A DNA stretch of 64,000 nucleotides from Limonium bicolor (Eukaryota; Streptophyta; Magnoliopsida; Caryophyllales; Plumbaginaceae), in the NCBI GenBank assembly GCA_023374045.1, contig CM041778.1, positions 94,242,839-94,306,838 on the forward strand. The letters are read 5' to 3'. The translations under genes and the position numbers were made by a program. The notes below the pieces were generated by a model that did not search any database, was not told the DNA's origin, and saw only the letters and a program-made list of their open reading frames with translations. Position 1 is the first letter of the stretch; every line of letters starts with the position of its first letter. This document shows positions 1-64,000 of the stretch, piece by piece.

Positions 1-1
1 A

Positions 2-820
2 TCTTGTTGTAAAAGCCACAGATTACCTTTTCCTCTTAGTAAAATAAAATCCACAGAAATCTTTGAGCTCATTCACATAGACTTATGGGGTCCCTATGGG
101 ATAAAAACTCATGATGATTTCTCTTACTTTCTTACCTTTGTTGATGATTTTTCTAGAGCAACCTGGATACACTTGGTTAAACACAAATCAGATTGTTTCA
201 GTGTAATCAAACATTTTATTGAGATGTTCCAAACTCAATTCAGAAAGAAAGTCAAATGTATAAGAACTGACAATGCATACGAATTAGGAGCTAGTAAAGA
301 AGGAATAGAGTACTTAAAAGGGAAAGGAATCAAACACCAAATGTCTTGTGCTCACACACCACACCAAAATGAAGTGGTAGAAAGGAAACATAGACACATT
401 TTAGAAACGGCAAGAGGATTAATGCTTCACACGGGTTTACCTAAGGAGTTTTGGGGAGAGAGTGTTCTGACAGCAGTGTATTTAATTAATAGGATGCCTT
501 TAGATGTTTTGGGTGGAAAAAGTCCATTTTCTGTTCTATATGGAAACCAACCTGACTATGAGAATTTAAAATATTTTGGGTGTCTTGCATTTGCACATAT
601 AAATGCTCATGTCCATGATAAATTTCATCCAAAGGCTGTGAAATGTGTTTTTCTTGGCTACCCAGCAAATAAAAAGGGGTTCAAGTTGTTTGATTTGGAC
701 AATAAAAGGGTAATTGTGAACAGGGATGTGCAATTTTATGAGAATGTGTATCCTTTTAGAGGAAACACATCACAGATTCTAAACTGTCATATACTGAACA
801 TCCTCTGTTCCCTTATGTAA
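2..820 (+). pseudogene. copia-A integrase core (partial)
   Basis: The frame is open from base 2. It reads through the DDE integrase core: first Asp in HIDLWGPY (about base 80), second Asp in RTDNAYELG (about 265-290), Glu in VERKHRHILETARG (about 375-415). The post-core motif around KCVFLGYPANKKGFK near 640-690 is typical of copia integrases. The N-terminal HHCC zinc finger is only represented by its end, because the window cuts it. The frame shifts near 775, so the last residues before the stop at 820 are out of frame and the natural polyprotein continues in another frame. The product would act in the virus-like particle and nucleus to insert cDNA. Confidence 0.9.
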
Positions 821-2817
821 ATGTTGAACATACTAACCTTTTTGATGAGACACCTGGAGGATTAGTGCATGACAGACAAGAAAGCACAGCAGAAGAACAG
901 GCAAGGGATGATGTTCAAAACACAGAATCAGAGACAGCAGTTGAAGACATTGAAGAGATCAGGGACACTCAAGATGAACCAAGAGAAATGGAGCTGAGAA
1001 GGTCTACAAGAAGCAGGCAAATACCGCAGTATCTTGAGGACTATCAGCTAGGGAATGCAATGCAGTTTCCCCAAGGGAAGTTTTCTAATGCTTTTACCAG
1101 CTTGTTAATTAACAAACTATCTTTTAATATGAATCAGAAACTTTTAATTGAGAACTCTTCACAGTCGGCCTCATGCATTACACCTTCTGCTCCTAAGCAT
1201 GTCTGTTTACTTACACTGCCATCTGCAATTCATGAAAATGAAGTTGATCATGTTCTCTGTTTGACAAGAAGGAATGAAGTAGAACCAGGGGACTATTATG
1301 AGGCAGTAAACAATGAAAACTGGGTTAATGCCATGAAAGATAAGATTAGATCTTTAGAGATGAATAAGACCTGGGAGATTGTGGACTGTCCCAAGGGCAA
1401 AAAGGCCATAGGTTCTAAATGGGTCTACAAGATCAAATATAAGGCTGATGGGACCCTTGAGAGATACAAGGCAAGGCTAGTTGCTAAGGGTTATAATTAG
1501 AGATTAGGTATAGACTATTTAGAGACTTTTTCCCCCGTAGTAAAGTTTACTACTATTAGAGCAATAATTATTCTTGTTGTTAAAAGAAAGTGGAATATAA
1601 GACAGTTGGACATTAACAACGCCTTCTTGCATGGGGATTTACATGAGGAGGTTTTTATGGAGTTGCCCCTAGGATATGAAACTAGAATAAGGGAAAAAGT
1701 GTGCAAGTTGCAAAAATCTCTTTATGGGTTAAAACAGGCTTCTAGGCAGTGGCATGAAAAATTGAGTGGTTTCCTCAAGTCTTTAGGTTTTGTTCAGTCC
1801 TTAAACGATTATTCTTTGTTCACTAGGAGACATCAAGGGAAGATAACTGTGTTAGCAGTTTATGTGGATGATATTTTATTAACAGGTGATGATTCTGGTA
1901 TGATTCAGAAGGTTAGAGACAATTTGCATCAAAAATTCAGAATCAAAGATATTGGTTGTTTGGGTAGATTTCTGGGAATGGAATTTCTTAGGACTGAGAA
2001 AGGTATGATATTGATGCAAAAAGGTTTCAGTGAGCAGTTAGTTACTGAATTTGGGTGTGATAGGTTAAGAAAGGCAGTAGGACCACTAGAACTGAATGCA
2101 AAATTGCTACTGGAAGATGGGGAGCCTTTAGGTGATCCCCTTGTGTATAGGAGATTAGTAGGAAAATTGAATTTTCTTACACATACTAGGCCTGATTTGT
2201 CCTTTTTTGTTCAATTATTGAGTCAATTTCTTCAAAAGCCTACTGATATACATATGACAGCCGCATTGCATACGTTAAGGTACATTAAGGGAACCTTGAA
2301 TTATGGTTTAATGTTTAATGATACTGAAAGTCTTGAGCTAATAGCATATTGTGATGCTGACTGGGCTGGATGCCCAAATACTAGAAAATCTATTAGTGGC
2401 TTTTATATTGAATTGGGTGGAAGTGCTCTGTCTTGGAAGTCCAAAAAACAGTCTAACATGGCTCTTTCCTCTGCAGAAGCAGAGTACAGAGCTCTAAGAC
2501 AGGTTGTAGCAGAAGTAAGCTGGCTGACAAGGTTACTACATGAGCTAGGAGTAAAGGAGCTGCATCCCATTCCACTTAAGTCGGATAGTCAAGCAGCAGT
2601 CCACATTGCGAAGAATCCGGTTTTCCACGAGAGAACCAAACATATAGAGGTGGACTGTCACTTTGTGAGACAGAAAATTCTTGAAGGGCTAGTGAGAGTT
2701 GATTTTGTCTCTACAGAAAGACAGATGGTTGATGTGCTGACCAAAGTGCTTCCTGGTAGTTCCTATCCTGCTATACTTAGACAACTTGGAGTTGAGAGTG
2801 TTGATGGCTACATATGA
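821..2817 (+). pseudogene. copia-A reverse transcriptase and RNase H
   Basis: Continuation of the polyprotein in the next frame. A low-complexity linker (865-1080) precedes RT, which begins near 1300 with the WVNAMKDKIRSLE and KWVYKIKYKADG motifs. An in-frame TAG at 1498-1500 replaces the Gln usually found in KGYNQ. The same frame then continues through LDINNAFLHGDL (about 1606) to the catalytic YVDD (about 1860). RNase H follows near 2350 with YCDADWAGC and SSAEAEYRAL, and the frame ends at 2817 with the HERTKHIEVDCHFVR and DVLTK motifs of the copia C-terminus. The single TAG is a lesion; I see no readthrough context for it. Confidence 0.9.
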
Positions 2818-2918
2818 TTTGTACTGACGGTGGTTTTGTTGGTTCTATTTTCTTTTTGTTAGAGGTTTTGCTGTGTTTTAACTTCTCTATTTAGCAAAAC
2901 AAGCAATGAGAAGGGGGC

Positions 2919-3280
2919 TGTTATGAGTTAAAACACGTCGTTTTGTTTAGTTTGTTTAGTTTTGTTTTTCCCAGTTTATTTAAGCATGGTTACTGTGCGG
3001 TGGTAGTAGTTAGTTTTTGTTAGGGTTTCTTTTCCCCTTTCTCTGTTTTGCTCTGCGTAGCAACCCTTCCACTTGGCTTCCCACTTCTTCGTCCTGTACA
3101 ACTTCAAGACTCATCACCATTTTCTCTTCCAATATAGATTCGAGGTATTATTTCATGGGTTCCATGAGAACGCCATACACCAGTGGGACACTTTCGCTTT
3201 TGGTGTATGCTTTGCTATTTCCCTTGGGATGTGATGTAATCGATTGCTATGTACTCTCGCTTACCTGTATAATATTAACA
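2919..3280 (+). repeat. 3' LTR of copia-A
   Basis: The LTR starts TGTTA directly after a purine-rich tract (2909-2918, AGAAGGGGGC) and ends TAACA at 3280, giving a perfect 5-bp terminal inverted repeat and 362 bp. A TATA-like stretch (TTTATTTAAG, about 2976) lies in U3. The base run after it is TCTTG, the expected TSD, but the 5' partner is outside the window. An A-tract starts at 3291. Confidence 0.75.
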
Positions 3281-4859
3281 TCTTGATTTCAAAAAAAAAA
3301 AAATTAAGATAGCAGAAATGCAAAAATGTAGTCTTGTGATGGAAACACTCACTCCCCTCTCCTTTGTTTCACTACATTTTCTTCTGAATGACTCTTTGCT
3401 TCTCTTTTTTTCTTTCTGGTTTTGGGCTTCTGTTTCCCACTTTTGTCTAATCCCTCTCTGGCGAGGGTGTTGTTTCACTTTCTTTGTCTTTAATTTTGTC
3501 TCAAGGTTACATGACGCTTGTGGAGATTCAGGAATGTTCGGGGCTCAGGGCTTGCTGCTCGCTGTGAGGATGAGGATTAGGCAGCTGCAGTTGCAATCTT
3601 AGACCGGAAGCGGTAGAAGATGGGACTTCACGAAAGCATAATTTCTCCTCCACCAATGGTCTCACTTATTGGCATGCAGGTCAGATTTTGGCATATCAAA
3701 TCGATGCTTTTATGTTGCTGAAATTTTATGGGGAGGAGAGAGGTGCTTTTACAATTTCCTCTGTGAGCGATATGAGGTGGGAAATAGAATTTGCTTGGCT
3801 GATGGACATGCTCACCGACATGTAAAACTGAAGCACCGACATGCAATTTTGATCGATGTACTATGCAGCTGTCAAAACCAATTCCAAGAGCAGTATGAAG
3901 AACGAAGGGGTTCAAGTGGTGAGGTGATCCGATGACGTGCTATGACGAAAGTCTAGAGAAATTGAATTGTTCACCAACAAATTTTGAGCAGTTTTCCAGA
4001 GAGGGGCTTCTAGTATCGATAATAGTGCGTATGCTTTGTAGCATTATTTTCTTAACTTGATTAGTTTCATTTTATAATAAACTATATCATGTGTTTTGGC
4101 TTGTTGTTGTCTACATTGATGAGCGGGTAGGGCTCAAAGTTGCTCCGGTCATTAAGAATTACATATTCTCTAGCAGATGCTATTCAGGTATAAGGTGTTG
4201 GTTTAGTTACCGCTTTCCTAACCAATTGATTACAAAAGGGGTTCGTTTGAACCTAAACTATGTACTTATGTATCCGATTACTTATTAATATGAGGTGGTT
4301 GGTTCTTTTGAAAAGTAATAATTAAGATAGATTTTTTTTATTTGAGGATTCGTATCCTCGGTTGAAACTCTTTCATGAAAGTCAAATGTGGAGATAAACT
4401 ATAGCTTAATCATATACTGAGATTTTGTTTATATCAAAATTCAAGCACTTCCAGCTGTAGCTATTTGCCTTGCGAATTCTCCTCTATTTCGGAAGTCTTC
4501 CCTTTGTGAAGTATGTCGAACATCTCCATTCATACTGCCCAGCGAGGAGTTTTCTTCTGGCTTCTCCTTCTCTTCGTGAATCGTCTCCGCCCTGCATGCG
4601 AATTGACTGCCTATTCTCTAGTGTGGGCAGATAATTGGTAATGATGAAAACAATAACACTAACTACACTTGCCTTGTGCAGATGAGAAGAATCTCATGCA
4701 AAGACGCCCAGCGGCTGAATATTGGGCTTGGCTTGAGACCTGGTCTCACAAGCAATCCAGATTTTTCTGGATGCATTCCCATTGGTGGAATGCTTTTTTT
4801 TATTATATAAATGATTAGTTATTTTAATTATTTATTAATGATTAGTGTATTGGAAAACT
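3281..4859. other. non-coding stretch, nothing recognised
   Basis: An oligo-A tract (3291-3303) lies just past the copia LTR. Short open frames occur on both strands (for example 3318-3602 and 3669-3935), but none shows a recognisable domain, codon continuity or splice partners. A small hairpin (GCATTCC, spacer, GGAATGC) lies near 4773-4793, close to the start of the AT-rich tandem array. Confidence 0.5.
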
Positions 4860-6360
4860 AAAAAGGTATTTCTGTCATAACTTTTTTACTATATTTAAAT
4901 GTCTTCACGTTTTTCAATAATATAGAAGTAATGATTATAGGGTAGTTTAATAGTCACAGGATATTTAGTATATGACTGTAAAGGAAGTTAGTAATTCAAC
5001 ATATTGTTATATGTACTTGATATACTATTGATTTAGTATTTCAGTGTATACGTATTGGGAAACTAAAAAGCTATTTTTGACATTAAAAAATTTCACGTTT
5101 TTCAATATCGCAGAAGAAATAATAATGTGGTAGTTTAACAGTCACCCAATATCTGGTATATGAGTGTAGAACATGTTAGTGTTTAAAGATATTGTTATGA
5201 GTACTTGAACTATTACTGATTTAGTATTTGATTGTGTATGTTTTAAGAAATTAAAAATGTATTTTTGTTATAATTTTTTAATATATTTACATCTTTCACG
5301 TTTTTCAATGTTGCAGAGTAATAATTATGGGGTAGTTTAATAGTCAAGTGATATCTAGTATATGAGCGTGGAAGACGTTAGTACTTGAATATATTGTTAT
5401 AAGTACTTGATATACTACTGATTTAGTATTTGATTGTGTATGTTTTAAGAAATTAAAAATGTATTTTTGTTATAATTTTTTAATATATCTACATCTTTCA
5501 CGTTTTTCAATGTTGCAGAGTAATAATTATGGGGTTTAATAGTCAAGTGATATCTATTATATGAGCGTAGAAGACGTTAGTACTTGAATATATTGTTATA
5601 AGTACTTGATATACTACTGATTTAGTATTTGATTGTGTATGTTTTAAGAAATTAAAAATGTATTTTTGTTATAATTTTTTAATATATTTTACATCTTTCA
5701 CGTTTTTCAATGTTGCAGAGTAATAATTATGGGGTAGTTTAATAGTCAAGTGATATCTAGTATATGAGCGTAGAAGACGTAAGTACTTGAATATATTGTT
5801 ATAAGTACTTGATATACTACTGATTTAGTATTTGATTGTGTATGTTTTGAAAAATTAAAAATGTATTTTTGTTATAATTTTTTAATATATTTACATCTTT
5901 TCACGTTTTTCAATTGCAGAGTAATAATTATGGGGTAGTTTAATAGTCAAGTGATATCTAGTATATGAGCGTAGAAGACGTTAGTACTTGAATATATTGT
6001 TATAAGTACTTGATATACTACTGATTTAGTATTTGATTGTGTATGTTTTAAGAAATTAAAAATGTATTTTTGTTATAATTTTTTAATATATTACATCTTT
6101 CACGTTTTTCAATGTTGCAGAGTAATAATTATGGGGTAGTTTAATAGTCAAGTGATATCTAGTATATGAGCGTAGAAGACGTTAGTACTTGAATATATTG
6201 TTATAAGTACTTGATATACTACTGATTTAGTATTTGATTGTGTATGTTTTGAAAAATTAAAAATGTATTTTTGTTATAATTTTTTAATATATTTACATCT
6301 TTTCACGTTTTTCAATGTTGCAGAGTAATAATTATGGGGTACTTTAATACTTCTCATATC
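4860..6360. repeat. ~200-bp AT-rich tandem array, about eight units
   Basis: The landmark CACGTTTTTCAAT recurs at 4906, 5094, 5297, 5499, 5699, 5902, 6101 and 6304, giving steps of 188, 203, 202, 200, 203, 199 and 203 bases. The first two units are strongly diverged and the later ones nearly identical, which is the usual pattern of a homogenised core with a decaying edge. Each unit holds GTAATAATTATGGGGTAG, GTACTTGATATACTACTG and an AATTAAAAATGTATTTTTG block. No coding capacity. It may be a subterminal array of an old DNA transposon or a small local satellite. Confidence 0.92.
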
Positions 6361-6675
6361 TGTTATATGATTATAAGTGTACATGGTAATTTAAAGTAGA
6401 ACTCACTTAGTATTTGAAACGAATAGTAGTATTAATGTTTAACCAGTAAATGAATTTAACACACACTAGTATTCGAGTAAGGCTTTTTACAGTATATATA
6501 ACAATAGAGTCGGTATTTCTTCATTTACCACTGGACATAAAAACTGAACTGAGGAATGGGTAGATGAATAGTCAAAACGAAAATAAACATGATATATATA
6601 TGTTTCTCACATGGCATACCAGAATTACTTAATACTACTTAACTTCTTCTTCCTCATTCCACTTCACCACCATTT

Positions 6676-6900
6676 TCACATGATATGGTATTTTTCCCGA
6701 TTCTTGGTTAGTAATTCCAATACAGTACGGTCATGGATGGTTAGTAATGGACCAAATCCAGCTTTTTCTATAGCTTGTTCCTTAAGCAACCTCATAGGAT
6801 CACTCTTCAATCCCTGGAGTAAATCAATGAGGCGGGCAGTTGAACCTCGACAAGTTGACATAAATAGCTTCGGGTCATTTTCTTGTGCCAACTGTTACAA
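6676..6900 (-). pseudogene. isolated exon-like coding fragment between two tandem arrays
   Basis: The reverse strand is open for about 71 codons. It reads as ordinary protein (NDPKLFMSTCRGSTARLIDLL, then EKAGFGPLLTIHDRTVLELL) and follows a CAG that could be a splice acceptor near 6893. The GFG-LL pattern resembles a stretch in plant transposon proteins that carry Ulp1 or PMD-type domains (MULE and relatives), but I cannot assign a family with confidence. No neighbouring exons are recognisable. It is probably a remnant of the transposon that also owned the flanking arrays. Confidence 0.35.
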
Positions 6901-6939
6901 AAAACGATTGAATATCAGAAAAAGCATTATAATTAGTAA

Positions 6940-7620
6940 CATACATGTAATATTCGTATACTTAATCTGGGAGAATTCGTATACTTGACACTATCACGTT
7001 GGTATACTTGATTTATAAATATTCATGTACTTAACACTATCACATCTGTATACTTGATCTGTAAACGGTCCTATACTTCACACTATTACATTCGTATACT
7101 TAATTTGTAACCATCTGTATACTTCACACTATCACATCCGTATACTTCGCACTATTACATTTGTATACTTAATTTGAGGGAATTCGTATACTTAACACTA
7201 TCAAATTCATATACTTAATATGTAAATATTCTTATACTTAACTATCACATTGGTATACTTGATTTGTAAATATTCGTATACTTAACACTCTCACATCCGT
7301 ATACTTAATTTGTAAAAATTCTTACTTAACACTATCACATTGGTATACTTGATTTGTAAAAATTCATATACTTAACACTGTGACATCCGTATACTTAATC
7401 TGTAAAGTTTCGTTTACTTCGCTCTATTACATTCGTATACTTAATTTATAACCATCTGTATACTAAACACTATCACATTCGTATACTTCACACTATTACA
7501 GTCGCATACTTAATTTGTGGTAATTCATATACCTAACACTATCACATTGATATACTTAATATGTAAAAAGTTCGTATACTTACTATGTACATATTCTTAT
7601 ACTTAACATTATCATATTTT
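6940..7620. repeat. ~45-bp imperfect tandem array (GTATACTT family)
   Basis: About fourteen degenerate units built from CGTATACTTAACACTATCAC and GTATACTTAATTTGTAA. Unit length varies by several bases and units often alternate CACTATCACATT and CACTATTACATT. The core TATACTT or TACTTGATATAC also occurs in the 200-bp array upstream. No coding capacity. Confidence 0.85.
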
Positions 7621-8124
7621 GTCAGAAAGTGGAGGAACTGCTAAGAATAATAGACCTATTTATTTTTGTCATACCGTCAACAACACACTACCAGATGATC
7701 AGATGTATAGGGACCATGTGATGTGGGATCAGATAAAACCAAACAATAAGATCAAATAAATTACGCAGAGTTTCGTCCTCAAAGCTCTACAAGGCAGCTA
7801 ATCGAATCCACGGACTTGATTTATCAAACACTTTTTTTTTACAGATACATATACTTAATATACAATCATTATAATACCTTATTTTTGTTGGACGAAGCCT
7901 AACTTGCTGTATTACCCACTATATAGTACACAAAAAAAAATTTACCGTTGTCTTCCTTTTGGATTTGGCTTTTGAAATGTGTTGATCCAACTCCATTCTC
8001 ACTTTCTGGAGTGCTGGGGATGCCGATTGTGTGTGGTTTCTGTTGTCGCTATGAAGCCCGTCGAAAGAACTCTCAGCATTACCCCCAAATTCACGCCTGG
8101 ACGACAGGAGAAGCAAACAGCATA
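7621..8124. other. non-coding stretch, nothing recognised
   Basis: AT-rich, with one further TACTTAATATAC motif near 7852, so it probably belongs to the same old element as the arrays to its left. No recognisable domains on either strand. Confidence 0.4.
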
Positions 8125-8395
8125 ATGGTGAATTTTCATATACCTCTTGTCGATTGAATGGGACAGGAGAAAGTGGTTGTGGGTAGTTAACCCAGATTTT
8201 GAACAGAACGGCGAATTTCCATATCCCTTTTGGAAGGAGAGAGAAAAACAGGGAATCAAACAAAAGAATGGAAAATTTTCATATACCTCTGCTTCTTCGA
8301 TGGAATGAGACAGGAGAAAGGGGTGGTGGGTAATTAACCTAGATTTTGAAACCATCGGCGAATTTCCATCACTTTTGGAAGGAGAGAGACAAACA
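8125..8395. repeat. tandem duplication, ~143-bp unit, two copies
   Basis: The block beginning ATGGTGAATTTTCATATACC (8125) recurs as ATGGAAAATTTTCATATACC near 8268. Both copies run through GAATGGGACAGGAGAAAG or its variant, CAGATTTTGAA, GGCGAATTTCCAT and TTTTGGAAGGAGAGAG. The duplication accounts for the pairs of similar reverse-strand open frames here, which have no recognisable domain. Confidence 0.8.
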
Positions 8396-9289
8396 ATGGA
8401 GCATATGATCTTCGCACAACGAACACCGATGACTGATGGCAGGGTAAACCGGCGGCCTGGTAGGCAAGCAGGCTATGATCAGTGTCAATTGAGGAGGACA
8501 CGAATGTCGACGGCGCAAAAGAGAGATTCCCGGAGCCGGAGAGACGTGATGAAAGTATATGAATTTTGAAAGTATATGTCGTGGAGCACAGTGGCGTAAG
8601 CACAGTGGTGTATGGTAGAAGTTGCAGAAATATGAATTATGTGTTGGTTGGTGAATTAATTTGAGAGGGAGTGGTTAATTTCAAAAAAATTGAGAGAGAA
8701 TGGAGGTAGAGGATGACTGGCGGGAGGAGGAAGGTAAAAAAGTTGATTTTTAGTACTTTTGGTAATTGATTTAGGAATTCTAAGAGTCTAGTAATTATTA
8801 TAACTACTAAGATAGGTGTTATTATAGCCTATAAAATAGGTCTGCTGGATTTTTAATTAATGTTGTTTTTCATTTTAAAAAATAAAAATGTCAGAAAAAT
8901 AACAACTTAAATTTTCACCATTAGATTACTTATCTCCTAGATCTAATGGACTAAATTGAGTCCAGAGAGATCAGGGACCTCAACTGTCCAGGCCCTAACC
9001 CAAATTCGAATATATTCTCTCTCAAAATTTCTCCATTTCCCTGTGACATGCAAATGGCAGAGATTGCAGGGTGTTCTTTGTCTGTTTTCTTCTCATCAAC
9101 CTTTCACCTACCTTTTCCTATATTAAACTGACAAAGGAGACGGGAGTTCCTCACTTCAAATCTGTCGCCCACGTTTTTTTTCTTAACCTATTATCTACTG
9201 GTGTTCTTCGTTTTGGCCTCTACCTAAAGTCCACTCGTTATTCAATCCCTTTCGAAAGGAGGCAGTATCTAGTTTGAGTCTCTATCCTG
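8396..9289. other. non-coding stretch, nothing recognised
   Basis: Contains an 8-9-bp inverted pair (CCATTAGAT and ATCTAATGG, about 8920-8950) as seen at some plant transposon ends, but no matching far end. Open frames are short and without domain similarity. Confidence 0.4.
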
Positions 9290-10667
9290 ATTAAACTAAT
9301 AAACTAATGAAATCAAATAACAGGAAATTGGGGGTTAGAATTGCTAAAATAAATAAATTAAATTGAAAACAATAAAAGATGATCTTCTTGACCAGCTAAA
9401 CAGAGGAATCATAGTTTACTACTTCTCTCTAGTTCTTCAATTCCCTTTTCTATGTGTTTTCTTAATTCTAGCTTGCAACCTCGGATCTAAATTAATCTAA
9501 AACCTGTCTCCTGCAAGATAGATTCTTACTAGAAATTCCTAAATCCTAACTCTCGTTATGAATTTATTAATTAACTAGTAGTAGCATTCAAGATTCATCC
9601 AGTTTCTAGTTAGCTAATCCCGAGGAATTACCGTCTCAAGTTTCACTGGAAGTATTCTTATGGTCTAAGCAATGCCGTAGTTCTCACTTGTAAGCAGTCA
9701 AACAAAATAAACTCAAGTAATCATAAATCACAAGAGAATTTAACGATGAATTAAGGAATAAAACTACAATTTGTATAAAATTATTTGTGAACACAAAAGG
9801 AAGAAGAAATCACATACTAAGAATCCATAATAAACCAGAATTATGAACCACTACTTAGGCATAAGAGACAAAGAAATAACAACAATGATAAAGAGATTAT
9901 AAAACATCATCTAATTGTTGTAGAACTGATGATGAATCCAGTCTCTGTCTTCTGCTCCCGTGTCCAAGTTGCTCTCTATTTTTCCTGTCTTCTTCCCTCT
10001 TCTGTCAACAACTAGGTTTTGGAAATTAGAAGAATATAAGATGATCTCTCTCGTTGCTGATAACAAGTTTATATACTTCCTGCTCCATTAAGTAAAACGA
10101 CACGGCGCTCTCCCGTCTTCTTGGTCCGTGTTATATATTTGGACGTCTCTCAATTGGTTTGCGTGACAGAAGTGAAGCATGGTCTGACACTCTGTCCGGG
10201 TCTAATACCCAAACGTCTCACGTAGATCATGCCGCGTGACATAATAAACTTGGTCCAGGTTTTTTCCCAGGATACAGACCCGGACCAGGTGTCAAAATGG
10301 CCAGTGGGTAAGCTCTGGTGTGGTCCGGGTTTACAAGTCCGGACACATACCCGGACCACACCTAAATCTTAGCAGAGTGTGTATCTTAGGGATGATCCGG
10401 GTTTATAGGTCCAGACAAAGACCCGAACCGACTTCAAAATGCTCCAAAATAATTGTTTTGACTCCTGTTCGGCCCTGTCTTGATTGTTAAACTCATGGAA
10501 CGCGTTTCTAGCCCCTTTCTTCAGTATTTTCACTTATTTAAGCATAAGTCAGGGGAGTTCTTCGCATATAATATAAATTAACACATAAGTAAAGGAATTT
10601 ATCACATATTCCAATAACATATTAATCAAATTAAGCATAAAAATATGGATAAATTCCACACTTATTA
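9290..10667 (-). repeat. probable solo or remnant LTR (Ty3/gypsy-like), boundaries uncertain
   Basis: Read on -, the block starts about 10667 with AATAAGTGTGGAATTTATCC. It contains a U3-like region with iterated CCGG-type motifs (10190-10440), a TATA box (TATATAAACTTG, about 10065-10080) and then a long AT-rich, pyrimidine-containing R/U5-like stretch without open frames. This layout matches a plant gypsy LTR. I found no paired LTR, primer site or TSD, so solo LTR, truncated LTR or 5' UTR remnant are all possible. Confidence 0.5.
10318..10363. repeat. perfect 14-bp inverted repeat in U3-like region
   Basis: GGTGTGGTCCGGGT (10318-10331) pairs with ACCCGGACCACACC (10350-10363) across an 18-base spacer that itself holds the palindrome GTCCGGAC. 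Weaker copies of GTCCGGGT and ACCCGGAC lie at about 10190-10215, 10250-10290 and 10395-10430. Confidence 0.9.
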
Positions 10668-10799
10668 GTTGTTCCTTGGAGTAGTGGAGGATGGGGAAGC
10701 ATTGGGCTTCAAATTTCTGCATCTTAAGATTCTGATTACTATTCAAGTATTTATCCTGTGTGCTCTACCGATGATGGTGGATGGCCAATATTGTATAGT

Positions 10800-11238
10800 C
10801 ACTATTACTTAAGACAATGTGCCACGAATTTGTTCCATTTGCAATCTCTTTACTCACACTACTGTTGCATGCTTCACGATTTGGCCGGCGGATGTAGGTG
10901 GAGTTCCATTTGGAATGTGGTTGTCAACTGAAACCTATTTAGCGAGGAGTCTTGCGGAAGAAAGGGATCTAGCAGATCCATGGAGCATAACCAAACTTGG
11001 ACACTAGTTCCCCCTACTCCTCTGCTTGGGCTAATAAACCATGCACACGAACCACACTACCTGGTCTAGTAGGGGATCACCCGATGCTCCAAGTTGTCCA
11101 CACGAAAGGAAATACAATGAGGTTCTTTCAAAATCCTCACAAGCAGAGTACCGGGAACTTCAGCCGGCAGAAGCGGGGAGGAAGGGGAAGGAAAAGGCCT
11201 TTGTTAACTCTGCTTCGGTTAATCAAGTGAAAGAATAG
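10800..11238 (+). pseudogene. zinc-knuckle (CX2CX4HX4C) fragment, LINE ORF1 / DUF4283-associated type
   Basis: The frame at 10819-11007 opens with PRICSICNLFTHTTVAC, a CX2CX4HX4C knuckle of the kind found after DUF4283 in plant LINE ORF1 and related gag-like proteins. It is followed by a PFGMWL motif and a stop at 11005-11007. A second frame (10997-11238) continues with a basic, charged tail. There is no RT nearby, so this is a fragment. The assignment rests on the knuckle and its flanking residues only. Confidence 0.45.
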
Positions 11239-11616
11239 GACAAAGGGAAAGATAAGAAGGTTTTGTGTGCCCAGGACCATGGTGGTGAAAGAGCACATTG
11301 ATTAGAATGTCTTTATCATTTAGATACTATTCCAATAGTTGGATATTTTTGTCGAAACTCCTAAACTTTTGTTCCTAGGGTTTGTAGAGATTTTCAATGC
11401 TACAAAAACTATGAATCGTTCAAGTTAGCTTAGATGAGAGGTTGTAGTATAAGAATCAAAGTATCCTTCAAATTAACCATTTTGTTTCTTCTCGCCTCTT
11501 TTACAACTCGTTCACAACCTTAGTGCTTAATTTATATGTGACCTTTGTTTTCCAGTTCGCTAAGAGTGTGTATTCCCTGCTTTGCAAGCATTCTCACTGA
11601 GCTAGTGCTCTTAACA
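11239..11616. other. non-coding flank of the MULE
   Basis: AT-rich single-copy-looking sequence up to the left inverted repeat of the MULE. No domain, hairpin or repeat is recognised. Confidence 0.4.
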
Positions 11617-11700
11617 AATGAGGGTCACTACGCTCAGTCGGGTTTTCACTTCGCTCAGTCGGAAAAAGACTATTTGCCCCTACTATAATAATTTTCAAAT
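11617..11700 (+). repeat. left terminal inverted repeat of the MULE
   Basis: AATGAGGGTCACTACGCTCA begins the repeat. CAGTCGGGTTTTCACTTCGC and CTCAGTCGGAAA follow, then TTTGCCCCTACT. The reverse complement of 22470-22555 shows the same order with a roughly 14-base insertion after GAGGGT. Confidence 0.85.
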
Positions 11701-11756
11701 ATTTCTATATTTACCCACAATTTATGATATATTACAAGGTGACCCCAAATTTCATT

Positions 11757-11794
11757 ATATAAAGGAATTGAATATGATATGAAATCATATTCAA
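11757..11794 (+). promoter_or_regulatory. TATA box and adjacent palindrome upstream of the transposase gene
   Basis: TATATAAA (11757-11764) lies 82 bp before the ATG at 11846 and about 140 bp inside the TIR. Directly after it an 11-bp perfect inverted repeat (TTGAATATGAT, 11768-11778; ATCATATTCAA, 11784-11794) surrounds the expected transcription start. Confidence 0.6.
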
Positions 11795-11845
11795 ATTCAG
11801 AAATCCTAAAGTTAGAGAGATAAAGTTAAGAGATAAAGAGAGGAA

Positions 11846-14554
11846 ATGGTTTCTTTCGGAAGTTTGAAGAAAAAACTGTTCGGTAAGAGTAAAAAAGATG
11901 GAGGAAATGCTGAAGGTGGTGTTCCAGAAACACAAGACGAGAATGCAGATGATGTTAGGAGCGAGGAGTATTCACGAGGAGCTCAATCTGAGGTACTTTC
12001 TGTTGTTATTTTAGTAATTTATGTACAAAAGTAGCTAGAATATTACAAAACTGAACGAAAAAAGCAAGGAAAAAACGCCGTGCCCACCCCGGATATGGTG
12101 CGCCTGCGCCCTCCTTTCTCGCGCGCGCCTGCGCGCACCCAGGCTCAGCCGCGCCCCGCGCCCACCCTGGCTCAGCCGCGCCCGCGCCCACCCTGGCTAC
12201 GCTCCGCCCGCCCACCCGGCTCAACGCGCGCCTGCGCGCCTCCCTTGATGCGGACGCCGGCGCCGGCGTCTTTAGGTCGGCGCCTGCGCCGGTGCCCGTT
12301 TTTCAAATCGCTGTATCTTCTTCGTTATTGCTCCGTTTTTCGATTCGTATGCGCCGTTGCGTTTGTATTTTCATGTACTTTACGATGATATACTTTGCTG
12401 ATTATTTTGATGGCTTATGTGTGATTTATTCTAAAGTACGTAGTATTAGGGTTTACGAGTAGCACTTGATGAATAACGACGTTTTTCTGCTTAGGGTGAT
12501 AACGATGATGAATTCGAGGATGCGAACGTAGACACAAGTCATGTATTTAATAGTAGCCTAATCTTTGGCGATAAAGAGGAGGCGGTTGGTTATGCGTTTC
12601 GCACCGGAGAGGCTAATAATATTTATCTAATCAGACAGACTAAGCGAGACGACGGTGAAGTAATACTAACGTGTGAGAGGTACGGCAAGCATAGGCCACG
12701 GGTTAGCACAGGAGAATCGTCATCGTCGAGTCAAAGGCCACGGCGTGCCACGAAGAAATACAACTGCCCTTTCCGCCTAAGCATCAGGGGTGGGGTTCAG
12801 ATGGGCTGGTCTGTCTTGGTAATGGTCCCGATGCACAACCACGCGTTAGCGAGGAACCCGCAATCTCACTTCGTCCGGCCTCGCTTTAGCGTCGACGAAA
12901 GGGCAAGCATGAAAAGTTTGTACAGGAGTGGTGTTGCGCCTAGGCAGATGTGGGCCCATTTACATGACAAGAACCCTGAAAGTACTGCAGACAAGACATC
13001 GATTCATAACCTAGTTTCGAAATTCAGAAAAGAAGATCGTGGCGGACGTACAGATGTAGCGTCCTTCATGCACTCGCTAGATGAACGTAATTATAGTTGG
13101 TGGTCCGAGAAAGATGTAAGTAAGTGTCGGCACATCTGTTTAGTGTTGGTTTATTTGTATGTTAATCACTTTAAATGTTAGTTCTAATTAAATGTCCATT
13201 TTGCAGGGAATCCATCTAGGCTGGGTCTTGTCTTGTTTGCGCACCCTTTTTCGCTGACGCTCGTTAAGATGTTTTCTTATGTAGTGCTCATTGATAGCAC
13301 TTACAAGACGAACATGTACAAGGTGCCTCTAGTGGAGTTCATCAGAGTCACGTCGTGTGGCAAGAACTTCTGTATAGCGTTCTGTTTTGCGGTCAGAAAG
13401 AATGAGTCTGCATACACGTGGATGCTTAATCAGCTGACGAAGGTGTTGATCTATCCTCCAAATGTGTTTGTCACTGACAATGAAAAGGCGCTAGTAAAAG
13501 CACTTTTAGTGGTATATCCTTCTGTACCACATCTTCTATGTCGTTGGCATATATGCAAGAACGTGGCTGCCAATGCGCTCAAGATAATGCATATTGACCG
13601 TGAGAGAGTCAATTTAATAGTGCATCGGTGGAAGCGACTAGTTTACGCCTCAACTATTGCGAAGTACGATGAACAGTACGGGAAATTAGTACACTCCTAC
13701 GGTGCCAACAATCCTTTCGTTGTGTACTTGAACAACACATGGCTATGTCAGTGTGAGAAATTTTGTGAGGTATGGGTTAAGAGATTCAGGCATTTCGGCA
13801 ACACATCTACCAACAGGTTAGCTTAACTTCAATTGTCAACATGTTCTGTTGTTTGTATTGGTATGTTTCCCATTTATCTGCTACTAATTCACTTCCAATG
13901 TATAGGGCGGAGAGCGCCCACTCAGCTCTAAAGTGTTGGCTTCATACATCCACCGGATCTCTAGACACATGCTTCAATAGCATACATAGATTCGTCGAAG
14001 GGCAACATTTCCACATTAAACAAGACTTCGAGTTCTCCATTGACAGAAGGGTTTCGGAAGACCAGCAAGTCCCATTTTTATTTCTGGTCAATCAAGTGAG
14101 CCTCAAATGTTTGGAAATACTCCAGGATCAGCTGAGAAGCGGGAGGTGCGATATTGACCACACAACATCGTACGAAGATGTTTGTGCGTTTACTTCGACC
14201 ATGGGATTACCGTGCCCGTTTCGTATGTTTCAGTACATTCAAGCCGGTCTGAATATACCAGTTGAAGAAGTGCATATCTTCTGGCGAACACCCAGATATG
14301 ATGCACAACAAGAATTTGAAGCACAACGCCAAACATATGATGAGTCGTATAGCACAGAGGAACAACTCTCATGTGTAGGTTTATGGTATGATGATCTGTC
14401 TCAGCGGTATGATCCTACGACGATCGAACAAGCGTTCAACGCGTGGAAGCCAATATGGGAGCCCGAGGATGATCACACTGGTTTACAGCCACCAGAGGTG
14501 AAGGTGCCTAAGGGTAGGCCCACAACCAAAAAAAAAGAAGAGGCCAAACACTAG
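11846..14554 (+). CDS. FAR1-type MULE transposase, four exons
   Basis: Inferred exons are 11846-11992, 12495-13119, 13207-13816 and 13906-14554. All junctions are GT/AG and keep one frame. Exon 1 gives a short basic N-terminus, KKKLFGKSKK. Exon 2 gives a FAR1/WRKY-GCM1 DNA-binding domain with Cys in LTCERYG and NCPFRLSI and the HNH of PMHNHAL. Exon 3 gives the MULE DDE core: first Asp in VLIDSTYKTNMYK, second Asp in VFVTDNEKAL, then the CxxH motif LLCRWHICKNV. Exon 4 opens with the Glu-bearing RAESAHSALKCWL. A SWIM finger is not evident. The frame runs into an A-tract near 14530 and stops at 14554; the neighbouring frame continues the basic tail (KRPNTRDKSEHEH), so a 1-base homopolymer indel probably split one longer protein with the OTU domain downstream. 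The product should bind the TIRs and catalyse excision and insertion in the nucleus. Confidence 0.88.
12076..12312. other. GC-rich tract inside transposase intron 1
   Basis: Dense GCGCGCCTGCGCGCC-type and CACCCTGGCT repeats lie inside an otherwise AT-rich intron (11993-12494). The same 15-mer, on the same strand, occurs in the GC-rich tract near the right end of the MULE (about 22084-22098). Open frames here are a by-product of composition. Confidence 0.85.
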
Positions 14555-16379
14555 GGACAAGTCCGAGCACGAGCATTTAGGTCTTGGAAACCGTGGCCCG
14601 GGCCTACGACGTTCGCAGTCTCAGCGACGCCCGACAGCCCCCGAAAGTACAAGTGATCGTGGGCCGTCAATGCAACACAGTCATCACAGCGTTTCCCATA
14701 TGAGGGAATGAGTCAAACTGGAGAAGGACCGACAATGCAACACAATCCACCTCAACAACCTGCACAATATCTGACATACTGGAGCCCCTGGAAATTCTCC
14801 CAGTATTGGAGAGACCTCGATCCGCAATTAGCTAATTATATTATAGGTTACAGGGAGATAGTGGGTGATGGAAACTGTGGGTTTCGAGCTATTGCTAATG
14901 CCGTGTACAACGATGAACGCCAATGGAAACAGGTTAGACGTGCATGCTTGGAAGAGCTGGAGGGAAGAAGAGATTGATGGTTAAATAAAGTTGAGCGAGT
15001 TTGGTACGACATACAGTACTTTCGACTGAATTGGTTTGGAGACGGTTTCGCACCGACGCCACACTAGATTGAAATTCTAGATCTTGGTGTCATCTTGTGC
15101 ACTGTATACCACATTGCGCTTATCAGTTTTTCTAAACAATACGATGGTAGGGCTAGTGGGTTGGTTGTAGGGATGACAATGGGTCGGGTTTGGGTCGGGT
15201 GAACCATCACCCGCACCCGTCACCCGACTTCACCCACTCCACCCGTACCCGACCCGTCACCCGTTATGTATCACCCATCACCCGTTTCACCCATCACCCC
15301 TGGGTGAAGCGGGTGAACCCGTTTACCCATTTACCAATTTGTTTTTCTTTTTACTTGTTCGCCACTAAGGTTCGCAAATTACTGTGAGTGGAGAGAAAAT
15401 AGAGACACAAAACATGTATGTTCTATGTTCGCTGGTTAGGATTGTGAAATTTACTTCAGAGAAAATAATGAAATATTGCACAGAGCATGTACAGTCCATG
15501 TTCACCAATTTTGGTTGCAAAATTACCATGAGTGAAGAGAGAAAATAGAGGCGCGGAGCATGTATGATCAATGTTCGCCTGTTAGGATTACGAAATTACC
15601 TTCAGTGAAGAGAATGAAAAACTTCGTAGGGCATGTAAGTTATTTGTTTTTCAGTTAGGGTTTCAAAATTACCGAGAGTGAAGAAAGAAAATAGAGGCAC
15701 AGAGCATCTTTGTTCCATGTTTTCCAGTTAGGGTTGTAATTACTTTCAGTGAAGATAATTAAAAACTGCGTAGAGCAAGTATGCAAGGGCTGTAAAATTA
15801 TTGAGAGTGGTGAGAATAAAGAATGGCGCAGTCACCCAGAGCATGAATGTTCCTTGTTTACTAGTTAGGGTTACAAAAATCATGAGCGAAGGAGAATGAA
15901 TAATAAGTAACAATTTAACATATAATATATATATAATCTATACGGGTGAGCGGGTCGAGTGATGGGTGAAAAATGTTCACCCGTCACCCGACCCACACCC
16001 GTACCCGTTCCACCCGTCACCCGTTTTTCACCCGTTTTATGCGGGTTTTTCACCCGGTTTAGCGGGTCGGGTGACCGGGTGAAATGGGTACCCGCGGACC
16101 CATTGCCATCCCTAGTTGGTTGCACTGCCGCTACGTGATGATCGGGGGTTAGGTCGTCCAGTGGCAGAGGTCACTATTGCATGTGTCGCTGAGCAGTCTC
16201 ATTTCATTAGACTCCAAACAGTAAAAAATTGTCCAGTCCCAGTGTTGAATCCGATGTGGCGACGTTGGCATGAGCCCTCAGTTACAGCTTATATTGAGCT
16301 GTTCTTACCACACAATGCAGAGTGGTACAGATTGTTTCCCCCAACTAGTGGATCTGGACAGTTGATTATAGAAGATTAG
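14555..16379 (+). pseudogene. OTU-type cysteine protease domain, C-terminal to the transposase, split by hAT
   Basis: The frame at 14708-14977 carries the OTU active-site signature GDGNCGFRAIANAV (about 14863-14905), where Cys is the nucleophile. After stops (14975-14977 and one near 15062) the domain continues to 15167, where a hAT element is inserted. It resumes at 16123-16379, which holds the His-bearing strand (EQSHFIRLQ) and a C-terminal tail ending IIED. Removing the hAT and one TSD copy restores the same frame across the junction. OTU domains remove ubiquitin from proteins. OTU domains fused to or following MULE transposases occur in plant genomes, but their role in transposition is not established to my knowledge. 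This copy is inactive: two stops and an insertion. Confidence 0.85.
15168..16114. mobile_element. non-autonomous hAT element, 947 bp, with perfect 8-bp TSD
   Basis: The left end is TAGGGATGACAATGGGTC and the right end is the inverse, GACCCATTGCCATCCCTA in frame with it (one mismatch). The 8-bp direct repeat GTTGGTTG flanks it exactly (15160-15167 and 16115-16122), the hAT signature. Subterminal CACCCGTCACCCG-type motifs crowd both ends. The interior is a decayed minisatellite with recurring AGAAAATAGAGGC, GAGCATGTATGTTC and TTAGGGTT blocks (about 15370-15890). No transposase is encoded, so it must have been moved in trans. Confidence 0.95.
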
Positions 16380-16444
16380 AGTTTGTAAAATTTTGTTGAA
16401 TTCTTGTATGCCATTAATATATTCAAGAAGGTTGTTGTAATGTT

Positions 16445-17915
16445 TTGCAAGATGAAAGTATTGAAAAAGGACACTTAATTTGTTGAATATTGTAGTGTCT
16501 CATGTTGGTACATCGGATTATACTTTATCTAATAAAAGCAAACTCATCGTAGATACAATGCGTTCTAATACTACTGCTGTTAGCGACTCAACGGCCAACA
16601 AAGAATTTAGACCACCCAGGATGGCATTGATCTTAAGAAGCACATTGACACCTTATTTTCCCAAAAAAAGAGTTATAGAATATATTTCATCCGTTCACAA
16701 CATCAGGAAGGTTAGCGACTCAACGGCCAACAAAGAATTTTTGCAAGATGAAAGTATTGAAAAAGGACACTTAATTTGTTGAATATTGTAGTGTCTCATG
16801 TTGGTACAGCGGATTATACTTTATCTAATAAAAGCAAACTCATCGTAGATACAATGCGTTCTAATACTACTGCTGTTAGCGACTCAACGGCCAACAAAGA
16901 ATTTAGACCACCCAGGATGGCATTGATCTTAAGAAGCACATTTGACACCTTATTTTCCCAAAAAAGAGTTGTAGAATATATTTCATCCGTTCACAACATC
17001 AGGAAGGTTAGCGACTCAACGGCCAACAAAGAATTTTTGCAAGATGAAAGTATTGAAAAAGGACACTTAATTTGTTGAATATTGTAGTGTCTCATGTTGG
17101 TACAGTGGATTATACTTTATCTAATAAAAGCAAACTCATCGTAGATACAATGCGTTCTAATACTACTGTTGTTAGTGACTCAACGGCCAACAAAGAATTT
17201 AGACCACCCAGGATGGCATTGATCTTAAGAAGCACATTTGACACCTTATTTTCCCAAAAAAAGAGTTGTAGAATATCATCCGTTCACAACATCAGGAAGG
17301 TTAGCGACTCAACGGCCAACAAAGATTTTTTGCAAGATGAAAGTATTGAAAAAGGACACTTAATTTGTTGAATATTGTAGTGTCATGGTACAGCGGATTA
17401 TACTTTATCTAATAAAAGCAAACTCATCGTAGATACAATGCGTTCTAATACTACTGCTGTTAGCGACTCAACGGCCAACAAAGAATTTAGACCACCCAGG
17501 ATGGCATTGATCTTAAGAAGCACATTTGACACCTTATTTTCCCAAAAAAAGAGTTGTAGAATATATTCATCCGTTCACAACATCAGGAAGGTTAGCGACT
17601 CAACGGCCAACAAAGAATTTTTGCAAGATGAAAGTATTGAAAAAGGACACTTAATTTGTTGAATATTGTAGTGTCTCATGTTGGTACAGCGGATTATACT
17701 TTATCTAATAAAAGCAAACTCATCGTAGATACAATGCGTTCTAATACTACTGCTGTTAGCGACTCAACGACCAACAAAGAATTTAGACCACCCAGGATGG
17801 CATTGATCTTAAGAAGCACATTTGACACCTTATTTTCCCAAAAAATAGTTGTAGAATATATTTCATCCGTTCACAACATCAGGAAGGTTAGCGACTCAAT
17901 GGCCAACAAAGAATT
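16445..17915. repeat. 296-bp tandem array, five units, with internal 30-bp duplication
   Basis: The start landmark TTGCAAGATGAAAGTATTG recurs at 16445, 16741, 17037, 17329 and 17621 (steps 296, 296, 292, 292). Units differ by only a few substitutions and 1-4-base indels. Inside every unit the 30-base string starting GTTAGCGACTCAACGGCCAA occurs twice, about 140 bases apart, so the unit itself arose from a smaller repeat. The array lies between the convergent gene sets of the MULE. Confidence 0.95.
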
Positions 17916-17928
17916 TAGACCACCGGAC

Positions 17929-18190
17929 AAGATGCTGATCCTTACTTGGTCCACCAAGGGTAACTTTTCAAGTATACCTTCGTTCACAACATCAGGAAGG
18001 TTACTGATTCTATCCGTCACTAACGATCGAATTTTGGCCCATCTGTGTTTCTAACCACTGGACAAGATGTTGATCCTTACTTGGTCTACCAAGGGTAACT
18101 TTTCAAGTATACCTTCGTTCACAACATCAGGAAGGTTACTGATAATGAATGCATTTTGGCCATCAATAATCGTAGGCTGAATACCATACG
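17929..18190. repeat. 131-bp tandem duplication next to the 296-bp array
   Basis: GACAAGATGCTGATCCTTAC (17929) recurs as GACAAGATGTTGATCCTTAC (18060). Both are followed by GGTAACTTTTCAAGTATACC and a CAACATCAGGAAGGTTA block that is also part of the 296-bp unit. Confidence 0.9.
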
Positions 18191-18502
18191 TATAGTGACT
18201 TCATGTTGAGTGGATGCTTTTATCCCATTTTCAGCACTTCAAAAGTAAGATTGCTTTGTCGTCGGAGATTGCTCAAAAAAATGTTTTTTTTTCTAATTAA
18301 ATGTAATTGTACACATATTTGAAACATATTATCAACACTTCAAAAGCGATTCTATTTTAGAGTTTCATTTCCAATCAACTTTGTTCACACGTCATTTCTC
18401 ATAATGTTACAACTTATTCCACACACACATCATTTTAAGTCTTAAAACAAATAACAGTTCTGATGACTACCAGTACATGAAAGCCAAATGTGGTTGCACT
18501 GA
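18191..18502. other. non-coding interval between array and the - strand genes
   Basis: AT-rich with no recognisable features. It would contain the 3' ends of the convergent transcripts. Confidence 0.4.
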
Positions 18503-18955
18503 TCAAGCAGGAGGCGGTCGTCTCCTTGTACTAGCCCTGTAGCGTGAATTTTGTTCCCTACGGTACGCCTCAGCCCTGCTTCGTATTACATCTGGGTCTT
18601 CGAAGTCTGAATCATCTTCATACTTCACAAGAATCCTAACTCTTTCCATTATTTCTCCAAGGTCTAAGTAGTTCTGCAACATCATGCGTACGTCCGCATC
18701 GGTCAGTATATCGACGATAGAGTCGTTGTACAGATCTTGGTCCATCCTAAGGTAGACAATGGAGAAGACGTTGAGTTGCTGATTATCAAAATGTGATCTG
18801 ACAATTTGATTTAATGAAGCTGTTAGGTTGTTGACACTTCTCGGAGTTCTAATTTCTGTATTGATCACTGCCCATCCCGGAGCACGTTGGAACCGTGCCC
18901 CGTATTCACTGAGTGCGGTGTAATGGTTCACATGAATTGCAAAGGGAATTGACAT
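18503..18955 (-). CDS. small protein, possible MuDR N-terminal-like domain
   Basis: About 150 codons, intact, ending in a basic RRRPPPA tail. I chose the ATG at 18955 (MSIPFAIHVNHY) because the preceding TTATTAG could equally be a splice acceptor. The middle (QLNVFSIVYLRM, then ILTDADVRMMLQNYL and RVRILVKYED) has the order seen in the N-terminal domain of many plant MULE transposases: a strand with polar basics, then I-x-(D/T)-D-x-D-V-x-x-M, then an acidic strand. That is pattern similarity only. It lies 3' of the PMD gene on the same strand, separated by about 90 bp that may be an intron or a spacer. It could be a separate gene, a last exon of the PMD gene in another frame, or an unrelated protein. 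Confidence 0.5.
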   Translation of the reverse strand: MSIPFAIHVNHYTALSEYGARFQRAPGWAVINTEIRTPRSVNNLTASLNQIVRSHFDNQQLNVFSIVYLRMDQDLYNDSIVDILTDADVRMMLQNYLDLGEIMERVRILVKYEDDSDFEDPDVIRSRAEAYRREQNSRYRASTRRRPPPA

Positions 18956-19046
18956 CCTAATAAACAAGAATGAATTATTTAAAAACCAAATAAACATAAA
19001 TTAAAATTACAACAACCACACAAGTTTAAGCATCAATACAGAATGT

Positions 19047-21780
19047 TTAAAAACAACATAAACTAATAAGTCTACTAATATCCAAACCCCCACCACTATA
19101 CCCACCCCTACCATACCCACCACCACCATACTCACCCGCCCCAGCCCCAGAACCACCACCAGCATGTCCTCCCCTGCCATCACCATGCCCTCCCCTCCCA
19201 TCACCCTGTCCCCTCCCATCATCACCGCGCCCACCATCACCCTCATAACGACGCGTCTGCTCCATGTGCCTACGGTGCATACCCTCCCCTCTAGGCCTAA
19301 GGCCTCTGGTGCGACGCCCCGCGATGTACCACTCCATGCCAGCACGAGGCTGGTTAGGGTTCCTGTGACGTGTGGGCGAATCAGGGGTGGTCGGGACATT
19401 AAGCCGGCAGTACTCAAAGGCCATCTCCAGCGTATCAGCCGCCCACGTGGGGAAACCCGTGGGCCAGCCCGGGTTGTTCTCCGGTGCGACACTCAATATA
19501 AGCGGCGCTGTCTCATCCCAATACTACAGTAAGGTATACATGTGAAGTTAGTATTTAAAAACAATTACAAACAACAAAAAAAATTTAACAAGACAAATTA
19601 TTTACCTGGAGCTGATCCTCTCGTCGTGTATTGGGCCCACCGTCTGCTCCTAGTCGACACACCTGAACATGAGAAACGCGCTGAAACCACCGGATGTAAT
19701 CCGGGGCCACGGCCCATGCCATTGACGCCCGCGCCAGAGGAAACCTCCACCTGCTGGGCCCTGTCGTGTTGTCCCACACGGCTGTCCCGTAGTCGTACGT
19801 AGCAAGGTACGTCTTCCCATGTCTGGGACGATAATGGCTGTCGGGTCTGATAGGCTGAGGGGGGATAGTCTGCACGTATCCAAACTGGCGCAGACACCGC
19901 TCCGGCATATACGGCTCAGCAATATCCAAGAACTGTATGGTGCCATAGTACCGGGAGCGCGCCTGTGATATGAGGGCACCCTCTGCCTCAAATGGCAGCC
20001 AAGTAACCTATGTTTCATTTAATGGAAAACAATTAACAAATTAAATGGGAAACAATGTTTGACGATACGTTAAACGTCAACTTTTTATTACTACAATCGC
20101 TAAGCAACTCGTACCTCAGTAGAGGACATCGTGTCCAGCCGTCCCCTCACGAAACGTAGCCTCTCATCATCCATCAAATTCCGCGTGTAACGAGGCCACC
20201 TCGCCGCCGTCGGGGAGCAACCATCCCAGTCTGAAAGGGGCTGCGGTCTGAACATGGGGAAGTACTCGTAGATCCAGCACTGCGGTGATCATCCGAAAAC
20301 ATTAGCCAGGATAGTCAAGGTGTAACTTTACAATACTTAAGTCGTGAGCTCGCAACCAAGTTCTCACCTGAAACAACGTCAGACAACCAGCCAGCTGACG
20401 TGTATCCGCCCGGGAAGCGATGCCGAGCTATCGGTACAGGTATGCCAGTGTGCCGGTCCCCCACGCATACAAGTGGACCCTACTAGGGTCACGGATGGGC
20501 CAGTAGGACGTGGGCATAACACGATCCCCGCCCTTGTCGATGATCAATGAGTGGGACACCAGCCACCAGAGGAAGGCCGTCGTCTCCTGAAGGGGGGTAG
20601 AGTATGGACCGCCACAAGTATCATGAAGAGCTCTGTAACGTACCTGACTCTTCTCCAGGAACCTACAGTTTATCAGCTCCTGCTGGTCCGCCGAGCCAAA
20701 CAGCCGTCGGAAGTGGGGGATGAGAACCTGTAACGGTGGGGCCGCTAAACCGAGGCGGGCGCCATCCTCGGGCTGGTACGAAATCGCCATGCCGGTGATG
20801 GGGATACCCAAAATGTGGTAGACGTCGTGGAGAGTAATAGTCATCTCTCTGAATGGCATGTGAAAGGAGTTCGTGTCAGGCTGCCATCTCTCCACGAACG
20901 CTGAGAGGAGCGCGAGGTCAAAACAACCATGCGCTATGTCGACAAGATGCGCAAGTCCGCTATCCTCGACCGCTGCTACAGACTCTGGGTGCATCAATGT
21001 ACTCAGAGTCCACGCCTCCAAATACTTTGTCTTAGGCTTGAAGCTAAGACATCCCTTCTCCTGTTGAATATTTATAATTGAGATCACACTATGTTAACCA
21101 TTTCCTAAACAATCTAAAATTTTATGGAATCTATTACCAGACGGGAAACATACCACTCCTCGCCACACGTCTAGCGCGACGTGACCACCAAAACTCGGGA
21201 TCAAACTCGTATCCTGAGGGCCTCCGGGCACTGGAGTCTGCCCAAGCAGCCAAGCATCAGCAGCCGGCATCTGCGCCAACCCCTCTGCCGGACCATGTAC
21301 TGGGGACCGGCGACGACGGCGCACCCGTGTGCCCTCATGCTCAGCACCCGGCTCATCCATATCCTCGTCATCAGCGTCAGCCTCGCCATGACATGCGTCT
21401 CCGGTCCCCCTCTGTGGAGGAGTAGGCCAAGAAGGACTATCAGACCTCACGACCAGCGTCCCATCGCCGATCAATGAGTCCAGATCCACACCATGTAGCT
21501 GGTCCACCTCCTGCTCCTCCCTCTGCTCCTCCTCCTCCTCCTCCTCCCCCTGATCCAGCTCATACTCCGCCCACAACCTCTCCTCACGGGCTCGTAGAAA
21601 CTCAAGCTCCCTTCGATTCCTTGACGAAGCTGTAGCGTACTGCGTACGCCTCCTCTCTGTAGCAGCTGCATCAGGTCCGGTCACACGAGGGTGTGATGAG
21701 CTCTCGCCTCGGTCAGAAATCGACTTACCCTTACCCAGACCGAACCTACCTAGCAAACCCTTGCCCTTTCCTCCCGCCAT
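19047..21780 (-). CDS. plant mobile domain (PMD, MAIN-like) gene, five coding exons
   Basis: Inferred coding exons on -: 21780-21154, 21060-20368, 20279-20115, 20007-19606, 19523-19047, all with GT/AG borders and one continuous frame, about 788 codons. The start MAGGKGKGLLGRFG follows a possible acceptor (CAACAG). The N-terminal third is low-complexity with a Glu-rich run. PMD hallmarks follow: TSLIPSFGGHVALDVW at the end of exon 1, then MTITLHDVYHILGIPITG, FLWWLVSHSL and CWIYEYFP across exons 2-3, and YVQTIPPQP and WVAPDYIRWF-like strands in exon 4. The C-terminus is Gly/Tyr-rich (GGGYGRGGYSGGG). One lesion is visible: TAG at 20428-20430 where YLYRQLG is expected. PMD proteins include transposon-encoded and domesticated forms (MAIN/MAIL1). 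Their molecular function is unclear, and a transposition-helper role here is inference. Confidence 0.85.
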
Positions 21781-21980
21781 CTGTTGTTTACCGTAGAATT
21801 TAGTCATACTATTTTTACAGTTAGTCAAGACCGGTCGAGGTTAGTCAATACCGGTCATACATGCATCTCAGTAGTTCAACGTCAAAAATAAATTTATACA
21901 AATCCTGGAACTGATTAAAACACGCATAATAGAGGTATACAATGTAAAAAACGACCAATTATATAACAAAACAGCAAAAA

Positions 21981-22190
21981 ACGAGCCCCGAGCGTTCCCG
22001 GCAGCTGGCGCCCGCGCGCCCTCTTCCTCCCCGGCGCCCGCGCCCTCTCTTCCTCCCCGGCGCCCGCGTCCTCTCTTTCTCCTGCGCGCCTGCGCGCCGT
22101 CTTGGTCCCCGACGCCCGCGCGCCGTCTGCGTCCCGCGCGCCCTCCGTCTTCCCGGCGCCAGCGCGCGCTCTTCCCTCCCCCGATTCCGA
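21981..22190. other. GC-rich tract near the right end of the MULE
   Basis: Runs of CCCCGGCGCCCGCGC and TGCGCGCCTGCGCGCC lie between the PMD start codon and its TATA box, probably in a 5' UTR intron. Position and composition mirror the tract in transposase intron 1 at the left end. Confidence 0.85.
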
Positions 22191-22438
22191 TTTCGTCTTG
22201 TTTTTCTTGCTAAATTTGCTACTTTTACTACTATTCTACGCTAAAAAACTGTAAATTATGACAAAAAAGAACCTGATTTTGCAGATCAAACTAGCAGAAA
22301 TGATGACTTCAGCACCGGCTTTCCTCCTGCTCCCGCTCCCGCTCCAGTTACCGCTTCTAGAGAGAAGTCAGAGAGAATTCTAGAGAGATAGAGAGTTTTG
22401 AGATTTTGAAATTTTGTGGAGAGATAATAGAGGGTAAA

Positions 22439-22451
22439 GGTGTATATATAG
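22439..22451 (-). promoter_or_regulatory. TATA box of the PMD gene
   Basis: On - the string CTATATATACACC lies about 105 bp inside the right terminus, mirroring the TATATAAA of the transposase gene. A long purine/pyrimidine-biased leader follows without an ATG, so the first exon is probably untranslated. Confidence 0.55.
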
Positions 22452-22469
22452 GAGAATTTAAGAGTAAGG

Positions 22470-22555
22470 GCAAAATGGTAAAGTTTTTTAAATTTCCGAC
22501 TGAGCGAAGTGAAAACTCGACTGAGCGAACGAGTTCAGTAACAAATACCCTCATT
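22470..22555 (-). repeat. right terminal inverted repeat of the MULE
   Basis: CCGACTGAGCGAAGTGAAAA (22497) and CTCGACTGAGCG, then ACCCTCATT (22547-22555), are the inverse of the left end. Beyond it lies GGGTGCCGA, which does not match the nine bases left of the element. Confidence 0.85.
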
Positions 22556-22674
22556 GGGTGCCGACTAATTTCAAATTGAATCTAAGTATCCATTGCAATC
22601 AACAATAAATATAATTCCAAGTCGGCTCCTGTACCAACTATAACATCATAGTAGGGGTTTACTTGCTACAACTA

Positions 22675-23527
22675 TTCTATTTCTGAAGAACATGAGGTGA
22701 ACGAAATGGTCACTCACTAAGTATATCTAACTCTCTCTACATTCTATTTCTAAAGAACATGAGGTGAACCAAAGGGAAATAGCTATACAAAACATTTGGA
22801 AGGGGCTGTGTGAGCCGAGAGTAGGAATGATTCTGTGGTTCACACGTATGAGGAGACTAGTGACAAGAGAAATCTTTTTTGAAAGAAGTATCATCCAAAT
22901 CGGCCATAGCCTTTGTCCTTGGTGTAAGAGGGTCATGGAAAAAATTGAGCAGGTCTTATTTCGATGCCCACGAGTTGTTGAAGTATGGACTCTCATCTTC
23001 CGGTGTTGGAATATACCATTCTCATTTAGAGAGTCCATTGCAGAGATCTACGAGGACTGGTTTGGCCTGGAGTTAGTTGGCAAGGCAAGGAGGGTCTGGA
23101 GGTCAACTATGTGTTACAGAGTATACTATATTTGGATGCACCGTAACAATGTCATTTTCAGTGGTGAAGAATTTATCGTTACAAAGATCGTGTCTTATAT
23201 AAATATAGGTGTTTGGAGATGGACTAGGTGTTGGTGAAAAGATATTCCTCTCTCTTGTGCTTTGTTTGCTAGTTCAAGCTCCCTTAAAGATTGTTTGTAA
23301 ACTCTAGGAGAGGTACTTAAAGGAGTTTGGCATTTATTTTCTTGCGTTGTATTTTGGCTACATTTATAGTACGATTCTAGGTATGTAATTGGATAGGGGG
23401 TACTCTTATTCCTTCCTAAGCCTTTTCCCATGTGGTTTTGCTTAGGGAGGTTTTAATGAGGCCCACTTATAATCCCATCCACCTTTTAATTTATATAATG
23501 GCTTTTAAGCCCAAATTATCAAAAAAA
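22675..23527 (+). mobile_element. 5'-truncated L1-type LINE (zf-RVT end plus 3' UTR)
   Basis: The frame 22764-23237 encodes the zf-RVT region: WKGLCEPRVGMILWF, then HSLCPWCKRVMEKIEQVLFRCP with paired cysteines, and the VYYIWMHRNNVIF tail. A 3' UTR follows and ends in an A-tract (to 23527). The 14-bp TSD ACTTGCTACAACTA is perfect (22661-22674 and 23528-23541). The first ~65 bases contain a duplicated block (TTCTATTTCTGAAGAACATG at 22675 and its near copy at 22740). The 3' UTR matches that of the longer LINE ending at 35484, for example CTAGGTATGTAATTGGATA and TTAGGGAGGTTTTAATGAGG. Confidence 0.93.
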
Positions 23528-23589
23528 ACTTGCTACAACTAGTTTCAGCTACAGTAGCTAAAAATTAATCATTTTCTTATTGTTTGACC

Positions 23590-23660
23590 CGTATTGGTTT
23601 TGCTGGAGGCAAATTCGAACACACGGTCTCGTTGCACCTAGTATCGTACAAGCTATCCAT
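23590..23660 (-). repeat. tRNA-like fragment (possible SINE head)
   Basis: On - there is an A-box-like TGGATAGCTTG and, about 30 bases on, a B-box-like GTGTTCGAATTTG. No full cloverleaf forms, so this is not a tRNA gene. It may be a SINE remnant. Confidence 0.3.
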
Positions 23661-23670
23661 TTGGCAGCCC

Positions 23671-24625
23671 CGTCAGCTGCTGACTGTGATTTTTTGGTTT
23701 TCTGCTGTGCTGCCTTTTTAATATATTAACTTTAAATTGTTATAAACTTTTAATATATAAATCCAAAATGAAAAAAAAATATCAATGTTCATCTAAATTC
23801 AAGCTCTTCAAAACAAGCTCAGTCATGGATATGTTTTGACAACTTTTAAAAAAATTATTTTTACATGTGTATGATGATACACTAAAATGATAATATGATT
23901 CATTAATTTTGATATTATGATTCATTAAAATTGATATTATCATTCATTAATTGATAAGAGATGAATTAGATTATGAATATCGGAACTGATAAAAATCATT
24001 ATTATTTTATAGTGTATGATTATTGTTGTATGGTGTATTTTAAACCTTATATGGTGAATCATGTATTTTTCATACATACCAAATATTGTGTTTGTATTAT
24101 ATTTTGTTTGAAATTTTTATTTTTATATGTTTATGATGATACATTTTAGATATGATTCACTAATTTTGATATTATGATTCATTAACTAATAAGTGGTGAA
24201 TTAGATACAAACTTCGGAACCGATAAAAATCATTATTGTTTTGTAGTGTATTATCACTGATGCATGGTGTATTTTAAACCTTATATGACGAATCGCGTAT
24301 TTTTCATACATACCAAATATTATTTTGTGATGTATTATTGTGTAAAAAAAATTATTCTTATATGTTTGCGATGATTCACTAAAATGAAGATATGATTCAT
24401 TAATTTTGATATTATGATTCATTAAAAGTGATATTATGAAACACTAAAATGATGTTATGAATTATAAGTCTTATTGATATATATGGATATATACATGTAA
24501 TTAATATAAATTTTTAAAGTTCTCAAAACATATTCATGGTTGGTCTTGTTTTGAAGAGCATGAATTTAGATGAACAATGATATAATTTTTTTTACATAAA
24601 AAACAATCCAATCAACAGCTGACTG
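23671..24625. mobile_element. non-autonomous element with long imperfect inverted repeats, ~950 bp
   Basis: The left arm (GTCAGCTGCTGACTG at 23671; ATGTTCATCTAAATTCAAGC and TCTTCAAAACAAG near 23790-23820) is mirrored by the right arm (GAAGAGCATGAATTTAGATG near 24553; CAACAGCTGAC near 24614). The arms extend about 150 bp with one ~60-bp length difference. The interior holds about 2.5 copies of a ~250-bp AT-rich block (TGATTCATTAATTTTGATAT family, starts near 23871, 24133 and 24370). No coding capacity and no clear TSD. Long arms suggest a MULE-derived element. Confidence 0.65.
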
Positions 24626-25699
24626 GTTACCGACTCATGTAGCCGCACAATTGTTGTAAGCGGCGGGCTTGCACGATCTCCGGTCTGTTGCTGGATCCCT
24701 GGCTAATTGTAAAAAAAGAAAAGATTATTTGACCTTACTTGACATGAAAAGAAGAGATGTCAAGATCATCCACCAATATAAGCCATGCACCTCAACACCA
24801 ACATACTATATTGAAGTATACCAATATTCTAGTAGCCATGACTAGTAGTATTAATTTCTCCGATGCAAAAAAGTTAGTATTCGATGATCCCTTTATTAAT
24901 CTCTACTTTTTTTTTTTTTCATGTATCGCGTGCAACACTAAAACCACAACACCTATACATTGGAGGGGTGTGAACTAGATTGTCAATGATTCATCAAAAG
25001 ATGCGACACTTGTTGACACCCATTGCTGCCATCAAGACGAGGTGCTGCGAAGAAGAATCGGGGAAGCGAGGAAATTCCAATTCTCAAGTTATGCGCATTC
25101 CTTGTTTAACGACTTCAACAAAAAGATTGCTTTGGACTACATCCAAGTTTGTTAACTCTTTTAAGAGATGAGACATATAGAAAAAATTCCTAATACCTCC
25201 TTCACACGCCCATCTGGTATGAGAGGGGTAAGGGTCCGATCCTCAGTATTGTCTTTACTGGATTTCCAGTCAACGAGAGGGGCAAGGGTTAACACAAGAG
25301 AGTAAAACTTCCCATTGTGGACGAGGTTCAAAATGACTTCTCTATATTGACATCAATCAACTCCAACAATGTCATGTGTTTTCATTCCACAATAAAAATA
25401 AATAAAGATCACACAATCAACTAGTAGTTTGTCATGCTATAACAATATCTATCTTTCGTGAAAAGAGTTCTAAAATACATTATTGATAGGAAACACCTGA
25501 GCAAAAATCACATCACAAGAAGTTATAAATTTACGTCCAATGTAGTTACAAATGATTTAAACTTAACTGTTTCATGCAATTAAATGGCTCGGATTCCAAA
25601 TATACGTCAGTCCCGTAGCACTTTGTCCATGATCCACATCGTTTCATATTTATGTTTCACATGCTCACTTGCTTAGCGAGTCGAGACGAACTTAATACA
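24626..25699. other. non-coding stretch, perhaps decayed copia pol
   Basis: No domain is recognisable on either strand. By position it could be the protease-integrase part of the decayed - strand copia described at 25700-26062, but mutation has removed readable motifs. Confidence 0.35.
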
Positions 25700-26062
25700 A
25701 AAAGATTTAACTATCTCACTGCAAAACTACAATAAAAAAGTTATATTTTCCTTCTTTGAAGTTGTTCGTTGAAGATACTTCACAAGTTGGTTTCGGTTTT
25801 TATATCTAATCAACTAGGTATAATATCAAGATCATCCTTTTGAAAATTTTCTTCCTTTCCTCTTATAGCAACATTGGCTACCAATCTCCCTTTTACTCAA
25901 GCAAACAACTTTCATATTTCGATTTAACTGCAATAATTTGCTTTAACATGGTCAGACATCTTATAGAATATGCAAGTAAGTCCTCCCTTTTAAAAGTTCT
26001 GAGTATGCCTTATTAAATATCCATTTGGTTTGAGTCCTTCTGCAATGAATGTCATTGGATCG
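25700..26062 (-). pseudogene. decayed copia gag, zinc-knuckle end (continues from 34616)
   Basis: On - there are stretches such as SELLKGRTYL and then a degenerate knuckle, CIFYKMSDHVKANYC, where the second Cys has become Tyr and one spacing is off. KGRLVANVAIRGKEENF follows. Frames shift repeatedly. It is contiguous with the gag remnant at 34616-35483 once the chromovirus insertion between them is removed. Confidence 0.5.
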
Positions 26063-28024
26063 TGTAACGACCCCAAAACCGGCCTAGGAGTTAGGGCCGT
26101 TACACGCCGCGAGTCTACTACCTAACGTCGCAAGGCTCTAAGCAAAACGAATCCCAAAACCAAATAACAAACTTGTATAAATACCAAAAGAGTTTACAAG
26201 ATCTAAATACTTATAAGTCAAATACAAAGAGAGGCCCGAAGGCTACACAAACTCTAAAGCGTCCAACGCGCAAAGTAAACAAAGTCAACAAAACGTAAAC
26301 AAACGAAGCTCCAGCAAGGGACAAGAGAGAGAAGATCCCACGAGCTCAATCTGCAACAAAGTAAAGGGGTGAGCTAAACAGCCCAGCAAGCAGAAGATTT
26401 CCTCAAGGAAGCCCACTCAAAACAGAAGTAGAAGAATAGTTTATAAACAGAGACGAAGGCGGAGTCAATATAATCAGACAGAAAGGAAGCACAAAACAGA
26501 AGCAGAGCAGAACGTCACTTCAAATCATAGTCGGACTTTCAGAAACGGATACGGAAGAGTGGGACACTAGAAACAAGCTAACACAACAGAAGGACTCACG
26601 TAAGGTCCTATGGATCCGAAGATCCCACAACAGAAGCCGTAGAGACAGCTAACAGACCTGTCGGTCAAATAACGTCCTAAGGGAGACCCTAAGGAGTATA
26701 AACAGAAGGAATTCCTGCGCAGCATGCTACGGGACAGCCTGACCCGACTATCCAAGGCTCAGAAGCAAAGTAACTAGGTCCCAAAACCAAAAGCTCACAA
26801 AACAGATCTTAAGTGCATGGAAATGCATATAAACAGCATAAGAGGCTTGTACACAGGTAGGGGAATCCAACCCCGCAAACGGAACTCAAAACGGAGCTAA
26901 AACAGAGAAGTTATGCTCAAAACAGTGGCATGTCCGAACTTACGTCCGACCTTGCAAGTTCGGACAGATGCCGAGAGTCAGAGATCACAGAAATGCCAAA
27001 GTCCGAACTTACGTCCGAACGTCGAAGTTCGGACGTAAGTTGAGAGTCAGAAACCAAAACTTCCATCGTGTCCGAACTTGCGTCCGACCTTGCAAGTTCG
27101 GACACACGTCGAAACTTTTACGAAAATTCATCCTCGCGTCAGGTCCGAACTTACAAGTCCGGACCGATGTTCGGACACTTCAAAACCTTCAAAAACAAAA
27201 CGCGCCCGATGACCTGTCCGAACTTACAAGTTCGGACAGACGTTCGGACAGTGTAAAACTGTCGAAATCCAGCAAGAACAGACGCGCAGAAGAGAACCAA
27301 AAACACCACAAACTCACCCAAAATCCACAGAATGGTAAATCAGTACCCTCGGGGGTTTAGCCGAACGATCAACACACAAAACTGATGCGAAAACCACAAT
27401 CACAACACAATTGCAAATCAGAAACGCTAGAATAAAACAGCCCCCGAGGGTGAGTAAACAACCCCGATTCCATCCCCCACTTACTTCGAATTGCAGAGTT
27501 GAATCAGTCCAGACAATGCCCACACTTAGCCAGACGAACAACGGTAGAGGAGAAGCACAGATCGACGCTGAATTCACAACCAAACAACCCAACAATCAGA
27601 AGACCTTCCTCACAAAACAGAAGCGACAACCGTTGAAACCGAAAGAGAAGCCCAAACCTGATTCACCGCAGAGGAAGAGCAATCACGCAGAACCGGAATT
27701 CGATCCCCAAACGCACCAGCAACACACCAGGAATCAGCACTCAAGGAAGAAGGAGAGGAGAGGGATGCTAAAAACTGCTGAGAGGAGAACACACCACGTC
27801 TTGAAAACTGATCGGGAAAAATGAGCGAGAAAATAAAATGATGGACTCTCTTTTCCTTAATAATGACTTACCAAAATAAAAGAGAAGGGAGAAGACCTCC
27901 TTGCCCTCGTCTTTTAATTTAAAGACTCCGACGTCCCATCAGCTGTCCAAAGTAACACATAACATAAGCAACGATATAACCCGAAATGTCATGAAATCTG
28001 AAAACGTAAATACGGAGTATTACA
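26063..28024 (-). repeat. 3' LTR of the chromovirus (left copy)
   Basis: On + the repeat runs from TGTAACGACCCCAAAACC to GGAGTATTACA; on - it starts TGTAATACTCC. It contains the palindromic array at 26930-27262. The purine tract lies at 28025-28042. Confidence 0.96.
26930..27262. repeat. palindromic motif array in chromovirus LTR (left copy)
   Basis: Five ~50-60-bp units, each with arms TGTCCGAACTT and AAGTTCGGACA (or close variants) around ACGTCCGACCTTGC or a shorter spacer. The same array is at 33517-33842 in the other LTR with a few C-to-T or G-to-A differences. Reading frames over it give repetitive Ser/Asp/Glu strings on both strands, an artefact of the palindromes. Confidence 0.92.
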
Positions 28025-28042
28025 TCACTCCCCCCTTAAAGG
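28025..28042 (-). promoter_or_regulatory. polypurine tract of the chromovirus
   Basis: On - CCTTTAAGGGGGGAGTGA directly precedes the LTR start TGTAATACTCC, as needed to prime plus-strand synthesis. Confidence 0.85.
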
Positions 28043-28069
28043 AATTTCGTCCTCGAAATTCAACATACC

Positions 28070-29362
28070 TCACTGCTCGAAGAGGGAAGGGAACTTAGCA
28101 CGCAGCTCTTCCTCGAGTTCCCACGTCGCCTCCCGTTCTGACTGATCAGACCACTGCACTTTAACCATAGGCAGTGTCTTACTACGAAGCCGACGAACAT
28201 CCCGTGCTAAAATACGAACCGGAGCTGCTTCATAAGTGAAATCATCCCGGAGTCGAAGCTGACCATAGTCAATCACATGCGAAGGATCGTGCAGATACTT
28301 CCTGAGCATCGACACATGAAACACATCATGCACTCCAGCTAGAGCTGGTGGCAATGCCAATCTGTAAGCTACCGGCCCAACCTTCTCAAGCACCTCAAAC
28401 GGCCCTACGAACCGAGGGCTCAGCTTGCCTCGCTTACCAAAACGAACAACACCCCGAACTAGAGAAATCTTCAGATACACATGGTCTCCCACCTGAAACT
28501 CAAGCGGACGGTGCCTCTGATCTGCATAACTCTTCTGCCGGCTCTGGGCAACCAACAAACGCTCCCTGATAGTCTTGACTTTGTCCACAGCCCCCTGTAC
28601 CAACTCAGGACCCACAATCGCCCTCTCTCGCAGGTCGTCCCAACAAATAGGAGATCTACAGCACCTACCATACAATGCCTCATATGGAGCCATCCCAATG
28701 CTCGATTGAAAACTATTATTGTAGGCGAACTCAATCAATGTCACATGCTGATCCCAGCTGCCCCCAAAGTCGAGCACACAAGCCCTCAACATGTCCTCCA
28801 AAATCTGATTCGTCCTCTCCGTCTGCCCATCGGTCTGAGGATGGTACGCTGAACTGAAAGCCAAATTCGTCCCTAACGCCTTATGCAGGCTCCACCAGAA
28901 GCGAGATACAAATCTCGGATCTCTGTCCAAAACCATCGTCACCGGCACACCATGCAGCCTCACAATCTCATCTACATACAGCCGAGCCAGGCGCTCAAGG
29001 CTGAAGGTCTTCCTCACAGGCAAGAAATGGGCTGACTTCGTCAACCGGTCCACAATCACCCACAACACATCGTACCCAGAAGATGTCCTAGGCAGCCCCA
29101 CAATGAAATCCATCCCAACGCTCTCCCACTTCCACTCAGGAAGGAAGGGCTGTAGAAGACCCGCAGGTCGCTGATGCTCAGCCTTCACCTGCTGACAGGT
29201 TTGGCAACGAGCCACAAAATCAGAAATCTCCCTCTTCATATTCGCCCACCAAAAGGACTCTCTGAGGTCCCGGTACATCTTCACCCCTCCTGGGTGCACC
29301 GAATAAGGAGCTCCATGAGCCTCCTGCATAATCTCTCGCCTAAGGTCGCCTCCACTAGGCAC
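28070..29362 (-). pseudogene. chromovirus integrase with chromodomain-like tail
   Basis: The 430-codon open stretch contains the zinc-finger part (HPGGVKMYRDLRESFWW then CQTCQQVKAEH). The DDE core follows: VGMDFIVGLPRTSSGYDVLW, DRDPRFVSRFWW, and GQTERTNQILEDMLRA. A GPF/Y-like segment (KLSPRFVGPFEVLEKVGPVA) comes next. The C-terminal VKVQWSDQSEREATWELEEE is the aromatic-rich chromodomain-like end that targets chromatin in related elements. The core residues look intact. The break from RT lies upstream (29363-29605), where the frame is lost. Confidence 0.92.
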
Positions 29363-29520
29363 ACAAACTCTGCCTCTAAAGCGTAGCAGTCATCGCTGGA
29401 CACAGAAACTCTGACCCTGATCATCTGACAACTTCTCCCTGATCTTACACAACTCAGCATCAGCCTTCTGACCCTCTCTGATCCGCTCAATCAAAGTAGA
29501 CTGGACCTGAATCGAAGCAA

Positions 29521-30801
29521 TCATCCCAGCACGGTCGGACCGAACAACCCAAATCCCCATACGCTGAAGCTCAATAGCAGACCTCTGAACTCTGACAACG
29601 AACAAGCAAGACCAGGAGCACCCCTACGGCTCAAGGCATCAGCCACCACATTCGCTCTACCCGGATGGTAGAGGATCTCCAGGTCGTAGTCATGTAACAG
29701 CTCCAACCAGCGCCGCTGTCTCAAATTCAATTCCTTCTGCGTGAACAGATATTTGAGACTCTTGTGATCCGTGTAGACCTTACACGTCACCCCATACAAA
29801 TAGTGCCGCCAGATCTTCAAGGCGAAGACCACAGCAGCTAGCTCCAAGTCATGGGTAGGATAATTCTTCTCATACGGCTTCAACTGTCGTGACCCATATG
29901 CTACCACCTTTCCCTGCTGCATCAGAACACACCCCAGCCCTCTATGGGAAGCGTCACAGAACACCTCAAAGCCCTCTGTCCCAGAAGGCAACGTCAAAAT
30001 CGGAGCCGAAGTCAACCTCTTCTTCAACTCCTGGAAGCTCTCCTGGCACGCCTCACTCCAATCGAACTTGACATCCTTCCTAAGAAGACGAGTCAAGGGG
30101 GATACGATCTTAGAAAAGCCCTCCACGAACTTCCTATAATACCCAGCCAATCCCAGAAAACTGCGCACCTCAGACACACTAGTGGGCTTCGCCCACTCCA
30201 TAACCGCCTTAACCTTCTCCGGGTCCACTGAAATGCCATCCTTCGAAACCACGTGGCCAAGGAACACCACCCTATCCAACCAGAACTCACACTTCTTCAA
30301 CTTAGCATACAACTCCTTCTCCTTCAACGTCTGTAGGACCATCCTCAGATGCTCCTCAGCACTCTTGGAGTACACCAAGATATCGTCAATAAACACAACT
30401 ACGAAAGAATCCAAGAAAGGTTTGAAGGTTCTGTTCATCATATCCATGAAGAACGACGGGGCATTGGTCAAACCAAAAGGCATGACCAAGAACTCATAAT
30501 GCCCATATCGGGTCCTAAATGCAGACTTAGGCACATCCTCGGCCTTAATCTTCAGCTGATGATATCCAGAACGCAAGTCGATCTTCGAGAAGACTGTCGC
30601 TCCCGCTAACTGGTCGAAGAGGTCATCAATGCGGGGAAGAGGATACCGATTCTTGATGGTAACCTTATTCAATTCCCTGTAGTCAATACACAATCTGAAG
30701 GAGCCATCCTTCTTCTTCACAAACAACACAGGTGCTCCCCATGGAGACACACTAGGGCGAATGAAGCCCTTATCCAGAAGATCCTGCAGCTGCACCTTCA
30801 T
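29521..30801 (-). pseudogene. chromovirus reverse transcriptase and RNase H
   Basis: RT motifs are in order: [53 protein letters not shown], and the catalytic FIDD in [12 protein letters not shown]. RNase H follows with [31 protein letters not shown] and a DALSRR end. The start is artificial: a 1-base deletion near 30805 shifts the upstream frame (AELKE/MKVQL region). The 3' end runs out of frame near 29580, before integrase. Confidence 0.92.
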
Positions 30802-30819
30802 CCTTAAGCTCTGCCGGAC

Positions 30820-31440
30820 TCATGCGATAGGGGCCTTAGAGATAGGCTGAGTCCCTGGCGCTAACTCGATAGAAAACTCCACCTCACGATCAGGCGGTAG
30901 CCCTGGCACATCGTCCTGGAACACCTCAGGAAACTCACGCACAATGGGGATATCCTCCAACCGGGATCCCTCCTTAACCTCAGGTACAAAGCAGAGAAAA
31001 CCCTGGCAGCCCTTCCTCAAGGAACGGACTGCCTGCATAGCAGACACCAACACAGGCACAAGGAACGGATTTTCCCCACAAAGCAAAACGGGTCTCACCC
31101 GGTCTATCAAACACAACCCTCCTAGCTGCACAATCTATATGGGCATGGTGCTCTGCTAGCCAGTCCATGCCCAAAATCACATCGAAGCAGGACATACTCA
31201 TAGGAATCAAATTAGCAGGCAAGTTCTTATCCATGATCACTAAGGAACAGACTTGCACACAGAACTAAGCACACAAGCAGGCACGCCACTCAACGGGCTA
31301 GAAATACACAAATCCACATCACAGGGCACAGCAGACAACCCGAGACTACCCACTAAATCAGCAGACACAAAGGAGGGTAAGCTCCTGAATCAAACAAACA
31401 GAATACTGGCTGAGAAGAGATCTGAAGAATACCTGACACT
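30820..31440 (-). pseudogene. chromovirus aspartic protease region
   Basis: The catalytic DSGA is readable near 31385-31400 but out of frame with what follows. The downstream half (FDVILGMDWLAEHHAHIDC, about 31170-31100) is the typical end of a gypsy protease. The linker to RT continues to 30820 (FPEVFQDDVPGLPPDREVEF). At least two frameshifts lie between these pieces. Confidence 0.8.
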
Positions 31441-32517
31441 ACTCGGTCTGAGTCACGTCTCGCTCACCAGCTAGCGCATACACACGTGCCTGGGTCTGGG
31501 GCTTCTTCTGATCAGCCTTCTGCCCGGACCCTGAACCAGCACCCTCGGCCCTCAGAATCGCTACTCCCCCTCCACCTCTAGCCTGTGGACACTGGGCAAT
31601 GCGGTGATCCAGCGAACCACACTTGAAGCACGCCCCGGACTTCCTGTAGCACTCCCGTCCTGGGTGAAAAACGATCACACTCGCACACTTCTCCACAGCA
31701 GGAGATGCTGATGAAGAAGAACCCCGGTCTCCTCTATACTTCTTCTTCTGAGAAGAAGGCTGCTCACGCCTCTCGGGCTCCTCCACACGACCCTTCCTCT
31801 TCTAGTCTTTGCCCTTATCGGGCCTCTGGTCCTTTTCTCATACCGCTGCCTAGCCTGCAGCTCAGACTCCAACCAACGCCACATCGGCCACATCCCTGAA
31901 GGTCTTGTGGCGGAAAGGTGCCACAGCAGCTCGAATGTCGCCCTCAGACCAGCCTCAAACTTCCTAGCCTTCCGGTTGTCATCTGGCTCTGGCACAAACT
32001 TAGAAAGGGAAATGAACTTCCGCACGTACTCATCCACAGACATCTCCTTCGTCTGACGAAGCCTCTCATACTCAACTATCTTCTGATCCCTGAAGACATC
32101 GGGATAGAACTGCTGATTGAAGCAGCCCCTAAACTGCTCCCAAGTCCATGGGTGGGGGTACTTCCCTTCAACTGACTTCCACCACTCCTTCGCCTCACTC
32201 TGAAACATGAAGGTAGCGAATCCGACTTTCTGATCCTCCTCACACCCCATGACCCGCAGAAGGTCCTCAATGGCGGTAATCCAGTGGCTCGCCTCCTGTG
32301 GGTCGCCACTGGCATCGAAAGAAGGCGGCTTCAGCTTCAGAAACTCCTGAAGCGCCTTCACATTGCTGCCCCCCGCGTTACCGGCTCCTGTCGCCTGGCC
32401 AGCAGTGGCCCCTACGGTCTGCAACACCTGGGTCACCACCTGCTGTACAATCTCTGCAATGTCCCCTTGGGGAGCATCGCCTGAAGCTGCACCACGTCCT
32501 GAACGTCGGGGAGGCAT
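31439..32517 (-). pseudogene. chromovirus gag
   Basis: It starts MPPRRSGRGAASG at 32517. The retrotransposon gag domain follows (FLKLKPPSFDASGDPQEASH, then FATFMFQSEAKEWW and FNQQFYPDVFRDQK). The frame shifts near 31870 and continues in another frame that carries the zinc knuckle CFKCGSLDHRIAQC (CX2CX4HX4C) near 31640-31600. The product would form the virus-like particle. Confidence 0.9.
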
Positions 32518-32625
32518 ACTGAAGATACAACACCAAAATTATCAGAAACCATCAAGAATCAAACAGCAGACCTTTCAGACACCCACGCATGCAGACAAAC
32601 CCCACAAACACCAAAGAATGAGCAA

Positions 32626-32641
32626 CCTGGCTTTGATACCA
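32626..32641 (-). promoter_or_regulatory. primer-binding site of the chromovirus (initiator tRNA-Met)
   Basis: On - TGGTATCAAAGCCAGG lies five bases from the 5' LTR end. Its first bases match the 3' end of initiator tRNA-Met. Confidence 0.85.
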
Positions 32642-32646
32642 CTAAA

Positions 32647-34610
32647 TGTAACGACCCCAAAACCGGCCTAGGAGTTAGGGCCGTTACACGCCGCGAGTCT
32701 ACTACCTAACGTCGCAAGGCTCTAAACAAAACGAATCCCAAAACCAAATAACAAACTTGTATAAATACCAAAAGAGTTTACAAGATCTAAATACTTATAA
32801 GTCAAATACAAAGAGAGGCCCGAAGGCTACACAAACTCTAAAGCGTCCAACGCGCAAAGTAAACAAAGTCAACAAAACGTAAACAAACGAAGCTCCAGCA
32901 AGGGACAAGAGAGAGAAGATCCCACGAGCTCAATCTGCAACAAAGTAAAGGGGTGAGCTAACCAGCCCAGCAAGCAGAAGACTTCCTCAAGGAATCCCAC
33001 TCAAAACAGAAGTAGAAGAATAGTTTATAAACAGAGACGAAGGCGGAGTCAATATAATCAGACAGAAAGGAAGCACAAAATAGAAGCAGAGCAGAACGTC
33101 ACTTCAAATCATAGTCGGACTTTCAGAAACGGATACGGAAGAGTGGGACACTAGAAACAAGCTAACACAATAGAAGGACTCACGTAAGGTCCTATGGATC
33201 CGAAGATCCCACAACAGAAGCCGTAGAGACAGCTAACAGACCCGTCGGTCAAATAACGTCCTAAGGGAGACCCTAAGGAGTATAAACAGAAGGAATTCCT
33301 GCGCAGCATGCTACGGGACAGCCCGACCCGACTATCCAAGGCTCAGAAGCAAAGTAACTAGGTCCCAAAACCAAAAGCTCACAAAACAGATCTTAAGTGC
33401 ATGGAAATGCATATAAACAGCATAAGAGGCTTGTACACAGGTAGGGGAATCCAACCCCGCAAACGGAACTCAAAACGGAGCTAAAACAGAGAAGTTATGC
33501 TCAAAACAGTGGCATGTCCGAACTTACGTCCGACCTTGCAAGTTCGGACAGATGCCGAGAGTCAGAGATCACAGAAATGCCAAAGTCCGAACTTACGTCC
33601 GAACGTCGAAGTTCGGACGTAAGTCGAGAGTCAGAAACCAAAACTTCCATCGTGTCCGAACTTGCATCCGACCTTGCAAGTTCGGACACACGTCGAAACT
33701 TTTATGAAAATTCATCCTCGCGTCAGGTCCGAACTTACAAGTCTGGACCGATGTTCGGACACTTCAAAACCTTCAAAAACAAAACGCGCCCGATGACCTG
33801 TCTGAACTTACAAGTTCGGACAGACGTTCAGACAGTGCAAAACTGTCGAAATCCAGCAAGAACAGACGCGCAGAAGAGAACCAAAAACACCACAAACTCA
33901 CCCAAAATCCACAGAATGGTAAATCAGTACCCTCGGGGGTTTAGCCAAACGATCAACAACACAAAACTGATGCGAAAACACACAATCACAACACAATTGC
34001 AAATCAGAAACGCTAGAATAAAACAGCCCCCGAGGGTGAGTAAACAACCCCGATTCCATCCCCCACTTACTTCGAATTGTAGAGTTGAATCAGTCCAGAC
34101 AATGCCCACACTTAGCCAGACGAACAACGGTAGAGGAGAAGCACAGATCGACGCTGAATTCACAACCAAACAACCCAACAATCAGAAGACCTTCCTCACA
34201 AAACAGAAGCGACAACCGTTGAAACCGAAAGAGAAGCCCAAACCTGATTCACCGCAGAGGAAGAGCAATCACGCAGAACCGGAATTCGATCCCCAAACGC
34301 ACCAGCAACACACCAGGAATTAGCACTCAAGGAAGAAGGAGAGGAGAGGGATGCTAAAAACTGCTGAGAGGAGAACACACCACGTCTTGAAAACTGATCG
34401 GGAAAAATGAGCGAGAAAATAAAATGATGGACTCTCTTTTCCTTAATAATGACTTACCAAAATAAAAGAGAAGGGAGAAGACCTCCTTGCCCTCGTCTTT
34501 TAATTTAAAGACTCCGACGTCCCATCAGCTGTCCAAAGTAACACATAACATAAGCAACGATATAACCCGAAATGTCATGAAATCTGAAAACGTAAATACG
34601 GAGTATTACA
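32647..34610 (-). repeat. 5' LTR of the chromovirus (right copy)
   Basis: Near-identical to 26063-28024, 1964 bp, flanked on the right by the TSD GATCG (34611-34615). It includes the second copy of the palindromic array (33517-33842). Long open frames within it (for example 33514-34323 on +) follow from low stop density and are not genes. Confidence 0.96.
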
Positions 34611-34615
34611 GATCG

Positions 34616-35483
34616 TCATTTGGTTATCTTGATTACACACTTGACATTAATTTTCCTTGTTTATGAGTATAGATATTACTTGCTCAATGCTTGACAAAGG
34701 GTCCATCAGAATAATAATACCTCTTGAGTTTGTATGGTTTGTGCATTAACTTATTAGAAACTATAAAACTCCTTCACTAGAAACTCTCTTTAAATTCTTA
34801 AATTCACCTCATTTTCACTTTGGTTATTCCTGATCGATGTTGGTTCATCCCAATTCCACTTCAATTTAGTGAAATACGTAGTGATAGTGTCACTATCTTG
34901 CTTCATATTTACTAATTGAACCTTTCTTAGCTATCTCTTCTCGGCAAGATCTTTTTCATAAATCTTTCTCATACATATGCTATCACATTGTCTCCAAGTG
35001 ATTGCTTCTTTTCGTGAATCATGATAAAATTTTGGAAGTCATGTCTCCAAGACCATCCTAGGGCGAAACCTTACGTGCATAAAGGTATATAGCCACTTGT
35101 ATCCATTGTTTTGTTAGTCTTTTAACCCTAGATTTTGTAGGACGTGCCGAATAGGTAGTCCTTTACAGCTTAATGTTTTGATGGGATTTAGGTCATAGAT
35201 GAAAGAAAACAATTCAATCTAATACCAAATTGAAATTTAATGATACTAGATGAAAAAATACAAGGTTTAGCGAACATAATTTTTCTCCCTCGTCCTTACA
35301 ATGCTTCGACACTACAAGATAAGAGGTAGGTATGGAGCATCAGGCCTAAGCCTTTCAATAATATTTGACAAACTTGGAAAAAACGTGAAAATTGTGAAGA
35401 ACAATTAAATTCTTTAGTTTTTGTAGTGGCAAAAACCGAGAATGAGTTGCCACCAACATTCTTCATTAACAATATACTAGTCT
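34616..35483 (-). pseudogene. decayed copia gag, central part
   Basis: On - at about 35010-34860 one frame reads IYEKDLAEKR, a stop, then LRKVQLVNMKQDSDTITTYF and TKLKWNWDEPT. This is the central copia gag (UBN2-type) segment with the expected KQ...I..YF..LK pattern. Both sides are frameshifted. The gene was cut by the chromovirus at 34611 and by the LINE at 35484; its start lies at about 50680. Confidence 0.65.
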
Positions 35484-35699
35484 TTTTTTTATAATTGTAG
35501 GCTTTCGCCATTTTATTGATAAGTAAGGATGGGTTTTTGGATGGGCCTCATTAAAACCTCCCTAGGCAAAACCCGATGGGAAAAAGCTTAGGGAGGAAAA
35601 AGAGTACCCCCACATCCAATTACATACCTAGATGCCAAACTAAACCAAAACACCAAAAGGAAACAACAACTTACATATCCGGTTACATTAAATCATTAC

Positions 35700-36887
35700 T
35701 TATCGATACTATATGTAGTCCTTAAGGGACGAGTTGTTCAGGAACATCCCTGAAGAAATACTCATGCCCTTCCACCAGCATTTTGTCCATCTCCATACAC
35801 CTAGCTTGATTTGGATGACAATCCTATCAACGTTCAGTGCTTCTCCTCTAAAGATAGCGTTATTCCGGTGTAGCCAAATATAATATATCCCGTAGCATAG
35901 GGATGATGATTTCCAAATTTTCTTGGCCTTACCGCTTATCTGCTGCGCACACCAATCTTAGTAAATTTCTACAGTCGAATCCTTAAAACCGAAGGGAACA
36001 TTCCACCAGAGAAGAATCCGATTCCAAACTTGCCTAATTTTGGGGCACAAGAATAAGACATGTTCCAGTTTCTCCATGTCTCTCCTACACCAAGGGCACA
36101 AACTTTGACCAATCGGCACAATATCTCTTTCGAAGAGAAACTCTCTAGTCGCAAGTCTCCGAATGAGTGTAAACCAGAGTGTTATCGCTACCCGTGGTTC
36201 ACATAGACCCTTCCGAATGTTTTGCCAGTTCATGCCCCCATGCCCTGTCCCATGCTCATTCCCTGCATACGACTCATCACACATGCGTAGAGTGATATCC
36301 TTAGTCATCGAGCAGCTCCCACTTCCAGCCCATATGCATTCATCATTTACGTCCTGCACCGGCATGTTGCTCTCCAGTATTTCATACAAACCCACGGTCA
36401 TCTCCTCTTCATACATGAACAGCTGCCGCCGCCACATCAGTTTCCACGTCCATACCGATTCCGACCAAGCACCCATGCTTGACACCATGCTATCCTGCTG
36501 CGTACTAATTTGAAACAGCCGTGGGAACAGGTCTTTAAGGGCTATATGTGAACACCACCTGTCATGCCAGAATGAGATGTTATCGCCTTTGCCTAGTACT
36601 ACACGGATACGGTCAGCAAGGATATCCTGGATTGCTTCATTTTGGTGGGTCGCACGAGTTATGGAATACCATATTCCTTTTTGGCCATTTGCAACATTTT
36701 CGTACTCCCCGACATATAAACCCCGCCTGGTGCGGTATATAGACCCAACCACTTTCTTCCATAATGGAAATTGATTGCGGGCGAATTGGAACCTCCATTT
36801 AGCAAGAAAAGCTAGATTCTTAACTTGTAAATCATTAAACCCCAGTCCACCAAACAGCTTTGGGCGCGTCATTCGGGACCACGTCAC
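35700..36887 (-). pseudogene. LINE ORF2 C-terminal region with zf-RVT
   Basis: Contains FGGLGFNDLQVKNLAFLAKW and FWHDRWC, then the zf-RVT part (GLCEPRVAITLWFTLIRRLA, then QSLCPWCRRDMEKLEHVLFL and CP), matching the truncated copy at 22.7 kb. The frame breaks near 35958 and continues in another to about 35700 (YYIWLHRNN). Confidence 0.88.
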
Positions 36888-38413
36888 TGTAGATAAAAAA
36901 TTTCACTCCTTTTTCCCCAAAAGAATTGTCTCTGGAGCCTCGCTAGACTCTTCCTTACCTTGCTAGGGATCACAAATAGACTGACATAATATAGAGGGAG
37001 AGAATCAAGGACTAACCGTATAAGCACCGCACGACCCGCTTTTGAAAGGCTAGAGGCTTTCCATGTTGCTAACTTCATTTCGACTTTTCGCAACACTGGC
37101 TCCCATGTGGATGCCTTCCTAGTATTTGCTCCCAACGGACACCCAAGGTATGTCGTTGGTAAGGAGCCCACCTGACATGAGAAATATCTTCTATCATCTT
37201 AATTTCCTCCTCGTTTGTGTTGATACCATATGCTTTCGACTTCTCCAGGTTGAGGCTTAATCCACTCATCTCCTCAAAGCCAATGAGTATTCTATGAAGC
37301 TGTACCAGTTTGTTCTTATTTACCTCACTAAATAGCATCACATCATCAGCAAATTGCAAATGAGTGATCCTTACTTGCCTTCCCCCAATCTTAAGCCCCG
37401 AAAATAATTCTTGCTCCACCATGTCCTGGATTATCCAGCTTAGTACCTCAACAATAATCACAAAGAGAGAAGGAGATAAGGGGTCACCTTGGTGAAGTCC
37501 CCTAGCGGGAGAGAATGGTTTTGTTGGGGACCCATTCACCAGGATGGAGATCTTCGCCGTAGTGACACATTCTTTTATCCAGCCTCTCCATTTCTCTCCA
37601 AATCCCATATTCCCATGCATTATGTCCAGAAAATCCCAAGAGACGCAGTCATAAGCCTTTCTTATGTCAATTTTTAGCAGCACTCCTTTTTTCTGCTCTT
37701 CTTTAGCCAAGTTATCACCTCATTTGCAATAAATGGGCCTTCTAATATGTTTCTTCCTTTGACAAACCCTGTTTGCGTTTCTCCAATGAGTTTCGGTAAG
37801 AGGGGGTTCAGCCGGCTGCTTAAGATTTTGGCTATTACCTTATATACGCACCCCACCATACTTATGGGGCGATATTCCTCAATACGAGTTGCCTCCGGTT
37901 TCTTAGGGATTAGAGCAATCCATGTGGTATTCACTCCCTTTTCCAGTTTTGAATCAATGAAGAATCTCTGGACATCTTTCCCGAATTCCTTTCCGATAAT
38001 CGGCCACATCCTTTTTATAAAATTCATATTAAATCCGTCGAATCCCGTAGCCTTTGATCCGCTGCAGTGAAATACTGCCTGCTTGATTTCCTTCACCGTG
38101 GGAATGTTTTCGAGCTGGCTGCTTCATCAGCATTTAGGACCGAATGATTCTCTCTTGGCGGTTCAATGCCAAACGTCTGACATGCCTGGTATAACCTTTT
38201 GTAATATTGCACTATGAATTCTTTGACTTCCACTAGGCTGTCTATCACACCATCATCAGTCACCAGGCACGTGATCAACTTCTTTCGGTAATTCAGAGTA
38301 GCCCTCTTATGAAAATACTTCGTATTATTATCCACTTCTCTCAGCAATTTATCCCGAGACAATTGTTTCCAGTAGACTTCTTGTGCCTTCTCTGCCCTTT
38401 CCAAATTTATCAT
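36884..38413 (-). pseudogene. LINE ORF2 reverse transcriptase
   Basis: Non-LTR RT motifs are present in order: KYFHKRATLNYRKK (38.3 kb), GSKATGFDGFNMNFIK and PKKPEATRIEEYRPISMVGC (38.0-37.9), then LLKIDIRKAYDCVSWDFL and RGLHQGDPLSPSLFV (37.6-37.5), and the catalytic FADD (HLQFADDVMLF, about 37340). TYLGCPLG follows (about 37150). Three frameshifts break it (near 38095, 37690 and 37140). Confidence 0.92.
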
Positions 38414-39370
38414 CGCGTCAACTCTTTCATTCTCAAACTGGGCGGTGCATTAGCTTCTTCTATTTTACGTTCTATCCCTCTGAGCATCTCTTTTCTCTCC
38501 TGAATTCTGGCATTTAACTCGCCAAAGGTTTCCCTGTTCCACTTCCTTAAAGGCGCTTTTAATCTCTTCTGCTTGCTCGACGTTGACCCGTACTTCATAC
38601 TCCCCCATTGGTTACTGATGAACTTAGCAAAATCCGGGTGGTCCAACCACGCGTCAAGTGACCTGAAAGGTTTCGGTCCCCAGTTAACTGTATCAGTCTT
38701 TACCACCAAGAGTCGGTGGTCTGATACACTCCATTCTCTTGATCTGAGGGTAACATTTGAGTATTGATGTAGCCATTCGTGGGTCACGAAACTTCTTTCG
38801 AGTTTACTGAGGGAGCCATTTTTCCTCCACGTAAAAGTAGCATCCTGCAACTGTAATTCAATGAGCTGCATATGGTCTACCCATAGCTGAAATTCTCGCA
38901 TGCCTCTGGTATAACGATTCCAGTTTGCTGGTGCCCTCTTCGTTGGGTTCAGAACCTCGTTAAAATCTCCAATGAATATCATTTCAGGACGCCAGCTATC
39001 TTTGACTTGCAAGAGTTCGTCAAACATGGACTTCTGTTCGTTTACATCACACGGAGCGTATACTACTACCACCGCGCTCCTCGTACCTTCTTCCAAGGAT
39101 TTGACTTCAATCATTATCCATCTGGTTCCCTTTTCTACACTCAAGATTTCAACTTCTTCTTCATCCCACAATATCACAATCCCACCCGACTAACCCTGAC
39201 TAGGAATTTCATCCCATGCCAAGTTGTTTCTTTTCTTGCCCCAGAAATTTGGAATCACCTTTGCTGCTGTCCCTCGTTGGTGCATCTCGACAAGGCCTAG
39301 AATAGATAGCCTATAGCCCCTGATCTCTTTACGGATTTTCCTCTGCTTACTTGCGGAGCCCATCCCTCTT
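38410..39370 (-). pseudogene. LINE ORF2 apurinic-type endonuclease
   Basis: It starts at NIRGMGSASKQRKIRKE. An in-frame TAG (about 39190-39192) stands where Trp is expected before SGGIVILWDEEE. The catalytic motifs IFIGDFNEVLNP and SVSDHRLLVV are intact. This domain nicks the target DNA for target-primed reverse transcription. Confidence 0.9.
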
Positions 39371-39449
39371 ATATTTGGGCTCCGATTGCCACCATGTCCT
39401 CCTATTTGTTGGAAGACTGCAATTTCTTGATGATACTCTCCTTTGTATT

Positions 39450-40010
39450 TTATGGATTTGGTATGCGGCAACCCAGCTGGGTCAACAGGTCTATACACTC
39501 CTCAACCTCTTTATTGTTGTTAATGATTTTTCCTCTGGCGTCCCTTGCTGGACAATCGTTTCCCGCCTGATATGGTGGGGGAGTATTGTGAATTAAATCT
39601 ATGAAAAGACTCATTCCTTCCTTACCTGGAGAAATGACATGTACATCATGTTGTCGTTGCTGACCAGGGCCAGGACTTACTTTTGTTGTGCCTTCTTGTT
39701 CACTTTGACTCCCAACGTTTACATTCTCTTCTGGGTTAATAATGCCGTCGTTTTCTAGATTTTGCATGGCCCATGCATTATTACCGCCTTTGTCTTTTCC
39801 ATTTCCATCTTGTGTCTCCTGATCGAAAAAGGTTTCTGGAATGATTAATTCATTTTCACTACCAGCTCCTTCCATACATAGTGTTTGTCCTTTTAGGTCC
39901 TCGGAGGTATTGGGACTTGGGCTCTCTCCTACTTTAGTATTTGTCTTTTCAGACTCCTCCTCCGTTACCTTATTCATGGGGAGCAGTGTCACCGCTTCGT
40001 TTGGGGGGGG
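39450..40010 (-). pseudogene. LINE ORF1, C-terminal part
   Basis: Polar, acidic tail region without a strong domain (EESEKTNTKVGESPSPN, QGKDKGGNNAWAMQ-like stretches). It ends near 39450 just before ORF2. It continues the ORF1 frame interrupted at the G-run, where CCCCC codes for consecutive prolines. Confidence 0.7.
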
Positions 40011-40015
40011 GGGGG

Positions 40016-40736
40016 TGAAGAGGGGAAAATATGTCCAGAAGCCCCAAAGAAAGAACAATGGTCTAGTAGAGCAAAAGAGAAGGGAAGAGGCCAGGGTAAC
40101 GACCGGGCGTCCCTGTCTAAAGCCCGAACAGGCCACAAGCAGTGACCGGTCGCTTTCGACCAGTCGCCACGATTTCAAGAACATAGCATAGAGAGTGACC
40201 GGTCGCCAGTGACCGGTCACCAAAAGCGTCACTACGACCGGTCGTTTATGACCGGTCGCCTGGAATGAAAGATGTAGTATAAGAAGTGACCGGTCGCCTG
40301 TGACCGGTCACCAAATACGGTACGAATAGCGACCGGTCGTCTGTGACCGGTCGATAGGGGAATAAAGCAAGTACAAGTAGCGATTGAAGGTAGGGAGGTT
40401 AGGATAAGATATTTATCAGATATTTTGTGGGTCTACCAAGATATTTATGTGCCAGGCTGGCACAATGTGATGGGCCAGAAGGCCTGTGAGAAACACTATA
40501 AATAGGGGTTCACCCCCCAATAAAAGGCACGCGATCAAGACTTGAGAATTTCCACTGTTGCATTGTTGTTCTGAATCTCTCTCTTCCCCTTCGCACCCCC
40601 TTTATTCGGTAACCAGGTAACTCGGTAGAACTCGAAGAGCTTGACGATAGATTAGGATTCCATCTAGTGAATTACACGTGAAGATCGTTTGAGAACTTAG
40701 GGATTTGTAGAGAACATAGGGATTCGTACCATTTCA
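40016..40736 (+). repeat. 5' LTR of the Tat element
   Basis: 721 bp. The U3 array of GACCGGTC lies at 40141-40352. A TATA box (CTATAAATAGGGG) is at about 40497. The LTR ends CATTTCA, followed after two bases by the primer site. Confidence 0.95.
40141..40352. repeat. GACCGGTC palindrome array in Tat LTR U3
   Basis: Nine exact GACCGGTC octamers plus one variant (GACCAGTC). They occur in pairs about 10-16 bases apart, as in GACCGGTCGCCAGTGACCGG followed by TCACC. The second LTR has the same array at about 48530-48735. Confidence 0.95.
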
Positions 40737-40738
40737 TT

Positions 40739-40756
40739 TGGTGCCGTTTGTGGGAA
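40739..40756 (+). promoter_or_regulatory. primer-binding site of the Tat element
   Basis: TGGTGCCGTTTGTGGGAA follows the LTR after two bases. The form resembles the TGGCGCCGTCTGTGGGA sites of other Tat-type elements. The priming tRNA is not identified with confidence. Confidence 0.65.
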
Positions 40757-40872
40757 CCGAACAGCTCAGATCTAGCAACCACGAGTCCACCGACGAGAAT
40801 AATAACTTTGGAAAACATACGAAGTCGACACATCTAAGAACGAAACTATGTTTTTGCAGGTTAGGAACGAAG

Positions 40873-42227
40873 ATGGCACCCAGAACAAGGAAAAATCTGC
40901 AAACCAACGACGGAAGTACCGGACCCGAGGCAACCCACGACTCCATCTCCAAAAAAGACCTAGAAAACATGCTGACAAGCCTCACCAGATCCATCGACGA
41001 AAAATCGTGGAAGGAAACGAGCTCCTGCAGCAGGAATTGATGCAGAGAGACGAGTTATTCCAGCGAAAGTGGGAGGAAATGTCAAAGGTGATAGATCTCC
41101 TGAAAGGTCGAGATGCAGCTGGAAGCAATGACGGGAAAAGAAGCACCCGAGGGGAGGCCTTAATCACTATCGAGGAGGAAGAAGATGACGCCATCGACAT
41201 GAGCCTATATCCCTTCTCCGAAAAAATCCGTAGAGCCAAACTCCCGCCCCACTTCGTCGCCCCGGCGGTGGAGAAGTACGACGGTACTGGGGACCCTGCT
41301 CAGCACATTAAGAAGTTCATGTTCGCCATGAACACCCAGGGGATTAGCTCCCTCGCCTTGTGCAACTTATTCCCTGGAACACTCTCCAAGAGAGCCTTGA
41401 GCTAGATCTCGTCTAGACCACCCCAGTCGATCTCCAGTTTCAAATAGCTAACCGAGGAATTCTAGCAATACTTTACGGCTAGTAAAAAGGTAAAAAGGGA
41501 AACAATAGAGCTCATGGATGTGAAGCAGGCGAAGGGGGAGACTGTGAAAGAGTACAGCGAGCGGTTCCACAAGCAGGTGGCTGAAATTGATGATATCGAT
41601 GAAAAGATACTGATCAAGGCCTTTGGTAATGGCTTGGCCCACCCCCGCCTCGCTGGAAAAATAGCCACCAAGGCGCCAAAGTCGCATGGTGAGTTAGCCG
41701 AGATGATCCACGACTTCCTCAAATCAGAAGTTGCGGAGAATAAGGCCAAGAAGCTCCTCAACAACTTTAGGGCCCCCGCTGCGGGTGAGAAGAAGGGAGG
41801 CCGGACAGGAGGGGCGGTTACGACCGGAGGATCGCACCAAGGGGGAAGCCGATACAGGCCTTATTCCAAGACCCCGGCCCCCCAGGGACAACAGGCCTCG
41901 AGCTCCAGAGCCTTCCCAACGGTACTGATAGACCCGGGGAAATATGCCGCTGCCGTAAGAGAGGGACTTCTACCCCCACCGAGAAAGCCCAACCCAGGAG
42001 AGGTGCCGGTGGCCTTCTGTGAGTACCATGGGCACCGCAGCCATAGGACCATAAATTGTGCGAACCTCGCCAAGGAGCTAAGGCTAATTGAGGAGAACAA
42101 GAAGAAAGGAAGGGGAGCCCAGCAAAGGCAACACCATGGTAGCCAGTCCTCCCGGCCTAAACGAGAAGGAGAAGTCCACCCAGAATTGGATCATAGCAAG
42201 TCCTTCGGGGTAATCACAGGTCTGTAG
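40873..42227 (+). pseudogene. Tat gag
   Basis: ATG at 40873 (MAPRTRKN). A frameshift near 41010 leads to the gag domain (LPPHFVAPAVEKYDGTGDPA, about 41240-41300). A stop (41403-41405) then interrupts the segment where WF..L is expected. The frame 41514-42227 carries KGETVKEYSERFHKQV and the Tat-type knuckle CEYHGHRSHRTINC, followed by LAKELRLIEE. Confidence 0.88.
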
Positions 42228-42438
42228 ATTGCCTAGGGTAATTCTCTAGGGTAGGGGGCGAGGTTCCCCTTTAGAAAGAAAGAATCACCTCTATACCCTG
42301 CAGGGGGCTGTAGCTCGTTACTACTTTATTAAAGCTTTTTTATATAAACGATTGCATCCTGATAAAGTTTCACGTATCTCGAAGCTTACAAATAAACAAA
42401 GCTAACAAAACAAAATAAAGAAACTAATAAAATTCTCC

Positions 42439-44400
42439 TTGAGAATGCTCACAGGACTATTCTCAGAAGTGGGGCCCTTGACCCCCAATGAAAGGAAAAG
42501 ACACGTCCACGAGGTTCACCGAGAACTCCCGGACAAGAAGGATACGAAACATCAAAAGCTCCCCCCAATTTACTTCACTGAGGATGATGAAGACGGAGTC
42601 CTGTACCCGCATAACGACCCACTGGTCATAAGGGCTCAGGTGAGCGACCGCATGATGGAAGGAATCCTGGTCGACAGTGGAGCAGGTGCTAATGTCATTT
42701 CTGCCGAGGCGGTAAAGAAACTCGAGATCCCGGAAGATAGGATCAAACCCTATTCAGCTGTACTGGGTGGTTTCGTAGGAGGGATCTCGGCCAAGTCTAC
42801 AGGGAGCATCGACTTCACTATCACCCTAGGACAAGGGGATGAGAGACACACGGAAGAGTTGACAGCCTTCATCCTTCCCGGGCTTTCTGGGTACAATATG
42901 TACCTCGGGCGACCAGGAATAAATGCCTTTAGAGCCATTTGTAGCACCCACCATCTAAAAATGAAGTACCTGACCAGGTCAGGGAAGCTCGTTACGGTAA
43001 GAGGAAGCCAGAAAGTCGCACGGGTATGCGAGGTGCGGATCATGGAGAACCTACCAGGAAATGAGACTGTCAAAACCGTGGGGTCCGAGAAGGAATTCAA
43101 GGGAAAGCTTCCCCTCCCCGACGAAACAGCAGAGCGGTATGAGGCACCCGCTGATCTCCCAAAAGAGGTACCTCTACGAACTAACCCCAACAAATTCTTT
43201 AAAATTGTAAATTCCTTTGACAGCGAAGAACAAGTCCATCTAACAAGATTCCTGGAAAAAAGAAGGGCCACATTCGCCTGGAGCACAGAAGAGATGCCCG
43301 GAATAGACCCAAACGTTATCCAGCATGATCTCAACGTAGACCCAGCGCACTCGGCAATCCGCCAAAGAAGAAGGGTGATCGGAGCAGAGAGGGACCAGGC
43401 TGCTCGAGAAGAAGTCCAAAGACTCCTGCAAGCAGGTTTTATCAGAGAGGTATCATACCCCAAGTGGCTGGCGAACGTAGTTATGGTAAAGAAATCCAAT
43501 GGGAAATGGAGAATGTGTGTGGATTTCACCGACCTAAACAAGGCATGCCCCAAAGACTTTTACCCGTTGCCATCGATAGATCGACTGGTCGTCTCATCGG
43601 CCCAAAGCTCCGTCTTGTGCTTTCTAGATGCGTTCTCCGGGTATAACCAGATAAAGATGAACGAGAAGGACTCCGAGAAAACTTCTTTCGTCACCTCAGC
43701 AGGAATCTTCTGCTACAAAGTGATGCCATTCGGATTGAAAAACGCCGGCGCGACTTTCCAACGAATGATAGACAAAGTGTTCCGGGAGCAACTCTCGAGA
43801 AATGTGGAAGCTTATGTGGATGATATAGTCGTGAGAAGCCCGTCCAAAGAACAACACATGAAAGACTTGGAAGAGACATTCACCACGCTCGACAAATTCC
43901 AGATCAAACTAAACCCGGAAAAATGTGTATTCGGGGTCACCAAAGGAAAATTCCTTGGGTTCATCGTTGGACAGCGGGGAATAGAGGTGGACCCGGAAAA
44001 AACCCAGGCGATTCTCGACCTCAGCCCTCCCAGAAGCATTAAAGACGTCCAAGCCCTCAACGGGAGACTCACAGCCCTGAGCAGGTTCTGTTCAAAGCTA
44101 CAGGAAAAAGCAATCCCGTTTTTCAACACGTTGAGAAAGAACAGCAAGTTCCAGTGGGGACAAGAATGCAAAGAAGCCTTCGAGAAAATCAAAGAGATGC
44201 TTCGAGAATTACCCAAGTTGGGAGTCCCAACGCCCGGTCAAGACCTCTACCTCTACCTGTCCGCATCGGCATGGGCAGTGGCAGCGGTCCTAATCATGGA
44301 GGACAAAAAGAAGAAGATTCCCGTCTACTACACAGGAAAGATCCTGACTCCCGTAGAAAGACGTTACACTAATCTAAAATTTCTCTGGCCTATGGCCCAT
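42439..44400 (+). pseudogene. Tat protease and reverse transcriptase, truncated RNase H
   Basis: The aspartic protease motif DSGAGANVIS lies near 42673-42702. The RT domain follows: GFIREVSYPKWLANVVMVKK, DFTDLNKACPKDFYPLPSID, FLDAFSGYNQI, and the catalytic YVDD at about 43813 (EAYVDDIVVRSP). RNase H starts (LYLSASAWAVAAVLI, then YYTGKILTPVERRYTNLKFL) and is cut at about 44400, directly at the stop codon of the antisense gene. About 700 codons are uninterrupted. The open frame continues past 44400 to 44586 only as the complement of the antisense gene. Confidence 0.92.
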
Positions 44401-47400
44401 CTAAGTCTCCTTTACAGTGTCAAGATTCGCGGGAGCAGCCCCTTGTACGCTCTCCGAAGACCCAGACCTCCCGGCAGAGGACCGGACGCCGACACCACCC
44501 TGATGCGTGGTGCTCCCGGGAGGAAGAAAAGACGCCTGGCCAGGAACAAGGCACGTCTCCCCAGGAAGGCGCCCGAACTTCTCTAGCACCTCGTGAAAGG
44601 AGGTCTTCTGCGCAACCTCCTTAAAAGACAACTCCCGGTAAAGGCCGTCGTCCATAACCTCCCCCTTGCCGGTAAAAAACCTCGACACAATTTGGCGGCA
44701 CGATTTAACCATCCTTCCGCATTGAGAGGTGAAGGATTCCTTTAGATGGGCGAGCTTCGTGCTCTGCTGCTGCAGGTCCTCCCGCACCTTCCGAGAATAA
44801 GCCTCGAGACCGGACACCTGTTGCTCCAGGGTGTGAGCATAAGCCCGGTACCGATCGCGGTTGGCATTTGCGGCAATCAACTCTTCTTCGAGGTCATCGA
44901 TCCGCATGTTCAATTTCTCTAGCCCCTCGACGGGATTCCCAGACCGCGAGCCTAAACAAAGAAAGGGAGAGGATAAAAAACTTTTAACAAAAAGGGCGAG
45001 GAAAGCAACGAAGGATGATTGGGAAAGTGAAGAATCACCTTTCGCGGCCAGCTCGGAGTTTTCCAGCCGCAGCTTAGCAGACTCCTCCTCCAGCACCCTT
45101 ACTTTCTCTTCGGAGGAAAACCGTTGCTCCTCGGAGGTCGCAAGCTCGCCGGACAGCTTGTGACGCTCGGCGGATAGCTTCTCTTTTTCGGAGGCCATGA
45201 CCTCGCCCGCCCGGGTCGCCTCCGCCGCTTTTCCCTCGGAAGACAACAGCTCCCCTTTTAGGAGAGCATTCGCCTCAGAGATAGAATGAAGCTCTTGGGA
45301 AAGCTTAGCCTTATCCTCAGCAAGCAACGCCTTCTCCTGCGCTAAAGCAGCCTTCTCGGTACGAAGACTCTCAACCTCTTGATCGTGGGAAGCTCGGGCC
45401 TGCCCCACCAAGGACTCGAAGTCAGAAAAGGCAAACGACCGGGCGTCAGCAAACTCACTTCGTACCTTTTTAAGAGACGTGGCTTCCGTCTCCAGCGACC
45501 GGACCTGACCCTTGAGGGAAAGGTTCTCCTCACGCAGCCTCTTCAGCTCCTCGTACTCGTCGCACTGTTTCGTGCACGCCCGGCGGGCATCACCCAGCTC
45601 CTTCTTCATGGTCGCAGTCTGCTCATGCACCCGCCTGGAAATCTCCTCCTGAACGGTATCAACAAAGATGTTGTTGGAAGACCGCTCTATCCTCAACTCC
45701 TCCTGAGCATTACGGGCCCGGCATTCCTTGAGGTGGAGCTTCGAGCGGAGAGACTTTACGTGCACATCCACACCTTGCGCAAAGGCCACCGTCTATACAA
45801 AACAAAACAATGAGCATAAGAAGGTTTAAAAGAGCAGGCAACACCAAAATTAAAGCCAAGCCAAGCCACTCACCCGGTAGATCCCCTGCCACATGAGGTT
45901 AAGCGAGGCGTCAGAGGGGGAGTGACGCATGATAGCGTCCGCTCCGCCTTCCCCAATCCTCAACCTCTCCTTGGCCGCAGTCGCAGTCTTCATAGGAGCA
46001 AAAAGACCATCAGGAGAGTTGGAAATTCGGGTTGCCTCTTTCCATACTTTGACGTAGGAAGATGACTCCGTCACGGGCAACACAGGGAGAGGACGACCGC
46101 GGTGGTAGAACCAGCCATCCTTCGCAGACGGCCCACAGAAGGAGTCACCGACGGGCGGAGGAGGAGAGGACGACGTGCCGGCACCGGTATCCTCTTTTAC
46201 CCCCGAACAAGGCTCTGGGTCCGCAGGCACCCCCTCAGCTGCATCCGGCGCAATACCCGCCCCGCAGCCGCTTCCCCCAGGTAATGAAACCCCGGGCCCA
46301 GAAGGGGCAGTCTCCTCCGAAAGCTCCCGTTGTGGAGCGGTATCTGAAGCACCCGACTCATCGAGGTGCACTATGTTAGAAGCCTTCATCCTTTTGGCCA
46401 TATGCTTCACCCTACCCTTCGAAGCAAGGACCTTCTGGCGATGAGGAGTTGACGACGGTTGACCGGGCGCCTCGCCCGCGCTAGATGGTCCTACTCTCTC
46501 CCCGGCCCCGACCTTCTCGACCCCGGGAACTGTAAAGCATGAAAACATACAAAAGTAAGTAAACTCAACAAGCAGAATCAGACATCAGTAGCAGGTGACA
46601 GTTAAGGCAAAAAAAAAAACAACAAGAGCCGGAACAAAAAGCACGAAGGACAAAGCCGCACATGCACTCTCTCTCTCTCTCATCCCATGGACTAAGGTTA
46701 AGGTCTGACCCAAGCGTAGGAGGAAGAAACACCCGGCGGCCGGAACCTGCACTAGTGTACCAAGTACCTGGTTGATTAGAAGTGTCAGGCGACCGGGCCT
46801 CCGGTGTCCGGGGATACCCCTCTTCTCTAACCCGCGTCGGCCTCTGCTTCTTCGCTGGGTGCTCAGCTTCATCCCCAGACCTCTTCCGGCCAGCAACCAC
46901 CGCCTCTTCTTCGCGAAGAGCCAACTTCTCCATAGCATCCAAGGTGGCATAATAATCCACCTTCCCTTCCCCCGTCTTGAAGGACACCAGCTGCCAACTA
47001 TGGAAGGGGCCCACCTTTGCCCCGAGCTGAGGGAAATCTGCGACAAGAGGGAGATAGATAAGAAGGAGCCGAAGCAGAGCTAAAGCGAAAAGAAAGCAGG
47101 AGGGGGGGAAGAAAACTCTTACCCTCAGAATGCGCAAGCGAGGCCAGGCGCGGACTGGTGAAAAAGTCCTCCATGCTCGGATGAAGGTCACTCACCGCCT
47201 TCAAGACCTTGGACATGCGGAGCTCCGATTTGGGCAACGTTAGGCAGTATAAGGAGCCCTTAATAATTGAAGGGCAGTAGGCAACCCCGAGATACCGCCC
47301 GGTAGGCGGGACGATGACAAACCACCGCGCATTCCAACATTGGGCAAGCTCTTCTACTCGAAAAGTGAATACCCAGACCGCCCGGATATGGTCAGGTTGC

Positions 47401-47871
47401 CGGAATCAACCCTACTAGCGAAAAACTGAACAACTTCCGTAGCAGAGAGTGCAACCTTCTCCTCGGCGCAGAGAGCAATGTAGGCGTGAAGTTGGAATAT
47501 GGCCTTCGGATGAAGCTGAGCGAGCGTACAACAGCGACGAATCAAAAAACCCATCACGAACGGGTGGGGAGGAACCGTCATCCCACACAGAAAGAAATCA
47601 GAATACACAACATACCCACGACCGAAATCGTCAAGAGGATGCGAATCGTCCGAAGGAAGGAAAATCTGAGTCCCAAGGGGAACCGTCACCTTCTCAAGAA
47701 GGAATCGAGAGCCTTAACATCCAGAATGCTAGGTAACGGCTCCCAATCTTTGGAAAAAGCAAACTTAGGTTTCAAGAGGGTCGGGCGAAATTTCCCCCCC
47801 CCCCCCGATTTGGCACCTACAATGGCGTCTAAGGTAGAAGTGCGAGACGATTTAGAGCTGGAAGATGCCAT
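44401..47871 (-). pseudogene. antisense gene of the Tat element (Transposase_28-type domain plus coiled coil)
   Basis: It starts MASSSSKSSRTSTLD at 47871 and spans several exons or frames down to the stop at 44401-44403. The N-terminal part (about 47690-47000: FVMGFLIRRCCTLAQLHPKA, then FFASRVDSGNLTISGRSGYS and MEDFFTSPRLASL) matches the plant 'putative gypsy type transposon' (Transposase_28) pattern. A middle Pro/Ser-rich linker (46548-45850) follows. The C-terminal ~450 codons (45789-44401) form a long coiled coil rich in Glu, Lys and Leu (for example EEKVRVLEEESAKLRLENSE). At least one frameshift (about 47720) exists. Exon borders within 46.6-47.3 kb and near 45.0 kb are not fixed. Function in the retrotransposon is unknown; antisense control of pol or a structural role are guesses. 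Confidence 0.8.
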
Positions 47872-48398
47872 TGGAACAGGGAAGTACGGAAAGTGAAGCA
47901 AACAGGGAAGACGAAGCAGGGCGAAGAGAGAGCAGAATAAAAGCAAAGAGAGCTCGATAACTTGTAAGTGTGACGGTTGGAGGAAAGAGAAAACGTTGCT
48001 CTCCCAAAACCTTTTAAAAGCGGTAAAGTAATTTCGAAATATTTAAAATATAAAAACAAACAAAAAAGCGCCTTTTGCAGGAAAATTGCAGAGACTCTGC
48101 ACAATCTGCAGTGACGGCTGGCGTGCGTGAGACGATAAAAATTCTGCAACGGCCACTCCGTACGGGCACAGACGCGTGTGTGGCACGAGCATGGCACGCG
48201 CATCGCATGGACCATAAGAAGTCCCATCCTTTTGTCCGAGGAAAAAAGATGGAACTTGTGGGACTGGGAGATAGGAAACAAGAAGGCAATGCCCAATGCA
48301 AAAGAAAAAAATTTTCATCCTCCAAACCGGACCGGAAAAGTCAAGTTCTAAGTTCTACTTTCTTCGCAAAACGCCAAAAGTAGAACTTGTGGGATTGA
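47872..48398. other. Tat 3' non-coding region before the LTR
   Basis: A C-tract lies at about 47797-47807 inside the antisense gene. The rest is leader of the antisense gene and 3' non-coding sequence, with a near-duplicated block (GGAACTTGTGGGACTG and AGAACTTGTGGGATTG, about 48252 and 48382). No canonical purine tract is visible at the LTR start. Confidence 0.5.
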
Positions 48399-49092
48399 TG
48401 AAGAGGGGAAAATATGTCCAGAAGCCCCAAAGAAAGAACAATGGTCTAGTAGAGCAAAAGAGAAGGGAAGAGGCCAGGGCAACGACCGGGCGTCCCTGTC
48501 TAAAGCCCGAACAGGCCACAAGCAGTGAGGTCGCTTTCGACCGGTCGCCACGATTTCAAGAACATAGCATAGAGAGTGACCGGTCGCAGTGACCGGTCAC
48601 CAAAAGCGTCGCTACGACCGGTCGTTATGACCGGTCGCCTGGAATGAAAGACATAGTATAAGAAGCGACCGGTCGCCTGTGACCGGTCACCAAATACGGT
48701 ACGAATAGCGACCGGTCGTCTGTGACCGGTCGATAGGGGAATAAAGCAAGTACAGGTAGCGATTGAAGGTAGGGAGGTTAGGATAAGATATTTATCAGAT
48801 ATTTTGTGGGTCTACTGGCACAATGTGATGGGCCAGAAGGCCTGTAAGAAACACTATAAATAGGGGTTCACCCCCCAATAAAAGGCACGCAATCAAGACT
48901 TGAGAATTTCCACTGTTGCATTGTTGTTCTGAATCTCTCTCTTCCCCTTCGCACCCCCCTTGTTCGGTAACCAGGTAACTCGGTAGAACTCGAAGAGCTT
49001 GACGATAGATTAGGATTCCATCTAGTGAATTACACGTGAAGATCGTTTGAGAACTTAGGGATTTGTAGAGAACAGGGATTCGTACCATTTCA
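48399..49092 (+). repeat. 3' LTR of the Tat element
   Basis: 694 bp, the same ends as the 5' LTR. It lacks about 22 bases near 48815 (GGTCTACTGGCACAATG against the longer form in the 5' LTR) and has other small indels. The TATA box is at about 48857. The TSD GGGGG follows at 49093. Confidence 0.95.
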
Positions 49093-49097
49093 GGGGG

Positions 49098-50640
49098 AAT
49101 TCCCAGGTTGACATAGTGATTGTGCTCCTGTTTCGTTCTCATTCCCTCCTTCTCCTAATAACCTTAATCCTTCTTGGGATTCTGCCTGTTCATTTGTTGC
49201 ACTCCCTGTTCCACTGTCTTGCGAATCTCCATCACTACACCCCTGGCCACTACCGTTAGTCACGCGCCTGTGCTGTTTAATTTGGACATGACTTCCCTCC
49301 ATACTTGCTATCTCGATTATACTATCCTCCACGTTTTCGTCCCTAATTTTGGGCGATTGCTTATGTACTTCAACAATACTTACTGGGAAGTTTTGTCCTT
49401 CCACTTTGACATGAATTTTCCAGTTGATCATTTGTAACGTGGTTGTTTCCACCTGGATACGGACCTCGGCATTCTCAATGAAGTAACTTTCTTCATCTTC
49501 TATCGTTAAGACTTCCCCTATTGTCTGAGCTATTTTACGGACATTCACCTGTTCCAGGCGTGAATTGGGATTCCTCTATTACCACCCATTTCTTCTTTTC
49601 TCCACTTGATCTTGCACGCACCACTTTCTTATTTCCAGTCCTTCATGATCTTTTGCATCTGTTTGAGCCCGTTCGAATATTTCTTGCACTTCAGAGATGG
49701 TATTGAATACCATAAGGAATTTCTTCCTTGAGAAGGCCAATAACCCCGACAGGTTGGGCCATCTCTTTGCAAGAACTCCATTGCCTCATTCGCTGATTTT
49801 CCTCCTCCAAGGTGATGACCAAACATTTCTCAAGACAAGATTCCATAGTTTTATCCGCATCGACATTGATTGATAGCCTTGACATCGGATGGGCTTGCCC
49901 TTTACGAATCCAGCTTGCCTTCCTCTTATTGTACCGTGGGTTGGGTGCTGCCTGGCTACCTGAGTATTCTTTACTTTCTTTGCTCAGAATCGTACTTGCA
50001 GCCCTTTTTACCTTGTGCCCTGAAACTCCATTCTTGCCCATAATTTTCTTCCTTTTACAAACCATCCCTTCATACCCTCAATTAACCTTTTTGCATCTTG
50101 TACGATGGAACATCCACAAATGCACATGCGGATTTAGTGCTCTTCTTTTTCCTGCTGATGTAGAGTCTTGACTAGGAAGCAAATCGCTTTGCTATCCTGC
50201 CTAACTGGTACTCAGACACACTATGATTACATTGTCAATGAAGACTGTAGTGATATTCTCCCTTCTCATGGTTCCAGCCGTTCGCTGGTTTTCCTTCTGT
50301 TTCCTTACATCGCTGCGCCTTTCGCCTCCGTATGTTGCTGCTTCCTTGACTGGTGTACGTTTCACTCATCCACTCTCGCCGAGCTATTCCTTTCTTCCTG
50401 TCTATAGTTACTTCCTTTTCTTCTGTCCTCCCAAGTACTCGGAGATCTACCTCTCCACGGTATTTTCCTTCTGTCCTCCCACGTACTTATAGGTCTGCCT
50501 CTCCATGGTATTTTCTTCAAATCTCTTCTCATCGTCCTAGTAGGTTGGCTAGGTTGTCGCAGTCGAAACTTGGCTAGATGATAGGTGTTGATTAAAAAAA
50601 TCACTTGAATCTTTGATTCTATATTTGTTTCCTTCCTCGA
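49098..50640 (-). mobile_element. L1-type LINE, 5' quarter (continues at 40010)
   Basis: On - the region 50300-50000 reads as an RRM-like start (ITTVFIDNV then KSACAFVDVPSYKMQKRLIE), then a basic segment with KRAASTILSKESKEY (49.9 kb). EN-rich ORF1 residues follow down to 49098, where the Tat TSD interrupts it. RRM domains are common in plant LINE ORF1. Frames shift several times. Near the 5' end a 60-base direct repeat (ATACCATGGAGAGGCAGA and its near copy) lies at about 50420-50520. Confidence 0.8.
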
Positions 50641-50756
50641 GAATATTGGCATGCATCATCAATCTCTCTATTTGTGGCCATTATCAAATTCTTGAAGAAC
50701 AATTAGGGATTTAGGTCACTACTGACAAGATAATCTCCACTCTGATACTACATGAA
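50641..50756 (-). pseudogene. start of the decayed copia element: primer site and gag ATG
   Basis: On - TAGTATCAGAGTGGAG (50750-50735) is a one-mismatch initiator tRNA-Met primer site. ATGGCCACAAATAGAGAG begins at 50681 and would be the gag start. The frame is then cut by the LINE and resumes at 35483. The LTR to the right (from 50757) is too decayed to delimit. Confidence 0.55.
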
Positions 50757-51176
50757 TTTTTCCCATACTAAATTAATATAAAAGATTTATGCAACTCTTT
50801 CATTTTCACCTTCCATTTAAATGTTCACTCATGAAACAATATGATAGGAAATTGAGCTAAAAATGAACCCCGGCTATCTTTGACACTTTGAAAAAAAAAG
50901 ATCTAGCCATTGATAAACAAACTAAAAATCTACTAATATTTATGAACTTATGTAGCAGTCACTTTTCATAGCACCTATATAAATATTAAAATAACTGCAA
51001 ATGAAAGACACAAAAATTTTATGTAGAAAACTTTCACAATAAAAGAAAACCACCAGTCACTATGAGGATCCCAAATACCAAAATTATTGCAATATCTATT
51101 TATTATGAATAAGCAAAAAAACAACTATTTTAAGTAGGAGACAACCCACACTTCTATGAAGTAGAATATCTGTCAA
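50757..51176. other. AT-rich, probable decayed copia LTR
   Basis: By position this is where the - strand copia 5' LTR should be. No terminal TG/CA pair can be fixed. Confidence 0.35.
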
Positions 51177-51189
51177 GTGATTGACATCC

Positions 51190-51420
51190 GAGTGGTGGAG
51201 GACTGGAGTAGAGGACGGAAGGTCCTGAGTTTGAATCCTCTTACAACCCACTTTGGTGGAGGAATGGAGTTTATTCTCTTATTCTTACAACCCTTTGGTG
51301 GAGGAATGGAGTTTTTCTCTTATTATTCATTCTGGGGGAGTGGAGGAATGGCGAGAGGATGGTTCTAAGGTCTTATTCTTCAACCTTTCCATTGCACCGA
51401 AGCCTGCAATCTCCAAACGT
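51190..51420 (+). repeat. SINE-like sequence with tRNA-type promoter boxes
   Basis: The A-box-like TGGTGGAGGACTGG (about 51193) and B-box-like GAGTTTGAATCC (about 51227) are about 33 bases apart, the spacing of a tRNA-derived SINE head. Behind it the block TTTGGTGGAGGAATGGAGTT is tandemly repeated (about 51252 and 51293). No A- or T-tail with TSD could be fixed. Confidence 0.4.
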
Positions 51421-52016
51421 AGGTTAAAAATACCCTTTTTATTTAATCAATTATGTTTTGACATGTGGAAAATTGAGAGTTGAAATTTCAATGTTCTATT
51501 TTAAATATAATCCTCTAATATGGTTAATCTCAATGGTAGTAACTTAATTTTTCACATCCATCATTAAAAAAGCATAACCTCTTACGTAGTTGGATGAAAA
51601 AAAAATCTTATTTGATACACTTTTTTCTTTCTTTCTACAACTCTTTTCTATGTGACTTAAATACTCAAACAAAAATTTATTTCAAGAAAGTGAATTCATG
51701 CAAAGAATATAATTAGTAATCTTCCTAAAAAAATTAATTTACAATAAGTTAATAGTTCAAATGAATATTATTGTCCAATTATAATTGGTTAATTTTAAAA
51801 AATTATTTCATAATAAAGTAATGATTTCTATAATTTCAAAAAATTTAAAGTTATGTGAAACTATTTGATTAAATACAAATAGTTTTACTATCTATCTACC
51901 CATTCAATTTTATTTTACTATATCAATATTAAAAATTTAATATCACAAATTTAACAATCTATAAATATAGTAACTCAAAATATTATAGATAAAAAGTAAT
52001 ACATAAATAACTAATA
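51421..52016. other. AT-rich non-coding stretch
   Basis: Nothing recognised. Base composition is strongly AT and no open frame has a domain. Confidence 0.5.
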
Positions 52017-52117
52017 TTCTCTCCAGTTCAAAATATACTTCGTTTTAGAGCTGGATCTAGACTTAAATCTGTCTAGATTCATCTCTAAAATGACATATAT
52101 ATTTTAATAGGAGGGAG
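52017..52117. mobile_element. Stowaway-like (Tc1/mariner) MITE, 101 bp
   Basis: The left end TTCTCTCCAGTTCAAAATAT mirrors the right end (reverse complement CTCCCTCCTATTAAAATATA). TA dinucleotides flank both ends (52015-52016 and 52118-52119). The interior is an imperfect hairpin around TCTAGATTCATCTCTAAAA. The CTCCCTCC start is the classic Stowaway signature. Confidence 0.85.
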
Positions 52118-53009
52118 TATAATCTAACTCGATGAAAAATTAGGTTTTGCTGCTATGAAATGATGACTTTAAATACTACTTTGAAAAATTATTGAATTAA
52201 ACATAAAAAGTAAATATCAAAAGTGTATGTGATACTAGAAAATATGAAGATAACTAAATTGTAAATGCGAAAGAAGATATTCTACCATGAAATCAAAATA
52301 TGAACAAACTAATATAATTACAAATATGAAAATATGAAATAGAGAAAACTTATGGAAGGACAATGATATGAGATAAGAAAAATATAAATGGTGCATTTGT
52401 AATTTTACTATATAATAGAATGAATTCAATATTTTATTTTAGTGCTCGTACTTTCCCAAAAAATGCAAGTCCTCATCTCACTTGGGTTTTTCACTACTAT
52501 TAATGGAAAAGAGAAAATATTGGATTCAGTATTTAAAAATAGAGTGCTCACTTATGTTAAGGTAAAGTGCATTTGTTTATAAGAAAAATAAAGTATTTAT
52601 ATGCACATAGATTAAACTGGAAATAGTGTTTTACTAAAAAAGAAAAATGTATGGATAGTGTCAAGTAATGCATCTGGGTGTTGGAAAATAATGTTTGTAG
52701 GATTAATAATGTTTAGGCTTCGTGAGGGTCGATAATAAAAAGATATTGAAATAGGACACGTAAGAGTATGTCTTTGAATACAATATACTAGATCATTTAG
52801 GTTGTACCAAACAAATTTCCTCCCTAATTATTTTGTTATTGTCATGTCAAATTATTTTTAATATTGGGCATAACTCAAGAATCAAGGAGAGAGATAAACG
52901 AGAGAATTTAGGAGAGACACCATTAGAAACTGCGAGGAAGAAATGTATCAGGATTCTCATTAGTAACAGAATGTTGACCAAGTATAGTATTATGGTAGAC
53001 TATACACTT
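52118..53009. other. AT-rich non-coding stretch
   Basis: No domain, repeat or hairpin stands out. Confidence 0.5.
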
Positions 53010-53200
53010 TAAAGGTGCCCAACATCCGAATAGAACTGGAACCGGTGGTACCGAACCGAAACTGGAACCGGAGCCGGTCAAGAACCGGCCGGAACCGCTC
53101 TTTGACCGAAGCCGAATATCCCTATGGAACCCGAACTGCCCTGGACCTATTCCGAATCCGAATACACTTGTTCCAGGAACCAAGACCATGACCACCTTTA
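53010..53200. mobile_element. hAT-type MITE, 191 bp, with perfect 8-bp TSD
   Basis: It starts TAAAGGTGCCC and ends with the inverse GACCACCTTTA. The TSD ATACACTT is perfect (53002-53009 and 53201-53208). The interior is rich in GGAACCGG and GAACCG motifs. A 90-codon frame over it on - reflects those repeats and is not a gene. Confidence 0.93.
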
Positions 53201-53208
53201 ATACACTT

Positions 53209-54935
53209 ATTTACAGCTGGCATAATACTAATAATATCTAACACTAACTTAAAGTAAAGACTTTGGATATGAGTGATTTACTTCACAGCCAATGTCATTC
53301 ATTGTTTTGGTGCAGGGCTAAGAAAGATTATTAAGTGGGTACAATTTCTTTTTTCACCTTCATGAGGAAAAGTGATTACAATCTCACATAGTTCTTAATC
53401 AAAGGGTTATTTCAGTATTTAGGTTTCCAAAAGTTGTACATTATACCACTTTATGTATGAAATTCTATTCCGTGTCATTAATTAGATGGTCAAACTCCAA
53501 AATCCTACTAAAATTTAAGATTTAATATGTCAACATTTCATCCTTGAATCCTAAATCCTCAAAAATCATATATCTTTTAAATTTAAACCCATTAAAATCT
53601 AAGCCCTAAAGTTGAAGTACAAAACCTTCACTATATAGCTTATATCTTAAATCTTGAAGGTAAAACTTTGAATTTTCAATTATAAGCCTTTGAAGTAAGA
53701 TTGATATATAATGCAATACATATGCGTATGTATTGTAACTTTTGAGAATCTCAGTGGTATATTATGAAGTATCCCTTTATTAAAACTGAAATTGATTATA
53801 ATGAATTAAAAGAACCCAGAGCAGTTGGAATATAAAATACACAAGGGTGTATGTGATAGACCAAACTGTTGTGTTAGGTGGTATAAGACCCCATGATTCA
53901 TACAAGGTGGACGAAGGAGAAGGCATAAAAGCCATTTATAATTACAAAAGAGTAAAACAAGTAAACTAAAGATTACATAAGACCCAGAGGACCAAAATTA
54001 TTGACAGACTCTTGATGTGTATGTGCACCCTAAAAACAGTTCATAATAACTTTGATTTAATTATTTTCATCAATCACCAAATTTCATACAATCTTTAGTT
54101 TGGTCTCATCATCTGCTTAGTTATTGAATATAAATTTGGTTTAGTGAAAATAAAAACATCATTAATTTATATCTTACTTTGTTATCTCCATCATGTCTTA
54201 GCTAGGTGTTTCATATTTTTTTCTATGTCATAACCAAAACACCTATAGTCATTTCTACATAACATAAATTAGCAAAAAAATACAAAAGTAATCACTTTAT
54301 AAAATCTCTCAATCTTGTTATAAAATAATTATGAATTTATGAGATCACTTATGTAGTTTGGCCAAAAATCTCATATGATGACATACATATTTTTTTATAA
54401 GATCTATCAATGATGCAAACCAATAATATTTCTTTAAAATGAGCGCTAATGTAAAACAAACTATCTCAAACCCTCTCATTTTACCTAAACTTACACTTTT
54501 AACACAAATTGTAAATCTAGTAACATGATTCGAACTTGAGAAAATATTGCAACTGTGTGTACCTATTTGCCGCAAGCAATTAGGTAGTAAAAATCCTAAA
54601 CACTTCAACTAAGAACTTGTACTGATATACAGTGTAAATAACGTATATTAACAAACTTTCATGACATTTCCATCATATTTAATTGCTTTTTAATCTAACT
54701 CAAATTGTAAAACATAAATGTTATACAGATAAAATAGTATTATAACGTTCTTGAAATATAACAAATGATAGAAGAATATGGAGAAACACATTAAATTAGA
54801 TATAATTGAAAAGTGTCCAAATGAGCATGTTTTATAGGTGTATTTCATATATAATATTAGCACTTTTTTTGCTCATTTCTCCACTTCGGTTAGTTTTCCT
54901 CTAGTTTATGTTTTATTGTTATCTCACAAATTTAT
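53209..54935. other. AT-rich non-coding stretch
   Basis: No recognisable gene, tandem repeat or element ends. Base composition changes sharply at about 54940, where the Athila LTR is inferred to start. Confidence 0.45.
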
Positions 54936-55573
54936 TGTTTAAACATAAGGAAAACCAAGCTGGGAGTAGCGTGGGACGAAAACGGCGAACGTACACGCAA
55001 ACGGCTCAGAAAACGGAGTCCAAACGAAGAATCTAGAGCTGGTCAAGTTCGTAGAAGAAAATACACTTGCAACCGCCTGGACGTGATGCGGACGTGATGC
55101 GGACAGCTAGGCGGGACAGGACATGTGACCAGGCGGACGTGAGTGATGTCCTTGGGCGGACGTGAGTGAGACCTCAGGCGGACAGGGAAGCGGACGCTGG
55201 GCGGACAGAAAAAAAGACAGAGGCGTCCGCATGGCTTCAGAGGCGGACGCCAACGAGGACAACAAGCGGACGTGACTAAAAATCAATCGCGTGCCAGTTT
55301 TCTTCTTCGCTCGTCGACTTCGCCCGTCGACTTGTTCTGCCATATCCATCTACTCCGCACCGTCTACCTTATTTTCCTCACGCGTCATCAGCTCTGTCCC
55401 TGCATTAATGAGCAATCAATGCTCTTCCACCTCTGTCTGCAATCGATCTTCTTCTTCCTCTCCTCTATAAAAAGCCACTGCTACTTCATAAAAACTACCC
55501 ACACTCACATACGTTCCACCCCCAAACTCAACACTCAAAATCTCTCATTCCATTTACAGAAATCCTACGTACT
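54936..55573 (+). repeat. Athila 5' LTR, first piece (U3)
   Basis: Contains an iterated GCGGAC motif (55085-55275): nine direct copies, often as GGCGGACGTGA, and one inverted. A TATA box (CTCTATAAAAAGCC) is at about 55463. The copia-B TSD GTACT ends the piece at 55569-55573. Confidence 0.7.
55085..55275. repeat. GCGGAC motif array in Athila U3
   Basis: Copies include ATGCGGACGTG, AGGCGGACGTGAG, GGGCGGACGTGAG, AGGCGGACAGG and AGGCGGACGCC, spaced mostly 12-26 bases. One copy is reversed as GCGTCCGC. Confidence 0.9.
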
Positions 55574-55715
55574 TGTAGAAATTACACTTTAGTCCTCACT
55601 CCTCTGTTAGTCTCTGTATGGTTACATATGAAGTATATATGTAGGCGTGTAACTAGTATACTGTATGTACGAATGAACACATTACTCTAATAATAACAAA
55701 GTTATTCATTCGATA
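55574..55715 (+). repeat. 5' LTR of copia-B
   Basis: Starts TGTAGAAATTACAC and ends CATTCGATA, a TG...TA end pair rather than TG...CA. The primer site follows immediately. Confidence 0.93.
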
Positions 55716-55729
55716 TGGTATCAGAGCGG
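55716..55729 (+). promoter_or_regulatory. primer-binding site of copia-B (initiator tRNA-Met)
   Basis: TGGTATCAGAGCGG begins directly at the LTR end, complementary to the 3' end of initiator tRNA-Met. Confidence 0.92.
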
Positions 55730-55828
55730 GTTTCGAATCCCGTGTCTTCCTCTCAACACGTCTGAGCCGAAATTCAAGATTGAAGAAGAACAAGAATCTG
55801 TCTCGTCTTTCTTCTCGCCTGAAGAACA

Positions 55829-56878
55829 ATGGGGGAGAAGGATCAAAACCCTGAGGATTCTAACAAAGGGAAAGGGAAAATCGGAGTCGTCGATGGAGGA
55901 GAAACCGGAAAAACGGAAATCGACTCCCAAGACCCATTATACCTGCATCCAAGTGATAACCCAGGGATGAAGATCGCTCATGTTTACAATGGAAAAGAGG
56001 GCTTCGCAGGATGGAAAAGGGCGGTCACCGTTGCCCTAAAGGCGAAGAGCAAATTTGGGTTGCTCGATCGCTCGATACAACCTCCGCAACCTGAAGATGG
56101 TCGATACTTGCTCTGGGAAAAATGCAATCACATGTTGATAGCTTGGTTATCGCAGTGTGTTGCCCCAGACATTGCAGACTCGATTCTTTATTATTCCAAT
56201 GCGGCCGATGCTTGGGACATGATTTGCGGACGGTACGAGCAGGCGAACGTGGCCCAGATTTATGCGCTCAAGAAGGAACTCGGGAAGCTAGAACAGAGCA
56301 AGAATCGATCTCAGTGTATTACACAAAAATGAGAAAAATCTGGGACGAGTTAGATCTGTTGGACAAGAAACCCACTTGTTCTTGCCGCCAAGAAGGAATA
56401 CTTCGATCTGCGACAACGCGAGAAAACCCTACAGTTCCTGATGGCGCTCAACGATAATTACTCAACTGTCGTGAGTAATATCCTTCTACGAGATCCTTTA
56501 CCCTCCCTTGTGCAAGCTTATGCTCTAGTAATCCAGGAAGAACGTCGAAGACAGATTCCAGTCCGTAGCGGCACTCCTACTCAAGAAACCCTAGTTCTCG
56601 CAGCTGACAGAGGGAAGAATGTCTCTTATCAGGCGCAAAGAAGAACCCAGAAGGATCCCAACAAGCAGAACTTACATTGTTCAAAATGTCAAAAGAAGGG
56701 ACATACGAAGGACATGTGCTTCGAGATAGTGGGCTATCCCGACTGGTGGAAGAAGAAAAACAGTCCAAACAGCAACAACAATTCCATCGCGGGAGTAGTA
56801 ACAAATGGAGAAGCATCTGTCACAAGGCGCACAAATGAAGTCTCGCCAATCTCTGGAGTCTCGCCAATCCTGGCCTAA
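55829..56878 (+). pseudogene. copia-B gag
   Basis: Starts MGEKDQNPEDSNKG. The N-terminal copia gag domain is clear (YLHPSDNPGMKIAHVYNGKE, then WKRAVTVALKAKSKFGLLD). Two 1-base shifts (near 56305 and 56395) move the frame. The zinc knuckle CSKCQKKGHTKDMC (CX2CX4HX4C, about 56675-56720) lies in the last frame, which stops at 56876-56878. The product forms the virus-like particle. Confidence 0.92.
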
Positions 56879-56898
56879 ACGCCCAACAATACAACAGG

Positions 56899-59800
56899 TT
56901 GATTAACTTGCTTGAGAAAGATCATCCAAATCGACCAGAATCAGTGCAAGAATGCACTTTCTCAGGTAAGCCGATTCTTACCCTAAATCTCAGTCACAGT
57001 TTAACTGGTCAATCTGCTTTCATTGGAACGAATTCCTGGATAATCGATACAGGAGCATCAGAAAACATGTGCTGGGATAGATCTTTGTTTATGCATATGC
57101 ATGATTTACCTGAGAAACATGACATAACCATGCCTGACGGACATACACAAGCTGTTAGCCAATTTGGGAGTGTTAAAATAGGAAAGAACTTTGTTCTGCA
57201 TGATGTTCTCTTTGTTGAACCATTTAAATTTAATCTTTTATCCGTCAGAAAACTTGCAGCACAGATTAATCGTGACATATTGTTCAACCAACATGCTTGT
57301 TATGTGCAGGGCCGTGAATCTAATGAACACTTGGTTATAGGAAAAATAGTGAGTGGGTTGTATATTCTGGTGAATGAAGCAATGGATAGAGTGTTTTGTA
57401 AACAGAAAGATGTAAAGACCCGGATTACTTGTTCCAATCTTGTAGACCACAATCAAAAAGCTTGGTTGTGGCACACTAGGTTAGGACATGTCCCATTCCA
57501 TAAACTTGAAACATTAAACTTGATAAAGAAACATGATGTGCCTGATTGTACTGCTTGCGAAATTTGCTGTAAAGCAAGATCAATAAGACAACCTTTCTCT
57601 GATTCTAGCATAAAAACTAGCGATTGTTTTGAGCTAATACATGTAGATGTATGGGGACCATTCAAAGTTCCAACTTATGATGGTCATAGTTATTTCCTCA
57701 CAATCGTAGATGACTATTCTAGATGCACTTGGACTCACTTACTAAAACTAAAATCTGATGCTTTCTCTGTTCTTATCTGTTTTATCAAACTGGTTGACAG
57801 ACAATTTGAAAGAAAGGTAAAAATTGTACGGAGTGACAATGCTCTAGAATTAGGCTCAAGTAACGAGGGAATAAAATTTTTCAGAGAACATGGAATAATA
57901 CACCAAACTTCCTGTCCTCATTCCCCTCAACAAAATGGAGTTGTTGAGAGGAAACATAAGTACTTGTTGGAAACAGCAAGAGCCCTATACTTTCAATCCA
58001 ATTTAAGCTTAGATTTTTGGGGGGAATGTATCCGCTATGCAACATACATAATCAACAGATTGCCCTCAAGAGCAATCGAAGGAAAAACACCATATGAAAA
58101 GTTGCATAACAAAACACCAGATTATAACACACTGAAAGCATTTGGTTGCCTCTGCTATAAAACAGACGTGCGAAAATACAAGGGAAAATTTGAACCTCGT
58201 GGTAGTGCTTGTGTTTTCCTAGGTCTGGAAGAAAACAAGAAAGGTTTCAAAGTCTTAGAAATAACAACAAAAAATGTAACTGTTAGTAGAGATCTTGTCT
58301 TCTATGAGAACACCTTCCCTCTCCATGAACAAACCCACAAAACTGATAAACACCAGTATGATCAAAATCAAAATACTGAAGAATTATACAGTTTTGTGGA
58401 TGAAGAAATAATACACATTAAACACCCTGATCCTCCTAGACAACCAGACCTCATTTCAGATTCAGCTGATCAGCCAAATCCCATTTCAGACTCCACAGAA
58501 CAACAAGAACAAAACAGAATATCCTCTCAGTCTCCTTCTGATTTAGATTCTACTCAAAGCAATGATCAGAATTTATTACTCAGAAGGTCCACAAGAGAAA
58601 GGACCATCCCAAAACACCTAAATGATTATTTTTTAGGTGAAAGCAGTATACCTGAGAATGACACCTTTAGCAGCATATTATGTGAGAGAATGAGAAACAA
58701 TTCTGTTGAAAGAACAAACTGTCTCTCAGACTCTGTTGTTGATACCCCTTCTGTTAAAACCTTCAATGTTACTGCTCTATCTTCTCATTCCCATTCTGTT
58801 TTGAAATCTGTCTACACCATCCAAGAACCTAAAACCTATAAAACAGCGTCCAAACACCCACACTGGATAGAGGCCATGAAGAAAGAATTAGAAGCCTTGC
58901 AAAACAACCACACCTGGACGATTGTGGATCAACCCAGCAACAAAAGAATTATAGGTTGTAAATGGGTATACAAGATTAAGTTAAAATCTGATGGAAGTCT
59001 AGAAAGGTACAAAGCACGTTTGGTAGCAAAGGGTTACACACAACAATACGGGGAGGATTATTGGGAAACCTTTTCCCCGGTAGTAAAAATTACCACAATC
59101 CGAACTCTTGTTGCTGTTGCTACCAAAAGAAATTGGCAAATTGATCAATTAGACATTAACAATGCCTTCCTTCATGGGGATCTTGAAGAAGATGTATATA
59201 TGGAACTCCCCGAAGGAATGCAACACATTTACAAAGATAAAGTGTGCAAGTTACATAAATCCTTGTATGGATTGAAACAATCATCCCGGCAATGGTATGA
59301 AAAACTTTCTGTTTTCCTTCAATTACAAGGATATGTGCAATCAAAAAATGACTATTCTCTGTTCATTAAATATGATGGAAACTTTCACACTCTTATTGGA
59401 ATTTATGTTGATGATATGATTCTAACTGGAAATAATTCTGCTGAGATTAAAAGCATCAAACAGAAGCTTGACAATACTTTTAAAATTAAAGATCTTGGTA
59501 AGTTGAGCTATTTTCTGGGTATGGAGTTCCTCTACACAGCAGGGGGACTTCTCCTCACTCAAGGCAAGTATGCTGCAGATCTAGTTGCAGATTATCTCAC
59601 AGAACAAACAGGTACTGTTTCTGTTCCCTTACCCTCTGGCATAAAATTGGAGACTGTTCAAGGTAGTACAATTTCAGACCCAAGCTTTTATCGCAGATTG
59701 ATAGGTAGAATCAATTTCTTAACAAATACACGCCCTGACTTAGCTTTTCCAGTGCAGCATCTCAGTCAATTCATGCATCAGCCAAAGGAAGAACACCTCA

Positions 59801-60400
59801 GTGCAGCAATTCACCTGGTGCGGTATATCAAAGGCACAGCACACCGAGGGATCTTCTACAACAACAACCCAAATCTGGACTTGATTGCATACTGCGACGC
59901 TGATTGGGCAAGCTGCTCTATTACTCGGAGGTCTATCAGCGGATATATTCTGCTTCTAGGGGGAGCTGCCATCAGCTGGAAATCAAAAAAACAAGAAACA
60001 GTGGCACTTTCCACAGCTGAATCTGAGTACCGTTCAATACGCAGAGTTACAACAGAGATTGCATGGCTCACACGATTAACACATGAGCTGGGAGTTAAAG
60101 AGTAGAACCTATCAAAGTACACTGCGATAACAAGGCTGCCATCTACAAATCGCTAGAAATCCGGTATTCCACGAAAGGACCAAACACATAGAGGTGACTG
60201 CCATCTGGTTAGAGAGAAGCTTCAAAATGGGTTTAATTAGCCTTAACTACGTCCCTGGACAGAATCAGTTAGCCGACGTTCTGACTAAGCAAGTCACTGC
60301 AAAGGACTATCTGAATTTCTTCCGACAGACAAGTACATTGTCCAATTCTGAAGTCAGCACGCAACACAGGGGGAGTCATTATTCATCAAATGGTGACTGA
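56899..60400 (+). pseudogene. copia-B polyprotein: protease, integrase, RT, RNase H
   Basis: 1068 codons are open from 56899 to 60105. The protease motif is SWIIDTGASENMC (about 57035). The GAG-pre-integrase and zinc-finger part is WHTRLGHVPFHK and CTACEICCKA. The integrase DDE is HVDVWGPF, VRSDNALELG and GVVERKHKYLLETARA. RT carries LDINNAFLHGDL and YVDDMILTG (about 59405). RNase H carries YCDADWASC (about 59890) and ALSTAESEYR. A TAG at 60103-60105 and small indels to about 60225 break the last ~100 codons. The correct ending (VPGQNQLADVLTKQ) is readable at 60240-60300. Confidence 0.95.
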
Positions 60401-60475
60401 CAGAGGCTCAACACTGAGGAGCTAGTTCTTTATTCATGTATCCAAGAATTGAATAGTGTTTCCTATTCTACTTCT

Positions 60476-60485
60476 TGAGGGGGAG
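60476..60485 (+). promoter_or_regulatory. polypurine tract of copia-B
   Basis: TGAGGGGGAG directly precedes the 3' LTR start TGTAGAAATT. Confidence 0.85.
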
Positions 60486-60631
60486 TGTAGAAATTACACT
60501 TTAGTCCTCACTCCTCTGTTAGTCTCTGTATGGTTACATATGAAGTATATATATGTAGGCGTGTAACTAGTATACTTGTATGTACGAATGAACACATTAC
60601 TCTAATAATAACAAAGTCTATTCATTCGATA
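60486..60631 (+). repeat. 3' LTR of copia-B
   Basis: 146 bp, matching the 5' LTR except for one extra TA, one T and one C. It ends CGATA before the TSD GTACT. Confidence 0.95.
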
Positions 60632-60636
60632 GTACT

Positions 60637-61450
60637 CGCTCCACTCTTCTTCCTCTTCATTTCTCCATACACCATCGACACCTCCGTATTATTATTACGT
60701 CCAACCTCTGTCTGACTTATTACCAGTTAATATGTCAGGCTAAGGAGGATTTACTCCGGGTGAAGGTTTAATTATGTATTTGTATTAATTATGCAATATT
60801 TCTACTGGTTAAAATAAATTCAGTTTGTTACGATTAAAGTTTTGTTTCTCTCCCTTTTTAATAAATTTCATCGATTTATTAAAAAGCCTTACTAAATCTG
60901 TTTTTAATCTGATCGGTGACGAACAGACAGGTTAATTAAGCCGTAAAACTGTAGGAACTTATTTTCATCGTTTAAGTTAATACAAGTTGCAAGAATAAAA
61001 TTCCTCACACTCCTCTGCCGTTTACACGCATTTTGCTTGAGTTTTCATCGGACCTTGCATTTTCAGGTAAACGAGTTCTTATGAGTTTTCATCGGACCTT
61101 AAGATAATAACAGGAATCTTGCCAAATTATTTTATTAAACCGGTAGAGATAGCACAATTAATCATATCATATTAACCTGAACCCGGAGTTCCGTTTAATT
61201 TAACTTCAGTTCACTAAATTAATCTGTTATTTACTTTTCAGAAACAAGTCAATTAACTTCCCCCTTTTGTGACAAGCTTAGGTACTACTTATTTCACTAT
61301 AAGTCCCACGGTTCGATATCCGGTCGCTTACACTTAACTATACTACAACGACCGGGATTTGTTTGCAGCCCGACGGATATTTTGAGTTTTAATTTCTTTC
61401 CTTTTATTTTAATAACACCAGTTCTAACCACTCACGATAACACGTCTGCA
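60637..61450 (+). repeat. Athila 5' LTR, second piece (R/U5)
   Basis: Contiguous with 54936-55573 once copia-B and one GTACT are removed. AT-rich, without open frames. The end is taken as GTCTGCA at 61450, three bases before the primer site; GATAACA at 61442 is an alternative. Confidence 0.7.
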
Positions 61451-61453
61451 AAA

Positions 61454-61471
61454 TGGCGCCGTTGCCGGGGA
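61454..61471 (+). promoter_or_regulatory. primer-binding site of Athila (tRNA-Asp)
   Basis: TGGCGCCGTTGCCGGGGA is exactly complementary to the 3' end of plant tRNA-Asp, the usual Athila primer. Confidence 0.93.
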
Positions 61472-61874
61472 CTTGATTTATTCTAGTCCCTAAGCCCCGG
61501 TTAATTCACCTGTTATATTAATAATCTGTTAATATTATTTGTTGTTAATCTAATTTTGGACATCTAACTTTGGACTTCGGACTTCTGACTTCTGACATCT
61601 AATTACTAACTCTTATTATTATTGTCATTTAATTTCCATTGTCCTTAACATTTAATTTCCATTGTCATTCAATTTCCAGTATACTAACTTATAATTTCCA
61701 GTATACTAACTACTAACTTTAATTTTCTGTCATTTCTTTCCATTGTCATTTCAATTTTCTGTCATTTCTTTCCATTGTCTCTAACTACTAACATTTAATT
61801 TCTGTCAACTAATTCCTAACATTTTTATTTATTCTAACACATAACGAGTTTCTTTTCTCTGTTTTGAGTGGTGA
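61472..61874. other. Athila leader between primer site and gag
   Basis: Degenerate short repeats of TTTAATTTCCATTGTCATT and TAACTTTGGACTTCGG-like blocks. No open frame. This is the expected 5' untranslated/packaging leader. Confidence 0.6.
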
Positions 61875-64000
61875 ATGCCTTTTACCAGGTCAAACAGCCT
61901 CCCAGAAAATATCAATAATCACACGGTTGGTTACAATCCAGAGATCGAGAGAACCTTTCTGCGCACTCTAAGGCAGAACCGAACTCAACAATACATTACC
62001 ACCACAGTGATAAAATCTGACCCGGAAGCTGACATGGCATCTACACCAGCGACAGTTCGAAATATCAACAGGCCGTCTAACCAAGGACAACAGCCTGCTA
62101 TCATCCTTCCTCACCTTAGCCCATCCGAATACGATGAGTGGCAGAAGCTGAAGCCATATCATCAGATCAGATGTGTTAAGGAGCTGGGCATGTTTGATGG
62201 TTCCAGTCCAGACAAAGCCCTGTTACATGTTACTAAGTTCTTGCAACATGCCAACAGTCTTACTGCAACCGACGCAGTACTCCAGTACGCAAGATTGTCA
62301 TTATTCCCTCACAGTCTGACGGGAAATGCGAGCAAGTGGTATCATAGCCTAACACCAAGTACCATTGGTACCTGGGATGACATGGCCACCAAGTTCTACG
62401 ATAAATTCCTACCCCCGAGCCGAACATTGGAGATGATTGCTGAAATCTATAATTTCAAGCAACCTGGGTCGGAGAATATTTGTGAAACTTGGGACCGTTT
62501 CAAAGGACTACTACTTACTTGTCCTCACCATGGTCTGACGAAAGAGCAAGTATCACAATTGTTCTACAAAGGCTTGATCGGTCCGTGCAGAACAATGGTA
62601 CTGTCCTCGTTAGGGGCTGATATTCTGAAAAAGCCAGGAGCACAATTCCTGAATAGCATGGAGTCTCTCTGTGAAGAAATCAGAGACTGGGCCTCCGGTG
62701 GATCAAGGAGCGGTACTCCAGGTTTATACCATGTTGGGGAAAGTGATAACAAGTTCGACCAACTGATGAAAAGCCATGAACAACTCATGGAAAGCAATGC
62801 TCAGCAGGCAACAAAAGTAAGTACTCTGCAGAAAGTGGTTGAGCAGATGGCTATGAACTCCTACCCCCAGCAAGCTAAGTCGATGATTTCCCGATCATCT
62901 ACAACCCCTCCAGGCTATGCACCTCTGTCCCAATCATCTCCTGTTATTTCTTGTACACAATGTGGTGGGCCTCATGACTATGAACAATGCCCCCAGCTAC
63001 AAGAATTAAAAGCAGCAGAGGAGGCAAACTATCTCACCAACAATTCAGGATACAGACAACCTTGGCAACGTAACATGCAATCCAACCTTCGCTACTCAAA
63101 CACCGACAATATCCAAAACCCACATACACTTCAACCATCTCAAAATTACAGACCTCAGTCCAATTTCCAAGGAGGCCAAAGGCAATATCAGCAACAGCCT
63201 TATGGCAATGAAGCTTCTTCGAGTCGACCGACTCAACCTCCTTCGAATCCTGAGTCTGATATGTCCCAAATGCAAGAGATGTTTAAAGCGATGATGGGTA
63301 AGTCCCAAGACACGCAAGAGGAGGTCACAGCCCTTCGCAAAGACCAAAGAGCCTTGCAGTCTCAAATACAACAGCTTCTAACTCAACAAAGACCTCCTGG
63401 TCAACTACCTTCACAAACCAATCCAAATCCAAAAGAGTATGCAAAAGCAATTTACGTAGTGGACCAGCCCATCACATTAGCTCAAAGGGAGCAACAACCC
63501 GAGAGTGAAATGGTCCCTGAAGTGGAGCAGCAGGCCAAGAAAGAATACCTCGACATGAACCAACTGAAGCTCTATGCCAAATTAGTTGCGATAAACGAAA
63601 TGATGGAAGGTCCACTAGACCTTACATCACAGCAACCGGAGAGCAAACTGGTTCATATAGTGGACGACTTACTTGAGGATTTGAATTACTCTATACCACC
63701 ACCCCCATTCAAAAATGAGCAAACGGTATCAAACCTTCTGCTTGAGCTTGAAGACAAGCCATCAGAGGACAACTTCTACCTCAACTTCGTGGAGCCTCCT
63801 CCCTCTGAAGTCAATTACCGTTATTTTCCCTCCTTCTCTGTGCTATATCCAGAAAATAAGGATAGTTACATCCTCAAAAATGAAGGGAAATGCTCGCTCC
63901 GTCAGAAAATCCAACAAAATACCAATACACCTTCAAGGAACCACCTCCCTCTGAAGTTGAATTCAATCAAGGCTCTTCCTATGAGCCTCTCAAAGAAGAC
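61875..64000 (+). CDS. Athila gag (open to window end)
   Basis: ATG at 61875 opens a frame without a stop for more than 700 codons to the window edge. The N-terminal half is the Athila gag domain (RLSLFPHSLTGNASKWYHSL, TWDDMATKFYDKFLPPSRT, ETWDRFKGLLLTCPHHGLT, where CPHHG is characteristic). A zinc knuckle CTQCGGPHDYEQC (CX2CX3HX4C) lies near 62955-62995. A Gln/Pro-rich stretch (about 63060-63260) and a coiled-coil-like segment (EEVTALRKDQRALQSQIQQL) follow. The frame appears intact, unlike every other gag in this window. Confidence 0.94.
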   Translation, partial: MPFTRSNSLPENINNHTVGYNPEIERTFLRTLRQNRTQQYITTTVIKSDPEADMASTPATVRNINRPSNQGQQPAIILPHLSPSEYDEWQKLKPYHQIRCVKELGMFDGSSPDKALLHVTKFLQHANSLTATDAVLQYARLSLFPHSLTGNASKWYHSLTPSTIGTWDDMATKFYDKFLPPSRTLEMIAEIYNFKQPGSENICETWDRFKGLLLTCPHHGLTKEQVSQLFYKGLIGPCRTMVLSSLGADILKKPGAQFLNSMESLCEEIRDWASGGSRSGTPGLYHVGESDNKFDQLMKSHEQLMESNAQQATKVSTLQKVVEQMAMNSYPQQAKSMISRSSTTPPGYAPLSQSSPVISCTQCGGPHDYEQCPQLQELKAAEEANYLTNNSGYRQPWQRNMQSNLRYSNTDNIQNPHTLQPSQNYRPQSNFQGGQRQYQQQPYGNEASSSRPTQPPSNPESDMSQMQEMFKAMMGKSQDTQEEVTALRKDQRALQSQIQQLLTQQRPPGQLPSQTNPNPKEYAKAIYVVDQPITLAQREQQPESEMVPEVEQQAKKEYLDMNQLKLYAKLVAINEMMEGPLDLTSQQPESKLVHIVDDLLEDLNYSIPPPPFKNEQTVSNLLLELEDKPSEDNFYLNFVEPPPSEVNYRYFPSFSVLYPENKDSYILKNEGKCSLRQKIQQNTNTPSRNHLPLKLNSIKALPMSLSKK

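Follow-up and report, generated by a model that had tools for sequence, protein, structure and literature searches.

A high-copy FAR1-type MULE of Limonium bicolor with convergent transposase-OTU and PMD genes and a possible anti-silencing role for PMD

The window analysed here, a 64,000-nucleotide stretch of Limonium bicolor DNA (GCA_023374045.1, contig CM041778.1, positions 94,242,839 to 94,306,838), contains a two-ended MULE in which a transposase gene with an OTU-like tail and a plant mobile domain (PMD) gene converge from opposite ends (Table 1). On balance, we favour the view that this is a recently active, high-copy FAR1-type MULE with convergent units, whose PMD protein would be an anti-silencing factor of the VANC fold acting in trans; the anatomy, ends, target duplications and recurrence of the element are shown, as is the structural match between VANC21 and a relative of PMD, and transcription, DNA binding and its targets, anti-silencing and OTU activity are inferred.

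Copies elsewhere start at GAGGGTCACTA (position 11620) and finish at GAACGAGTTCAG (position 22538). Since these ends are common to other copies and flanked by target duplications, they replace the limits of 11617 and 22555 proposed in an earlier note on this DNA, and the AATGAGGGT/ACCCTCATT terminal match claimed there belongs to the flank, outside the element. The insertion is 10,919 bp long, the other two-ended copies measuring 8,768-9,583 bp (n = 11). Target duplications around the common ends fit the 8-11 bp of the Mutator superfamily (MULE): across the 12 two-ended sequences they were 8-9 bp in seven, 6-7 bp in three and 4 bp in one, with none exact in the last. Terminal inverted repeats are present, as the note had described, in the form of two 35-nt arms that both bear a paired CGCTCAGTCG motif, and the outermost 11 bp of the two ends show no complementarity. 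MuDR terminal inverted repeats are about 200 bp, and no such long repeat was found here. The window gave no sign of a PMD gene with unrelated ends of its own, and the two-ended copies enclose PMD by the same ends.

Table 1. Features of the element, in positions of the window
Feature	Position	Strand	Basis or remark
Complete MULE insertion	11620..22538	+	ends set by other copies and target duplications
Target site duplication, left, TAACAAAT	11612..11619	.	identical 8 bp directly beyond right end
Target site duplication, right, TAACAAAT	22539..22546	.	repeats left 8 bp
Inverted repeat, left arm, 35 bp, two CGCTCAGTCGG motifs 21 bp apart	11631..11665	+	97% complementary
Inverted repeat, right arm, 35 bp	22493..22527	+	97% complementary to left arm
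TATA-like box, transposase gene (putative)	11756..11763	+	136 bp inside left end; read by eye; recurs in 24/28 sequences
Transposase exon 1	11846..11992	+	spliced model, frame intact
GC-rich minisatellite, 26-27 bp units, in transposase intron 1	12122..12245	.	repeat analysis of window
Transposase exon 2, FAR1 DNA-binding domain	12495..13119	+	Pfam PF03101, E 2.5e-6
Transposase exon 3, MULE transposase domain	13207..13816	+	Pfam PF10551, E 6.3e-22
Transposase exon 4 to frame break, SWIM-like part	13906..14526	+	pattern by eye; no Pfam match
Linker and OTU-like domain, split by hAT-like insert	14527..16379	+	DGNC in 5' piece, SHF in 3' piece
Nested hAT-like insertion, 947 bp, TAGGGATG...CATCCCTA, 8-bp duplication GTTGGTTG	15168..16114	.	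sequence, in OTU part
Tandem array, 296 bp x 5 units, between both genes	16443..17916	.	repeat analysis of window
ORF6, 150 aa	18503..18955	-	third minus-strand ORF; no known homolog found
PMD exon 5, Gly-rich tail	19047..19523	-	spliced model
PMD exon 4	19606..20007	-	Pfam PMD 1.9e-7; exon alone below whole-protein cut-off
PMD exon 3	20115..20279	-	spliced model; GT-AG borders
PMD exon 2, core; premature stop 20428-20430	20368..21060	-	Pfam PMD 2.9e-22
PMD exon 1, charged, probably disordered N-terminus	21154..21780	-	spliced model; same part of relative P0004 has pLDDT <50
GC-rich minisatellite, 26-27 bp units, PMD 5' leader	22007..22143	.	repeat analysis of window
TATA-like box, PMD gene (putative)	about 22443..22450	-	~90 bp inside right end; by eye; recurs in 19/28 sequences, some of which stop short of right end

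The left-hand gene is, as the earlier note proposed, a spliced FAR1/MULE transposase reading inward, with plus-strand exons and GT-AG introns. Its MULE domain lies above the Pfam cut-off, as expected for the Mutator superfamily, and is preceded by a FAR1 domain (28.5 bits against a cut-off of 28.1), the arrangement of the Jittery or FAR1 type; a candidate SWIM zinc finger in exon 4 is a pattern seen by eye, with no Pfam match there. A Pfam scan of exons 2-4 gave FAR1 and no PF03108, the mudrA-type DNA-binding domain, and so ruled out a MuDR-type transposase. The label 'MuDR-like' was accordingly dropped, the element having FAR1 in place of the mudrA domain and lacking a long TIR. Transposase protein searches returned one match with the first query and nine with the MULE region as query.

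The five-exon PMD gene reading inward from the right was likewise borne out by its minus-strand exons, Pfam match and GT-AG introns. PMD sequences are abundant in the genome (9466 candidates, 117 scored), and in the PMD tree the window PMD forms a long branch within no well-supported group. Beyond it lies ORF6, which may be either a separate gene or the last PMD exon: two phase-compatible donors and one acceptor that would make it a sixth exon recur in the copies, the acceptor being altered in most. A PB1-like domain of MULE transposases was considered for it; Pfam gave nothing above cut-off for ORF6, a sequence search of the PDB nothing below 0.079, its model (pLDDT 54) no fold match at E <= 0.001, and the 130 fetched proteins no homolog.

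The claim that the transposase carries an OTU domain held up, though weakly by Pfam. Matches to OTUD5 (phmmer/hmmsearch E 1.2e-4, and 2.2e-5 with a profile) argue for it, as do the catalytic Cys and His motifs of OTU cysteine proteases: of 21 sequences, 20 have DGNC and one DENC, and 20 have SHF or CHF, the remaining one being unreadable at this site; Pfam matches, however, were weak and below cut-off, with a best OTU E of 0.0053 in the window and 0.033 in the open stretch of copy L028, and 13-16.7 bits against OTU or C65 gathering scores of 23.3-24.3. An open OTU stretch occurs in L019 and in L028, where it shares the exon 4 frame. A first look for MULE-OTU loci in the genome gave 6254 candidates, of which 59 were scored, and some, such as C2:247895014, belong to the window family; a genome-wide Pfam OTU family search, too insensitive for the purpose, gave two matches, neither from this element. 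A limited literature search found no report combining an OTU domain with a FAR1 transposase, or an OTU-like cysteine protease with a plant MuDR transposon.

TATA-like boxes, GC-rich tracts and a tandem array are all present, as in the earlier note, and the array differs between copies in number and type of units. A 9-mer count of the arrays, made to find a sequence targeted by PMD, returned array-unit words and identified no binding motif.

Among 27 other sampled copies (20 left-end and 7 right-end), transposase, OTU and antisense PMD occur together in 18, making transposase-OTU and PMD a recurring pair in convergent order within a two-ended MULE; seven sequences break off, and two have both ends but no PMD core. 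All 20 left-end copies contain transposase exons 2-3 and the two OTU segments, and 15 of them contain antisense PMD exons 2-5; three of the seven right-end copies hold the whole set. As in plant MULEs with antisense PMD, the gene lies inside the ends and is antisense to the transposase. The expectation that the two genes always occur together failed in the two copies that keep both ends: L031 lacks PMD exons 2-5 and transposase exons 2-3, and L030 retains a complete transposase exon 2 and most of exon 3 but has neither OTU nor the PMD core. Both look like internal-deletion derivatives; they are nevertheless copies with these TIRs and without PMD, which the earlier note had named as counting against it.

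The window copy itself has decayed: its frame is broken after the MULE exon and before the OTU part, the OTU part contains in-frame stops as well as the hAT-like insert, and PMD has the premature stop. Among the other 27 copies the insert occurs in L009 alone, whose flank matches that of the window. Codon analysis of recent copies, with exons separated, indels set aside and ratios given relative to neutral, showed clear purifying selection on the transposase, weak selection on the PMD core and none on OTU, so that the earlier proposal of selection on both genes held for the transposase and only weakly for PMD. Judged by its substitutions, the transposase frame is more conserved than expected under neutrality, and stops occur in 1 of 24 sequences of its exons 1-4 against 9 of 20 for the PMD core, where shared changes reach 1.06 of neutral and singletons 0.69; a PMD shared ratio of 0.62 from a first codon analysis (all exons; 20, 13 and 18 sequences) was superseded by this core value from more copies. 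For OTU, shared changes stand at 1.35 of neutral (1.16 and 1.24 in a first count of 21 sequences), with stops in 5 of 25 sequences, including the window and L009, which have a common flank. When indels are retained, the transposase has an open frame through exon 4 in 5 of 20 sequences and PMD in none of the 13 complete genes, and no sampled copy had an uninterrupted transposase-OTU frame from ATG. Of 140 indel columns, however, 135 are singletons, mostly deletions and with no homopolymer link, suggesting that many may be assembly errors.

VANC21 is a TE-encoded anti-silencing, DNA-binding protein whose structure was solved with bound DNA. The predicted fold of P0004, a PMD relative other than the window PMD, matches VANC21 at 10% identity. 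For the scanned window PMD exons and P0004, Pfam gives PMD rather than the VANC-type domain DUF1985, and a PMD profile run against PDB sequences did not find VANC21 up to E 10, so that the link between the two is one of fold only. The earlier note gave PMD no role other than that of a partner protein; the match suggests an anti-silencing function for it. In the scheme we infer, the left unit would yield a transposase with FAR1 DNA-binding, MULE catalytic and SWIM-like parts and the OTU-like tail, which would excise the element and reinsert it, for the most part with duplications of 8-9 bp; from the right unit would come a PMD protein that may bind motifs in the element's non-coding repeats (array, introns, leaders and ends) and relieve host silencing in trans, permitting transcription of both genes; and the OTU tail may remove ubiquitin from the transposase or from chromatin near the element's termini. 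Binding and anti-silencing are proposed here because the fold is common to PMD and VANC21, although a common fold, modelled moreover on a relative, shows no function, and the low identity, the missing DUF1985 and the missed profile search weigh against them, as do the weak constraint on the PMD core, the lack of open complete PMD genes and the failed motif count. The few open transposases, the unconstrained OTU and the transposase remnant without PMD core in L030 are further difficulties. The host PMD proteins MAIN and MAIL1, moreover, act with the opposite sign, promoting silencing according to Ikeda et al. (PMC5418596). In the portion of the open-licence PMC literature covered, no link between PMD and a VANC structure was found.

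The same fold could instead serve end-binding only, with PMD as a mudrB-like helper acting with the transposase at insertion. The two-ended layout with one gene per end, as in MuDR, the DNA in the VANC21 structure and the paired motif in both arms agree with this, but the excess of stops in the PMD core over the transposase means that such a helper would be supplied in trans, and VANC21, the relative of solved structure, acts against silencing; we regard a helper role as unlikely. It is quite improbable that PMD is a captured host gene of the MAIN/MAIL type, either a passenger or a means of sequestering host silencing factors, such as the PP7L partner, without DNA targeting. Ikeda et al. (PMC5418596) make the case that MULEs captured genic PMD-C twice, with an anti-silencing use as a speculation, MAIN and MAIL1 bind PP7L (PMC7156037), and many PMD matches here bear the name MAIN-LIKE; yet the window PMD falls in no well-supported tree group, so that the tree speaks neither for nor against capture, PMD exons 2-5 recur across the family, and the protein matched by fold binds DNA and is encoded by a TE. 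To a last alternative, in which the copies sampled here form a non-autonomous mass that an autonomous element outside the sample sets in motion, with PMD and OTU as drifting passengers, we give very little credence: the common frameshifts and stops and the broken transposase-OTU frames would fit, but the transposase is conserved by substitutions, many indels may be assembly errors, and the OTU stretch remains open in two copies.

If PMD does have an anti-silencing role, this would account for the repeated presence of PMD, frequently in antisense, across several groups of plant MULEs and in gypsy elements, and the fold match makes the role directly testable through DNA binding, motif and removal of silencing. 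We tentatively extend the reading, with rather less confidence, to the PMD class as a whole (MULE, Ty3/gypsy and host MAIN/MAIL), whose members might be VANC-fold, sequence-specific DNA-binding regulators of silencing, used by TEs for anti-silencing on their own repeats and domesticated by hosts with reversed output. Such a class would join two plant TE-silencing stories kept separate so far and would point to possible sequence-specific epigenome regulators beyond Arabidopsis. Many plant transposons carry the plant mobile domain, as do host genes required for meristems and for silencing, and PMC8616336 describes its function as unknown.

Maize MuDR has two convergent genes, one from each end, and the window resembles it in this layout but differs in having FAR1, short inverted repeats and PMD instead of mudrB. 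VANDAL21 is likewise a MULE with further genes, non-coding tandem repeats and short, partly degenerate inverted repeats; unlike it, the window has Pfam PMD rather than DUF1985 and an additional OTU tail, and DNA binding and demethylation by its PMD are putative. In the rows other than 16-19 of Table 1 of Dupeyron et al. 2019 (PMC6446971), plant groups 42 and 45-50 carry PMD with a MULE transposase, antisense in several groups and with 9-10 bp duplications where given. The entries with FAR1 there are groups 1, 35 and 36 and the Phytophthora sub-group of 50, none of them plant groups carrying PMD, and an OTU-type gene ('Ovarian Tumour Gene') is given for a Hydra element of group 14 only; these rows hold no combination of FAR1, OTU and antisense PMD. 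Jittery (group 36 there) shares the N-terminal FAR1 and 8-bp duplications and has a SWIM-type C-terminus, for which the window offers a candidate pattern seen by eye, but neither PMD nor OTU is listed for it. Proteins of Erythranthe guttata (P0123, P0126, P0128) and Tanacetum coccineum (P0130) have an OTU-like tail after the MULE domain, with a motif of the DGNC type, and are 33-39% identical to the window over the MULE region; P0123 and P0128 end within the tail, and Tyr replaces the motif Cys in P0130. The Ginger1 transposons of animals, although their transposase is of the integrase type, also bear C-terminal OTU or Ulp1 tails (PMC2836005).

We found that the window contains an insertion of a real and recent FAR1-type MULE family, which carries a transposase with an OTU (ovarian-tumour-type protease-like) tail and an antisense PMD (plant mobile domain) gene. 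The ends of the insertion were set by comparison with other copies, both ends being visible in 12 sequences including the window. The earlier note had described the anatomy of the element mostly correctly, but its ends, 11617 and 22555, were wrong, having taken in letters of the flanks. An inverted repeat of 35 nt, 97% complementary, begins 11 bp in from either end, leaving the terminal 11 bp unpaired, and all 20 fetched left-end copies start with GAGGGTCACTACGCTCAGTCGG. Exact direct repeats of 6-9 bp were present across the ends in 10 of the 12 two-ended sequences (8-9 bp in seven of these); one of the other two had a 4-bp repeat and one had no exact repeat. Among 132 mismatched flank pairs used as a control, 124 had no repeat, 5 had 4-5 bp and 3 had 8 bp, two of these 8-bp matches coming from the pair L013 and L014, copies counted as one site among the 12 because both flanks are common to them. 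The window copy is 10.9 kb long, compared with 8.8-9.6 kb in the 11 other copies. At the right ends of two copies, L018 and L022, one of two CGCTCAGTCG motifs is absent, yet target duplications of 8-9 bp are present; a single motif may be enough, or the second may have been lost later.

Features of the MULE insertion and its surroundings in the window
Feature	Position	Strand	Description
MULE insertion	11620-22538		single insertion within the window
Transposase exons	11846-11992, 12495-13119, 13207-13816, 13906 onward	+	FAR1 + MULE product
GC-rich minisatellite, 26-27 bp	12122-12245		transposase first intron
Nested hAT-like element	15168-16114		947 bp; 8-bp duplication GTTGGTTG; in OTU reading frame
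ORF6	18503-18955	-	150 aa
PMD gene		-	five exons; right unit
GC-rich minisatellite, 26-27 bp	22007-22143		PMD leader
Retrotransposon genes	1501-2814, 28073-29389, 31678-32538, 42406-44583, 56839-60102, 61875-63998		RVT_2, Retrotrans_gag, RVT_1, integrase

A genome search with the MULE ends (assembly size, 2.92 Gb) revealed 1941 left-end and 1172 right-end first-look candidates; 40 were scored per end, every listed one being 98-100% identical. Besides the window, each end had 39 places, and copies were fetched from 20 of these for the left end and 7 for the right. All 20 left-end copies had exons 2 and 3 of the transposase as well as both OTU segments; exon 4 was found in 19, the third minus-strand ORF, ORF6, in 17 plus one partial, and antisense PMD exons 2-5 in 15; L025 had PMD exon 5 only, and L010, L020, L024 and L026 had no PMD within the 10 kb examined, where the element sequence breaks off. 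Three of the seven right-end copies (L032, L033 and L035, the outer left end of the last falling beyond the examined stretch) retained the full gene set in order, and two (L029 and L034) showed PMD exons only, within reach. The remaining two have both ends close: L030 (about 5.4 kb) keeps transposase exon 2, most of exon 3 and pieces of both exon 4 and PMD exon 1, with OTU, ORF6 and the PMD core missing; L031 (about 3.2 kb) contains OTU, plus part of exon 4 in inverted orientation, and no PMD. Transposase-OTU and PMD thus occur together as a rule (18/27 copies), but not universally, as L030 and L031 show.

The window copy is broken. A frame break separates exon 4 from the OTU part, which contains in-frame stops and the hAT-like insert (itself containing a tandem repeat of 73/146 bp), and PMD exon 2 has a premature stop. 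Because another copy, at C3:136650428 (136.65 Mb) of the searched assembly, on the same contig at a distance of 42 Mb, has the same hAT insert and a left flank that is 99.7% identical to that of the window copy over 1.5 kb or more, the locus is duplicated, either as a segmental duplication in the genome or as an assembly duplicate. Elsewhere, for example in L028, exon 4 and the OTU-like tail lie in one frame, which ends after IIED (300 codons). A single base is deleted from exon 2 of L028, and no uninterrupted transposase-OTU frame from ATG was seen in the sampled copies. The OTU-like tail scores under the Pfam cut-off, and matched OTUD5 among PDB sequences (1.2e-4); a profile of four relatives matched OTUD5 (2.2e-5) and, across profile positions 25-159, OTUD3 (2.0e-4). 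The Cys motif DGNC and the His motif were each present in 20/21 sequences, the His motif being unreadable in the remaining one.

To assess selection, we left indels out, scored changes relative to the most frequent letter and compared them with 1000 random placements of the same change types; the copies are related, some with common flanks, and so do not count as independent. In the transposase (24 sequences), N/S was 0.56 of neutral for shared changes (1/1000 simulations as low) and 0.75 for singletons (27/1000), with 1 stop change observed versus 13.3 expected. The PMD core (20 sequences) gave 0.69 for singletons (21/1000) and 1.06 for shared changes, with stops in 9/20; values were 0.65 (shared, 86/1000) and 1.05 (singletons) for PMD exon 1, and 1.01 and 1.27 for exon 5. 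No constraint was detected in OTU plus linker (25 sequences; singletons 0.86, shared 1.35; stops in 5/25). With indels left in, the transposase was open through exon 4 in 5/20 sequences, window included, and complete PMD genes were open in 0/13. Of 140 indel columns in five exons, 135 were singletons, mostly one-base deletions with no link to homopolymers; we suspect that many are assembly errors in repeats, and family decay was therefore not rested on indels. In addition, one PMD stop is common to L015, L016 and L017, and the left flank of L017 differs, suggesting that the element spread after PMD had broken; if so, PMD could work in trans, or the jump itself would proceed without PMD.

ORF6 was stop-free in 19/21 sequences with indels set aside (singletons 0.87; shared 0.61, 139/1000), and no relatives were found in Pfam, in PDB by sequence or among the fetched proteins. 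It could be spliced to PMD as a last exon, via phase-2 donors in the Gly-rich tail, or could be a stand-alone gene. The two GC-rich minisatellites occupy mirrored positions, and their length seems to differ between copies, since matches to other copies were partial. By eye, the N-termini of the transposase (11846-11905) and PMD (21730-21780) look similar, being K-rich with LFGK and LLGRFGLGK, respectively.

Antisense PMD and MULE-OTU are each, taken singly, already known. In Table 1 of PMC6446971, PMD appears for plant groups 42 and 45-50 (antisense in several), FAR1 for groups 1, 35 and 36 and for one Phytophthora sub-group within group 50, and an ovarian tumour gene for one Hydra element; the entry for VANDAL reads 'PMD and/or DUF in half the members'. 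The transposase-OTU/PMD combination with FAR1 is absent from the table rows consulted, all but 16-19. Passages of PMC5418596 report that MULE and PMD are fused in Amborella and a number of grasses, describe two captures and speculate on an anti-silencing role, an idea repeated in part of PMC8616336; PMC2836005 mentions Ginger1 with OTU or Ulp1 and Mutator elements with Ulp1. A protein search revealed MULE-OTU proteins in Erythranthe and Tanacetum. Many MULE loci in the searched assembly match one of the Erythranthe proteins (about 49% and 44%), several in the OTU part too (e.g. C7:58893670 and C1:237933611), these matches being partly the family of the window insertion. PMD is very abundant in this assembly (9466 first-look candidates; 117 scored, with 165 matches), several matches spanning the full domain in one reading. 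What makes the family most interesting is the likely role of PMD; no published account of a fold link between PMD and VANC was found in the open-licence literature, exclusive of the structure paper on VANC21, a TE anti-silencing protein. Other long ORFs in the window include several retrotransposon genes, and LINE-like ORFs were seen by eye at about 36-39 kb.
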